Source: Diphasiastrum complanatum (Eukaryota; Streptophyta; Lycopodiopsida; Lycopodiales; Lycopodiaceae). From it: DNA of 64,000 nt. This document shows, one piece after another, positions 1 through 64,000 of this stretch. Each line of letters opens with the position of its first letter. Position 1 is the stretch's first letter. The notes beneath the pieces were generated by a model, which searched no databases, was not told where the DNA came from, and saw only the letters and a list, made by a program, of their open reading frames with translations. The translations under genes and the position numbers were made by a program. The stretch is taken from NCBI GenBank assembly GCA_029204225.1, contig CM055097.1, forward strand, positions 59,944,073 to 60,008,072. The letters are read 5' to 3'.

Positions 1-606
1 GGATCATCGAATCAGGTCAACGGGTGTGATCTATTTTCTTGAGAATGATCTAGAACCATGGATTTGAAAATATCCATTGGATTGTCAAACTTCAAATCTT
101 ACATTTCAAGTGAAGGGGTCCGAAGGATAGAAGGGCCTTCAACTTCATAAAAAATTTTCAAGTTGAAAGGGACCCTGAAGGTTAAATTCATTTGAAGAAA
201 AGTTTTACTTCAAGGTGAAAAAATAGTGTATTTTCTTCAAAGGCATAAGCATCTTTTAGCTCTTTTCTCCTTTTAGGGCTATCCAAAAGCCAAAATTCTC
301 CAATTTAAGGGCAGGAAAGGACTATACCCTGCAAGTACGGTACCTGAAAACAGAGAGATTGCCGCGGAGAAAATGTTCGGAGAACGCCTAAAGTCTTTTC
401 ACCATTCCAGTGGGCAAGCAATCATGAGTTGGTGACGAAGAGCATTTCGGAGGACGACATCGATTTGGCTTCCAATTTGGCAAAAGCGGCGGGAGGTCCT
501 GAAACTTTTTTGGCCAGACCTTAAAGTTGACTTTTAGAAGTCTAAATTTCTCTATAAGCTTGTCATTGGGCCTCATTAAGGCGCTATACGAGCAATTTTT
601 GGCGAA
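1..606. other. Non-coding flank of copia remnant
   Basis: No supported gene. A short minus-strand open frame at 388-576 shows no recognisable domain. Because gag begins at 607, this stretch should hold the leader or LTR of the copia element, but I cannot place an LTR edge or primer-binding site. Confidence 0.4.
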
Positions 607-2205
607 ATGGCAAGATTGGGAGAATCTGTGCTTGGAGAAGCTAGTAGATTGGACAAGGTATCCAATTATAGCATTTGGAGATTCAAAATAAAAAGTATTT
701 TCATGGAAAAGGAGCTATGAGACATTGTCATTGGGGTGGAACAAAGCCCAACTACATCTCCAGCCGATATTCGTGCATTTGACAAAAGGGCACAAAAGGC
801 CTTATCCTTAATAAATTTGTCAGTGAAGGATCACGTCATTGCCCACATTAGTGAAGCTGTATTAGCAAGAGGTGCTTGGGATGCACTCAAAACACAGTTT
901 CAGATGGTGAACCTCTCTCGAATGATGTTTTTGAGGACCAAACTCATAACTGTTCGCATGGAAAAGAATGAGGGTGTAGGGTCTTATTTCACACGAATAA
1001 AGGAGTTACGAGACCAGTTGATAGCCATTGGAGGGCCAATAAGAGGTGTTGAGCTGGTTCACACAACTATAAATGGCCTGTCTGAAAATTTTCAAATGTT
1101 TGCAAGTGGCATTGCTTAGAGGGAGAGGCTATCAACATTTGAAAATCCTCATGGCATCATCCTACAGGAGGAACAAAGGCATGAAGTGGTAAAAACTCGG
1201 CTTCCCACATTGGGAGATCAAGCAATGCTAGTCAAAGGGAAGCATAAATACAAGAAACAACCCAAAAAGTCGAATGTGGAAGATGACAATCAAAGATCCA
1301 CATCAGGCAAGAAGAAGAAAGACAATTGTTTCTATTGCCAAAAGCCTTGACATTGGGCAAGAGATTGTCGCAAGAAGAAGGCGGATATTAAGAGGGGCAA
1401 AGTGAAGCAGTTGACCAATTTTGCTGAAGAAGAGAATGATAGCGATAACGAAGATCAAGGCACGGCATTTACGACAGCATTAGCATCGCAACATTCCATT
1501 AATCACACACATTGATACGTGGACTCAGGGGCAATGAGACACATGACTGGCAACAAATTATGGTTTAAAAACCTGGAGCTTACTGATGATGGAGATAGAG
1601 TTGCGCAGGCGAATGACGACGAGTGCCAAATTCATGGAGTTGGTGCAGTGCCTATTTAATTTCCTGATGGACATGTGAAAATATTTGAAAATATGTTGTA
1701 TGTTCTCAACCTTCAAAAGAGTCTTTTATCTGTTGGTACAATGACAAATCATAAGTTGAAGGTGGAGTTCAACAACAAGAAATGCCAGATCAAGGATGTG
1801 AAACGAGGTTTCAAGGTGATTGCTAATGGCTTTAGGGATAAAACTTGTGGTTTGTACAAGTTAAATGTTGTTTTTACGAAGTGCAATGTGTTAGCATCTA
1901 CATCTATATCACAAAGTGATTTATGGCATAGACGTATGGGACATTTGAACTTCAAGAGCTTGAGGCTACTTCGTAAGCTCAAGATGGTAACAGGTCTACC
2001 TAGTTTGGATGACAAAGAAGAGTCCATTTGCAAGGAGTGCGTGCTAAGTAAGTTACATAGAAAGAAGTTCAACAAAGAAGGTGCAACAAGGGCAAAATGA
2101 GTGCTTGACTTTATACACTCTGACCTATGTGGGCCAATGATGGTAATGTCTATTGGTAAAGCATTTTATTTGCTAACCTTCATTGATGATTACTCACGAA
2201 AGACC
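607..2205 (+). pseudogene. Ty1/copia gag-protease-integrase remnant
   Basis: This is the 5' half of a Ty1/copia polyprotein, which in a live element makes the capsid, protease and integrase. One reading frame runs from the ATG at 607 to about 2205 with no frameshift and about six in-frame stops (near 718, 1117, 1348, 1513, 1657 and 2098). In order it shows a UBN2-type gag domain (open stretch 736-1119), a lysine-rich linker, a CCHC zinc knuckle (CFYC near 1327, a stop replacing the usual Gly before the His), the protease motif VDSGA (about 1519-1533), a GAG-pre-integrase zinc-binding segment (1675-2100, with LWHRRMGH and later CKEC) and the start of the integrase core (IHSDLCGPM, then FIDDYSRK). 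Similarity stops abruptly near 2205, so the rest of integrase, RT and RNase H are missing. It is dead. The family is certain, the lineage is not assigned. Confidence 0.93.
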
Positions 2206-4326
2206 TACGGTACCCCACAAAAATTAGATTGTGTATATGTACCTTTTAGTTTCTTTTGTTAATACAGTTCAAAAGTGTTCTCTTGGGTTGGTGTGTGATC
2301 TCTCTTTATTGCTTATGTGATTGATGTTAGATTTCTTGCAAATTAGCTAACTATACTGCCAGTAAGATCCTTGACAGTGGGTCTCTCATACAGCGCTCGA
2401 AAAACCAAGAGGATTATAGATGATATTGTAGCTATTGCGCACATATCACTCTTAATTTTGTCTGATCTTGAATGAATTATTGTCTGCTATTGCTTGTGTA
2501 TCTCACTCATTTGTTTTATCTATTCCGCATACTAGTTCAATTTTGTTGAATGTTGTGTTAATCTAAAAACGTAGGTCAACAGTGTCTGTCTATATTCAGA
2601 GATAAACCTATTTCAAATCATTAATCTCTGCTCTGGAGTACAACTCAGGTTTGAAAAGTACACTAAGCGAGAAATTTTCCATCTTGGTTATATTCATCAT
2701 AAGTTAGTAACATCACCTTCATGTAAAGCATTTATATGAAACACTAGGTGAGATAACCTAACTTAAGAGATTAAAGTTAAAGAAATAGTAAAATAATTAT
2801 AACTATAGTCTGAAATCATCCACAAACTCTGGCAGATAATTCATAAGTTTTCAAGTACAAATATCCTTAGAATCCAATTTCAAGATATCATAATTCATTT
2901 AACTAGAATATCTAGGAAAATCATTAAGATATAGAATGATTAAAACTCAACTCTGAGTATCCCAAATACTCTTTTGAGTTAAATACTCCAGTTTCTAACA
3001 CCAAATGCAAGAAAATACCATTCATTCATCTTAATAGACTTGTCTGTCTCCTAAGATAACTGGAGATCCAATTCAAATGAAGAACTGCACTCAAGCATCT
3101 GCAGACCATAAACTATAGCTAAATACCATCCACTAGATAAATTAAATTCTCCACAAATACTTATCTTGTGAGAATTTTTGTGAGATCCATAGGTTCTCAA
3201 ATAAAATACTGGAGTAGAGAGATTCAAAACACTAATTTGAATTCTTACTCATCAAAACTAGGGACAAGCTTCTGTCAACTAACAGATCCAATGTAATCCA
3301 CGTATCAGATTCCACTTCTAAACCTCACAATTGACATCCAAAACTGTGGATAACTCAATGGTTACAAAGATATTAGTTACGAATTCATCTGAATGAATTC
3401 TAACCAAGAAATTAATAACCAGTATTAAGCAATTATTTACAGGGATTACCAAAATCCTAAATGCAAAATATATTTCCCGATCACACTTACTACCATTGAT
3501 GTCCACTCTTCTGCCCTCCTTAGAATTTTCAATTCTCTGAAAATCTATTTCAGCTAAGGTACCAAGAAGATGTAACGACATTAGTAAATGTTTAAAAACT
3601 AATTACTTTAGGAAAAAATCCAAAACAATTTCATTTATGTCCTATACCTGGGTTGAATATCTGATATATCAAAAATCATTTACTAGTATATGAAACAGTA
3701 CTAGTCTGATCTTTTGAATATAATTCACCAATAGGATTTTACTGGAAATGAAATCAGTTGTGTAATTCCTATTTTTAAAAAAATTTCAATAAAATTTGAC
3801 TATTTTTTTTTATTGACTGGTTTGGCATTACTTCATTAATATTGACAAAACCTATCCAAACATAGAATATGAAATTACATGAATGGAAATCCCACCAATA
3901 GAATTTCAGTAATTCTTGAACAGTATCTTGTCAGATTTATTGACTAGATAAAGAATACTATTGTCACTCATCCAATCTGGTCATTTCATATTGTCTGGCG
4001 ATTTTAATTCAAATTTAACTAGTTTTTTGCACAAACGTTCACTTGACTAATTACTATCGATCTACATCGATTAGAAAACTTATCAGACAAGTAACTAATT
4101 TCCAATTATCAAATGGAAATACAATTAGACTTCTAGGATATCGAGGTTATTGGACACTTAGTGGGTCCTGCCACTAAAATACTGCCATAACTAAGCTTAT
4201 CAAGTGGGCCCTGCCACAATACACTATATAGTTAGGAGTAATAAGCGTGAGGGCATTGGCAACCTACGTATATAAGCCCAGTGAGAATGCCAAAGGGATC
4301 TGTATAATTTGTAGAACTAGGAATAA
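2206..4326. other. AT-rich intergenic stretch
   Basis: About 2.1 kb of AT-rich sequence with no coding potential that I can support. Open frames here, such as 3318-3581 on the minus strand, are short and show no motif. The last 90 bases contain an LTR-start-like motif, listed separately. Confidence 0.5.
4241..4290 (+). repeat. Dispersed LTR-start-like motif, copy 1
   Basis: The stretch beginning AATAAGCGTGAGGGCATTGG and running into a TATATAAGCCC-like end resembles 5618-5665 on the same strand and the reverse complement of about 32080-32120. The three copies share an AATAAG-x-x-x-GAGGG-like start, a GGCA-x-CCT core and a following TAAG. The third copy is preceded by TTAGAATAATAAG, the type of sequence that begins many copia LTRs, so I read the motif as an LTR 5' end. 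The full LTR length is not resolved. Confidence 0.4.
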
Positions 4327-4346
4327 GTGACTTGGGAATACACTTG

Positions 4347-5600
4347 TCAAATGTGTGAAAAACATGATATTACATGCATGTTTATCAAAGAATTTCTGGA
4401 CAGAAGCCGTCTTGATAGCTACATATATTCAAAATCAACTTACAATCAAAGCCTTAGTCGACAAAACACCCAAAGAGGTGTGGGTAGGTTCAAAACCATC
4501 GATAAGGCATCTTTGAACTTTTGGTTGCATCATTTTCACACAAATTCCAACAGAACTTTGAAAGAAGCTAGATTCTACTAATTTTTAAGTCTATCTTTGT
4601 TTCGAATCATAAGGCTTATAGGATCTACAATCAAGTGTTGCCTAAGAATATTATAGCAAGTAGCGATGTTATCTTTCTCGAAAATCAGTTTGTTGATCTC
4701 AAGGGAAAGGAGAAAGTTACAAATGTCGAATCCATACCCGATAATGCATTAGATTTGAATCTAAACTCCATTTTAATTAATGATTCAGAAGAAGATGACT
4801 CAACATAGACATAGTAGCAGTAGCTGGATATGTCAGTTCCTCGAAGATAAAATTGAGACAAAGTTCTAAACAGATTTATTGACAATGTCATAGCCACTTG
4901 TTATTTTGTGGAGGAGCCAGTCAATTATTTTGAGGTGATATCTAGTCTAGATGAAGATCAGCAATGGACAAAGACTATCAACCTTTCATTAAGAACTAGA
5001 CATGGACTGTTACAAACCTATCAGTTGGTAAGTATATCATTATCTGCAAATACAAAGTCGATGGATCAGTTGATCGATAGAAGGCAAGGCTAGTTGTAGC
5101 TAGAAGATTTTCTCAGATCCTGAATGTTGATTATTCAGAAACTTTCAATCCCATGGTCAAACATTTGTTGATCGGACTTTTAATTTCATTTGCAACAATG
5201 CAGATCTAGAAATTCACTAGATGGATGTACAAATATCATTTTTACATGGTGTAATAGAAGAAGACATTTATATGTCTCAACCCAAAGACTATGAGTTGGA
5301 GGGAAACACCCATCAACTTATGCAAGCTTCAAAAACTTTTTTATGGGCTTAAACAATCGTCTCATGCTTGGGTTCATCGAATCAACGCAAGGCTTCATAC
5401 CAAGTTTAGCTGATTGTAATGTTATGACAAATTAGTGGATTCATCTTTCATTATCATTATATTATATGTTGATGACACATTACTTTTTAGTAATGACATT
5501 CGAATGTTGAAGGATGTCAAAAAGATGTTATCGAAAGAATTCAACATGATAGATTGTTGGAGGATTTGTGGTAAAGAGACAAGCTAATTCTTGGTTAGAT
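4347..5600 (+). pseudogene. Ty1/copia integrase C-terminus and RT remnant
   Basis: This is a second copia remnant, unrelated in register to the one at 607. From about 4380 one frame reads like the integrase C-terminus: an NFWTEAV segment, DKTPKEVWVGSKPS, then FGC, interrupted by stops. From about 4610 it gives the typical YRIYN...SDVIF segment and an acidic linker ending near 4806. RT follows: KYKVDGSVDR and YKARLVAR near 5050-5100, YSETFNPMVK near 5135, FYGLKQSSHAW near 5340 and LYVDDTLLFSND near 5465. Thus the YVDD catalytic motif is still visible, although frameshifts and stops make it non-functional. RNase H and the element ends are not recognisable. The open frame at 4327-4581 is a different frame and is not the real one. 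Confidence 0.85.
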
Positions 5601-7518
5601 CATAGATCTACATTAATGAATAAGTGTGAGGGATTTGGCACCCTGCGTGTTTAAGTCCAACCTAATGGTCAAATGGTTATTGATTTATTAGTTGTTAATA
5701 AAAGGACTGTAGCCCAATTATGAGAATTAAATGTCGTAGGGCCTAATAGTCAAGTTAGTGAATAAAAGTGGGTTCTCCCCAAAACTCAAATTCAAATTCA
5801 AATAAGGAGAGAGACAGGACTTGGCCAATAGGCTTTGAAGGCAAGTGCCCTAGAATCTACTATAAGTAGTGGTGCTTTGTAGTTCATTTTTTATGTTCAA
5901 TCAAGAACTCTACCAAATTGCATTTGGATGTCCTTGCTCTTCTTTCTTGCTCCATATCTCATGTTTTTTTGCTATCTTTATGTGTTTTGGATTTGCTAGT
6001 TGTTGGGACTGAATCATGTTTCTAATTTATGAGAGAGAGAGAGAGAGAAGTGAGCTTGACCTTGGTGATAAGGGTTAATGGATCGTACTGTTAGATGTTT
6101 AATCATAATCATGTATATAAATCTAGACTATGTTATCGCTCTCATGGGAATGAACTTTTGCGTGAGATGTAAAGAATCCTCTTCCATTCTTGATGCTATG
6201 CAAGTGCTTAGATCTAGGGTTGAATGTGGATAGTAAATCCCATTACAATTTTGGCGCCTTTGTCAGGGAGTTACGCCAATTTCTCATTTTCAGCATGTTT
6301 ATGATGCTTGGATGAATGTTAGCTCTCATTTAGGCATCATGATTTTTGCATGATACTAGTGTTAGAATTACATTTTTAAGATTAGTTTTGGGAGATTTTC
6401 TTGATGTTGTGTTAATTTCTTGCTTGTAGTCACCTGAGATTTATGAGTAAGGAAGGAGAGTAATACCAAACTTCAGTTCACTGTTGGCTCTCTTTTGTCC
6501 TTTCTTCACAGATTCACTACCTCTGTGAACACGGCTTTTTCTCTTTTCTTTCTTTTATTGCTTTCGACGTTACAGTTCGTTATAGATTATCTTCTTGTTA
6601 GAACAGTCAATAGCAGAAGCGTTTCTTAGTTTCAATGTATTTCCCAGTCTGTCAATGGGAAAACAGGTTTGATACTCAGCTACATGCATACACTAGCCAT
6701 GTAACCATCTATAGCTAAAGAGGATCAGCGTTTCAGAGCAGGGAGCAGACCTACACTAACTACTAAATCAAAGAACAATCAAGAACTAGATTAGCTACTG
6801 AAAACAAGATTCAAGAAACAAGATTCCTAGCAGCATTTTAACAATCTAAGAATCAAGAAACACTCATCACTTGATGCTTAGATTACTCAAGAACAATCAA
6901 GAATTGGACTGTAAAGAAATATGCAAAAATCACACCACAGATCTAGCCTATTTAGTTTACTTGAATGCTAGTTCCTACATTAATCCACAAACAAGAAAAG
7001 AAGCTAATCCACTCTACAAAAGCAACAAATCTAATCCACTCTACAGTCCACAACCACACACAAATGGAGGGAAAGGCAAGATCATAAATGCATCACTCAA
7101 TAAACAAGCATGATCAAGGAGCTCAATGGATGCACCAAACTCGTGAAGGCTCTTCTCATTTCAGCATGGAGTTGATACAACTCTCAAGAAGCTCCTCTTC
7201 ACAAAGAGGGAGTCTCTTAAATAAGCAAGAGAGCTCATTAGGTGGCATCCTAGTGGAATTTCCACATTTCACAAAATACAAGTTGAATATTGCCCTCCAC
7301 TAGAGGTCACCATCAAATGGTGGCTCACTCTACTTTCTTTAAGAGGGGTCTACTTGCATTTATTACATTTGCATAGAAATACTAGTTCCTACATGGTCAT
7401 TCCATCTTCCAGGATTCACCATGAGGCTTACACAGTTCTTGCATGTCTTTCCTAGCTAGTATTTCTCGGCTCTCAATCTTCATTAGTCTCGTCTTCTTAG
7501 AGACCTCCTCGGTGTAAG
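5601..7518. other. Intergenic sequence with possible LTR remains
   Basis: I see no gene here. 5618-5665 is copy 2 of the LTR-start-like motif, a short GA run lies near 6030-6048, and a primer-binding-site-like sequence lies at 6250 (separate entry). The open frames at 6871-7113 and 7088-7303 show no domain. Confidence 0.4.
6248..6275 (+). promoter_or_regulatory. Possible gypsy-type primer-binding site
   Basis: The sequence TTTTGGCGCCTTTGTCAGGG is one or two changes from the TTGGCGCCGTTGCCGGGG sequence that follows the 5' LTR of many plant Ty3/gypsy elements. It follows a TTACA-like end (about 6243-6247), so a decayed gypsy LTR may lie to its left. No gag ORF follows, and this call is tentative. 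Confidence 0.35.
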
Positions 7519-8545
7519 GTGAGAGGTGCTCTTGAGTTGCTCTGTCCGAGTATCTTGGAGATTCGTCAAAATCAGCCAACATCCTCCTTGGTCATCTCGT
7601 ACTTGGAAAACAAGGTTTACGCACCAGCTGAATCGTCCTGCCAAGCATCCATCTCTTGGGGTCGTCATAGAGTATGTAGCGAGATTGTCACACCCCCCTC
7701 GCCTCCCATGTCTCGTCGTCGTACTCAGCCATCACCGTCACCTGCGTCTATTCTCCTTGCCGCAACTCGCTCTAAACTATTTGTCCCCTCAGCCTCTACT
7801 ACTACCCTTGTCTCAGATTCCACACAAGTGTCCTCAGTAATGATTGGATCCACAATCCAAGTTGGAGAAGCAAATTCTACCTCACCCCCACACTCTACTA
7901 CCATGTCACCATCAACCCAGAGATTCATGGAAATGTTTGATGATTCCAACCCCCTCGAGGTAGATGAACATTTTGTGATTGAGCCCTGGACCCCTTGAAT
8001 CTCGATCCCCAAGAATGAGATTTGACTAGTTCCATACCATTGAGATTCTAGATTCAGCTCCAGCCTTACAGCAACAGCCGCCAATATCACTAGCATTTCA
8101 GGCACCAGATGCTTTTCAACTCCCTTTTGTAGTCAGACAACCAAAGCAATCTGATGCATAGGTCCCAAATGGATTCGAAGACAAAGGTATCTTTGAAGAG
8201 GAAGATCCACAAGCAAATCTTTGTGGCCAATCACGACAACCTATGGGATCAAGTCTTGTTGCTGCTACTGCTGCTATGGCTGTAACTTTGGATTATGGTG
8301 ATGTCCTTGGAACTTATTCACACCTTGGACGGATGATCCAAACATTTTTGAACAGAAGAAGTCAATGGAAAAATGAATTGTAGATATGGGATCAGAGAAT
8401 ACACTTATCAATCAAAAGGTGATCCAGATCAATAAAGAACTGAAGATAGCAAAACAACATGAGCAAACAACTAAAACTGAGCTGAAAAACATTAAAATTA
8501 TACACGAAGATGTGCTCGAACAACATGTTGGGAACAAGTTAGATC
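7519..8545 (+). pseudogene. Unrecognised coding remnant, possibly gag-like
   Basis: An open frame of 159 codons (7519-7998) is rich in Ser, Thr and Pro and ends in an acidic stretch. After stops, protein-like sequence resumes from about 8325 to 8540 with a Lys/Glu-rich segment of probable coiled coil (INKELKIAKQHEQ). A variable Ser/Pro region followed by a coiled coil would fit a retroelement gag. No zinc knuckle or protease is present, and the sequence stops where the minus-strand copia element begins near 8546. Function unknown. Confidence 0.3.
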
Positions 8546-8956
8546 CTTGATAGAGAATGCCAAAAAATCTAGTAGAAGAGACATATCTAAGTACTCTCTT
8601 AGCACTTTTCCAATGATGCATCAAGGGAGGGACCTTGCATATATTGACTCAACTTGCTTACACTATAGCTCAAATCTGGTCTAGTGATTGTCAAATAGAT
8701 TAAGGAGCCTATAAGCTTTCTAAAGAGTGTAATGTCCTGAAAGGATGCTTCATCACCATCATTAGAAACTTTACAAACTTACTCCATAGGGGTATCAATC
8801 CCTTTACAATCTTTCATGCCAAACCTTTCAAGAATGGAAGTAGCATACTTTGATTGACTTATGAAAGTGAAATCACTACCTCTAGAAACTTCTATTCCAA
8901 GTATGAACTTTAGAAGTCCTAGATCTACCATCTTGAATTCACTAGACAATGCAACT

Positions 8957-9595
8957 TTAACTTATGCTTTCACCATCATTTCCTATCAATATGATTTCGT
9001 CAACATAAAGAACTAAAATGATGATCTTACCATTATTACACTTGATGTACAAAGAAGGTTCATAAGAACTAATCACAAAGCCAAGGGAGTAGAGAAAATC
9101 ATGCAACCTAGAGTACCAAGCTCTAGGTGCTTGCTTCAAGCCATATAGGCTCTTCTTAAAATGGCAAACCTTGTCCTCCTCACCATCCTTGATGAAACCC
9201 TTGGATTGCAACATGTATATTTCCTCCTCCAAGTAGCCATTCAAAAATGCATTGGTCACATCCATTTGATAGAGATTCCACTTGAACAAAGTAGCAATAC
9301 AAATGATCATTCTAATAGGTACAAGCTTTGCTATAGGTGCATATGTTTTTTCATAATCTATGCCTTTAGTTTGAAGAAATCCCTTAGCAACAAGTCTAGC
9401 TTTGTACTTACTTATAGATCCATCTTGATTGTACTTTATTTTATAGGTCCACTTACATGCAAGTGACATCTTCCCATATGGAAGGTGTGCACGATTCCAT
9501 GTTTGATTATCTACCAAAGCATCAAACTCTACTTGCATTGCATCTCTCCAAAACTTGTGATCTACTAGCATCATCATAACATGATGGCTCTTCAA
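8957..9595 (-). pseudogene. Copia reverse transcriptase
   Basis: This is the RT domain of the minus-strand copia element; RT copies the element RNA into DNA. The motifs seen are WTYKIKYNQDGSISKYKARL, DYEKTYAPIAKL, QMDVTNAFLNGYLEEEIYM (first catalytic Asp), SLYGLKQAPRAWYSRL and LYVDEIILIGND. The last should read YVDD: the second catalytic Asp is Glu. A frameshift near 9550 separates it from the upstream integrase C-terminal frame, and another at 8957-8965 separates it from the downstream segment that carries GLLKFILGIEVSRG and [20 protein letters not shown] (about 8640-8930). It is a dead copy. Confidence 0.93.
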
Positions 9596-10259
9596 GCATT
9601 GTGGTTAGAAAAGAGTAAGAGGTAGAAGGAGTTGTGTCTTCCCTTTGCTTTCCTTTCTCAAAGTATGTGAGCCTTGAAGGCTCAGCCTTGTTCCTTGTGG
9701 ATCTCCTCGGTCCCTTTGGTTCTTGAGCTTCATCTTCCAAAAAATCTTTTTCAAGAAGCTCCTCCTCGGGTTGTGCAAAATCTTCAACACATTGAGGATT
9801 AGATGCACTTGGAAACATCTTAGAATTTTGAGATTTATCAAATAAGACATCCTTGCTATCTTTTACTTTGCTCGAAATAGGATCAAATATCCTATATCCT
9901 TTGTTGTCTTCACTATAGCCTAGAAATATTCCTTTGAAGGAAGTTGCATTTTCTTTCCTTCTAGTTTCCAAAGGAATGTGGACATAACATATACATCCAA
10001 ATACTTTAGAGTCTTTTACATTGGGCTTATTGCCAAACAAAGCTTGATATGGTGAGATCCCGCCAATAGCACTACTAGGAAGCCTATTACATAATAAATT
10101 AGCACAAGTTATGGCCTCTCCCCAAAATGAGATGGGTAGAGATGCATCAAGCCTCAAGGACTTTGCACATTCATATAGGCTTCTATTTTTCCTCTCGGCC
10201 ACCCCATTTTGTTGGGGGGTGTAGGAACAAGTAAGCTCTCTTAATGTCATTGATCTCAC
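9522..10259 (-). pseudogene. Copia integrase C-terminal half and linker
   Basis: The frame begins in the integrase core (SYTPQQNGVAERKNR, containing the catalytic Glu), then CANLLCNRLPSSAIGG, the VFGCICYVHIP segment and a GYSEDNKGYRIFDP segment, and ends in an acidic linker before RT. A one-base frameshift near 10233 separates it from the upstream integrase frame. Integrase inserts element cDNA into the genome; here the protein is broken. Confidence 0.92.
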
Positions 10260-11121
10260 AAAAGTCTCTCATCTTATTGGAGATATATTCTCCTCCATTG
10301 TCACATCTTAGAACTTCAATGCAAGAACTAAGTTGCTTTTCTACTAGAGACTTAAACTTCACAAAAGCTTCATGTACAAGGCTTTTCTTAGACAATAATT
10401 CTATCCAAGTGAATCTAGTACAATCATCTATGAAAGTCACATACATTAAGGCACCTCCATTACTTTCATGAGAAAAAGCATATACATCTGAACGAATAAG
10501 ATCCACGGGTGAAGTAGATCTTGTCAAAGAGATCTTGTAGGATGTCTCATGTGACTTTGCAAGGCCACATGCCTCACACACTTTGCCACACTTTGTGAGT
10601 GATTTTGGTAGGCTAAGAGCTAGCTCCTTTGATGCTGACTCCATTGATTGAAGATTGGGATGGCCTAATCTTTTGTGCCAAAGCTCCACTTGAGTCAGCT
10701 CTTCCCTAACCATATTCACACTTTCAATGGCCACATTAGCATCCAACTTAAAAAGCCTTCTTTGCTTAATGACACTAGTTATGCACTTATCACATTTCAA
10801 GATGGAACATGCTCCATTTTTGAAATGTACATCTAGTCCATCATCAATTAGTTGACCAACCCTAAGCAAGTTTTTGGTAATGGATAGAACATACAAAACA
10901 TTATCAAGATCTATCCTTTTAGAAGATCCTAAGAATAATGGAATAGATCCTATGCCATCTATCTTACATTCTTGATCACTAGCAGTGTAGATTGATTTCT
11001 TAGAATCATTACAAGAAATTAAAGTAGAAAAATAATGCTTGTTGAATGACATGTGGGAACTAGCCCCACTATCAATCCACCATGTCTCTTTGCTTGAAGT
11101 TGGTGTAGATGCTACCATCAA
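10183..11121 (-). pseudogene. Copia protease and integrase N-terminal half
   Basis: The frame starts in the protease (WWIDSGASSHMSF, with the active-site DSGA), followed by the GAG-pre-integrase zinc finger (LWHKRLGHPN, then CEACGLAKSHE) and the integrase core (IRSDVYAFS, YVTFIDDCTRFTWIELL, RCDNGGEY). It lies in the same frame as gag, separated by a TGA in the zinc knuckle. It ends when the frame slips near 10233. In HSD the usual His-Ser-Asp has become IRSD, one more sign of decay. Confidence 0.92.
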
Positions 11122-11220
11122 GGATGTGTTGAAGCCATCCTCTCCATCCTCCTCTTGTGCAAGATTTCCATGATCCTCATTGCCTTGGTTCTTTTTCTTA
11201 TAGCATTCAAAAGCAAAGTG

Positions 11221-12015
11221 TCATTTCTTTCCACAAAAGAAACACCTTAGCTTATCTTTGTTCTTGATCTTCCCTTTGGAGGTAGATCCACCATCCTTGA
11301 CCTCGGTCTCCTTGTCTTGGTTCTTCTTGAATGGAAGGGTCTTTTTCTTGCCCTTTGATGTGAAGTTTGATTTTTCATCACCACCATGTAGTGATAAAGA
11401 CCCCATTCTTGCCTTGAGGTGTAGAATCCTACTCTCCTCGGCCACAAGAACATTATGCAACTTATCTATTGAAGGAAGTTGGTCTTGAATAGCAAAAGAT
11501 TGAACTAGATTAGTGAACTCATCACCTAGTCCATTCAATATCACTAGTTCTTTGTCTTGGATCTTATCTCCAATAGATCCCAATTCTTTGTTTAAAGATT
11601 TTATCGTTAGGACATATTCTTGTCCACTTTCTCCACTTCCCTTCATACTTTAGAGTACTTGATTCCTTAGCATGAGTACTCTAGAAGTGTTGCTGGATTC
11701 ATAGATACCCTTTAATGAATCCCAGGCCTTTTTTGATGAGGCACAAGAAGCCACCTCTTTCAAGAGGTCATTGCCTACATTCATCTTTAGACAATGTAGG
11801 TCCAATCTAGCCCTCTTCTTGTATTTCAATTGTTCTTGGGATACTTCAGGCTCTTTTTCAACTCCTAGAACAATATAAAAGAGGTCATGGATCAAAAATA
11901 ATGATTTCATCCTCATTTTCCAAATGGAATAGTTTGTGGAATTTAGTTTCTCACTAGATTCTAACAAATATCCACTCATGGATGACATATTGAATGGTTT
12001 GCCTATGAGATGCAC
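11221..12015 (-). pseudogene. Copia gag with zinc knuckle
   Basis: The frame from the ATG at 12015 reads a UBN2/gag polypeptide (NSTNYSIWKMRMKSLFLIHD, then CASSKKAWDSLKGIYESSNT), is interrupted by one in-frame TAA at 11650-11652, and continues (SGESGQEYVLTIKSLNKELG, GLGDEFTNLVQSF) to a CCHC zinc knuckle at about 11205-11245. In the knuckle the residue before the His, normally Gly, is a TGA stop. Gag forms the virus-like particle; this copy cannot make the full protein. Confidence 0.92.
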
Positions 12016-12550
12016 AAAGATCTCTTGAATAAGAATGATCTAAGATAGATTTCTAGATTTCTATGAAGCTTTTAATCTTGGCCCAATCAACCTAGCTTAA
12101 GCTTGGATGAAGGTGTAATAGATCTATTCAAAAATTCCAAGCAAAACACACACTCAAGGATTAATTCTAGCACCTTTTTGCTTGATTTCTCTTCACAAAC
12201 TAAGATCTGAACAAATCAGCCTTAATGATCTGATCTAATGCTTCAAGGACTCAAACCTCTATTTGATCATTAGCATTCCAAGGATTAAACCTAGATCTAG
12301 ACAATGCACTAAAAAGCATAAATTTTGGACTAGTATGCTAATTTTTGGACCAAAAATACTATGGAAACTTGTTTTAAAGTTTTCTATACGGTTTCACACA
12401 TGTGAACAGCACACCTGCATCCCACAAGTCAATTTGGACCCAAAAAAATGAAGCTATCACTCTCATAGAACTCGCTCACACAAGATTAAATCAAATCAAC
12501 ACTTTGACAATGATTTTTCAATTGATTAATGGATCATTACATGCCTCTTA

Positions 12551-12569
12551 ATACTAGGCTTTGATACTA
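12551..12569 (-). promoter_or_regulatory. Primer-binding site, tRNA-Met type
   Basis: Read on the minus strand the sequence is TAGTATCAAAGCCTAGTAT, a near match to the TGGTATCAGAGC primer-binding site complementary to initiator tRNA-Met. It directly follows the LTR end (CAACA), which fixes the LTR boundary at 12570. Confidence 0.75.
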
Positions 12570-13331
12570 TGTTGATTTTTAGTAAAAGGACAATGATTGA
12601 TTGTACTTAATCAATCTACAAGATTTGTTGATTGCCAAATCAATGGATCTAAGAAATATTGTATGGACTATGACTAGAGAGCAAAGTACTATAACTTTAG
12701 ATAGCTTTCCAAGCATAAAATCACAAGACAAATGTGTGAATCACAAGCAAATTGCTAGATTGTAAATCTCTCAACTTTCTATTGAAATGGTTGATCTCTT
12801 TATAGATCAAGTACGTCCACGAGCTGTGTACTGTCCAGCAGGCCTTCACACGTGTGAAGAGTGCCTAGTCATCTAGATCCACCAATAGGATCCAAATATA
12901 CTCATTATCCAAAGTTGACTTATCTCACTAGCTAGAAAACAAAAAAGCTAGTCTTCCACAATTATAGAAATATATCCTATAAAATAGGATCTAGTGGAAT
13001 ATCTAAATCTTATCCTCTACAACCTGATCCACACGTTTGAACAACAAATTGACATGTGGGAGCATTTACTCATTCACATGGAAGTGCAAGCTAATTACAT
13101 GAAAATTGGTCAAAGTGACTTTTTTAGATTCTAGTCACAAATTTTGTTCACACTTGTGCAGATTGAACCAAAATGAATCTAACTATTAACAAGTACTTCA
13201 CCTACATCCTTTAACATGTGAGAACAGACTCCACATTTGTGAGATCCTATCATGAACATAGATCTCATGATTGATCAAATTTCATCAAGTTGGAAGTGAC
13301 AATTTCAATAATTATGAATTGAGAGGCATCA
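12570..13331 (-). repeat. Copia 5' LTR, 762 bp
   Basis: On the minus strand this begins TGATGCCTCTCAATTC and ends AAAATCAACA, giving the TG...CA ends of an LTR. The primer-binding site abuts its 3' end. The partner LTR is not found on the truncated left side, so a target-site duplication cannot be checked. A TG start at 13331 is inferred from the end pattern. Confidence 0.7.
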
Positions 13332-14644
13332 GTGAAAATTCCTTAAATGTACTTTGAAAAAAAGTGTATAACATAATTTAAGCCCTTTTGTGTTTTAATG
13401 GCGTTTGGACTTCCAAAAATCATGTGTTGTCTTGAAATGTTATGTGGTATGTAATTATGAAATCTGCAAAAAAAAAATCTACAGTGCTTCATTGAAAATA
13501 GACACTTTTAAAAAATATATATATTGCAAGTTAGAGAATCCTTAAAAAAAAAAACCATGATTTTGGCCTTAAACTAGGATCATTAAAAAATACCAAAAAA
13601 GGTTACTCTTTTTTAGGTCAAAGTCCCAAAACAAATGTCATCGTGTTTAAGAGTATCAGAATAAAAAATGTATAGCAATATTCTGGAGTGTCCGTAGAGA
13701 TCATATGCATTTTTTCTACTACATGTACTCAACTCACACTCAAGTACACAGTCAAAGCACTTGACTCACAAAGTAACAACCAAACACCATGCTCTCAACA
13801 AGAGTCTACCACACGCTTAACTTGACTTGTTCACCATCCAACTTGAAACACAAGTGGACCACGTGAGACACAAGACTCACACTAAGGAAACCTCACTGCC
13901 ACCATGAGATTATCATCCTCCATCTTACTAGGCTGACATCCTATCAGACGCTTACAAGACAAACTCATAACATTGATATTGTGAAAAAAGTAGATCTTGA
14001 ATGGATCCAAACTCCCAAAATACTTGTCTAAGATTTTTGCACAACAAGCTACAAAAGCTAGAAATGGCAAAGCATCCTAATGCTACCTTTGATACACATG
14101 AACTTGACAAAGCATTCAAGAGACAAAAGAAACTAATAAAAGGTACTGATGGCAGCCAAAAACAATAGCATACCAGCCCTACAACAACAGCCTACCACTT
14201 TTGGAAACCTCTTAAGATCATACACAAAAGCTTGAAGACAATACACAAAACAATGCTCTCAATGGAGGAAGAAACTGTGACAATGATCTATTGATCTCTC
14301 TCAACAATACAATAAGTTTTTCCAACCTGTTCTCCACGAACTTCAGCCTAATATAGGTGAGAGAAATGACTCTCTCTCCTCTCTCTAGAACTTAGGACCC
14401 AAATTTAGATCAGTAGCCTAAAATAGCCAATTTTGGCCTATATGTCCAAATAACATGATTTTGGTGTCATTTCGAAGGTCCTGAAGTTTGAGACTTCTTC
14501 AACATGAAATATATACTGAAATGAAATTATCTAGGCCTCTTTCACATGTGTGAAATGTTCGATCCAAAACTATGTACAAAAATTGCCAATTTAGGCCTCA
14601 AACTAGCTAGGAAATGTTGACAATTTTCACACTCCCTTTTCAAC
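13332..14644. other. Intergenic stretch
   Basis: No supported gene. An open frame at 13882-14070 on the minus strand (62 codons) has no recognisable motif. The region is AT-rich and contains several short A runs near 13470-13600. Confidence 0.45.
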
Positions 14645-16242
14645 TTAACTTGCTAGTTTTACAACACTACTTTGCTCCAACCTAAGAATGATCTCCATCA
14701 TGATAATAGATCTCTTCTCAAGTGCTCTAATATGTACAATATGAAGTACAACATAATTGATATAGATAACAGTGTCCATATAGGATGCTTCACTATTTCT
14801 TACATCAATTTTACATAGAATGGTGAACAGGATACATGTAAAAGAACATAGAATCATAATGAAAGGATTCCTCCATGTATCCACCTTTGAACTCTCCGTA
14901 AAACAACAACAAACAAGTTGTAAGTGAAAGTAACCAACAAGTGTTTGCATGCCTCCTCCACATTCCACTATGCCCATAGTGAATGCACCATGTATCTCCA
15001 TGAATAAACCTCCATCACCACCTTGTCTTTGTAGATCTCCAATCCATGAAAGCCCTTGAGTGAATGAATGTCAAAATGATGTGTTCTCTGTTCCATTTGA
15101 GTGAGCAAAACCTGAACTTGAAATACTTGAAGTATCTCCACAAGATTTGCATACAGCCCTTGATCCTACATTGTCAACAATTTGCCAATTTGCCAGCACT
15201 AGGATGCTAGATCTGGAACTTTGCTCAAAAATAAACATATTGACCACTTCAATATCTTTCAAGATTTGAATGAATGCATGTACTTGATCATAGGAACCAG
15301 CAATAATAACTATTCCATATCCAAGATCCAAAGGATGCAAAACTATGGAACTAGTTTCATTGAATTTTGACAATTCCAACACATTGACATGACAATGTTC
15401 ATACATGAGATTAAACAGATAAGGTAGAGTAAAAGGACACTTCCTTGCTGCTCCAATAACCTTACTTGAACCTTCAAGAACCTGTAAAAATAGATCCAAA
15501 AATCATTGCCCAAATGACTCCCCTTTGATGTTTTTGACTAGCTTCCAGTTGCTACTTGCCTCTTGGTGTTGATGAAGCAATTCAAGATCAACATCTTGAT
15601 CTTCCAGTAAAACATCAAGGACTTTGCATTTATAAACATCTTCAGATCTGAACCTCTGAATATACTCTCTCTCAAACACAGGATTAACATCCCACAAGAT
15701 CTCATCATTGCTCAATTTCAACCTTTCAGTATAGTTAGTGAAAACAATGTCACCATCATAAACCAAAAGATAGATTTCTACAGTTCTATCCAACATGAAG
15801 TAGAGTAGATGAAGTTGAGTATCAAACCTAATCAAACGAGCCCATTTGAGCTCAAACCAACCTCAATGAGCTCACCAATGAGATCTTCCTTGCCTTGGAG
15901 AAATTGCCACTTGAGTTGTTCCATGTAGTTTTCTTCATCCAACCTTTTGCCATCTTGATCATGCATGAACACTCCACCACAATCATAGCAACCTTTCAGT
16001 TGATGAAGAGATGTAAGATCCATGCCTTGAATCTTCCCAAGAGTCACTCTTCATTTGCCCTTTCCTTCACAAGACTCCCTCTTAATGATCACACCACAAA
16101 AGTAAGCAATCTCCCTCTTGATAGTTGCATCATAAGAAATGGAAGAATCTCGAACATTAGAAGCCATGAAAAGAATACATAGTTCCTTCAACATAAGAAT
16201 GATTGAAGTACTTTTTCTTGTCAAACCTGGACTTCTAGTCAA
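14645..16242 (-). pseudogene. Unrecognised decayed protein-coding gene
   Basis: Five open stretches follow one another on the minus strand: 16242-16051 and 16047-15832 share one frame, then 15835-15503, 15499-15071 and 15001-14645 share another. A TGA near 16051 and one frameshift near 15835 join them, so they look like one former protein of roughly 500 residues. Protein-like blocks include CYDCGGVFMHDQDGKRLDEE, a charged segment with VYKCKVLDVLLEDQDVDLEL, then YLFNLMYEHCHVNVLELSKF and a CKSC pair. The last stretch (14645-15001) is hydrophobic and Cys-rich and may be unrelated. I cannot name the family. Confidence 0.4.
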
Positions 16243-16566
16243 TGATAATCGTTCCTCAAGTGGATCGTGGAATACTAATTCTTTGGCCCGTAGTGTCGTG
16301 TCTCTAGTAGTATCCTGTCACAACATAGAGAAAGAGATTTAAAGTTTTAGTACAACTTTAACATGAGCTTTGGCATTCTTGTTTCACAATGTAAAGAAAG
16401 GATAACATCGATGCACCTACATAGCGTTGCCAGATTCCTCCTAGGGATGGTTTTCAAGCCCCCAAAAAGCAAATGGATCATCTTGTGCAAGATAGAAGAT
16501 GCACATTATTTAAACTCAAGGAACTATTTGCAACTGCGTGGCAATCTATAATGACTTCTTTGGTAC

Positions 16567-16713
<147 letters not shown>

Positions 16714-16714
16714 T

Positions 16715-16990
16715 TGCCCAATAAGCATCAAAAAATCCAACCAAAACAAGTGATTCAAACTACAAGTAATAGTGTAGAGCTCCCTTGACATATCGTAGTA
16801 CTCTTCTTGCAATGTGCCAATGAATCTCTTGGTTTAGACATGAATTGACTCAGAAAACCAACAAAAAATGAAATATGAGGACGTGTATGAGTAAGATAGA
16901 TAAGGCAACAAATCATTTGTCTCTATAAGTAGTGATCAACATTAAATTGTTCTTGTGATCATGGTCACCGCTACCTTCTAGAGTCAAAGC
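16715..16990 (-). pseudogene. Ty1/copia RT-RNase H junction fragment
   Basis: On the minus strand 16920-16745 reads LIYLTHTRPHISFFVGFLSQ followed by FMSKPRDSLAHCKK, the conserved segment between RT and RNase H of copia elements, and just after a stop the GFFDAYWA segment corresponds to the RNase H start (normally SDADWAG). It is cut off by the GA microsatellite. Upstream bases to about 16990 are weakly similar. No LTR is seen. Confidence 0.75.
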
Positions 16991-18419
16991 TTTTAGCCAT
17001 GTCATTTAGTTGATACTATTGAAACAAATCATAAAACAAAGGATGACAGCGATACGACACTCTTCAATCCAAGGAGGAGAAGAAAAAGATGACTTATGAG
17101 CTTAGTGAAAGTCGTTCTTTTTCTGCCTCAAAATATATGTTAGCGCAATTGGCTTGCCCATATTGTATTTTACGGACAGGTTGAGTTATAAATAAGATTG
17201 TTAATGCTTTACTGTAACACTTTGTGCTATGAGTAGTCATGTCAAGGTACTAGTTATGTTAAGGCATGTAACGCTTACGGAATTCCAAGCAATCGTACGT
17301 ACTTGTTTATGTGGTGGTTTTAAGAAGTCTGGTGTTATTGTAGTTTAACATCTATAATAGTTTCAAAAGTCACTATTAATAGAGGAGTTAGTTGCAAGAA
17401 GAGTGGTTGTTATTTTGTGGTTATTCCAATGTAAAATCCAAAAATATGTACTAGTTTTGTGTGTTATTAAAATTCTTCTGATAAGGTTGAGAGCTAATTT
17501 TTGCAATTGCATCCATTGACTGTGTCATGTTTAGTTACTACTGGCAGCAAGAAACATTTCCTTGCAGAAAATGCTTGCAGAATATGCAATTATTTACTAC
17601 TGGCAGCAAGAAGCATTTCCTTGCAGAATATGCAACTATTTATTAAAGCATGTACAATGGCTTTTGTTTGAATAATAATGGGTATCTTCATATCATGGTT
17701 TTATATTATTATTTAGCAGTAATGTTTATAAGGTGGAATTACATTGTTTGGTTGTTCAATATCTATTATTGTTTCTAGCACAATGGTAAATAAAAATCTC
17801 ATCTGGGTCAAATTGTTTAGGGATTAAATTTCTACCTAACAAGTAGAAATCGCCTTTTGAAGTTCGCGAAGCTTGAGCGGCACACTTACATTTAGGTAGA
17901 AAGTAGTCTCGATTCGAAACTATTTTTTTTTTCCTTCGTGAAAAGAAACCGATTCAAACAATCCTTTCGAATCGAACCGTTTTGAAACATCGACTCTTTG
18001 AACGAATCTCAATTTGAAGAAACTATGGCCAAGCTAGATACAATCCCAAAATTCTTGGGTAAAGACACAGTGATAAAAACTTATTTTAGGCATATAGCGG
18101 CCAAAAAGATGCATTCATCTTTCTTCACCCTTGCTCTAATCTCTTCCAAAAAAATTCTCATGCAGAATATTAATATTGTGCCCCCCTCTTGAATGAGTTG
18201 GCCAAGAAGGAATAATTATTTCCATTAGCAAGATCAACATACAAACAAGACTCATGCATACTCATTGCCAAATTTCTTTCATAGCACCACCTTCTCCTTT
18301 AACTTAACATTGAATGAGGAGTTGTGAGCACAAAAATGAGAGACATTATCGAGGCAACGAAAAAATGTTGCTGCTATACAAACAACAGGGAACTGTTATG
18401 TTTTGTATCGCCTTGAACT
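16991..18419. other. Intergenic stretch with a short direct repeat
   Basis: No supported gene. Near 17538-17640 a block containing CTACTGGCAGCAAGAA and CATTTCCTTGCAGAA occurs twice in direct orientation, about 50-60 bases apart. The ORF at 17998-18192 has no motif. Confidence 0.45.
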
Positions 18420-18420
18420 A

Positions 18421-18695
18421 AGATGGGCAGGGGGCATTGAATGGCAAGTGCTTGCGTGTGCCCATCCAATGGTCCATCCCAAGTGAAAGAGGGGCATTCT
18501 ACAAACAAAAGGGAAATGTTATGTTATGTTGTGTATCGCCTTTCACTAGGATGGGCATGGGCATTAAATGGCAAGTGCTTGCTTGTGGCCACGCCCATCC
18601 AATGGTCCAGGCTAAGTGAGAGAGTCTTTCACTTAACATGGACCAATGGATGGGCACATGCACACTCCAAGCATTTAAAATGTTTGCGTATTCAT
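18421..18695. repeat. Foldback repeat
   Basis: A block of about 70 bases containing AATGGCAAGTGCTTGC and CCCATCCAATGGTCCA occurs at about 18437-18490 and again, slightly changed, at about 18565-18620. An inverted copy follows at about 18632-18682 (GGACCAATGGATGGGCA, then TCCAAGCATTTAA). The result can fold into a hairpin, as in MITE-like foldback elements. No target-site duplication was identified. Confidence 0.55.
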
Positions 18696-18719
18696 TTTAA
18701 TGCATGTGCATAATTCATC

Positions 18720-20845
18720 CTCAAGAATTTGCATCCATAAGGTAACAACATAAATGTGATGGCAAACAACGTGCAGGGAAGCAAAGGGAGTTACTCAAGG
18801 TGATGAATAAGCAACAACAATTGAAACCCGTAATCGATGGGGTTGGAGCATGAGGGAGAACAAAATAATTGGTGACATTTATTTGTAGAGAGCTAAAAGC
18901 GAGGGAAATCGATAATTTCTTCAAAGGCTTTTTCTGAGGTGGTCATTATAACTCTTAACAATAATATCAAAAACATTATACACCATAAGAAACCTTCTTA
19001 CGGCAGATTGTGAGTAGAAGCTCAGTATATACTCAGTTGACCCACCAAGTAAGACACATCCAAAGAACTGCATGAGGAGGTGGACCAGTGAATGTTGAGC
19101 AGTCATTCCCAAAAACAGCTCATGAAGGCTCGCCGAGGAAAATACACTCCTACATCAAAAACTTATATTCTAGAAGCAGTTTTTCCTTGGTACCTTGGAT
19201 ATGGATCTACCTTTCTTCCCTTTATTTCATTTGCTCATGAGTGATTTTTCTTTTACACTGGTTAAGTCATAGTATTCCCTCGTACTAAGGACTGTTTTGT
19301 TCTACGCATATTAAGACCCATATTACCTAGAAACTCCACAGGGCAATCCCTGAACATATAATATACATCTCCCTAATCATGTCCACCACCAGATAGATTA
19401 GGTGTATCAAAATCTTTCTACAGATGTAACACAATGTATCTTTGTTTCCAAGGGGGTTCAAACTTCAGAATAAAGGACCTGCGGAGACCAAGCTAATCAA
19501 CTGAGCCAACCTATTGGATTACAGATGTAACAGAATGCATCTTGGTTTACACGTTCAGCTTGAACCTGGGACCAAAGAAACTTTGGATGCCAAGCTAACC
19601 AAGTAACAGAATGGGGCATCAGATCTGTAAATGTTTGCTGCTACCTTGAGAGCTACCAAGACTTCCAGAGATTGATCCATCTTTAAGCCAACAGAAAGTT
19701 TCCATTACTATACAGAAGGTTGAGGCCTCTTTTATGACTTCTCTGAGCGTGACGAAATTGCACGCTTTCCTACCATTGTTCACATCACAGATGTAGCTTC
19801 TTGTCATTAAATCATTAGAAGTAAGAAAATGATGGTGAAGAGACCGTTCAATTTGATCATATTCAGATCAATCATGTATTTCACAAGATTCTTTACACAG
19901 AGAACCGAAGTCCAAAACTTGAACGTGGAAATTGATACCCATTCCAACCAGAACAGTTCCAAATTCCACAATCTCTTCTCCCTCAACAATATTTGGAATC
20001 CCCCTATGCAGATGGCATTCAACACTAGACAGCAGAAATGATGGCGACTCACAGACCACAGAGATGAAAAGAATATTTAAGCACAAACAAACCTGGCCAA
20101 AAGCAATAACAAAAATATTCACATAGGACTACCACTATCGTGTGAGGATTCAAGTGATAGAGCTTTACATAGGGATACAGTGCAAGTCGTTGAAAGGATA
20201 GACTAGCAGATCAGTTATTGTAAACTCAGGCTTTTATTCAGCTTTCTTCAAACTCTTATCACGTTTCTTTTGGTGGTACTATCACTCTTGTACAAAAATT
20301 GTACATGGTCATACCTATTTCTAGACGTTATTGCAGAATGTTAAGGAAAAACTGCATGCTTTTCTACATTCTTAAACCCAGGCCTGCTGCTTGGTCTGTG
20401 ATTGTTGTTTATCCATAACCCTTGAACTGTAATATTTTCCTAAAAGCTGCTACAATGAATACACAGACAGCAAAAGTTGCAAACCCACAGGAAGCAGATT
20501 CATGTGTCCAAGTTCAGTGCCCATCCAGATGCTATCATCTCAGTAACAGGAACCATTCTATGCTCGGGACTTTTAAAACATTTCTCGATGGTCGTCTCAT
20601 GCATTAAGTTGCTCCCCACACTTCCTTAAAGAGGATAAGTGGCCCAGGGGGCAACAAACTGAGTAAATGCTTTTCTCCGCCATGATCACCTAAACTTGTC
20701 TCTACAAATCATGACCTGAACCTTTCACTTGCAGACATCAGATTGCAACCAAGGCAAAGGAATATTTTGAAAGTTTCATCATAGGAAAACCATAAACAAA
20801 GCATTCGAAGAAAAATCCTTGAGTATATGACGCGAATGACAAAAA
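18720..20845. other. Intergenic stretch downstream of the MYB-like gene
   Basis: No supported coding region. The part next to 20845 must include the 3' UTR of the minus-strand MYB-like gene, but I cannot place its polyadenylation site. A possible short 3' terminal exon of that gene around 20690-20720 was considered and left out. Confidence 0.4.
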
Positions 20846-23800
20846 TCAAGATAAGGGCAGACTTTGAACTCCTACCTCTTTTTCAGGCTTGTCAGCGTGT
20901 ACAATAGAGCTGATTCCATCATTTGTAGATAAGGGAATCAAATTAGCACTAGGCCCATCTTCTGTACTTTCCAAACTCAACAAAGTGCAGGGTTCTTCCA
21001 TTTTCTCTTCCATGGATGAAGAACATGGAATAGGTAACACCAATGAGACGGTTTGAGCAGTTTCTTTTGATATAGGAGAAGAAATGGAACCTCTAGCATT
21101 TTCTGCTAAGGAGTAACTTGGGAGGGAGGTAGGGACTGCATTAGATAGGTCCAAATTCTCACTTATGACTTCACTCACCTGAGAAGGATCACTAGCAAAT
21201 GATGCCAAGCTAGTGCTAGAGGCAGACACAGTGAAGTTGGTAGTTGTCATGCTAGACATGTTACAGGTTTCAGTGCAAGATGCAACGGCATCAACTAACC
21301 CTGCAATTAGATTTGAAGAACCTTCAGAAGTTGATGATGACTGAGACATGGCCCGGGACTTTATTGCAGGTACACTCGCTGAGGTTTGAGCTGGAGATTT
21401 AAATTGCATGATTGGTGTTTGAACTTGAGAACTGGTGTGTACATTAGATGGGCTTGATGATGCTTGTGGTGGAGCCATTTGCATACCTGCCCTAGGAACA
21501 GGATGAGATGCCTGAACACTGCCAGAACTCTTCCCTAGTTGATGCTTTGACTGTTGTAAACCAGACTTTGCGGCAGTCATGGCTATTGTAGGAATAATAG
21601 GAGGAAGGGCACCAGATCCAGTTCGTATATAGTGTACAACAGCACCAGATGGCCCTCGTGCTGCATTCATACTAGTGCTCATCCTTGTTGAGCTAAGTGC
21701 TTGACTAGAAAGTCCGGATTTTGCCAAAGGAACTCCAGGTCGAATATGAACAACATTTCCCGAGTGGGCTGCTTTTAGCAAAGAAGCAGCAGCTGATGCT
21801 GGAGCAATGCGAGCTCCAGCTGCAACTGCCGCAGCTTGGACCATAGGATCAGGTCCCACTGGAGGCTTCAGATTTCCCCGTCCCCCTGAGGCCACAGTGT
21901 TGTTCCATGAAGATGTGCTGGAAAGTTTTCCGGTACCAGCAACAGATGAGGACATAACACTAGCTGGCATGGTGGCTGCCTGCCACATCTCACTTCCACC
22001 AATAGAGGCAGCTTGAGCCGCTGCAGCACTCATGACAACAGCTCCGGGTGCTATCAAACGACCTCCCATTGCTCCAGACCCCAAGTTTGCAGTTTTGATG
22101 TTGGAAGATCGAGTTGGCCCAACAGACACTGTTTTTACTGTTTTAGACAAGCTTGCACTGTTACGAGCTACACCTTGATTATGAGACTTTCGCTGTAGTG
22201 CCATAGATGTCCCTGTACGGGTAGATGACAGGTTTGGCACTGGTACTCCCACTGCACAGACAGCAACTTTTAACAGTCCCTGTGTATGCTTTGTGTATAG
22301 AGTATAACAATAAAAGCTTTAACTTTTCATAATGCACAGAATTAGAGTCAGCTTTTCTTACTACAAGGCCTATAATACCTGTAGCAGCAGATTTTGTTGC
22401 TGCTTCTACTTGGGCTTCTTCATTTCCTTGAGTTATTGAAAATTTTCCTGGTCCCATGTTTAAATTTGCTGACTGACCATCTCTGCGCTTCCTGATCAAA
22501 GCCCACCGCTGTCACAAATACAAATACAGCACGACTTAGCAAGATTAAAAGAAAAGAGTAAACTGAATACAGTAAGGGTTGTCCTCCACCCCCTCCACAA
22601 GGACAATTGCTAGTTGAAGAGCTATGATTGGGTCCCAAAATGTGTAGGAAATTGTTGTGAACAATAGGGCTCTACATCGCACAAAAATCAACATCTTCAC
22701 ATCTATTGAGAATTAGCCCCAACAGATGGCCTCAATAAAGGCAAAGCAAGAAAACCAAGTCAAGAAAAATACATCATTAATTACAAAAAAGCAAGTACAA
22801 AGAATAGTCTCACCACGCATAGGAGGAATGGAGCCCTAACCTAGATCCAACTCGCAATGACTCAAACCTAATTCTACCTCTTAAGTTAGGCCCTAGTTTT
22901 AGGTTGGGACATCGAGCACTAGTTAAAAGACAATCGTAACACTTGTGCCAAATGGCACCATCACCATCAATGACTTATCATTTGACTTAGACCCCAGAAT
23001 GAATATAACTAAGACCTTGGGGTTCTTCAGAAGACTAGGACTTCGAACTCACTACGGATTCGTTAATCACACCTTCAACAAACACACAACACAAGGATAA
23101 AGAAATGTAAGGTCATATATGAACAATCTGCTCAAAATTTGCTGATGTCAACCATCATGAAAGCTATGCATACCCTCCAAGGTCATTTATTTGTTCTAGG
23201 CATCCTCGAACATTGATGAAGTAGCTTTAGCACCTCATCTCATGCTGAACTTGATGTAGAATCTCACTTATTTGCTATGATTGTGTCAGTTGCTAAAACA
23301 AACACCAATAACAGCATTAACACACTTCGCCCACTAAGTAGACACAACAAACAACTAGCATTCAAAAGTATCCCAAAAAAACATCAACCAAGCAAGCAAC
23401 ACAAAGAACTCTTATCAGAACATGAACCACCTAAGACTTTGTCTTCACACATTTTTTGAGTTATGCAAAAGCTCTCACCACACAACGAGTGAGTTAGGTA
23501 ACAAGATTTGTTCGTCGATCCAGATCCCAATCTCAACACCAAAACATAAGCCTACTCTCACCACAGCCTATAATATTAGTGTCCTGCACCACCACATCAA
23601 CGACCACCTTACCCAACACATCAGGCCGTCTTTTTCAATGGCCACCATACCAAACACGGTAACTGTGTACATCTTACCCATACTTTCACAGTCTTGTCTA
23701 ACAAAAATGTCCGAGGCTCACCAGACTATCAATCACACATTCTAATAGAAACTCACATCACATCATACTCTCCTGAGTCATACCCACAAATAGCCTGTCC

Positions 23801-26800
23801 CTTTACACCGTCACAGCAGAGACCAATCATAACTCACAGTCCTGTGACACACATGCACCAGCAGGCTTACTTGTATGATTACAACCAATCAGTGAAGTAA
23901 ATCACTAAAAGTTGGCTTTTCAGAACCCTGAGTTTCATAATCCAAAGGTTTGCAAACAAGTTTCACTGGGATTATAATCAGGAATCATGGGATTCGCACA
24001 CATAGTTGGAAGGACCGAAACCCTCAGTATATATCTTAGTGACGTGGAGTAACCTATACAGATGTCTGGTATTCTACAATTGTCATAATTGATATGCTTC
24101 TAAATGTGAACTTCTTCCAATCTGCCCGAAATATGCCACATACCAGTACACAAGTACAGTGATGCCCATTCCTAAGAATTTTCCTTAGAAACGGGTACGG
24201 AGCCGTACCTTAGGAACGGCCGTTCCATACCTAAGGAATGGCTTTAGAAACGGGTATGTGCTTCGCCGCTTTCAGATCCTTCAGTATGTATCTAGGATCG
24301 CATTTTCATCCAGAAATCCTGAGTATCTATCGAGCATTGCATCTTCATCTTGCAAACGTTCCTGGATACGGTTCAGGATCGAGTTTCCTTTCAGGATCCT
24401 GAAAATCCTAAACCTGAGGAACGTTTCAGAACCGTTCCTTGGTAAGGAACCGTCCCCAGGAACGTGTTCCTTGGGATGGTTCCATACCGTTCCTAGGAAC
24501 TATGCATAAGTACATAGGGCTTCTCAAAATTTCTATAGTATGTGCAATGTAGGAATCCAAATGCTACTTTGACTTGGGAAAAGTTTTTAAGTAGTAGAAT
24601 TAAGCAGCCGTACTGCACCTGAGATAGTTGTGAAGCAGTTCGGTCATGCCTAAACGCACTTTTGAGAATATTTGTCCAATTTCCTTCTCCATACTCCTCG
24701 ACGGCAGCAATAAGTTCCTGATCCTCTTCAGGTGTCCATAACTTCCGCTTCCTTCTTTCTGAATGGACCAGTCCAGTAGAGCCTGCTTTATAAATGCTGT
24801 CTAAAGGGGAAGCAGAAGGCGGATTCATCCCTAACAAATTAGAATTTGGACCATTTGTGCCATAATGTTGGCTAATGGTGCCAGCATCCCAGCTACCAGT
24901 TCCCAAACGATTCTCTTTCCTCCCAGTACCACAATTAGGAGCATCCAGAGCCTGTTTGACAACAATGATCAATGTCATACGTCAGAAACCTATTTTGGAC
25001 AAACATTTAAGCTATGCCAGCCAAAGTTTGATCAATATAAAAGGCATACCAAACATCATTGACAGCACAAAAGCCAACGTTCAAAATCAGGCCCCAGGAA
25101 CAAGAAAGTGGCAAACTTGAGAATAGCCTCTAAAGTTTGTAAGCCAAATTGGAAGGAAAGTTATCTTGAGCTTTTAAAGAACAAATTCAAGGTTTAGGTG
25201 CATGTTACCAGCAATGAGAAAAAGTGGTTCAAATTTACCCGTACAACATTTTCTGCCTCTGCTACAGTCTCTCGACTGACACATGGAAATGGCTCAACTT
25301 CAAATTCCAAATCACTGTCATCATCCTAGTAAAAAGGAAGCACCAACTTCTTGTCAGAGAAAATGTTGGCATTCAATAAAGTTTGGTGAAGACAAACTTT
25401 CAAAAAGCTACTCATAATTTATGCATCAACTTTGAATGTTGATAACTTGATACACATTTCAAAATATCTATTTTTCAGCTCAAAAAAGATGTGAAGGGAA
25501 TCTTATAAGCCAACCAAAGGCTGGGCATCTTCAAAATGTTCTCCAAGATCAGTACGATATGCAAGATGGCGCCACAATGCTTGGTATTCTCGAGCACTTT
25601 TGATACCGGTATTCGACCTCTTGACAAGAGTTTCCCAGTTCAGAATCGCACTCTCACAACTCGAAATTTCTTGGAGAAGTGTGAGCAAAGTATTTGGACT
25701 GTATCTGCAGCACAAATATGGTATAGAAAATTCAACAGAAATTTGATAAAAGATATCACCCCAAAAAAACAGATGCTGTGAACATCGCATCAGTGTGTCT
25801 TTGATGTACTTTCAGCAAACAACAAAAGACTTGCAGGAGCTGAAAATCAGAAAGGTCTATGTGATAAAAGGTGGTCATGACACAAAGGTGTTATTAATCA
25901 GTGAATCCAATCAAGCCAAGCACCTCAAAATAACTCTGCCACATCTGTGAGAAATTGTCAACTAGTTTGAGATTTATCATGTCTAGTTCAATTGGCAATT
26001 TTGGCCAATATGCATTTTAGACTTAGAGATAAACTTGATATTGTTAAGAAGGCCTAAGAATAGTTGATTTACTATTTTTAGCATGTTAGGCAACTTGATA
26101 AGGTCGCATATAGATCTACTCCTATTGGTTGATTTAGGTGCATTGAATCTAGTCTATTGCTAGAACCTTCCAAATGTTGATAAGCTTGAGCAAGCTCACC
26201 CAAATAGGTCAAGGACCTGCTGTGTATAGTGTACAAGCGTGGGAAGAGTTCATCTCTCTCTCTCTCCCCTCTCATTCATGCTTATGGACGTGATCTCTTT
26301 GGGTTTCTATATCCATTTTTGCATTGTCTTGTTAATACCTTGAATTCTTGTGTGTAGAAATGCTATTTTAAGTTGTGTATTGGATCCACACGTGTGAAAG
26401 GTCTTGTGGTACAGCCATTGTACAGACAGCAACAGCAACTTATCATTCTTATGCTATTTTGTCAAGTTCTTATTGAGTTTATAGCTTCTATGTTTATTAT
26501 TTCTACATTGTTAATGGTGCTAGATGTGATATATTTTATAACCAAAGATCAAAGGGACAAATTAGATCTCAGTGCTCTGATTTTCTTCACACATCTGAGA
26601 CAGCACGAACCAAAAAGTGCAATATCAAGAGAAAACAGCAAGAATCTTACTCGTATTTTAGGCTGTCATCTAAAGTCACTTATTTGAGAAAGGACGTAGT
26701 ACACATGTAGGTGAGATATGGGTGCAAGGCCCCATGCCCGGGCATCCAGAAGACTAACCAAAGGATAAGCAAAAACCTGTGAAATTCACATCTATCCAAG

Positions 26801-27567
26801 AAGCAACTATAGGACTGGCAAAGCTAGGACTACTTGCATACACCATTGCACCTGATTGGCAAGTCAGGAAGAATTAATCAAAATGCATAAAGTGACTTTG
26901 TGAGGATCAGAAGTTTTTAGATCCCAGACGGCATAAAAAAGCACTCAAAAATTTCTCAGGATTTCCTCTCGTTGGAAATACGACTGCCAATCCAGAAAGA
27001 AAAGAGACATGGCCACAAAATGTACACACATAAAGTGGACAGGCAAGGCGATCCAGGGAAATGGCTGCACTTCAAATCTAACTTTGCAAAACTGGTTACA
27101 TGCAGTCATCTGATCATGTACAACAACAGTACTAACAAACCTGTTACTATATCAAAGTTTTCTCAGAAGTCAGATTGTAAAACTGAATAATTTGAATTAA
27201 TAGCAGCTGCCAGCATCACCAAAAACGTAGATATAAGTTAGGTGTAGAAAGAATACGTTGCAAGATAAAAGGAATGAAAGATCCCAAAACACCGACCATA
27301 TTAAGTCACTCTCTCCAGAGAAATGAACAAAAAATTGCATATGCATGAACACCAAAGTGTGACATGGTAATCACAATGCCAGTTGTGCAGCCTCAACTTG
27401 ATCGAAATTTGAGGACCCTTTGACATATTTGTAAATACCAGCATCAACACACTCTTAGAATTCTGATTCAAAATTTTAAGAATAGAAACTCCAAGAAAAT
27501 ACGAGAGTACATGCCTCTTTGAAAGCGATGCAACATCGGCTTCGGAAATAAAGGCCTTCCTCTTCAT
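20846..27567 (-). CDS. MYB/SANT-like nuclear protein, six coding exons
   Basis: Coding exons on the minus strand are 27567-27515, 25704-25515, 25325-25239, 24951-24619, 22508-22379 and 22251-20846. Together they make 2199 bases, 732 codons plus stop. Phases fit at every junction. The product has an N-terminal block (residues about 27-70: LLQEISSCESAILNW, SAREYQALWRHLAYR), an acidic patch (DDDSDLEFE), and one MYB/SANT repeat at about 176-230 with the W-x(19)-W spacing typical of the fold (LWTPEEDQEL, GEGNWTNIL, RWALIRKRR). The MYB repeat is split by an intron after TASQLSQ. The rest is a Ser/Ala/Thr-rich, probably disordered tail. Plants have a small family of such single-MYB proteins (Arabidopsis At1g58220 and At1g09710 type), whose role is poorly known; DNA or chromatin binding in the nucleus is inferred. 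The last exon may instead be spliced at the GTAGGA after 20876, giving a slightly different C-terminus. All other introns are GT-AG; intron 1 appears to be GC-AG. Confidence 0.88.
22509..24164. other. Intron 4 of the MYB-like gene, remainder
   Basis: Mostly AC-rich sequence with no coding potential that I can support. The open frames at 23277-23900 are compositional and carry no motifs. Confidence 0.5.
24165..24506. repeat. Inverted-repeat-rich insertion in intron 4
   Basis: This block within intron 4 of the MYB-like gene (22509-24618) is packed with GGAACGG and CCGTTCC elements in both orientations. The left side reads CCTAAGAATTTTCCTTAGAA and TAGGAACGGCCGTTCC, the right side GGTTCCATACCGTTCCTAGG. 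It resembles a foldback MITE. Exact ends and a target-site duplication are not resolved. Confidence 0.5.
25705..27514 (-). other. Intron 1 of the MYB-like gene, probable GC-AG
   Basis: The first coding exon must end after ...TCAAAGAG at 27515 so that the split Arg codon joins A-TAC at 25704. The next bases are GCATGT, not GT, so the donor would be AG|GCATGT. The acceptor is CTGCAG at 25705-25710. A GT donor two bases further on (CAT|GTACTC) would break the frame. No gene lies inside the intron. Confidence 0.65.
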
Positions 27568-27685
27568 CCTCCAGGGTAGCAAACCGTGATAGCACTTGCC
27601 CTTTCTAATTCATATTCTCTGAACGCAACTCAACCTTTGCTCCTGTCAAAAACCTCACCAAATTGAAAAAATAACAACCAAGCTT

Positions 27686-27701
27686 AAACCCTAAACCCTA
27701 A
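27686..27701. promoter_or_regulatory. Double telobox upstream of the MYB-like gene
   Basis: AAACCCTAAACCCTAA lies about 120 bases upstream of the start codon, probably in the 5' UTR or proximal promoter. Telobox motifs (AAACCCTA) are common near plant transcription starts, especially of genes for translation and growth, and are bound by telomere-repeat-binding MYB proteins and Polycomb recruiters. The function here is inferred. Confidence 0.55.
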
Positions 27702-27854
27702 GAAAGAAAAAATCAAGCAAGCACACAAGCTGTTACCGGCAACACTGAACAAAGACACAATATAAAACCCTTACATGACCCTGAACCCAGCTGCACAATT
27801 GCCACAAATAGAAAACACACGACTTAGATCCACACAACTAACAGCTCGCAAGGA

Positions 27855-28109
27855 TCAAACATTGGCTTCAGAATATCTTTTCAAAACCTGCATGAACGAT
27901 CCAATTTCTTGCGGTGAAGCACTGGTGACAACAACTAAAGGATTCTGAACCAGTGAATGGGGCTGCATTGGATTGGAAAAAAGATTTGTGCTGCCTGTCT
28001 TTATCTCCTCTGTCAGAGCGTCGAAGCTTTGGCATAAGAGACTTGAAGCTCTCGCTCGAGAGATGCTCTTATGGGGTCCTTTTGTTCGACCCACCCAATC
28101 ATCACCCAC
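27855..28109 (-). CDS. Small hypothetical ORF upstream of the MYB-like gene
   Basis: An open frame of 84 codons begins at an ATG at 28109, reads toward the MYB-like gene in the same orientation, and ends 288 bases upstream of its start codon. The composition is protein-like (ALTEEIKTGSTNLFSNPM, then LVVVTSASPQEIGSFMQVLK), but I recognise no domain. It could be the 3' exon of a separate gene, an upstream ORF in a long 5' leader, or chance. Confidence 0.25.
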   Translation of the reverse strand: MGDDWVGRTKGPHKSISRARASSLLCQSFDALTEEIKTGSTNLFSNPMQPHSLVQNPLVVVTSASPQEIGSFMQVLKRYSEANV

Positions 28110-28200
28110 CCAGAAAAGGCGCCTCGCAAGGCTCGTCTCATTCCAAGCAAAACGGCCAAGTTTTTAATATGCATATTTGTAAGTTTTCATCTTAGTGCAT

Positions 28201-28329
28201 GCTCATGCTCATGGCTTTCTTTAGACAACCAACTTCTAGCGCTTTCCTTTGACAATGAAAACATGATAGTGCTCATGCTCATGGCTTTCTTTAGACAACC
28301 AATTTCTCGCGCTTTCTTTTGACAATGAA
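28201..28329. repeat. Tandem duplication, 70-bp period
   Basis: The block starting GCTCATGCTCATGGCTTTCT at 28201 recurs at 28271 with four or five differences over 60 bases. No coding role is apparent. Confidence 0.8.
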
Positions 28330-28436
28330 TTTTTATTGCTTTGAACCTTCTTAATCTTACAAAGCCACAAATAACACATTGGGCATTCTTTGACATGAGC
28401 TTCTTACGGATGTCGTGAAATTTCATAATCTGTCGG

Positions 28437-29035
28437 TTTTCGACAAGTCAGTAGTAACCGACGCCAATGCAGATTTTATGAAAACAAACCTCTAGTTATT
28501 AGTAAAAGCTGGTGGCAATAGACTTTTGAATCAAACATTGCAATCTGATGAATTTATTGTCCCTTGAAATACCACAACTAAGGTGTCGCGCAAGTGGCAA
28601 AAATGTTGTTGTGTGGCACCCAGTTGGACGTTGGATTCTTACGTCCTAGAAATCCATCGAATTTCGACAGCCAGGTCAGCAATCTAGACACATTGAAAAG
28701 TAGATGCGTCCAATGTACTGTGTGGCAAACGTTGGAATCTAACGGATTTTTGGGGCATCGAAATTCGACATCTGTTTGGAATTCCCATTTCCCACGAGTC
28801 CTTGATTTTTCTCTCACTCTTTTTTCTTGCAGATTTTTTTGGCTCTTGTGATTGGCAAGTGGTGCTGCTGGTTGATTTGGAAGTATGATCTTGATGTCCT
28901 ATGTTTGACAACTGTTGTGATTGCAAGTATTTACTTTTGCCAATTTGTGTATTTTAAATCTTACATGACATCTTCAAAATAAGAGATTTAGAGATAGGCT
29001 CAAAGTAATTTTTGATGTGATTAAAATGAAAATAG
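28437..29035. other. Intergenic stretch
   Basis: No gene that I can support; open frames of 79-85 codons on both strands overlap each other and show no motif. Confidence 0.4.
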
Positions 29036-29099
29036 TGTGAGTGTGAGTGAGTGTGAGTGAGTGCGTGCGTGCGTGCATGCGTGTGTGTGTGTGTGTGTG
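29036..29099. repeat. Compound GT-rich microsatellite
   Basis: GTGAGTGTGAGTGA units pass into GTGC repeats and then into a (GT)n run. A simple compound microsatellite. Confidence 0.9.
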
Positions 29100-29232
29100 A
29101 AATGAGACATTAAAAAATAAATTGAGATTAAAAGTGTGATTAGAATGATATTATGAATGTGATTAGAATATGATTAAAATATCATTAGAGGTTATGAATG
29201 TAATTTTGAACGAGTTTAGAATGTGAATTGAA

Positions 29233-31330
29233 TTAAGATTTTTGTTGTAAAAAAAAGAGAGTTTTAGAATTTAAAATTTTAGAGGTTTTAGTGAAAGCCT
29301 CTCCCTCTGCTAGATGAGCTATTAACACTCCTAGGTTTAGCAATATTAGTGACCGAAGGAGAAAAAGGTTTTTGCAAAGGAAGAGACAAATGTTCCAAAG
29401 GACGTCCACCAAAGTCTCTAGAGGTTCTACCACGAGAAAAAAAAGCGTCCACCCCTAGAAGGTTTGCCACAAAAAGAGGGCATTTTCAATCTTTTAGGAG
29501 GAGTCTCATCAATGTTTTTTGAAAAAGAAAAGGGTTTTAAAGCTTTTTCAATAAAAGTCAGACCTTTTCTAGTCAAGGTAGGAAATAAACATCCATTAGA
29601 GTTTTCAAACAAACATTTCACGCCTTCAATAATGAGCTCAAAAAAGTAGATGAATACTAACGAGGCCCTCACAATTAACTTTGCCTCAGAAGACAGCCAC
29701 ATAAGAGAAGTATAGAATTTAATTTTTAGACTGTCCCCCGGGATGAAGAGATCAAGATTATTGAGAATGAACCAAATGGCATGGTCGAACCATAGAATCT
29801 GACCATTGCATTTTGTTTCATGAAGTTATACGTGAAAAATAGAATTACTGCAACCAGGCCATATTTCATAACGCCTCAAAATAAGGAAAAGTAATTCAAG
29901 GATCATCTAAGGTAAAGTAGCAATTTTAAGAAAGGAATTTCAACACTAGTACTTACAACTAAACAACCATCCATTATAGTACCACTAAACCCATATATTT
30001 AAAGTTAAGCCTTGGGCAACAAATTGTCGGTTATCATAGTCAGTTAATAACCAACTTTACAAAGGAACAGATTAACTATTCAAAAGTAAAAGAAAATTAG
30101 TAACGCCTTTTGTAGAACAACATCATATATAGTAACAGCAAAAAGAGTCACAAAAGCAATCCCATCGTTGAAGTAGAAGTTGGATTTATGGGCATGGTCA
30201 ATGCTAATCAAAGTAAAACTTGGGAAGCCGACCCATTTTTCTAGTAATAAAATCCAAAATAGTAAACTAACCACCGAAAAAAAAATTTCATGAAATGCAA
30301 TTTTAATGACAATCTAGGTACGACAGTCAAAAGTTATTATAGAAGCCTCGGATCATCACATACCACAAGGCCTTTGAAAGTAGAACACAAGGTGAGTAAT
30401 CAGTTAACAAACAGAATCTTGACTAACTCATCACTCTTTCATAAGCAATGTTAAGTAAATGAAGTAAATAAGTCAAAATAGTCCACTTAGAAAAACTTTG
30501 TAAAGTTACTTGCGGAGCTATAAAACACTTAGGCACAAATTTTCTCAACATTTCCATAATAGTAAGTACCCAGTATAGAGGAACCAGAATGACACAAAAT
30601 AGTCAGTTTTTATGATAAATTAAAAGCCAACTTATCGAAGTAAAAAGATGGATACCATAGCATGACCAATGCTACGTCACAAGTTTTCGTAGATCAGTTT
30701 TCCAAGCAACAACGTCCAAAAATTATGACTTAGACCAAACTATAGTGGTAAACGGAAACATCATCAAGGTAGGTTTGCAGCTAAGTAAGTATTTAACCAA
30801 CAAACCAAGTCCCCATTCAAGGCTGTCCATCTGAAATAGCCACACTCATACACGTTTACCTTTTGTTGGAGTTACTAAAAAATAGATCATTACCATTAGA
30901 ACAACAATTATGACATTTGAAATTAATGTAGACCATCTTAACAACATATCTGAACTGGTAAAAGGTCACACAAGTTAATAGTAACCACTTTTATTCAGCT
31001 GGGTAAAACCTATGTAAAATTTTAAAATAGGAGTTTTTTATACGAACAGTAAATACACCACCTTGGTACCAATAAGTGCCTCATCATCAAGTGCAATGTA
31101 CCAAAAAACAACAGTAAATGTGACATGCATAAATAGACTGTATGTGATAGAATCCACATAATGTCTTCATTCCATTGTAGTCTTTTCCAATGCAAGAAGT
31201 TACAAGTGAAAATTTGAGTTATTGCAACAAGGGCATATTTCAAAACATCGCATGCCCTCTAAAACTAAACTAAAAAACTAGTAGGCCCTCTGGAATAGCC
31301 GTAATCGGAACCAGTCTCCAATAGCGGACA
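29233..31330 (-). pseudogene. Degenerate repeat units related to the 44-kb gene
   Basis: On the minus strand, 29800-29720 reads FDHAIWFILNNLDLFIPGD, very close to SDHAIWFIMNNLAKFFPG in the unrecognised gene remnant at 43974-45060, and similarity continues into MWLSSEAKLIVRASLVFI. The following part (29702-29427) is another open stretch with a Lys/Phe-rich segment. Related DNA, with GCATGGTCAATGCT or GCATGACCAATGCT cores, recurs near 30195 and 30660, and the segment around 31020-31240 resembles 29760-29850. So the region seems to be several decayed copies of one domain, 400-500 bases apart. Function unknown. Confidence 0.45.
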
Positions 31331-31810
31331 GATCAACCAAAAGAGGCCAGACCATATCTCGTTTTTCTTCCGGAAGTAAAGTCACTAATACTTATCGGAA
31401 GGAAAGAAAAAGAAGTGGTGAGTACTAAAAACCAGAACAAAAGCACAAGTAAATAAAGCAAGAGACAGCAAACTAAAAGAAGAAAACTGACAATAGGCTC
31501 CACAATCAATCGACTAACGAACCAACAAAAAAGACCTGGCACAAGGAAGTAAAGATGAAGTAAGCACACAAGCAAAGTAAAACACAAGAAGAAACAGACA
31601 CAAAAGAACAACAACAACAAAAAGCCAACCCACACCGATACTAGAAATCCAAAAAGAGTAGGAAGTAGACCCAACAAGAGGCCACAGAAGAACCAACACA
31701 CCAACCAGAGCACAAACTTACAGCAACTTAAGCAGACCAAGGGCAAAAACCACAAAATCACACATTAAACAAAAACGCCCATAGCAAATACCTTATCAGA
31801 CGCCATAAGA
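31331..31810 (-). other. T-rich (minus strand) leader-like segment
   Basis: A 142-codon frame on the minus strand encodes almost only Leu, Phe, Cys, Val and Trp, which follows from its base composition rather than from a membrane protein. It lies at the upstream (right) end of the degenerate repeats, and an ATG-containing start follows near 31803. It may be the 5' leader or first intron of that repeated gene family. Confidence 0.3.
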
Positions 31811-32290
31811 GGAATCTCAAGCCAGCGAAAAAATAGGTTGAATATAAGAAATGAATTACATTTTATGCCCTACTTATAGTTGGGGTTAGGCATTGGTCCT
31901 TTCTTCCTATTGGCTAGAAAATGTCTCCATAGACTTTTAAATCCAAAAAAAGGTGGGAAACACTTTTAGTCCTTCTATTTGACTTTTAGGCCTCTATAGC
32001 TAATTGATTCAATTACACTATGGCCCAAAGTCCCTTCATTTCTGAATATGAAAATAAAGTAGTATGTGCTCATCGGGTTGTACTTACATACGTAGGGTGC
32101 TAGTGCCCTTGTACTTATTATTCTAACTATGTCGCAATATATACATGGGTCCTGCCAAATGCCCAACAATATCATGGACTAAAATTGGTGACGGGTCCCA
32201 TGACACTTTTAAAAAAAATGCCTCAAACTCCTGGAAGCCTTTGTCATCCTACTTACACTTGATCAAATATGTGTGTCCAAAGCTTTAAAG
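31811..32290. other. Intergenic, with LTR-start-like motif copy 3 (minus)
   Basis: The reverse complement of about 32080-32122 reads TTAGAATAATAAGTACAAGG and then GCACTAGCACCCTACG, matching the motif at 4241 and 5618. It is the best candidate for the true LTR edge of that family. No gene is present. Confidence 0.4.
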
Positions 32291-32297
32291 GCAAGAT

Positions 32298-32609
32298 TTG
32301 AATCCAATGCAAGAGGTGCCAAAAAGTCATCCCATTTGGTCTTTATTGCCACAAGGAAGGTTAAATCTCATGCATATGTCATCTCTCAATCCGAGATTTT
32401 ATTCTCGAAGCAAACATATCGAAATCATGTATCATTACCTTAGAGAGAAAGTGCATAACAAGGAAGTAGCATTGGTTTTCTATAGAACAAATTTTATGGC
32501 AGCAAATTACTTCACGAAGGCTCTATCAAAGGATAAACATCTCAGATTCAACGATATGTTAAATCTAAAGATCAAAGTTTTCAAGATCCACATTAAGGGG
32601 GAGTGTTAG
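32298..32609 (+). pseudogene. Ty1/copia RNase H 3' end
   Basis: This frame ends a copia polyprotein. It contains SRSKHIEIMYHYLREKV and NFMAANYFTKALSKDKHLRF, the typical C-terminal RNase H segment of copia elements, and stops within the polypurine tract. Upstream RNase H and RT are not in frame and appear lost. RNase H degrades the RNA strand during reverse transcription; this fragment is not functional. Confidence 0.88.
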
Positions 32610-32820
32610 ATTTTTCCCATGCTCAGTCTTAAAATCATCCAAGTAATGAGCATCCTGAAAAGAACCAAAGTCCGACTGCAATTTGTCAGACCTTCGCATT
32701 TTTCGCACCTCGCACTTTTCACACCTTCACAATTTTTGCACCTTTGCCCTTTTTGTGCACTTGTACATTTTTTCACTCAAACATTTTTGGGACTTCGCAT
32801 TTTTCGCACCTTCAAATATA
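32594..32820 (+). repeat. Copia polypurine tract and start of a 3' LTR
   Basis: TTAAGGGGGAG at about 32594-32604 is a polypurine tract, followed at 32605 by TGTTAGATTTTTCCC, a typical copia LTR start. The LTR is short or truncated; from 32690 a TTCGCA-x-TTTTTCGCACC motif repeats (about 32692 and 32797). The 3' end is not defined. Confidence 0.7.
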
Positions 32821-32824
32821 TATT

Positions 32825-33175
32825 AATTGATTTTTGTTAACCCAAAAGAAAGCACTAAAACCTCATAATGACTGAACCTCGTCTGAAAATTAGTCTTTTG
32901 CACATCACTCGGATGAATCCTAATATGATGATATTCGGTCTTGAGATCTATTTTGTGACTCCTTGTAATCCGCACATTCTGAAAGCCTCCATCTTTTTTC
33001 ACTTTCAGAAGAACAAGAGCCCTCCAAGGTGATTTATTGGGTCTTATATGTCTCACCTTAAGATAATTTTCAATTTGATTAATAATCTTTATCCCTTCCT
33101 TTCGAGAAAACTGATATGATTGTCTAGAGATAGGGTGACTACTTGGAATTAACTCAATTTTGTGATCTACTACCT
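32825..33175 (-). pseudogene. Ty3/gypsy RT fragment with internal deletion
   Basis: On the minus strand, from about 33175, the frame reads VDHKIELIPSSHPISRQSYQ, then IRPNKSPWRALVLLKVKKDG, then a jump to DLKTEYHHIRIHPSDVQKTN and HYEVLVLSFGLT. These are the start of gypsy RT and the segment after the first catalytic Asp region. About 20 residues, including the VDYRALN and PLPxIDDL segments, are missing, so this is an internally deleted dead fragment. Confidence 0.88.
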
Positions 33176-33179
33176 AGAA

Positions 33180-33860
33180 GGTAATAAACCATGAGGTTAT
33201 TGGTTATGTCCATGTCCGGTTCAAAGGATTTGAAATACTTCTTGATGTGAATATTTGGTACTCCAATGTACAATTTTATTAGTTATGTTTCACCATTCCA
33301 GACTAGGCCAGAAATGTAATTAATAACCTTGTGAGGGCCCAAGCATATCCATTTGGACATGTGAAGCTAGTGCATGGTCTCTGACAACTATATATACATG
33401 TAAAGGAGATCTTATAGAAAACATTCCTAGGCCCCATGGGCTTATATTTACTTGTAGGAACTGATTGGGGTTTGACTCTCAACTTCTAGTTGGTTGGGTG
33501 GTTTTGTTCTATAGTAGTCCTTTTTGGTGCATACAACAAAGTCTAGAGGATTTTCACTTGGCGATCATTATAGTTGCATTAGAGCTGGGTTTTGCATTGA
33601 TCAGAAGGTGGAGATGCTTTTTGTTTTTTTGTAGCTTTCTAGTAGCGTCTCCTTGCGTTTTTCTTCTTGGTGGTGGAATTGACCTCCAAGTAAGTGGCTT
33701 CTCTAATTCTGCATTGCTTTTAGCTTAATGATTAGTGTTATGGACTTTCTCCATAGACATAATTGCAAATCATTCGATTTTTTATGATTTTTTACAGTTT
33801 TTTACTGGTATTCACTATTTTAGCTTGAAATTCATCAAATCTACTCTATGTAAATGATTT
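33180..33860. other. Intergenic stretch
   Basis: No gene that I can support. The frame at 33465-33728 is hydrophobic with no motif. The sequence next to 33180 could hold upstream gypsy protease remains. Confidence 0.35.
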
Positions 33861-34571
33861 TTGAAATTGTACTTATGTTGTTGTGTGGTCATTATGATAA
33901 CTCCTAATGATTGCATGCCAGTTATATGGTCGACAATCGATTCTCACGATTGGCCTTATGTTGATGAATTGATCATCAAATTGACAAAATTCCAACTCGT
34001 CAAAGAGATTACGATGAATATGAAGCCAACATTCGGATCCAAACGTGTTTACACTAGTGTCAGCGTGTCTGTCGTTGTATTTGTTGCCATATTTAAAACA
34101 ATACCATTTAGAAAAACAAATACATTATGGGTATGGAAAGTGACGGAATCCTCATTGTTGGACAATGTATTTACTTCTTGGGACTCACAGAATGTAGATC
34201 ACAAAGGTGATTTAATAAGGCGTGATATTTGTCGTGAGACGATGACAATAAGATATCACATTGCACGCCAAACGTGCTCCTTCAGTTTCATTTATAGGCG
34301 GTTCAAGTTTGCTCACGGTCGATGGGATAGCTTGGATGCAGAGATGAGACATCAAGAATTTGAACTACCCATCCATATGCCAAATGATGAAGTGCGGGAA
34401 GTCTGTGTTAATGGTGAATGGAGTCTGGAAGATGTACGGGCTATGGTGGGTTTAATATATGCTGATGTGCCCACAAATTTTGTGTTCACTATCAACGGAC
34501 AAACCGTAAGTGTAAACAATAAACATGCTTCTAAATTTTGTAAATGGTTGTTGAACACATATATAAAATAA
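33861..34571 (+). CDS. Unrecognised 236-codon ORF
   Basis: An intact frame with balanced composition and a good Trp/Asp/Glu content, unlike the surrounding compositional ORFs. Segments include DSHDWPYVDELIIKLTKFQ, WKVTESSLLDNVFTSWDSQ, YRRFKFAHGRWDSLDAEM and a C-terminal FTINGQTVSVNNKHASKFC. No signal peptide is evident; the start at 33861 is the first ATG, and the first 12 residues are Cys-rich and may not belong to the protein (an acceptor AG just downstream could be the real border). It lies 570 bases upstream of the histone H3-like gene, on the same strand, and may belong to the same large element. I know no family for it. Confidence 0.5.
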   Translation: MKLYLCCCVVIMITPNDCMPVIWSTIDSHDWPYVDELIIKLTKFQLVKEITMNMKPTFGSKRVYTSVSVSVVVFVAIFKTIPFRKTNTLWVWKVTESSLLDNVFTSWDSQNVDHKGDLIRRDICRETMTIRYHIARQTCSFSFIYRRFKFAHGRWDSLDAEMRHQEFELPIHMPNDEVREVCVNGEWSLEDVRAMVGLIYADVPTNFVFTINGQTVSVNNKHASKFCKWLLNTYIK

Positions 34572-34967
34572 ATTTTAATATTGAAATGGTGGTGTTTGGT
34601 TTTGCAGATCAGGAGACGCGCAGAAAAACACCAAAAGTGTGCATCATTTTTAGATTCGGTCACCGTAAAAATACATGAACTATAAGTTGTTCTTATGTAC
34701 TAGCTTTAACTAATAACATTGATCTATTCGATGGGATTTCATCAGCGATTTGGTTCTATCATTTCCATGCTTGTTAGGGCATTAGCTATGGTTTGGTTTG
34801 GTATGCAATTGCAATGTAAATGTTTTGACTAGATAATTTCTATAAGAAATTGTTGATAACATGTTTTGGAAATGTATAGAATTTCATTGTGTATATATTT
34901 CTTACTTTACTATTTTTGAACAATCGAGAGATCTTTTTGGAATGCTTGCTATAATTGGAATGGCACA

Positions 34968-34977
34968 CTATATAAGG
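34968..34977 (+). promoter_or_regulatory. TATA-box candidate for the H3-like gene
   Basis: CTATATAAGG lies 165-175 bases upstream of the ATG at 35142 and is a good plant TATA-box match. Its use is inferred. Confidence 0.45.
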
Positions 34978-35141
34978 GTGTGTGGGTCCCCATTTTGCCA
35001 TTTCATTCTTAGTGTCAAAGAGTTTCCTTTGTTTTTCATAGGTTGATATCATCCTGCTATGCTCACACAAGTGCAAATTAGTGTTGTTATTGCAATTCCT
35101 ATACATTAGTACTCTATTATATCCACATGGCGACCTAGTTT

Positions 35142-36035
35142 ATGGCACGTACGAAACAAATAGCAAGGAGGAATCCAAGGGAAACACCGTTATTGCACCA
35201 AGCCGCTTTAGAAGCAATAGAAGCACGGGAATGGGGCTCGAGGAGTAGGAGTAGGAGCAGAAGTAGTAGCATTGAACCTGTGGCGGTGGAAATGGACAGA
35301 ACTCGAGATGAGTAGGCAGCAATGGATGAGCTTGGGGAAGTTCCCATGGATTGTGAGCTGGTACAGGGGCAGGAGCAGGGGCAGGAGCAGGTGGCAATGG
35401 AAGAGCTTAGGTAGCAGCAAGCGGCAGCAACAAATACCTCTGGATGAGCAACATATGGCCAAAGTAGTAGACGATGTCCTGCTGCATGATTTTGGTGTGA
35501 GGTCAGTGCTAGGAAGCCCCTCTCCAACACAGAGCCAACACACGCCACTCAGACTTTTCTGGACAGTGAGGTAGCTACGTCCGGGCTTATTCCCAATGAT
35601 TTCCTTGGGATCTTCGACGATCAAGGTCCTCAGGAACAGGTGTCTCTTGATGGCTTTTCGGTTGGTTCATCAGGAGTCGGAGCAACTTCAGGGGACTCCA
35701 CTCCGACACAATCACTTGGACATGTGCAAGGGCCTGTAATGGGGCCCATGATGTCCTTGCTCGTCAGCTCGGACCAGACACGCCACGCAGAAGCCGTTGG
35801 GGAGGCTTCTCATCAAGTCACACCCACATCACGGCCGATCAAAGAGATCATGGACGAATTCTCCCTTGGGCTCAGAATTACGGACGAGGCTTTTTCGGCT
35901 ATTCAAGAGGTGGCAGAAATGTATCTAACAAATTTGTTTGAAGACTCATTTTTGTGTGTTGTCCATTGTAAGAGACTTACTATACTTCCAAAGGATATGT
36001 TGTTGGCAAAGAGGCTGAGACATGAGAGGAATTAA
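35142..36035 (+). pseudogene. Histone H3-like gene with long inserted linker, decayed
   Basis: The frame starting at the ATG at 35142 begins MARTKQIARRNPRETP, matching the canonical H3 tail (ARTKQTARKS). The same frame at its far end, codons about 231-297, gives a complete divergent H3 histone fold: alpha-1 and L1 (RPIKEIMDEFS, LGLRI), alpha-2 (EAFSAIQEVAEMYLTNLFED, then FLCVVHCKR) and L2/alpha-3 (KRLTILPKDMLLAKRLRHER), as in canonical H3. Between them lie about 200 residues that are not H3: an Arg/Ser-rich patch, Glu/Gln repeats and a Ser/Gly/Pro-rich stretch. In-frame stops near 35313, 35412 and 35442, and a frame change covering about 35440-35540 (where the adjacent frame reads LDEQHMAKVVDDVLLHDFG), show the copy is broken. 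H3 tail position 9 is Arg instead of Lys, position 6 is Ile. A canonical H3 is 135 aa; this would be about 297. CENH3 also has a divergent tail and fold but no such linker. The neighbours suggest that it is carried by a mobile element. Confidence 0.8.
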
Positions 36036-36194
36036 AAACGATGTACTCCAAATTTTGAGATAATAATATCAGATCATTTTTGTCATCCGACTCTCTTGAA
36101 TTATTGTGTGAATTCATTTTATGATGAAATACAGTTTTTTGTGAATGTTTTTGGTTTTCTAAATTTTCTATTAGAGTGTATATCAAATGCTGAT

Positions 36195-36412
36195 TTTCAC
36201 GCAAGGGCGCGGATGGGGGCCGTTTGACTGGGTCCCCCCCCCCCCCCCCCCCCCTTGCATGATTTGCATGCAAGGGCGCGGACAGAGGGCGTTTGACCGA
36301 GTCAAACGGCCCCCCTCCGCGCCCTTGCGTGATTTTCACGCAAGGGCGCGGAGGGAGGCCGTTTGAAATTCAAAATCATGCAAGGGCGCGGAGGGAGGCC
36401 GTTTGAAGTTCA
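36195..36412. repeat. Palindromic GC-rich repeat cluster with C tract
   Basis: A unit of about 30-45 bases, GCAAGGGCGCGGAGGGAGGC followed by CGTTTGA, occurs at about 36201, 36270, 36337 and 36380 in direct orientation, and at about 36300-36325 in inverted orientation. A run of over 20 C residues (36234-36254) lies inside it. It separates the H3-like gene from the 3' end of the minus-strand gene at 36543. Confidence 0.85.
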
Positions 36413-36542
36413 AAATGACACTTTAATGCCCTTAAATTTAGGTGATTGGTAGAAATTTTCATAACCTATCATAATGAATGAAATTTTTGAATGCATGTAG
36501 TCTGAACTGAAAAATATTTTTGAAAAAAAATCACATTTTCCT

Positions 36543-37982
36543 TTAAAATTCTTTTACATTAGCTAGTGCCTCTAATAGTGACTCTAATCTATTTTCTAGT
36601 CCTATTGTTGGCTTCATTAACTCCGATGCTAACTTAGCAGCATCAGCATGCTCCTCATAAGGTCCAACCACTGAGGCCAGAAGTAATTTGGACTCAAACC
36701 TCGGGCAGAAGTCCTGCAAGATAGCGCTCCTTCGTACACAATAGGCCTCTGGTGCAGTCTGTGAAAGTGGAGCATCTGCAAGATGCTTTGATAATGCTTT
36801 GCACTTGACCAGCTCAGTGGGCCCATCAAGACTATACTCATTGCTGAAACAGAAGATATAGTTGTCAGGGAATTGTCCAATGTAATATGCCAGGGATGCA
36901 TCTGGCCTTTGCTCTATTTGGTCCTCACGAGAACCTCCACTTTCCATTGCAAAACTGTCAATTTCCACCGCATACTGCAATACATTATATAAGAATGTTA
37001 TAATTACAATGAACAGCTTCAGAAATGGGAATAAGCATGGACGAGAATATTTGTTGACAAAGAACTTGTCTGAGATCCTTTATCCTCATTCTCACTTTTT
37101 GCAAGGACAATTCCGTGGCCTCTATATAGAATCTCAGTTGTGCAAATCGGTAATTTTCCAAATTGTTTATGCTCAATCTCCGGTGATTGCAGAGTCTTCA
37201 GTTCACACAAAGTTTTTGCCAGAGCTTGCTCAGTAGTATCTGCGTCATTTCCAATCAGCTGTCGAAATGTATTGTCTGGCACTGAGTGGTCAAAGGTGTT
37301 GGTGCCATTTTCCAATTTCAATAATCATGCCAACATCTCATCCTCTCGTAAGCCGAGGATATGTTGCAAGTCATGCAGAAACAAATACTCTTTCCCATTG
37401 ATTATCACTGGGGCAAGGTCACGTATTCGCAGCATGTGATCGAAGTCGTCTACGTCCTCCGGTGGGGCAGATGTTGATGCAACTGAAGCCATCTGCCGTG
37501 CAAGCTCTGCTTCCTTCACGGGTGTTAATTTCTCTTTTGCTTCTTGCTTTTCCATTTCGCTAACGTTCACGCTAGGATCATCTTTGTCTTCAGCGGTATT
37601 TGTAGGAGATTCATTCAACAAAAAAATTCACACTAATTTCACCTGACAAGAACTTGTTTCCTACACTTTTGAGATTAAAATCTACTTGTTGAACGCGCGT
37701 TAACTCGAAAAAGTACTCGTTCCCCAAGTGGCTAACAAACCTGTTGAGTTGGGCAGCAAAAGCTCTATCTCCTTTCCATATATATGTTAGCAAATTATAT
37801 GGAATCCAAGAAATATCGTAGCCAGGTATTCTTACCGAGTAAGGCATCAAGTTCTCTTCTATATACTCACTTACATACCTGAAATCATCACTATTCGCAT
37901 GTAGAGTTGCTAGGGTATCTATCCTGGCAGTGAACATAACATAGATGTGATCTATTTGATCAGCAAATGTTGTGTCGGCCAA
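36543..37982 (-). pseudogene. Unrecognised spliced gene (copy M2), paralogue of 39667-41008
   Basis: Open stretches on the minus strand are 37982-37611, 37621-37325, 37321-37019 and, after a clear TATTGCAG acceptor at 36975, 36974-36543. Protein-like blocks include YVSEYIEENLMPYSVRIPGY, a Lys/Glu-rich linker, VIINGKEYLFLHDLQHILGL followed by REDEML, and YAVEIDSFAMESGG followed by ASLAYYIGQFPDNYIFCF. The block ending REDEML matches VYYINNDVYFTTADLCKFF with HEDEF in the gene at 39667-41008, and the block after the acceptor matches the same place in that gene. The two genes are therefore diverged paralogues with a shared intron position. The frame breaks show that this copy is decayed or has unrecognised introns. 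The xYLFLHDLxxxLG pattern is loosely like KilA-N/BRO-type domains, but I do not assign that family. Confidence 0.5.
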
Positions 37983-37984
37983 TA

Positions 37985-39357
37985 GATTACTTGCTGAGAT
38001 ACATTGTCACATTCTATGATATAACCTATGAAAAGGTGAATGGCAAAATAATCATAGTACTTAAGTTAGATGAGTCAGAAATTGTGAAAGGGCTAAAGAT
38101 GGAGAGGGTTAGTATAACTCTCATGAATGTTGCTCTATCACAAACAGAGAACCAAGAAGATTTCAGATTCAATGTCCAGTCAGAAAATGATATATGGTGG
38201 TTGGCAGCGTTTCAAGTAACTAGCCTCATTATTACAATACATTCATTGAATAGTATTAATACATTGTAAACTAAGTCTGATTAATTCTTTGGACAGGTGC
38301 TAAAAGAGGATCATGATATACTATCATGGATATTCTCAAGGACATCTTATCCTAGGATCATCAAGGACCATATGGATGGAGGACTTCTCAATGTTCCAGG
38401 AGTTGGAAACTTCAATGTTGAATGGCACTTAGCAGGTGATTTGAAAACATTGAAATGTATGTATAATGTCTCTCACGGTGCTTCATCAAAACGCCCTTGT
38501 TTGTACTGCATGAAAATGGTAAAAGATGTAACTAGGAGTACATGAACTACTAGAGAATATATAGATCCAAACTGGAAGCCTGTGCTGCCTATCCCCTTAA
38601 AAAATGTGCATGTTTGCACTCTTCATGCAGAAGTTAGATTAATAGAAAAGATCTTCATATAGTTTTTGCTTGGAATACTAAGCCAGCATCATTAGCAAAG
38701 GAAGCTATCTCTCGATTAGAAGATGTTGTATCAAAAGCAGGACTCCATAAAGGACATGTCAAAATTCAAGAAGATGAAAAGCTTTCAGGAAAGAATGGGA
38801 ACATGCCAACTAAGCCAAGCATAGGAGGAGCAAAAGCACGTCGTTTCCTATCAAATCATACTGGTAAGGCTTCTAATATTCAACACTCAGTCTGGACAGA
38901 TATTATTGTTGCCACTCAGGACTTCGAGAAAGATGGCAAAACCAGAGTACTAAAAGTTGATGTATGGAAAAAGCTTGATAGTATGATTGCTATTTTAAGA
39001 AAAGAAAAATACTCTAATATTGATAAGAAAGCTATCCAAAGGAATTTTCATATATATTTAGATCCAAACATAAGACTAACATTATGATTTTGACATATGC
39101 AGCACATACTAAGAGATCATACAACATTTTTTGCAAATACATATGGAAGCTTGAGTGTATGGTCATCACAAGGGATGGAGAAGTCACACTGGCAAGCACG
39201 AGCAGCATTTCATCAAAATACACAACATGGAGGAACCCATAAAAAACGAAACTACATTTGTCAATTGTTTCAGTGGTTTTACCATAGAGTTCAGATTCAA
39301 CATATAACAAAGTCCACACAATACAACAAGTTTAGAAAAGCATGCAAGTTTATATAG
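37985..39357 (+). pseudogene. Transposase-like gene, RNase H-fold type, decayed
   Basis: Exon 1 (to 38215) reads KIIIVLKLDESEIVKGLKME and RVSITLMN, a plausible first catalytic Asp (codon 38069-38071). An 81-base intron (GTAACT...GGACAG, 38216-38296) keeps phase and leads to VLKEDHDILSWIF, then EWHLAGDLKTLKCMYNVSHG, ASSKRPCLYC and LKNVHVCTLHAEVRLIEKI. After a frameshift near 38660 the frame continues (38700-39087: GGAKARRFLSN) and then to GSLSVWSSQGMEKSHW, where the Glu codon (39178-39180) is a good candidate for the catalytic Glu. The order D ... zinc-like CxxC ... LHxxxR ... W/QGxE with a basic helix resembles RAG1/Transib and related eukaryotic transposases carrying an insertion domain. In-frame stops near 38543 and 38658 make this copy inactive. 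It lies between the two paralogous minus-strand genes. The superfamily is not assigned. Confidence 0.5.
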
Positions 39358-39666
39358 GAAGAGAAAATTAGATGATTGCTGAGTAGAACATTGTCATCAA
39401 ATCATGACATGTTGAGAATTGCTTTGCAAATTCATTAAACAAGAGAGGAGAAATACTCAATGTAAATGTATTGATTGTATTATACCAAAATACAAAGTGT
39501 CAACTATTCATCATCAGATCTTGTATCAGATTCTATGGCAGTATTGTCATGAAGAAATTCTCTACTAGCATATGCATCTAATAGATGTGCATTATCCTTA
39601 TTTCCACTAAGCTCAATATAAGTGGAATACAATGAATAATGGGAGATCCTTAAAGGAACATTCCCA

Positions 39667-41008
39667 TCAGTTCAGCCTAAAATGTTCAAAACATAAATTG
39701 ACAAAAATGATCTTATTTGGCTTAACAAATTTATGTCCTCCTAGGTAAAATGATAAAGCTTTAACTGCCATTATAAGACTCTCCCCGACTGGGCTCAGCT
39801 TGGAATGAGCAATACAAATCTCATTCTTCAGGAAATGCCTAAGATAGTGGCCCAGTCCACTGTCCCTCTGGAATGAGAATGTGTGTTGTCTGAAACCACC
39901 TCGTCTCACAGCAAAATCATCTACTATGAGAGCATCCTGCAATAGGAATTATGTTAGCAAAAACACATTCGGTGATTGAAAACATTCTAATGCAAGGAAG
40001 TTTAAACACTTACACATTCTTCATCATCAACAGCAACCAAATCAGGATGATCAATATATTGACCACGTACTGAAGTGGAATCATCAGTGAAATGCATTAA
40101 TGATGGATGAGGGAAGCCCATCTGGGATTGAAATGCCGTGAATTCTTCATCGGATGGTCTGCCTCGCCCATCCTCAGCTATATTTGATAAAGTCTTAGTT
40201 AGGCATTCTTCACCGGTCATAAGTCCCTCCTCATCATCAAAATCAATACCATCAACAAAGTCATCTGTTTCAAAATCTACAATGTCGGAGAATTTGTGCC
40301 GGATAATAAACATAGAAACTCGTCTTCATGATAGTCAAAAAATTTACATAAATCAGCAGTAGTAAAATATACATCGTTATTAATATAATACACAGACAAA
40401 TTGAAAAGACATTTCGACTCCTTTATAGGGTTGGATTCATCATCAGATGTATTTTGGCCAATAAAAGAATCTCGGAGAACATCAGTATTTACATCAATAA
40501 AGTCACTTTCTTTATAAGGAGTGTCGATAAGAAAGTGACTGATATCCTTAATAGCTGACTGAACAGAGGATGATGCAAAAGGAGGGTTTGCAACAAAAAC
40601 TTCCTCATCATCTGGGATTTGAACTAACAAGAAAAGTACGAAACCACTATGATATTCAACCAATCGACATTTCTTGTTGCAATACGGACACATTGAACTA
40701 CTTTTGAAAAGATCAAACAATTTGGTGAACATTCTATCCAGTCTATGTCTGAAAGCTGGGAAGAAATGAACAAGATCAGTATAATGCATGTACTGGAGTG
40801 GACCTATGGAGAAAATAGACTTACTAAGTATATCTTTGAATCTAACATAATGTTCATAAAATACGTCAGAATTTGGTTGTGCAGTCCTGAAAACATGTAG
40901 ATATAGCCTGAATAGACTGTGGAAGTAGTCTAGATTTTCAGTATTCCCAAATTCACTAAGAAATGAACTCTAGCGTGAATCTCGTGAGGACCCTGAGGAA
41001 GAGGCCAT
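39667..41008 (-). pseudogene. Unrecognised spliced gene (copy M1)
   Basis: The best start is ATG at 41008 (ASSSGSSRDSR follows); one TAG stands at codon 13 and then the frame is open to 40277. Blocks: LDYFHSLFRLYLHVFRTAQ, a CPYCNKKC zinc-ribbon-like pair near 40690, an acidic/Ser-rich region, VYYINNDVYFTTADLCKFFD with HEDEF. After a frameshift near 40310 an acidic segment (40313-40014) ends in DDEEC at a perfect GTAAGT donor. A 77-base intron (40013-39937) ends in TATTGCAG, and the next exon reads DALIVDDFAVRRGG and FQRDSGLGHYLRHFL, to a stop at 39667. Gene M2 has the same intron position and matching exon starts. The product could be a DNA-binding protein of the same mobile element as the transposase. 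Function unknown. Confidence 0.5.
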
Positions 41009-41966
41009 GGCAGTAACGTGAATATTGCACTTGTGCGCGAGGGAGAATTGAAACAAAACTAATAATAAGATGGCGCAAAAGAGGGATATGTACGACAGAC
41101 AGATACCAAATATCACACATGTGCGCAAGTAGGCATCGTTGCAAGCAAACGAACAAGAATGCACGCACACAAGAGCGATATGCCACGAATTTCGAGAACG
41201 GAAAAGGTAAAAAATTAATCGGTTTTCGTGCCACTAAATTTTTGCACTATACTATATACGATCAATCCAATCTCCATGCTTGTATGCTTGATTCAAATTT
41301 GGAAATGCCGCTCATTTTTCATTCCAATAGGTAATTGGCGCTCATATTTCCATTCTCGTGGACGCGCTTCCCAGGAAGTTGGGAGATGGAGTACAAGCAA
41401 AAAGAAAGAGAAACAAATTATTATCTTACAATCTCCAAAGTTCAAGCCATAAGGCTTGAAAATTTGGCTTTCAACTTCTTAGCTATGTTTATTTAAACAT
41501 AGTTTGTAAGCTACGAATCTTGAAAGTGAACTTAGTGTGGTTAGAAGAATAAAACCCTCTTGGTATACTTCCTTAGACGTACCTCTCTCTTCCCCCCTCT
41601 CTGTACCTGCAGATCTCCTAAGCTAGGAGAGGGGCTGTGCTAGTACGTAGAAGATGGAAGGGAGAGAATAGATTGAGGTAAGTTTGTTAAATCTTTGGGG
41701 TCCATGGGCCATGTGGCATGAGGTGGACCCACATGGCTAGAAAGGCCTAGAAGGGACAAATGGGGCCTTTCTTGGGCCCCAACTATCCTTTTTGGATGAG
41801 GGTGGAGAGGAGCTTTGGGGAGGGGGTAAAAGAGGTACGTTCATTACCTTTCCCTCATTCTCCCAATTTGTTGTAGAGTCTTATTGCTCTCAAGTTGGTT
41901 ATTTCTTGAGGCCTTGTGCACTAGTTTTTTCCTTTTTGCGGTTTTTACACCGTAGCTCTCCGTTTT
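41009..41966. other. Intergenic stretch
   Basis: No gene that I can support. Probably includes the upstream region of the minus-strand gene starting at 41008. Confidence 0.4.
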
Positions 41967-42080
41967 CCAATTACTCCTTTATCTATGGACACCCCTATGG
42001 ATGAGACTAGAGCTCCAAGTTTTTTGCCAATTACTCCTTTATCTATGGACACCCCTATGGATGAGACTAGAGCTCCAAGT
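41967..42080. repeat. Tandem duplication, 60-bp period
   Basis: A 54-base block starting CCAATTACTCCTTTATCTAT is present at 41967 and again at 42027 without change. Each copy contains an ATG, with a frame reading MDTPMDETRAPS. Confidence 0.95.
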
Positions 42081-42094
42081 CCCATCAGACTGAT

Positions 42095-42397
42095 ATGGAG
42101 AATATGACACATGCCATTAATTTGTTACAACAACGAATTGTGGACATGCGTTCAAAGCATGAATGGGCGGAGGCTGAGATTCGGGCTATGTCCCGGTCTC
42201 GACAAGCTCTCCTAAACCCAATGTTTACTCCGGAATTTTTTACTAGAGAGAAGAAGGACAGACACCAAGATGTGGTGATAGCCTGGTTAGATCGATGGAC
42301 TGATATCGGATGGGCGCGTGGGAATCTGGAACAAGTATATCACGATTGGGTCGGGCGCACTAAACTGATATTGTCTGTTGTTAAAAAAAAATGGTAA
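42095..42397 (+). CDS. Hypothetical protein fragment ending in a foldback repeat
   Basis: A 100-codon frame with a helical, coiled-coil-like start (MENMTHAINLLQQRI, then KHEWAEAEIRAM) and a Trp-rich end (VVIAWLDRWTDIGWARGN, HDWVGRTKLI). Its last third lies inside the left arm of a long inverted repeat, so the natural 3' end is lost or replaced. A frame just upstream, after the 60-bp duplication, may have been its N-terminus, with a frameshift between. It resembles the gag-like first ORFs of some plant gypsy elements only in general style; I do not assign it. Confidence 0.35.
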   Translation: MENMTHAINLLQQRIVDMRSKHEWAEAEIRAMSRSRQALLNPMFTPEFFTREKKDRHQDVVIAWLDRWTDIGWARGNLEQVYHDWVGRTKLILSVVKKKW

Positions 42398-43078
42398 CTT
42401 TTGAAAGACAGCTCGGATTCAGACGAATACAATGCCATTAGAAAGCCCTCGACGAGAGCTTTTCAACACCCAACATGACCCAGTTCCGAGCTACGGTTAA
42501 AGAGATATTCTCAGTCAAAGTTTTGGGTGGTCAATAGTCAATGATCAACCTAATATCGGATCGGCATGCGGTTGACCAGTTTGACCCGGTCAGACCCTAA
42601 GGACACTCGCCGATTCAATATTAGGGTTTCCAATTTTCTATTTTTTATTTTTTTCTGGAAAGAGCTCGACGAGAGCTTCGCAACGACACCAGAATGACCT
42701 AATTCCAAGCTACGGTTCAAAAGTTATAGGCAGTCCAAAAAAAATAAAAAATTGAAAACCCTAATATCGGATCGGTGCACGCCCTGTTTGACAGGGTCAA
42801 ACTGGTCAACCATGCGCCGATCCGATATTAGGTTGATTGTTGATTGTTGACCGCCAAACTTTGATTGAGAATATCTCTTTAACCGTAGCTTGGAACTGAA
42901 TCAAGTTGGGTGCTGTTGAAAAGCTCTCATCGAGGGCTTTCTAATGGCGTTGAAATCATCTCAATCCAAGCTATCTTTCAACAGTTATCATTTTTAAATA
43001 TTGGTTCAGAGTGCCCGACCCAATCGTGATATTCCTTTTTCGGACTCCCGCGCGCCCATTCGATATCGCCTAGTTTCC
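42296..43078. mobile_element. Long inverted-repeat (foldback) element F1
   Basis: Arms of about 300 bases face each other around a short centre near 42630-42740. Inner-arm landmarks: left AACTTTTGAAAGACAGCTCG, GAAAGCCCTCGACGAGAGCT; right AGCTCTCATCGAGGGCTTTC and the reverse complement of the former. An outer segment (42296-42394, CACGATTGGGTCGGGCGCAC) is also inverted on the right (about 42990-43078) although it is absent from element F2. No ORF is encoded across it, so it is non-autonomous. Target-site duplications were not found. Confidence 0.75.
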
Positions 43079-43172
43079 GACTTTTCTGTCTGATATCGAT
43101 TCGGCGCACCCGACCTACATTCTACAGCTGCTGACTTTCTACGTACGCGTTGATTCGATATTGGGTCCGTGA

Positions 43173-43310
43173 ATGGCTCGCACGAAGCAAAGCACAGAGG
43201 TGTCCCAATGCAAGGAGGCCACCACGGAAATCCACCACCACCTCGTCCTCCACCACGGCCTCCTAGGACAAGGGGCACGCCATGTGACCCGCCATGGCTG
43301 AAAGATATCC
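43173..43310 (+). pseudogene. Short ORF start MARTKQ, possible gag or H3-tail-like
   Basis: ATG at 43173 reads MARTKQSTE; in the adjacent frame the sequence continues as GVPMQGGHHGN, a Pro/Arg-rich run and CDPPWLKDIRM. Many plant gypsy gag proteins start with similar short basic sequences, and no histone fold follows, so I prefer a gag remnant. The similarity of its first six residues to the H3 tail is noted because of the H3-like gene 8 kb away. Confidence 0.25.
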
Positions 43311-43973
43311 GAATGATCTGTGCGTGTGCTGATATTCAGGCGTGAAATTCAAACGTAAAGTTTTCTTTATTGTCATGTTTGTGCTTATGTAGAGCGGAGC
43401 TTCAGAAATGATTGCCCTCATAAGTTTTCGTGAACGTATCGTATCTCTAGGTATGGAATTCGGTGGCCATTATTCTTTATTGATAGACCATTCATTACTT
43501 TTAGGCGCAGGTACCATGTTGTAATATTATTATTGGTGGACGTTTACAACCCTGGATTATATGACAAATGTATGGCTGTTATTACAAGCACACTTAACTA
43601 ATTAATGCCTGAAGTTAGAGCTAGTTTTAACCACAATAGTTAGAATGCGGACAGTACCAAAAACTCAAAAAACGGCAACCAAACAGTACTGGTTTTCATT
43701 CTCTCTCTACCTTACCTCTCTCTAAAGTCAAATTTCTTAAAGGGATTTTGAGCCCAAATTTTTCCTAATGTCAGCTTTTTAATTGGTAAGTCCTCTTTGT
43801 TTCCACTGCTCTGTCCTTCCTTTGCTTTGTAATCTGAGACACGTTTTTTCTTCCATGTTTCTGAACCGGAAATGATTTTGGATTATTCAAATTAAAAGAG
43901 CCCGTCCTTTTGTTTGAGTTCTGGAAGTATTTGTCTTGGAGGGTAGAAAAACTGGAATGTTTTAAGAGGCTTT
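43311..43973. other. Intergenic stretch
   Basis: No gene or repeat that I can support. Confidence 0.4.
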
Positions 43974-45060
43974 CTATCTCTCGGATATTCTTGCATCTCC
44001 TAAAGGTGCAAGTACTTTGGCAGAGGAGTCCTTAGCCAGTTCAATAGAGGCATCAATCATGTATTGGCGGATAAAGAGAAAAGTGATATGAGATTTTACC
44101 ACATCCCTAGCAGGTTTATTTAGCCACATGAAGAAGGCGTTTATTTGATTATGGAGGGAAGCACCAGGAAAAAACTTGGCAAGGTTATTCATAATGAACC
44201 AGATAGCATGATCAGACCAGATGATGGAAGAATTGTTTTTACATTTTTCACCACATCTACATTTGAAAAAGGGTCTTTTCCAGTTCCAGATTTTGGCTTG
44301 GTATATGTTCATTCTATTGAAGCCAGTCTCAAAGTGACCTCTGGTCCTGGCCCAGTCTTGCTCAGAGGGGCAACGAGAGGGTTCAAATTTGTTCATGCGG
44401 ATAATGGTATCAAAAGAAACAGGGGTCTTGAGTGAAGGATTTTTGTGCAAAGCGGCCAATTTGCAGACTTGTATTTTTTTTTTCTGTCAAATGAATCATC
44501 AGAATCCAAAGGTCAATAGGTATCGATGCGAGGAAATTAACAGAAGGGAGACTCCAGAGCTTGTAAGAAGTGAGAGTAGATTTAAACTCAATGATTCTAG
44601 TAGGAACAAAAGGGAGTTGGCAGTTTCTGGATTGACAGAAATCAAAAGAGAAAAGGTCACCAATATCGCAAATGACTTGAGAAAAGATCTCAAGCTGCGA
44701 GGCACTGTCTTTATCGAGGTCTTCAGTATAAACAAACACTTTTCTGACGTGTGAATTGCAAAACTTTTCTTCCTCTTCAAACTTTTCAGCAAAATCATTA
44801 AGACAACTATAAAGTTTTTCCATAAGGCTTAACAGTTGTTTCTTCTTAACAAACTCAAGATAAATCTTTACCCAATCAATGGTCTCTAGCAAATCAATCA
44901 GACAAAGAATCTTATCCTCAGGTCCAGCAGAAGCACAAGTAGCCCTATCAATGTTAATAATAAAATTATGTAACTCAACGACCTTCTTCATACATCAAAT
45001 AATAGTCTGAACAAAAAGGTCAGGAGGAGGTAGGGGCTCCCCATAACCCAAAGCTGCAGC
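43974..45060 (-). pseudogene. Unrecognised gene, repeat-family member with A-run frameshift
   Basis: On the minus strand a frame from about 45060 (ALGYGEPLPPPDLFVQ, one stop near 44998, then MKKVVELHNFIINIDRATC) runs to a run of ten A residues at about 44476-44485. There the frame changes and continues (43974-44459) as LAALHKNPSLKTPVSFD, RCPSEQDWARTRGHFETGFN, WNWKRPFFKCRCGEKC, SDHAIWFIMNNLAKFFPG and FMWLNKPARDVVKSHITF. Together about 350 residues with good protein composition. A Cys cluster (KCRCGEKC) may bind a metal. Several decayed copies of the SDHAIWFI segment lie at 29.2-31.3 kb, so this is a repeated family, either a gene family or part of a mobile element. I do not recognise it. Confidence 0.5.
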
Positions 45061-46385
45061 TTCTTGAAACCATCATGTGGACTAAAACATACCAAAGGAC
45101 CTTTGTTAGCTTATGAATCAGATAAAAGATAAGAGCTTCAGTACTATCCTACCCAAGGAATAGTCGAATTTACACCACCAGGATGCAAGAGAGAGTTACA
45201 AGACAACACTTAGTTCCTCTTGACAAAGCAAGACTGAAGCTCTTTAAAGCCTTTATTCACAATCCAACAAGGAAAGTACAGCTGAAAAGTAAAATACAGT
45301 ACTAGAAAGCACCATAAAGCATAACCACTTTCAAGACGTCCAGCTGATACCTGCCACCATCCCACAAAACAAAATCGCTCAAGTTAGTTTAGTGAGGAAG
45401 ACAAGTGTCATAGCTGAATGACAATTGTTATTCATATCCAAAAGAAGCTATACCACTTAACAGCTTTGAATAGCATTTTTGAACATAGTCCAGTCTTCCC
45501 AAACACATAGTGTTTTAGCAATAGGCCAAGCCGTTATATCATCATATCAAGGCGAGTGCCATATTGATCAGCTTACGGTCAATTGTTCTGTATCAGTTCG
45601 TTTTAATCAATCAGGAGTATGAAAATTTTAAACCGTTAAGAGTTTTATTTAGCCAAAAGACTTGGTGTGAACACGTGTGCAAGTATCAGAGCAAATCCAT
45701 GCTATACTGACACAAGTGACCCTTACTCCATTAGTATAAACTGTGATTCTTACGCATATCAATGTTGTCTAAGATCATAATATTGGAGTCCTTACTGTTA
45801 CTTTTAGTGACCAATTCTTATTTCAAGGTATTTTAGTTTGATTTGATGTGGTCTTATGTCGTTACTTGCTTTCGAACAAGGGAAGTAAAAAAGCGGAAAG
45901 AAAAACGGAAAGAGTGAATTTATGTAGAGTGAAGGTATATCATAGCCTTTATGGAGCTAAAACTACCATACTTACCGAAGTTGTGAAGAGTATATTTAAA
46001 CTCGAAAAGGGTACCTGAATAGTTGTAGACGTAGCTTCTTGAGAGGCAGCCATAGTAGTTTTTAAGCGACTGAGTTCTTACTCTTTTAGAACATAAGAAA
46101 GCCAAGAAACCGTGGAGTGAGCGTATTTCTTCGAAAAGTTATGTAGAAAGCACTTTACAAGACATCTTTTGACTATGTTAGTTAACTTACAATGCAGAGA
46201 TCCAGTTGGTTGCATACCTTTCAATAGTGAGTAGTCGGTTCAGGAAAAAACCAAGTAATATTCTGACGAAGCCGGAGCAATATAATGAAGCTACAACATG
46301 AGATATCATTATGAGATCACAAGATCTATGAACACTTGTAAAAAGAGCACATATGTAAGAGCTAGGCTTGAATGTGTCCATCCTT
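45061..46385. other. Intergenic stretch
   Basis: No supported gene; the frames at 45920-46105 and 46187-46381 have no motif. Confidence 0.4.
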
Positions 46386-46908
46386 CCATCGCTGGTTGGA
46401 GGAGGCTAATAAAATGAAGAATTCTATGAACAGATAGCATGAGTTCATGGTCCATCGCTGGACAGTTAGCCATACATGAATTTATAGTATTATCATTTGA
46501 AAAGGAGACCACTCTCCTGTCCATCGCTGGAATAGTAGGGTCTCTATGTGTAGATTTGGTAAGTAAATGTGAGTATCATGCCTATGCAATCCATTGTTGG
46601 ATAGAACATAGCACTATCGATAAACATTCATCTTATGGACGGTTTGCAGTGATCTGTCAATCGCTGGACAGTGCCCATTCAAATCATCAAAAGTGCATAA
46701 AGTATGTGCAGGAGTGAGGCAGCCCTCCATCTCTACTCTCTGAGCCATAAGGAGCAAGCAAAAGCATGAAAAATTCGTGGTTACATCATTACTATCACTT
46801 GCGATTTCCGAAAATTATCATATAACCACAACTGTCCATCGCTGCCTATTGAGGCAAGGTGGACGGTTTAATCAAGAATAAAAAAGTGACATTGTTGTCC
46901 ATCGTTGG
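46386..46908. repeat. Quasi-periodic array of a CCATCGCTGG hairpin motif
   Basis: The ten-base core CCATCGCTGG or a close variant starts at 46386, 46452, 46521, 46591 (CCATTGTTGG), 46658 (CAATCGCTGG), about 46726 (CCATCTCTAC, weak), 46836 (CCATCGCTGC) and 46899 (CCATCGTTGG). Spacing is 66, 69, 70, 67, 68, 110 and 63 bases. Most copies extend to a small hairpin, for example GTCCA-TCGC-TGGAC. The intervening sequences look unrelated to each other. It is not coding: the spacings are not multiples of three. Confidence 0.8.
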
Positions 46909-48143
<1,235 letters not shown>

Positions 48144-48551
48144 TAACTTTTGAACGGCAGTTCGGATTGAGATGATTACGGTGCCATTAGAAAGCCCTCA
48201 ACGAGAGCTTTTCAACGACATCCAAGATGACTCAGTTCCGAGATATGGTGAAGAAGTTATGGCCAGTCAAAGTTTTAATCGGTCAACACTTGGTCAACCT
48301 GATATCTCTTTCAAGCGTAGTTGACCAATTTGACCGAGACCCAGTTCCGAGCTACGGTGAAGAAGTTATGGCCAGTCAAAGTTTTGGTCGGTCAACACTT
48401 GGTCAACCCGATATCTCTTTCAAGCGTAGTTGACCAGTTTGACCCCCCGTAGCTCGGAACTGGGTCATGTTGGGTGTCGTTGAAAAGCTCTCGTCGAGGG
48501 CTTTCTATTGGCACTGTAATCGTCTCAATCCGAGCTGCCGTTCAAAAGTTA
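48144..48551. mobile_element. Foldback element F2
   Basis: Terminal inverted repeats of about 100 bases: left TAACTTTTGAACGGCAGTTC with GAAAGCCCTCAACGAGAGCT, right AGCTCTCGTCGAGGGCTTTC ending CCGTTCAAAAGTTA. The interior contains a tandem duplication of about 110 bases (about 48233-48342 and 48343-48445, with GAAGAAGTTATGGCCAGTCA in each). The arms are related to those of F1 at 42.4-43.0 kb. There is no ORF; the element is non-autonomous. Confidence 0.8.
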
Positions 48552-49826
48552 CACTATTTTTTTCTGAGTTGCATATAATACTACAGATAAAATGGCTTGT
48601 TTACGGGCTACCCGCGACGCAAAATTACAGTTTTTTTAAAAAGAAAAAAAAATCAATTTGAAGGAGCCATGTTACGTAAATTTCAAATTTGAGTGTTTTG
48701 ATTGGACCATGTGGAAGAAACTTTTGAGAAAAAAAATAAAAAGTATCTTTTTGAAAGGCCCCTTTTGTGCTCAAATTTTCTCTAATGTATGTCCACCTTC
48801 ATTTGCAGTTGATAGATTTCACGATACTTAATGGCTTAAAACATGGAATGGAAGATCTAGCATTATAGCAAGCATGAAATCTGACCTTATTGGTGGTTAT
48901 AGTCGCCAATAGCATCCAACAGAAAAATCAACATATAATCCAAAGGAAACGTGGCATTATTCTGTAATTGATGACTATAATTGATGACTACAGTGTGCTG
49001 TTGTAGAGCTTTGATGACTCTAACTCACTTCATATTGAACATCAGAAACTTGTTAGGTGAAAGTCTTGGAGGCTCTTTGGGCTATGCATTGGACCGATTT
49101 ACTGGTCTTCTCACTTAATTTGCATGTGGTTATGACCTGCTTTGATTCAATAAATTGAAGTTTGCAAGTTTATTCAGATTCTTTTTAGCCTTTGGGTTGT
49201 TAGACATGGACACCCATTTTAGGAAACCTAATTACTGTGTGTAGGAAATACAAAATATCTAATGGTCGTAAGTATGATCAGTACTGACTCTTGCTTCAGG
49301 GACTTGAGCAACAATCAGAATGGGGCTCAGGCAGCAAAATCGATTGGCAAGATCTTCAAGCTGATCAAAGGGGGAGGCTTTAGGAAGCAAAGCACCTCCT
49401 CTGACGTCCCTATGTGGGCTCCAACGCTTGCTGCTTACTTTCAATCTGCACAAAGGCGAGCAACTCGACCTCCTCAAATATCCAGATGGTCAAGAGAAAG
49501 CTGATCTCACACATAAACACATTTGAATTAGCCATGATTGATTGACATGCTTGAAATTCAGGGAGGAAACAGATGAGGAATGCAGGCAGTGGCGGCAAAG
49601 CTCTATCCTACGATCTGCAGTGGCACACACAGTTCAAGGGAGGAACTTCAACACTAGGTTTTTCAAATGCTGATTGAAATGCTTGAAATTCTGGGAGTAA
49701 ACAGATGAGGAATGCAGGCGTTGATAGACAATTATTGTGGAAGACTATTTGCTCAATCCAAAGAAATGATTTAGTTGATGTGAGAGAAGACAAGCCAACT
49801 TTGGAACACCATAGACAATGAGGAGA
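48552..49826. other. Intergenic stretch with a direct repeat
   Basis: No gene that I recognise; an 80-codon frame at 49262-49504 has no known motif. A block containing ATGCTTGAAATTC and CAGATGAGGAATGCAGGC occurs at about 49547-49592 and again at about 49680-49722. Confidence 0.45.
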
Positions 49827-50090
49827 TCGAGAGGGTGCTGCATGCAGCGACAACGAGGAGATCCAGAAAGGAAACAAATTGTATAGAGTGACAAACCTGA
49901 TAGAGAAACAATAGAGAACTTCAAATTTCACACTCCAAACGTCAAACTGTCACGCTCCCAATTCATTTGAGATTCTTGAAGAAGTAGAAAATGAAAACAC
50001 TATGTTTTTTAAATAATCAATAAATTACCGCATGTCAAGCAAACGAAAATCGTAAATGACTCAAAATATATATAAAAATATTTAAAGAAA
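49827..50090. repeat. Direct repeat flanking the AVT pseudogene, left copy
   Basis: The stretch from GAGAGGGTGCTGCATGCAGC to AATGACTCAAAATATATATA matches 63745-64000 over its whole length with scattered differences and a small insertion (ATTCAATTC) in the right copy. It lies just upstream of the AVT-like pseudogene. It could be an LTR of an element that contains the pseudogene, or one end of a segmental duplication. Confidence 0.85.
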
Positions 50091-50294
50091 AAAAAATCTC
50101 AAGCACATAAAAAGCAAACATGATTACGATAAGCCCCTGCCTACGGCAAGGCCAAAAAGACTCCCGGGGTCCAACGCCGGCGCTGGACCCTGGAGGCATT
50201 TGTTTATTGAGTTTTTTCTGTCACTTTTTTCGTGAGGTTATCTGGGATTGCTTGAGGTGCTTTGTCGCTTGGATCTTTGAAGCGATTCAGAACA

Positions 50295-50904
50295 ATGGAT
50301 CTTGTAAGGACCAACAGCGTTGCGAAAGAATTCAAAGTTGGATTGAAAGATATCCAACGATGGTGTTCGTCAGCGGAACCGAGAATCACACGGTTACAGA
50401 GAAGTCACCCCTCCTGCCTCAACCGAGAATCACACGGTTAAGGAGAAGTCACCGCCTCAAGCAGATCCACGACCAAAACAAGCGTACCCTCTGTCTTCAA
50501 TGAAGAAAACATTTGGAAACATCGTCATAAGGGTTGTGGGAGCAGGCGTGCTGGGCCTCCCTTATACTTTCATGCGCACAGGCTGGCTCACATGATCGCT
50601 GGTTTTGGTAATCATTGGCTATGCTTGATATTATTGCTTGATGCTTTTGGTTAGAACAAGAAAGAAGCTAGACACAGAAGGCAGGGTAGGCATCGCCACC
50701 TTCAGCGACCTGGGCTTTCAATGCATATGGCAAGGTTGGACTGGCAGTGGTGGATTTCACAATGGTTCTGTCACATGGAGGTTTCTGTGTGGGCTATCTC
50801 ATCTTTATTGGAGAAAAAATTTAGCATCAAGATTATCAAGTTTTGACGGTCAATCACCCAAAAAGTCCCCTGGCGTAGAATATACAGGGCGTGGGTTGGA
50901 TGAG
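50295..50904 (+). pseudogene. AVT3-like vacuolar amino-acid transporter, 5' half
   Basis: From ATG 50295 there is a short hydrophilic N-terminus, then after a 44-base tandem duplication (50378-50465) the frame beginning MKKTFGNIV at 50500 shows VGAGVLGLPYTFMRTGWL, the first transmembrane helix of the amino-acid/auxin permease family (Aa_trans), and CLMLLVRTRKKLDTEG and IATFSDLGFQ, as in plant AVT3/ANT1-type tonoplast transporters. Two TGA stops (near 50594 and 50628) and a frameshift near 50760 follow, after which VLSHGGFCVGYLIFIGEK is seen in another frame. In Arabidopsis this family is intronless, and this copy also shows no introns. The gene is cut at 50904 by an LTR; the 3' half resumes at 63129. 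Confidence 0.85.
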
Positions 50905-51745
50905 TGTAGCACAGGCATCCCAAAGGGAGCCGGGAACCACGACTTAGCTTCCCAGCCTTCAACTCTTGACATGCAAACCCACTTGACATACAAGCAGCCA
51001 ACTCGCCAACAACGATCAGACTTAACCAACTTGAAGTTCCGAAAACCAACATTGAGATCCAACCTGGCGCCATGCCAGATCGGGGGTCCCGACGTGGGTG
51101 ACTTCCCTCCAAGCAAGCCGCCCGACATACATTAAACTTAACCAACTCGAAACTTCGTCACAAACGAGTAACATCCATTCCAAGCAAGCGGTTTGACTTA
51201 CATCAGACTTAACCAACTGAAAGCTTCGTCACGAGCGCTGGAAGCCAACCTGGCGCCACGCCCGACTGGACAGCCATAAACAGGTAACATCCACCCAAGC
51301 AAGCCATCCGACTCAGCCGACAGGTTAGAGCCCGTTCCCCAAGAGCTAAACCCATTCACGTTCATGCAAGGCACACTCAGAACCACAAGCCGCGACAGAT
51401 ATGGAAACAACCAGTTCCTGGACCAAATGGTCCCGACAGCATACTGCTGGCGCCACGGACCGAATGGTCCCGACGGCATACCGCCGGCGTCCCGGGATAT
51501 GACCCTCAGCTATGTGCCAAGTTAAAAATTTTGAAAGCGGCCTTACAACTGGCGCTTTTACCGAACACTGAAACCCAGAAGGTAATCAGAGTCAGTTTGA
51601 GAAAAATCCCACTTTATTGATAAATCTGAGAAGGTTACATTTCAAGTGTGTGACCGACCCTAGTCTCCGGGGCGCTAGCATGCCAAGGCGAGAGCCATGA
51701 CAACATTCCAGCAAGGGAGGCTGAGACTTGGTTGGAGCTCGCCCT
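50905..51745 (-). repeat. LTR C, part 1
   Basis: Minus-strand LTR sequence from its 3' terminus (TGTAGCACAGG at 50905) up to GAGCTCGCCCT (51745). The missing remainder of the same LTR is found at 62770-63128, on the other side of element A. The 5 bases before it (ATGAG) and those after part 2 (ATCAG) may be a target-site duplication with one change. No internal region of C exists, so C was a solo LTR, or nearly so. Confidence 0.8.
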
Positions 51746-52986
51746 AGCGCAGGCATCCCAAAGGGAGCCGGGAACCACGACTTAGCTTCCCAGCCTTCAA
51801 CTCTTGCCATCCAAACCCACTTGACATACAAGCAGCCAACTCGCCAACAACGATTAGACTTAACCAACTTGAAGTTCCGAAAACCAACATTTGAGATCCA
51901 ACCTGGCGCCATGCCAGATCGGGGGTCCCGATGTGGGTGACTCCCCTCCAAGCAAGTCGCCAGACATACATCAAACTTAACCAACTCGAAGCTTCGTTAC
52001 AAACGAGTAACATCCATTCAAGCAAGCGGTCTGACTTACATCAGACTTAACCAACTGAAAGCTTCGTCACGAGCGCTGGAAGCCAACCTGGCGCCATGCC
52101 AGACTGGACAGCCATAAACAGGTAACATCCACCCAAGCAAGCCATCCCACTCAGCCGACAGGTTAGAGCCCGTTCCCCAAGAGCTTAACCCATTCACGTT
52201 CATGCAAGGAACACTCAGAACCACAAGCCGCGATAAATATGGAAACAACCAGTTCCTGGACTAAATGGTCCCGACAACATACCGCTGGCGCCACGGACCG
52301 AATGGTCCCGACGGCATACCGCTGGCGTCCCGGGATACGACCCTCAGCTATGTGCCAAGTTAAAAATTTTGAAAGCGGCCTTACAAATGGCGCTTTTACC
52401 GAACACTGAAACCCAGAAGGTAATCAGAGTCAGTTTGAAGAAAATCCCACTTTATTGATAAATCTAAGAAGGTTACATTTCAAGTGTGTGACCGACCCTA
52501 GTCTCCAGGGCGCTAGCATGCCAAGGCGAGAGCCATGACAACATTCCAGCAAGGGAGGCTGAGACTTGGTTGGAGCTCGCCCTGAGTGCAACCCGCACTC
52601 CCCTATAGTATTGGTGTGATTCGGCACCCCCCCTCATACCAAGCACTCTACCCAAGCTGCTAAAGCACGTTTTTCTCTCTCTAGGATTTTTTCTTTCTAG
52701 AAAGTCATTTTCTCTCTCTAGATTTTATTGATCCCCAGGCTTCCTTTAATCATGCCTAGATCGTGTGAGGTGATTGCACATCGATCTGAGCTCTCTGGAC
52801 TTCGCTAGAACCGATCAAAGATTTTCAGCCATAGGAACTTGGCGCCAGCTGGATTCTGGTCACAGTGGCGCCGGGAGCGGCGCCAGCACCGTTGGCGCCG
52901 GGAGCAGCAGGGGCGCTGCTGGCGCCGGGGACATAGCTGGCGCCGACGGCGCCGGAAGTAAAGCTTGTAAAGGTAGCTTTACAACA
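51746..52986 (-). repeat. 3' LTR of element A
   Basis: Runs, in plus coordinates, from AGCGCAGGCATCCC to GGTAGCTTTACAACA. It contains the largest GGCGCC cluster of the window (about 52863-52960). The polypurine tract abuts at 52987-52999 (reverse complement of AAGGTGGGGTGGA). Confidence 0.9.
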
Positions 52987-54638
52987 TCCACCCCACCTTT
53001 ATAAAATCTGATGTCCTCATCAGATGTCAGATTAAAGTAAAGGTGTCTCCCAATTAAAATAACTATACATTTAAGCTACTTGGCACAGTACTCAATTTAC
53101 TGGCCACTTTTTATGAACATTGAAGCTGGCACACCACAAGTCGAAGGCTCAGCTCTTTGTACTGAAAAATTACATAACTTGAAAATATATCTTTGTCTGG
53201 GAAAAGCGTAGATTTGATATCGCTTTCGTAAAACTCGAGAACCTTATTACCTGGTGACAGAGGCCTTTCTTTGAAATGTTCGCCCCTGTCGCTTCTGACT
53301 TTTGACTTTGGAACTCCTTTGAGCTCCTGATTTGTCCTTGATGCACTTTGTGTTGAGCTCCCTGAGCTCCAGGTTTGTTCAGTTCCGCACAGGTATCAAG
53401 GCTCCCTGAGCCGAAGGATTTATCGTTTGATTGTCCACTTTATGGTCCACTCCGTGCCTTGTTGCTTCTGCACCTTGATTTCTCTCCTTGTCTAAGCCTG
53501 ATCTTGATACTTTTCCATCTTGGCTCTTTAAGGTAGGCAAAGATTGAGTACTCCGCAATGCACCTCTCACTTAGCTTGAAGTAGCTCTTTGAATCAGCCC
53601 AAATGTAACCATTGACCTCGTGGAAAGCCAAAGGGTCGCACCAGTTTGATCCGCATCCGAACTATCTCTTCGCGTTTGTTTGAAGGACCATGTCCGTCGC
53701 GCAAAACTTGACTTTCACAATTCCATCACTGGTTAGTTGTCTCACAGTCAAAACAAGAAGTGTACATCGAGCTTGGCTTCAAGTAGCTCTCTTTGAATCA
53801 GAAACATGCACCCAGAGTTTGCACTAATCCGATCTCAACGCGAACTGTCCCTTAGCGTCCGTTCGAAATACCAAGTCTCTCATGCAAGACTCAACTTTCA
53901 CAGTTCCTTCATTGATCAGCTGCCTTACAAGTAACACAAGCCAGCGTACTCATATGTTTCCTCATCATTGCTGGTCCAGAGAAAGCCTATAACAAACTTT
54001 CCTTTCCACAACAAAAACTTGTCAACTTATTAGGTCCAAAGTTCGCCAGTCTCCTCGTGTGAGTATGGCTAGGTCACCTTGAATTTGCCCCCATTTTGAT
54101 CAACTTTCATTCAAAATTTGCCCCAAGAGAGAGATGTGTGTGATAGTTCCCCCTCCACTTAATAAATCAGCTGATCGGACTAAGAGTAGAGTTCTTCGGA
54201 CAAAAAGCCTTTCCAACACTTTGCTTCCCATCTGCTAGGATTATGGCTCGATCCAACTTCTTGCCAATCTCTGAAGGGGATCCTAGTCCTTTCCCCTTTG
54301 AGGAAAAACCCAACTGATACTGGATATCACCCATGCTCAGTGAGTTCCAGTTCCGAAGGTGGCCGTCCCAAAATGAAGACCAACTGCTATAGAAGATCTC
54401 CCCTGAAATTGCCCTTTCCAACTTTTGACTTCCTGCTTGCGTCTGGTGGGGGTTGTCGCAAATGAAACTAACCCAAGAAACAGGCTAGCCATCCATCCTT
54501 TGCAAAAATTGAGTCATTTCGTTGTCGTTCACGTGCCAGTCCTTGAACTGCAAATCCGCCGCACAGATTCTGGATATCGCCCATGTTCAGTGAGTTTCAG
54601 TTCCGAAGGTGGCCGTCCCAAAATGAAGACCAACTGCT

Positions 54639-55878
54639 TGTTGTAAAGCTACCTTTACAAGCTTTACTTCCGGCGCCATCGGCGCCAGCTATGTCCCCGG
54701 CGCCAGCAGCGCCCCTGCTGCTCCCGGCGCCGGCGCATCTCCCGGCGCCACTGTGACCAGAATCCAGCCGGCGCCAAGTTCCTATGGCTGAAAATCTTTG
54801 ATCGGTTCTAGCGAAGTCCTGAGAGCTCAGATCGATGTGCAATCACCTCACACGATCTAGGCATGATTAAAGGAAGCCTGGGGATCAATAAAATCTAGAG
54901 AGATAAAATGACTTTCTAGAAAGAGAAAATCCTAGAGAGAGAAAAACGTGCTTTACCAGCTTGGGTAGAGTGCTTGGTATGAGGGAGGGTGCCGAATCAC
55001 ACCAATACTATAGGGGAGTGCGGGTTGCGACTCAGGGCGAGCTCCAACCAAGTCTCAGCCTCCCTTGCTGGAATGTTGTCACGGCTCTCGCCTTGGCATG
55101 CTAGCGCCCCGGAGACTAGGGTCGGTCACACACTTGAAATGTAACTTTCTCAGATTTATCAATAAAGTGGGATTTTTTTTCTCAAACTGACTCTGATTAC
55201 CTTCTGGGTTTCAGTGTTCGGTAAAAGCGCTATTTGTAAGGCCGCTTTCAAAATTTTAAACTTGGCACATAGCTGAGGGTCGTATCCTGGGACGCCAGCG
55301 GTATGCCGTCGGGACCATTCGGTCCCTGGCGCCAGCGGTATGCTGTCGGGACCATTTGGTCCAGGATCTGGTTGTTCCCCATATCTGTCGCGGCTTGTGG
55401 TTCTGAGTGTTCCTTGCATGAACGTGAATGGGTTAAGCTCTTGGGGAACGGGCTCTAACCTATCGGCTGAGTTGGATGGCTTGCTTGGGTGGATGTTACC
55501 TGTTTATGGCTGTCCAGTCTGGCGTGGCGCCATGTTGGCTTCCAGCGCTCGTGACGAAGCTTTCAGTTGGTTAAGTCTGATGTAAGTCAAACCGCTTGCT
55601 TGGAATGGATGTTACTCGTTTGTAACGAAGCTTCGAGTTGGTTAAGTTTGATGTATGTCGGGCGGCTTGCTTGGAGGGAAGTCACCCACGTCGGGACCCC
55701 CGATCTGGCATGGCGCCAGGTTGGATCTCAATGTTGGTTTTCGGATCTTCAAGATGGTTAAGTCTGATCGTTGTTGGCGAGTTGGCTGCTTGTATGTCAA
55801 GTGGGTTTGGATGGCAAGAGTTGAAGGCTGGGAAGCTAAGTCGTGGTTCCCGGCTCCCTTTGGGATGCCTGCGCTACA
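54639..55878 (+). repeat. 5' LTR of element B
   Basis: 1240 bp, beginning TGTTGTAAAGCTACCTTTAC and ending TGCCTGCGCTACA. Its GGCGCC cluster (about 54670-54775) differs in unit number from that of the 3' LTR. Confidence 0.93.
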
Positions 55879-55880
55879 TG

Positions 55881-55893
55881 TGGTATCAGAGCC
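55881..55893 (+). promoter_or_regulatory. Primer-binding site of element B
   Basis: TGGTATCAGAGCC, complementary to initiator tRNA-Met, two bases after the 5' LTR. Confidence 0.95.
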
Positions 55894-55959
55894 GACTGGC
55901 CGGTCAACTATGCGGATCTCACGGAAATGGCCACGGTTTGGGGTTCATCAAGACAACTG

Positions 55960-56360
55960 TTGTGCGAGGTGATGCGCACAGTGTAAGCACGGGTGCGTCC
56001 ACGGTCGGGGTGGTCGGCAGAACGGGGGACTTGATGAGTCAAGGTGCTGCCCTTGAGGTGTAAGCACGGTCAGTTCTCGCGGTTTGGGCCTAGCGTTGTC
56101 TGCACATAGGACGGATGAGGCAAAGTGCTGCCTAGGGAGGTGAAAGCACGGTCTGTACCTTGTGGGGTGCGGGGCGACATATTCGAACTGTACGGGTTAA
56201 CCATTGATACAGAGATGCTGCTCGAATTCGGGTGTAAAGCACGGGTGGTTAGCTGCCGGTGCGGGATAGCTGCCGATCGTTTAGCTATAAGGGCTATCGA
56301 CCAAAAAGTGGTGGGGCGTGACTGAGGCAATGTGCTGCTTAATGGTGAAAGCACGGATAG
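55960..56360 (+). repeat. Imperfect internal repeats with GTGAAAGCACGG core
   Basis: GTGTAAGCACGG or GTGAAAGCACGG, mostly preceded by a GTGCTGCC-like box, occurs about five times (near 55981, 56058, 56140, 56232, 56345). These lie just after the primer-binding site, where a packaging signal would be expected; that role is inferred. Confidence 0.7.
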
Positions 56361-56628
56361 TTGGAGGGGTGTCCTATGTGGGCTGATTCCGTGATCGATT
56401 TGTATGGGCGCGGCTAGGCAAAGGTCCGTTGGCAGGACCATCTCAAAGGGGGACCTTGTCTTTGTTACTTGTTAGTAAACCTGCCTGAGTGTCTTACTTG
56501 TACGTATTCGTGGTGAGTCTTAGTACTCGTGCTTTGCCTGGTTTGCATGATTGCTTGTGATACAAGGAGCTGATGGCTCGAGAAGGAACCTTTTCTTTTG
56601 AAGGCTGATACCATCAAACAAAGAGGAC

Positions 56629-57125
56629 TACAGAATCTGTGGGGCGGATTTGCAGTTCAAGTACTCACACGTGAACGACAACGAAACGACTCAATGTTTG
56701 CAAAGGATGGATGGCTAGCCTGTTTCTTGGGTTAGTTTCATTTGCGACAACGCCCACCAGACGCAAGCAGGAAGTCAAAAGTTGAAAAGGGCCATTTCAG
56801 GGGAGATCTTCTATGGAGCAGTTGGTCTTCATTTTGGGACGGCCACCTTCGGAACTGAAACTCACTGAGCATAGGCGATATCCAGAATCTGTGCGGCGGA
56901 TTTGCAGTTCAAGCACTCGCACGTGAACGACAACGAAATGACTCAATTTTTGCAAAGGATGGATGGCTAGCCTGTTTCTTGGATTAGTTTCATTTGCGAC
57001 AACGCCCACCAGACGCAAGCAGGAAGTCAAAAGTTGGAAAGGGCAATTTCAGGGGAGATCTTCTATAGCAGTTGTCTTCATTTTAGGACGGCCACCTTCG
57101 GAACTGAAACTCACTGAGCATGGGT
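56629..57125 (+). repeat. Tandem duplication of about 250 bp in element B
   Basis: The block starting ATCTGTGGGGCGGATTTGCA at 56634 recurs at 56887 (ATCTGTGCGGCGGATTTGCA) and both continue through GGATGGATGGCTAGCCTGTT to GAAACTCACTGAGCAT. Element A has the same pair, split by the B insertion (54425-54640 and 59715-59910). Confidence 0.9.
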
Positions 57126-58452
57126 GATATCCAGTATCAGTTGGGTTTTTCCTCAAAGGGGAAAGGACTAGGATCCCCTTCAGAGATTGGCAAGAAGTTG
57201 GATCGAGCCATAATCCTAGCAGATGGGAAGCAAAGTGTTGGAAAGGCTTTTTGTCCGAAGAACTCTACTCTAAGTCCGATCAGCTGATTTATTAAGTGGA
57301 GGGGAACTATCACACACACCTCTCTCTTGGGGCAAATTTTGAATGAAAGTTGATCAAAGTGGGGGCAAATTCAAAGTGACCTAGCCATACTCACACGAGG
57401 AGACTGGCGAACTTTGGACCTAATAAGTTGACAAGTTTTTGTTGTGGAAAGGAAAGTTTGTTATAGGCTTTCTCTGGACCAGCAATGATGAGAAAACATA
57501 TGAGTACGCTGGCTTGTGTTACGTGTAAGGCAGCTGATCACTGAAGGAACTATGAAAGTTGAGTCTTGCATGAGAGACTTGGTATTTCGAACGGACGCTA
57601 AGGGACAGTTCGCGTTGAGATCGGATGAGTGCAAACTCTCGGTGCATGTTTCTGATTCAAAGAGAGCTACTTGAAGCCAAGCTCGATGTACACTTCTTGT
57701 TTTGACTGTGAGGCAACTCACCAGTGATGGAATTGTGAAAGTCAAGTTTTGCGCGACGGACATGGTGCTTCAAACAAACGCGAAGAGATAGTTCGGATGC
57801 GGATCAAACTGGTGCGACCCTTTGGCTTTCCACGAGGTCAATGGTTACATTTGGGCTGATTCAAAGAGCTACTTCAAGCTAAGTGAAAGGTGCATTGCGG
57901 AGTACTCAATCTTTGCCTACCTTAAAGAGCCAAGATGGAAAAGTATCAAGATCAGTCTTGGACAAGGAGAGAAATCAAGGTGCAGAAGCAACAAGGCACG
58001 GAGTGGACCATAAAGTGGGCAATCAAACGATAAATCCTTCGGCTCAGGGAGCCTTGATACCTGCGCGGAACTGAACAAATCTGGAGCTCATGGAGCTCAA
58101 CACAAAGTGCATCAAGGACAAATCAGGAGCTCAAAGGAGTTCCAAAGTCGAAAGTCAGAAGCGACAGGGGCGAACATTTCAAAGAAACGCCTCTGTCACC
58201 AGTTAATAAGGTTCTCGGGTTTTACGAAAGCGATATCAAATCTACGCTTTTCCCAGACAAAGATATATTTTCAAGTTATGTAATTTTTCAGTACAAAGAG
58301 CTGAGCCTCCGACTTGTGGTGTGCTAGCTTCAATGTTAATAAAAAGTGGCCAGTAAATTAAGTATTGTGCCAAGTAGCTTAAATGTATAGTTATTTTAAT
58401 TGGGAGACACCTTTAGTTTAATCTGACATCTGATGAGGACATCAGATTTTAT

Positions 58453-58466
58453 AAAGGTGGGGTGGA
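58453..58466 (+). promoter_or_regulatory. Polypurine tract of element B
   Basis: AAAGGTGGGGTGGA immediately precedes the 3' LTR, as required for plus-strand priming. Confidence 0.85.
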
Positions 58467-59714
58467 TGTTGTAAAGCTACCTTTACAAGCTTTACTTCCG
58501 GCGCCATCGGCGCCAGCTATGTCCCCGACGCCAGCAGCGCCCCTGCTGCTCCCGGCGCCAACGATGCCGACGCTGCTCCCGGCGCCACTGTGACCAGAAT
58601 CCAGCCGGCGCCAAGTTCCTATGGCTGAAAATCTTTGATCGGTTCTAGCGAAGTCCTGAGAGCTCAGATCGATGTGCAATCACCTCACACGATCTAGGCA
58701 TGATTAAAGGAAGCCTGGGGATCAATAAAATCTAGAGAGAGAAAATGACTTTCTAGAAAGAGAAAATCCTAGAGAGAGAAAAACGTGCTTTACCAGCTTG
58801 GATAGAGTGCTTGGTATGAGGGGGGGTGCCGAATCACACCAATACTATAGGGGAGTGCGGGTTGCGACTCAGGGCGAGCTCCAACCAAGTCTCAGCCTCC
58901 CTTGCTGGAATGTTGTCATGGCTCTCGCCTTGGCATGCTAGCGCCCCGGAGACTAGGGTCGGTCACACACTTGAAATATAACCTTCTCAGATTTATTAAT
59001 AAAGTGAGATTTTTTCTCTCAAACTGACTCTGATTACCTTCTGGGTTTCAGTGTTCGGTAAAAGCGCCAGTTGTAAGGCCGCTTTCAAAATTTTAAACTT
59101 GGCACATAGCTGAGGCTCTTATCCCGGGACGCCAGCGGTATGCCGTCGGGACCATTCGGTCCGTGGCGCCAGCGGTATGCTGTCGGGACCATTTGGTCTA
59201 GGAACTGGTTGTTTCCATATCTGTCGCGGCTTGTGGTTCTGAGTGTGCCTTGCATGAACGTGAATGGGTTAAGCTCTTGGGGAACGGGCTCTAACCTGTC
59301 GGCTGAGTGGGATGGCTTGCTTGGCTGGATGTTACCTGTTTATGGCTGTCCAGTCTGGCGTGGCGCCATGTTGGCTTCCAGCGCTCGTGACGAAGCTTTC
59401 AGTTGGTTAAGTCTGATGTAAGTCAAACCGCTTGCTTGGAATGGATGTTATTCGTTTGTAACGAAGCTTCGAGTTGGTTAAGTTTGATGTATGTCGGGTG
59501 GCTTGCTTGGAGAGAAGTCACCCACATCGGGACCCCCGATCTGGCATGGCGCCAGGTTGGATCTCAATGTTGGTTCTCGGAACTTCAAGTTGGTTAAGTC
59601 TGATCGTTGTTGGCGAGTTGGCTGCTTGTATGTCAAGTGGGTTTGGATGGCAAGAGTTGAAGGCTGGGAAGCTAAGTCGTGGTTCCCGGCTCCCTTTGGG
59701 ATGCCTGCGCTACA
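58467..59714 (+). repeat. 3' LTR of element B
   Basis: 1248 bp with the same ends as the 5' LTR. It has an ACGATGCCGACGCTGC insertion-like variant within the GGCGCC cluster where the 5' LTR reads GGCGCATCTCC. Confidence 0.93.
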
Positions 59715-60442
59715 CTGCTCCATAGAAATTCTCCCCTGAAATGGCCCTTTTCAACTTTTGACTTCCTGCTTGCGTCTGGTGGGCGTTGTCGCAAATGAAA
59801 CTAACCCAAGAAACAGGCTAGCCATCCATCCTTTGCAAACATTGAGTCGTTTCGTTGTCATTCACGTGTGAGTACTTGAACTGCAAATCCGCCCCACAGA
59901 TTTTGTAGTCCTCTTTGTTTGATGGTATCAGCCTTCAAAAGAAAAGGTTCCTTCTCGAGCCATTAGCTCCTTGTATCACAAGCAATCATGCAAACCAGGC
60001 AAAGCACGAGTACTAAGACTCACCACGAATACGTACAAGTAAGACACTCAGGCAGATTTACTAACAAGTAACAAAGACAAGGTCCCCCTTTGAGATGGTC
60101 CTGCCAACGGACCTTTGCCTGGCCGCGCCCATACAAATCAATCACGGAATCAGCCCACATAGGACACCCCTCCAACTATCCGTGCTTTCACCATTAAGCA
60201 GCACATTGCCTCAGTCACGCCCCACCACTTTTTGGTCGATAGCCCTTATAGCTAAACGATCGGCAGCTATCCCGCACCGACAGCTAACCACCCGTGCTTT
60301 ACACCCGAATTCGAGCAACATCTCTGTATCAATGGTTAACCTGTACAGTTCGAATATGTCGCCCCGCACCCCACAAGGTAAAGACCGTGCTTTCACCTCC
60401 CTAGGCAGCACTTTGCCTCATCCGTCCTACGTGAAGACAACG

Positions 60443-61358
60443 TGTTGCGCCGGCGCCTCAAAGGGCGCTGGGACTTGAGCGGTTTCCCCAACACGCGCTT
60501 AAGTCTAACATTCATCCATCATGCACTTACGTAAAAGCCAACTCAGAAACGTAACAAGCCATTCAGACTTAAGAAAACTGGAATCCCAACCAACCCGAAA
60601 GCCAACTCAGAATCCGTCCCCAAAAGGTAACCAAAGGCAAAGACAAGCCACACATGAAACCCAAGGCATAGTGGTCGCCAAACTGACCAATTGGCATAGC
60701 GGCAAGCCGGATGTCGATGACAGGGACCCTTAGGCGCCAGCGACACAAAAAGGTTGTAGTAAGGGTCCTTCCACTTGGACCAGTCCCGAAGGCGAAACCG
60801 AAATGGTAATCATCCCCAAGGATCAACTTTATTAGATTTGGAAGAGGTTACATTCATACATAGACTGACCGGTCTCGGGGCCACCAACACGTGCTGGGCA
60901 TTGTGCCTGGCTCGTGCTGGTAGAGAGAGCTGAGACCTGGCGACTGGATTCCTGGCGCTGGTTGAGCTGCCCAAGTTTCTGTCTGCCGGACTCCCCCTAT
61001 AGTTCTGCTGTGATTCGGCGCACCCCCTCTGGTTTGAAACATAGTGCTTTCTGGTAAAGCACGCTTTTTAGGACTTGGTTTTTATTTTGCTGATTAAGCC
61101 TGGCAAGCCTGGCAGAATCAGTCTGGCTCCCGGACATGGGTCCCGAGAACCGTCCCGGCGGCCGAATCAACCTGCTTTCCTGACTAGGCCATGACTCGAG
61201 CTTCCAGAGCTAGCTCATGACTTTGTGAGTACTTGACTGGCTCACCGCAGGTCGGAGGCTCAGTCCTTGACATTCTAACTTGCTCTGGGACCTTAGGGAG
61301 TGTCACCCCTTTGAGTCTTACAGGGCACGCTGGGTGCACCCAAGTCAGCTTTACAACA
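60443..61358 (-). repeat. Solo LTR of a sister family, TSD CAACG
   Basis: Minus-strand ends TGTTGTAAAGCTGACTTGGG and CCGGCGCAACA, flanked by CAACG at 60438-60442 and 61359-61363. Its inner part is a diverged relative of the A/B LTR (ACTTTATTAGATTTGGAAGA, TGTGATTCGGCGCACCCCCT). The empty site, GACAACGCTAGGCC, is preserved inside element B near 56090 (reverse complement), confirming the insertion. No internal region remains, so unequal recombination between two LTRs is likely. Confidence 0.92.
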
Positions 61359-61564
61359 CAACGCCAGGCCCGAACCGCGAGAACTGACCGTGCTTACACC
61401 TCAAGGGCAGCACCTTGACTCATCAAGTCTCCCGTTCTGCCGACCACCCCGACCGTGGACGCACCCGTGCTTATACTGTGGGCAGCACCTGGCACAACAG
61501 TTGTCTTGATGAACCTCAAACCGTGGCCATTTCCGTGAGATCCGCATAGCTGACCGGCCAGTCG

Positions 61565-61577
61565 GCTCTGATACCAC
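61565..61577 (-). promoter_or_regulatory. Primer-binding site of element A
   Basis: Read on the minus strand TGGTATCAGAGCC, complementary to the 3' end of initiator tRNA-Met, two bases after the LTR end. Confidence 0.9.
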
Positions 61578-61578
61578 A

Positions 61579-62769
61579 TGTAGCGCAGGCATCCCAAAGG
61601 GAGCCGGGAACCACGACTTAGCTTCCCAGCCTTCAACTCTTGCCATCCAAACCCACTTGACATACAAGCAGCCAACTCGCCAACAACGATCAGACTTAAC
61701 CAACTTGAAGTTCCGAAAACCAACATTGAGATCCAACCTGGCGCCATGCCAGATCGGGGGTCCCGACGTGGGTGACTTCCCTCCAAGCAAGCCGCCCGAC
61801 ATACATCAAACTTAACCAACTCGAAGCTTCGTTACAAACGAGTAACATCCATTCCAAGCAAGCGGTTTGACTTACATCAGACTTAACCAACTGAAAGCTT
61901 CGTCATGAGCGCTGGAAGCCAACCTGGCGCCACGCCAGACTGGACAGCCATAAACAGGTAACATCCACCCAAGCAAGCCATCCGACTCAGCCGACAGGTT
62001 AGAGCCCGTTCCCCAAGAGCTTAACCCATTCACGTTCATGCAAGGCACACTCAGAACCACAAGCCGCGACAGATATGGAAACAACCAGTTCCTGGACCAA
62101 ATGGTCCCGACAGCATACCGTTGGCGCCACGGACCGAATGGTCCCGACGGCATACCGCTGGCGTCCCGGGATACGACCCTCAGCTATGTGCCAAGTTAAA
62201 AATTTTGAAAGCGGCCTTACAACTGGCGCTTTTACCAAACACTGAAACCCAGAAGGTAATCAGAGTCAGTTTGAGAAAAATCCCACTTTATTGATAAATT
62301 TGAGAAGGTTACATTTCAAGTGTGTGACCGACCCTAGTCTCCAGGGCGCTAGCATGCCAAGGCGAGAGCCATGACAACATTCCAGCAAGGGAGGCTGAGA
62401 CTTGGTTGGAGCTCGCCCTGAGTCGCAACCCGCACTCCCCTATAGTATTGGTGTGATTCGGCACCCTCCCTCATACCAAGCACTCTATCCAAGCTGATAA
62501 AGCACGTTTTTCTCTCTCTAGGATTTTCTCTTTCTAGAAAGTCATTTTCTCTCTCTAGATTTTATTGATCCCCAGGCTTCCTTTAATCATGCCTAGATCG
62601 TGTGAGGTGATTGCACATCGATCTGAGCTCTCTGGACTTCGCTAGAACCGATCAAAGATTTTCAGTCATAGGAACTTGCCGCCGGCTGGATTGTGGTCAC
62701 AGTGGCGCCGGGGACATAGCTGGCGCCGATGGCGCCAAAAGTAAAGCTTGTAAAGGTAGCTTTACAGCA
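61579..62769 (-). repeat. 5' LTR of element A
   Basis: Starts at TGTAGCGCAGG (61579), next to the primer-binding site, and ends at CTTTACAGCA (62769), with one change from the CTTTACAACA of the other copies. The GGCGCC cluster is reduced to a few units. Confidence 0.88.
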
Positions 62770-63128
62770 ATAGTATTGGTGTGATTCGGCACCCCCCCCT
62801 CATATCAAGCACTCTACCCAAGCTGGTAAAGCACGTTTTTTTTCACTCTCTAGGATTTTCTCTTTCTAGAAAGTCATTTTCTCTCTCTAGATTTTATTGA
62901 TCCCCAGGCTTCCTTTAATCATGCCTAGATCGTGTGAGGTGATTGCACATCGATCTGAGCTCTCTGGACTTCGCTAGAACCGATCAAAGATTTTCAGCCA
63001 TAGGAACTTGGCGCTGGCTGGATTCTGGTCACAGTGGCGCCGGGAGCAGCAGGGGCGCTGCTGGCGTCGGGGACATAACTGGCGTCGACGGCGCCGAAAG
63101 TAAAGCTTATAAAGTTAGCTTTACAACA
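62770..63128 (-). repeat. LTR C, part 2
   Basis: Sequence from TAGTATTGGTGTGATTCGGC to the LTR 5' end (TTACAACA at 63121-63128). It complements part 1 except for about 25 bases between them, apparently deleted at the left edge of element A. It includes a shortened GGCGCC cluster (63011-63095). Confidence 0.8.
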
Positions 63129-63740
63129 ATCAGCTGGTTACCAACAATCATAACGGCTCTTTTCTGGGTCTGGACGTCTGGACTGGAGATAAAAAAGAAC
63201 ACTTTTTCCTTTGCAAGTTGGGTTTGCAGCCATCCACTCTTTGCTCCCTTTAGTAACTTTGCGGACGTAGCCAATGCTTTGGCCATGGCCGTGGTGATGA
63301 AGGATGACATTGTTCAAATCAAAGGTGGTCTGAGGCATGTCACTGCCTCCACTGGTGCTTCTAACATTGCTTTTGCTATTGGAGTCGCAGTTTATGCATT
63401 TGAAGGCATACCCTTGGTGCTTCCTCTGGAATTTGTCATGAAAGAAAAAACCAATCTTGGACGTGTGATGGGGTTTGCTATGTCCTCGATTGCTACTCTC
63501 TCTATATCACTTTTGGGCTATTAGACTCTCTTGCATTTGGGAATGAGACCAAAGATATTATAACACTTATCTGGGAGAGAGCTGGGACACATTGGTAATT
63601 CAGCTTGGTCTTTGTGTGGGTCTTTTTTTCACATACCCTGTCACGATACATCAAGTACATAAGGTGATCGAGCGCAAGAGCATTCGCATGTTTTCAGAAC
63701 GCTGATGGTCCTCTTCGCATCAATTTTTGGAGCAACAGTG
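63129..63740 (+). pseudogene. AVT3-like transporter, 3' half
   Basis: After the LTR cluster the transporter resumes: FANFADVA-like NFADVANALAMAVVMKDDIV, ASNIAFAIGVAVYAFEGIPL, VLPLEFVMKEKTNLGRVMGF and, after stops and frameshifts near 63523, AFGNETKDIITL and IQLGLCVGLFFTYPV, HKVIERKSIRMFSER. These correspond to the middle and later transmembrane helices of AVT3-type transporters. The 193-codon open frame 62943-63524 is a chimera of LTR and transporter sequence and is not a gene. The stops and frameshifts suggest the gene was dead, or died independently of the insertion. Confidence 0.87.
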
Positions 63741-63744
63741 CCTC

Positions 63745-64000
63745 GGTAGAAGATCAAGAGGGTGCTGCATACAGCGTCAACAAGGAGATCCAAAAAAGAA
63801 ACAAACCTGACAAAGAAACAATAGAGAACGTCAAATTTCACACTCCAAACCTCAAACTGTCACGCTCCCAATTCATTCAATTCATTTGTGATTCCTGAAA
63901 AACTGGAAAATGAAAACACTATGTTTTTTTAAATAATCAATAAATTACCGCGTGCCAAGCACACTAAAATCATAAATGACTAAAAAATATATATAAATAT
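63745..64000. repeat. Direct repeat flanking the AVT pseudogene, right copy
   Basis: Matches 49827-50090 (see there). It runs off the window end, so its full length is unknown. Confidence 0.85.

Follow-up and report, generated by a model that had tools for sequence, protein, structure and literature searches.

A decayed DNA transposon of a group equipped with its own histone H3-like gene

The window analyzed here, that is, the whole 64-kb stretch of DNA (C6:59944073-60008072 of a 1.74 Gb assembly), contains two truncated transposable elements lying side by side, one of a family denoted A and the other of a family denoted B. The principal features are as follows, with positions counted from the first base of the window:

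33861..34571, plus strand: remnant of gene N, which is conserved in the A and B elements (open reading frame aligned with A and B copies)
33918..37988, plus strand: truncated, old A-type (A2 subfamily) H3-carrying transposon, recognized by its similarity to the A copies, with neither terminal inverted repeat (TIR) in the window
35142..36035, plus strand: H3-like pseudogene with an H3 tail, a linker, and a partial H3 fold, with four in-frame stops (frame reading)
35142..35264, plus strand: H3-like tail with K4 but without K9 (ARTKQIARRNP), followed by an SR-rich stretch
35811..36020, plus strand: partial H3 histone fold, from approximately the second half of alpha-1 to alpha-3 (Pfam PF00125, E = 5.7e-16)
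36543..37988, minus strand: remnant of gene M of the A-type element (open reading frames 36543-36980, 37325-37621, and 37611-37982)
37983..41247, plus strand: truncated B-type element, internal part only (89-96% DNA identity to copies L014, L015, L018, L026, L027, and L028)
38039..39033, plus strand: transposase-like gene T of the B element, of which the exons are disrupted (A-type T core as tblastn query, E = 7.7e-69)
39667..40789, minus strand: gene M of the B element, a paralogue of the M at 36.5-38.0 kb (open reading frames, identity to B copies, and alignment of the A and B M genes)

The A2 element aligns with the A copies at 65-74% DNA similarity in three blocks (33936-34652, 35841-36046, and 36626-37988), with translated similarity beginning at 33918, and its M remnant retains 52-63% translated identity to the A22 copy. 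The open reading frame of its N remnant returned no Pfam match, and a single-sequence structure prediction of this frame was uninformative (mean pLDDT 34.8). The B piece stops short of the position occupied by the H3 gene in copy L018, and lacks the H3 part and both termini; no A or B terminus was found within five mismatches in the 64-kb window. The juxtaposition of the A2 element and the B piece accounts for the transposase-like gene and the paralogous M1 and M2 genes that the original prediction had described as surrounding the H3-like gene. The genes at 33.86-38.0 kb do belong to the same A-type element, whereas the T reading frames (37.98-39.05 kb) and the second M (39.67-40.79 kb) are part of the B fragment. 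The paralogy of M1 and M2 is real, since each is the M gene of a different element family and the two elements are adjacent. Nested direct and inverted repeats of 0.7-2.9 kb, with 94-98% identity, occupy positions 50897-63138 of the window, where the GC content is higher.

The frame of the H3-like gene opens with MARTKQIARR at 35142 and reaches an H3-like C-terminus at 36035, as had been read from the sequence, but it is interrupted by four stops (at 35313, 35412, 35445, and 35487) and is not a single open frame. The proposed identity as a diverged H3 was borne out by the Pfam Histone model, which matches residues 58-127 of the 131-residue open reading frame at 35640-36035 (E = 5.7e-16; score 59.3 bits, with the cut-off at 26.4), and the nearest solved chains in the PDB are those of histone H3. 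The fold had been described as complete, which it is not. In the window copy, TSRP is joined straight to IKEIMDEF, while in the A2 relatives L031-L036 these points are separated by the last part of the linker, alpha-N, and the beginning of alpha-1, either entire or partial, which indicates that alpha-N and the first half of alpha-1 have been deleted. The window copy of the H3 gene is a pseudogene, and is dead. Over residues 62-131, identity between the fragment and other A2 copies reaches 89%. A second copy, identical over 130 residues, is located 300 kb downstream, at C6:60279642-60280031, and represents either a segmental duplication or an assembly duplicate. On the 3' side of the pseudogene (36191-36366), there are tandem 70-base repeats with long runs of C, which match the A locus L024 in part.

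A search of the genome with the Pfam Histone model recovered 6,325 unscored first-look candidates; among the scored places listed, 13 reached 163-165 bits, like canonical H3, and the others at most 110 bits. Twenty of the listed places with long frames, 13 of type A and seven of type B, were compared over 10 kb each, a sample chosen by high histone score, in which intact genes are over-represented. The H3-like proteins (H3L) of these copies follow two designs. In type A, the tail reads ARTKQTARD, the linker is rich in Q, E, and P, and the fold lies at the C-terminus. The long linker between the tail and the fold noted at the outset is thus a genuine feature, given that copy L009 has the tail, a linker of approximately 290 residues, and the fold (from about residue 323) in a single frame of 412 residues; the other 12 A frames, as extended, miss the tail. 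In type B, the tail (DRRKQTRRD) is followed by the fold, from residue 38, and then by a C-terminal extension of approximately 206 residues, giving proteins of 328-329 residues (L018, L027, and L028).

Both designs belong to the histone H3 family, with Pfam Histone E-values of 3.1e-28 for an A copy and 4.7e-28 for a B copy, and the best 60 of 176 (A) and of 175 (B) PDB matches are all named as H3 forms or "histone domain-containing protein", with no CENP-A among them. They are not canonical H3, however, given the lack of K9 and of the ARKS motif, the presence of a long linker (A) or extension (B), and a fold with only about half of its residues identical to the host H3. The A and B folds share 44 of 88 residues, and match the host H3 at 50 and 49 of the 88, respectively, with one loop 1 residue of B omitted. 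Seven fold residues are common to A, A2, and B but absent from the host H3, including a P-R-A run and an S-F pair, which is in line with a single origin of the three folds, although it is not proof of one. Some of the fold residues common to A, A2, and B, such as those within LIPRAPF and EDSF, are reminiscent of CENH3. The host CENH3 itself was not recognized with an approximate CENH3-like query, which fitted the transposon copies at 48-57% and the host H3 at 69-70%.

In the tail, K4 is retained at all 13 A loci, all seven B loci, and all five of the A2 tails found, three of which belong to the window locus and its identical copy. Position 9 is never K: it is D in 11 of the 13 A loci and six of the seven B loci, G in the remaining two and one, and R in the five A2 tails. 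The host H3 is canonical, with K9 at all eight loci. None of the 20 frames of A and B contains ARKS, the context of K27. The tails of the two families, in their commonest forms, agree at R2, K4, Q5, T6, R8, and D9, and no likeness between the A and B H3L was noticed beyond the fold and these tail residues.

The surmised link between the H3-like gene and a mobile element is upheld by its relatives: these have TIRs and an empty site, their terminus, H3, and T are spaced at fixed distances, and they are dispersed in hundreds of copies. Comparison of copies and of their flanking sequences recovered three elements with both inverted repeats, A21 (8,955 bp), B18 (8,681 bp), and B28 (9,305 bp). The inverted repeats are approximately 30 bp long (CATTAG...CTAATG), and read CATTAGGGCCCTTTTTGGACTCAAAAAG in A and CATTAGAGGAGTTCTCAATATCAAAAAG in B, with small differences between copies; CATTAG.G and TCAAAAAG are common to the ends of both families. 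In five of the A elements (L010, L019, L020, L022, and L024), a palindrome capable of forming a hairpin, GGCCCTTTTTGgactCAAAAAGGGCC, lies just inside the terminus, and none is obvious in B. The A layout is N+ H3L+ M- T- (L021, L022, and L025), and that of B, in the direction of its H3L, is T+ M- H3L+ N- (L018 and L028); the comparison of these five layouts indicates that the order N-H3L-M-T is conserved, while the relative directions differ.

These elements have the features of TIR DNA transposons, that is, inverted-repeat termini, dispersed copies, and a clean empty site. At the insertion of B28, the joined flanks align with copia-like copies (in the window and at L013) with no gap or extra base, and our reading of the open reading frame suggests that this site lies in a copia-like gag gene. 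The second insertion, L055/L056, shows agreement over 7-10 bases to the left of the joint and over the right flank. Among the 16 pairs of termini read, 11 share not even 2 bp outside the ends, two share 2 bp, and three share 3 bp, including L073/L074, in which the end was read by eye; chance alone would give approximately one pair sharing at least 2 bp and 0.25 sharing 3 bp. A short target-site duplication (TSD) may therefore arise occasionally. No target preference was seen in these 16 flank pairs.

Identity between the A and B cores of T is 45-47%, and a set of motifs is invariant in all four of the rows aligned (D10, D105, C125-x2-C128, and H168-x4-H173), with an uncertain last E, at either E175 or E207. 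When 20 open reading frames were scanned against Pfam, only the two H3L frames exceeded the cut-off, and there was no hAT match. In the PDB, T, M, and N found no convincing match, and the T core, which has no Pfam match, also recovered no RAG1/Transib chain; the assignment of a transposase role to T thus rests on its motifs and position. The sub-threshold leads are a chitinase chain for T (E = 0.91, PDB profile search) and, for the second part of N, a PDB chain named NTF2_HH (E = 0.017). The first part of the B28 N (L028:7800-8192, minus strand) gave the best of the sub-threshold Pfam matches, to a TnsA-like endonuclease N-terminal model (E = 0.003, 18.5 bits against 26.5), and an A copy gave no such match. 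An initial impression of a BAH domain in N was dropped, as the Pfam scans contained no BAH match. A limited check for an origin in giant viruses, with the A-type T as the one query against viral contigs, found no relative.

In a recent account of the CMCT clade (EnSpm/CACTA, Mirage, Chapaev, Transib, Plavaka, and ESTA; PMC12730594), the elements resemble the present group in their CA...TG ends (CATTAG...CTAATG here) and in the C(2)C and H(4)H motifs that follow the second conserved D of T. The TSDs described there are of 2-5 bp, however, whereas most of the insertions read here have none, with 0 bp at B28. Given this, together with the lack of a profile match, membership of the clade is not claimed. 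The Spy transposons (PMC4482050) likewise generate no TSD, but they insert inside AAATTT, which was absent from the joint in 12 flank pairs here.

The termini are abundant throughout the genome, with 1,694 places in A (858 + 836 on the two strands) and 2,095 in B (1,026 + 1,069) at up to two mismatches, and none for the reversed controls. A 68-base stretch of the H3 gene, at up to three mismatches, was found at 165 places in A (83 + 82) and at 296 in B (148 + 148), the latter count missing the H3 variants of the other B subfamily, and a 68-base stretch of T, under the same threshold, at 229 places in A (119 + 110) and 935 in B (445 + 490). These H3 and T counts are lower bounds for diverged copies. 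The excess of T places over H3 places, which is most pronounced in B, indicates that many elements may have lost H3L, and the far greater number of termini than of H3 genes implies that non-autonomous derivatives may be common. A stretch of 1.14 kb between two exact A termini (C1:67871296-67872435) is probably one such derivative.

The genes and termini are also linked at fixed distances. Exact 97-base left ends of B number 67, of which 55 are on C1-C23, and 18 of these 55 are followed by an H3 gene of the same orientation 3.3-7.2 kb away (5.2-6.0 kb for 15 of the 18), against an expectation of 0.014; here, H3 was sought 0-9 kb downstream among 95 usable places of the 100 listed (of 296), with duplicated segments included. 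In A, 38 of the 100 listed H3 places (of 165) are followed, at 1.7-3.8 kb, by a T in the opposite orientation, with 32 of these distances between 3.39 and 3.57 kb, where 0.017 would be expected; this comparison was made with 100 listed T places (of 229) at up to 6 kb, and again includes duplicated segments. The exact long B ends are found on 19 of the contigs C1-C23, the listed A H3 places on all 23, and the listed B H3 places on 22. Among 100 listed B termini, all on C1, 28 fall in C1:64.97-66.68 Mb and 24 in 95.0-99.6 Mb, and the A termini are likewise denser near 65-68 Mb of C1. These dense stretches could be pericentromeric.

Between the B subfamilies, the H3L fold has a dN/dS of 0.070 and 0.091, and a second calculation gave 0.08, the lowest value of the seven segments, which shows, at the level of sequence comparison, that the fold has been under purifying selection. 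The other segments have higher values (0.18 and 0.62 in T, 0.26 and 0.27 in M, and 0.44 in the H3L extension, which is less constrained than the fold); the N segment (0.60, with a dN of 0.186) was discarded because it conflicts with a DNA identity of 94-97%, probably through a frame break. Over all 21 B pairs, pN/pS is 0.24. Synonymous change is saturated in all 78 comparisons of A with A2, in which the protein has changed only to a limited degree (mean pN 0.208), and in 64 of the 91 pairs of A with B, for which pN/pS is 0.47. Within families, pN/pS is 0.44 in A, with one pair at 0.60, and 0.40 in A2, values of approximately 0.4 that point to the decay of many copies after insertion. Overall, selection appears to have maintained H3L as the transposon lineage evolved. 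Compared with B18, copies B15 and L026 are mostly 92-97% identical in their outer parts and 80-89% identical over 3.3-5.7 kb of B18 (from M to H3L), a mosaic that suggests the exchange of H3 cassettes between subfamilies; the high dS of the fold falls within this stretch.

The original prediction regarded a mobile element with its own H3 variant as a new kind of interference, which is too strong, as H3-like genes have been reported in fungal hAT transposons (PMC3538342, PMC6710886). In Pyrenophora tritici-repentis, a hAT transposon carries an H3-like gene in 26 copies, with insertions in the tail, which is neither H3 nor CenH3 (Manning et al. 2013, PMC3538342). Like the elements described here, it is a TIR DNA transposon with a transposase, an open reading frame of unknown function, and a diverged H3-like gene. 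That element differs in its fungal host, its hAT transposase, the 5.6 kb of its long form, and the recent origin of its 26 near-identical H3-like copies. The present group has a plant-like genome as its host, a T without a Pfam family, a length of approximately 9 kb, and four genes, and comprises two long-diverged families, in which H3 copies number in the hundreds, the fold is under purifying selection, and TSDs are not consistently present. In Pseudocercospora fijiensis and its relatives, an H3 captured by hAT elements reached hundreds of copies, and five further genomes show comparable events (Dhillon et al. 2019, PMC6710886). This, too, is a DNA transposon that amplified H3 to hundreds of copies, but the captured gene is described there as a housekeeping H3, all of the amplified copies were inactivated by RIP, and the purifying selection refers to the host gene, whereas here, it is the element-borne gene itself that is constrained and remodeled.

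Two other systems are related by their presumed role. Fungal DNA transposons that carry TET/JBP (Kojima 2025, PMC12730594) provide another example of an epigenetic gene present in several transposon lineages and argued to counter silencing, although TET/JBP acts on DNA methylation, and the present gene encodes a nucleosome component. The VANC protein of the VANDAL elements of Arabidopsis (Hosaka et al. 2017, PMC5735166) is likewise encoded by a plant transposable element and counters the silencing of that element, but it is a sequence-specific anti-silencing protein, and not a histone. In short listings of the open-licence literature, no plant or lycophyte case and no other transposon-borne histone was found. 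The kind of element is already known, then, and what looks new is its host, its transposase, its age, its plan of four genes, and the changes in the tail.

Transposon silencing in plants relies on the methylation of both H3K9 and DNA. The most likely mechanism for H3L, which is still a tentative choice with somewhat less than an even chance of being correct, is a nucleosome that escapes this silencing. On the element or close to it, H3L would form nucleosomes together with the host H4, H2A, and H2B; having no K9, such nucleosomes would be unable to receive the H3K9 methylation used by plants against transposons, K4 would still be open to active marks, and the extra region of H3L might bring in partners (N, M, or T) or provide targeting. 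Interference with the host chromatin is plausible from the sequence of the tail, although the loss of K9 could also be one of many tail changes without special meaning. A fuller account, which is a little more speculative again, is that the lineage took up an H3 long ago and rebuilt it to be proof against silencing, with K9 and the K27 context lost, K4 retained, and a family-specific region placed ahead of the fold in A and behind it in B, whereby the element would wrap itself in its own nucleosomes, and H3 cassettes would have been exchanged between elements that are otherwise very alike.

The main rival, which is unlikely but deserves serious attention, is that H3L forms part of the transposition machinery, in which it would bend, mark, or package the ends, or tether T to target chromatin (marked at K4, for example). 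H3L, T, M, and N follow one order in the five copies compared, 38 of the 100 listed A places have H3 and T at a fixed distance, the retained K4/R8 tail could serve as an address, and large family-specific regions are attached to the fold, all of which would suit a cofactor. Against this reading, the 16 flank pairs read show no target preference, and no transposase is known to require its own histone. A broader action, on the host genome at large, appears improbable; here, H3L would be a dominant agent of heterochromatin interference, or a centromere-type H3 that alters the behavior of the chromosomes. The shared fold residues such as those in LIPRAPF and EDSF, which resemble CENH3, and the density of B termini in two stretches of C1 would favor this reading, and targeting of the centromere was once entertained as the main one. 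It was abandoned because the clustering of the B ends on C1 is outweighed by the spread of the long exact ends and H3 genes over the contigs (the exact long B ends and the listed A and B H3 places occur on most of C1-C23). The best 60 PDB matches of each family include no CENP-A, and the approximate CENH3-like query fits the transposon copies at 48-57% and the host H3 at 69-70%.

Capture of a host H3 in a single event of transduplication, followed by its amplification without any function, is even less probable. Fungal hAT elements are known to amplify H3, in one case with the inactivation of all the amplified copies, and here, too, many copies are broken, including that in the window, and T copies outnumber those of H3. 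A passive passenger would hardly be expected to maintain a fold dN/dS of 0.07-0.09 between the B subfamilies, however, or to persist in both A and B with R2, K4, Q5, T6, R8, and D9 in the commonest forms of the tail, when T has diverged to 45-47% identity. An ordinary family of host H3 variants located near transposons by chance can be rejected with hardly any reservation: the window alone could not prove a link with a transposon, but the TIR-bounded copies, the empty site, and the fixed spacing of H3 to the termini and to T are contrary to such an arrangement. The reading preferred overall, that the window holds the decayed remains of one of a group of DNA transposons (families A and B) in which H3L is one of four conserved genes, that H3L is under selection, and that a silencing-resistant nucleosome may be its product, is considered likely as a whole, and its structural part, the existence of an H3-carrying transposon group, is close to certain.

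As natural H3 variants in which foreign regions precede or follow the fold, the H3L proteins would be useful in chromatin biochemistry, and they also carry a warning for genome annotation, as large counts of H3 in such genomes may be transposons. The anti-silencing factors of transposable elements found in print (TET/JBP and VANC) either target DNA methylation or bind to specific DNA. A transposon-borne histone without K9 that is maintained by selection, if this is indeed the case, would operate on the very substrate of silencing, and it would be possible to test whether a parasite dictates the nucleosomes on its own DNA.
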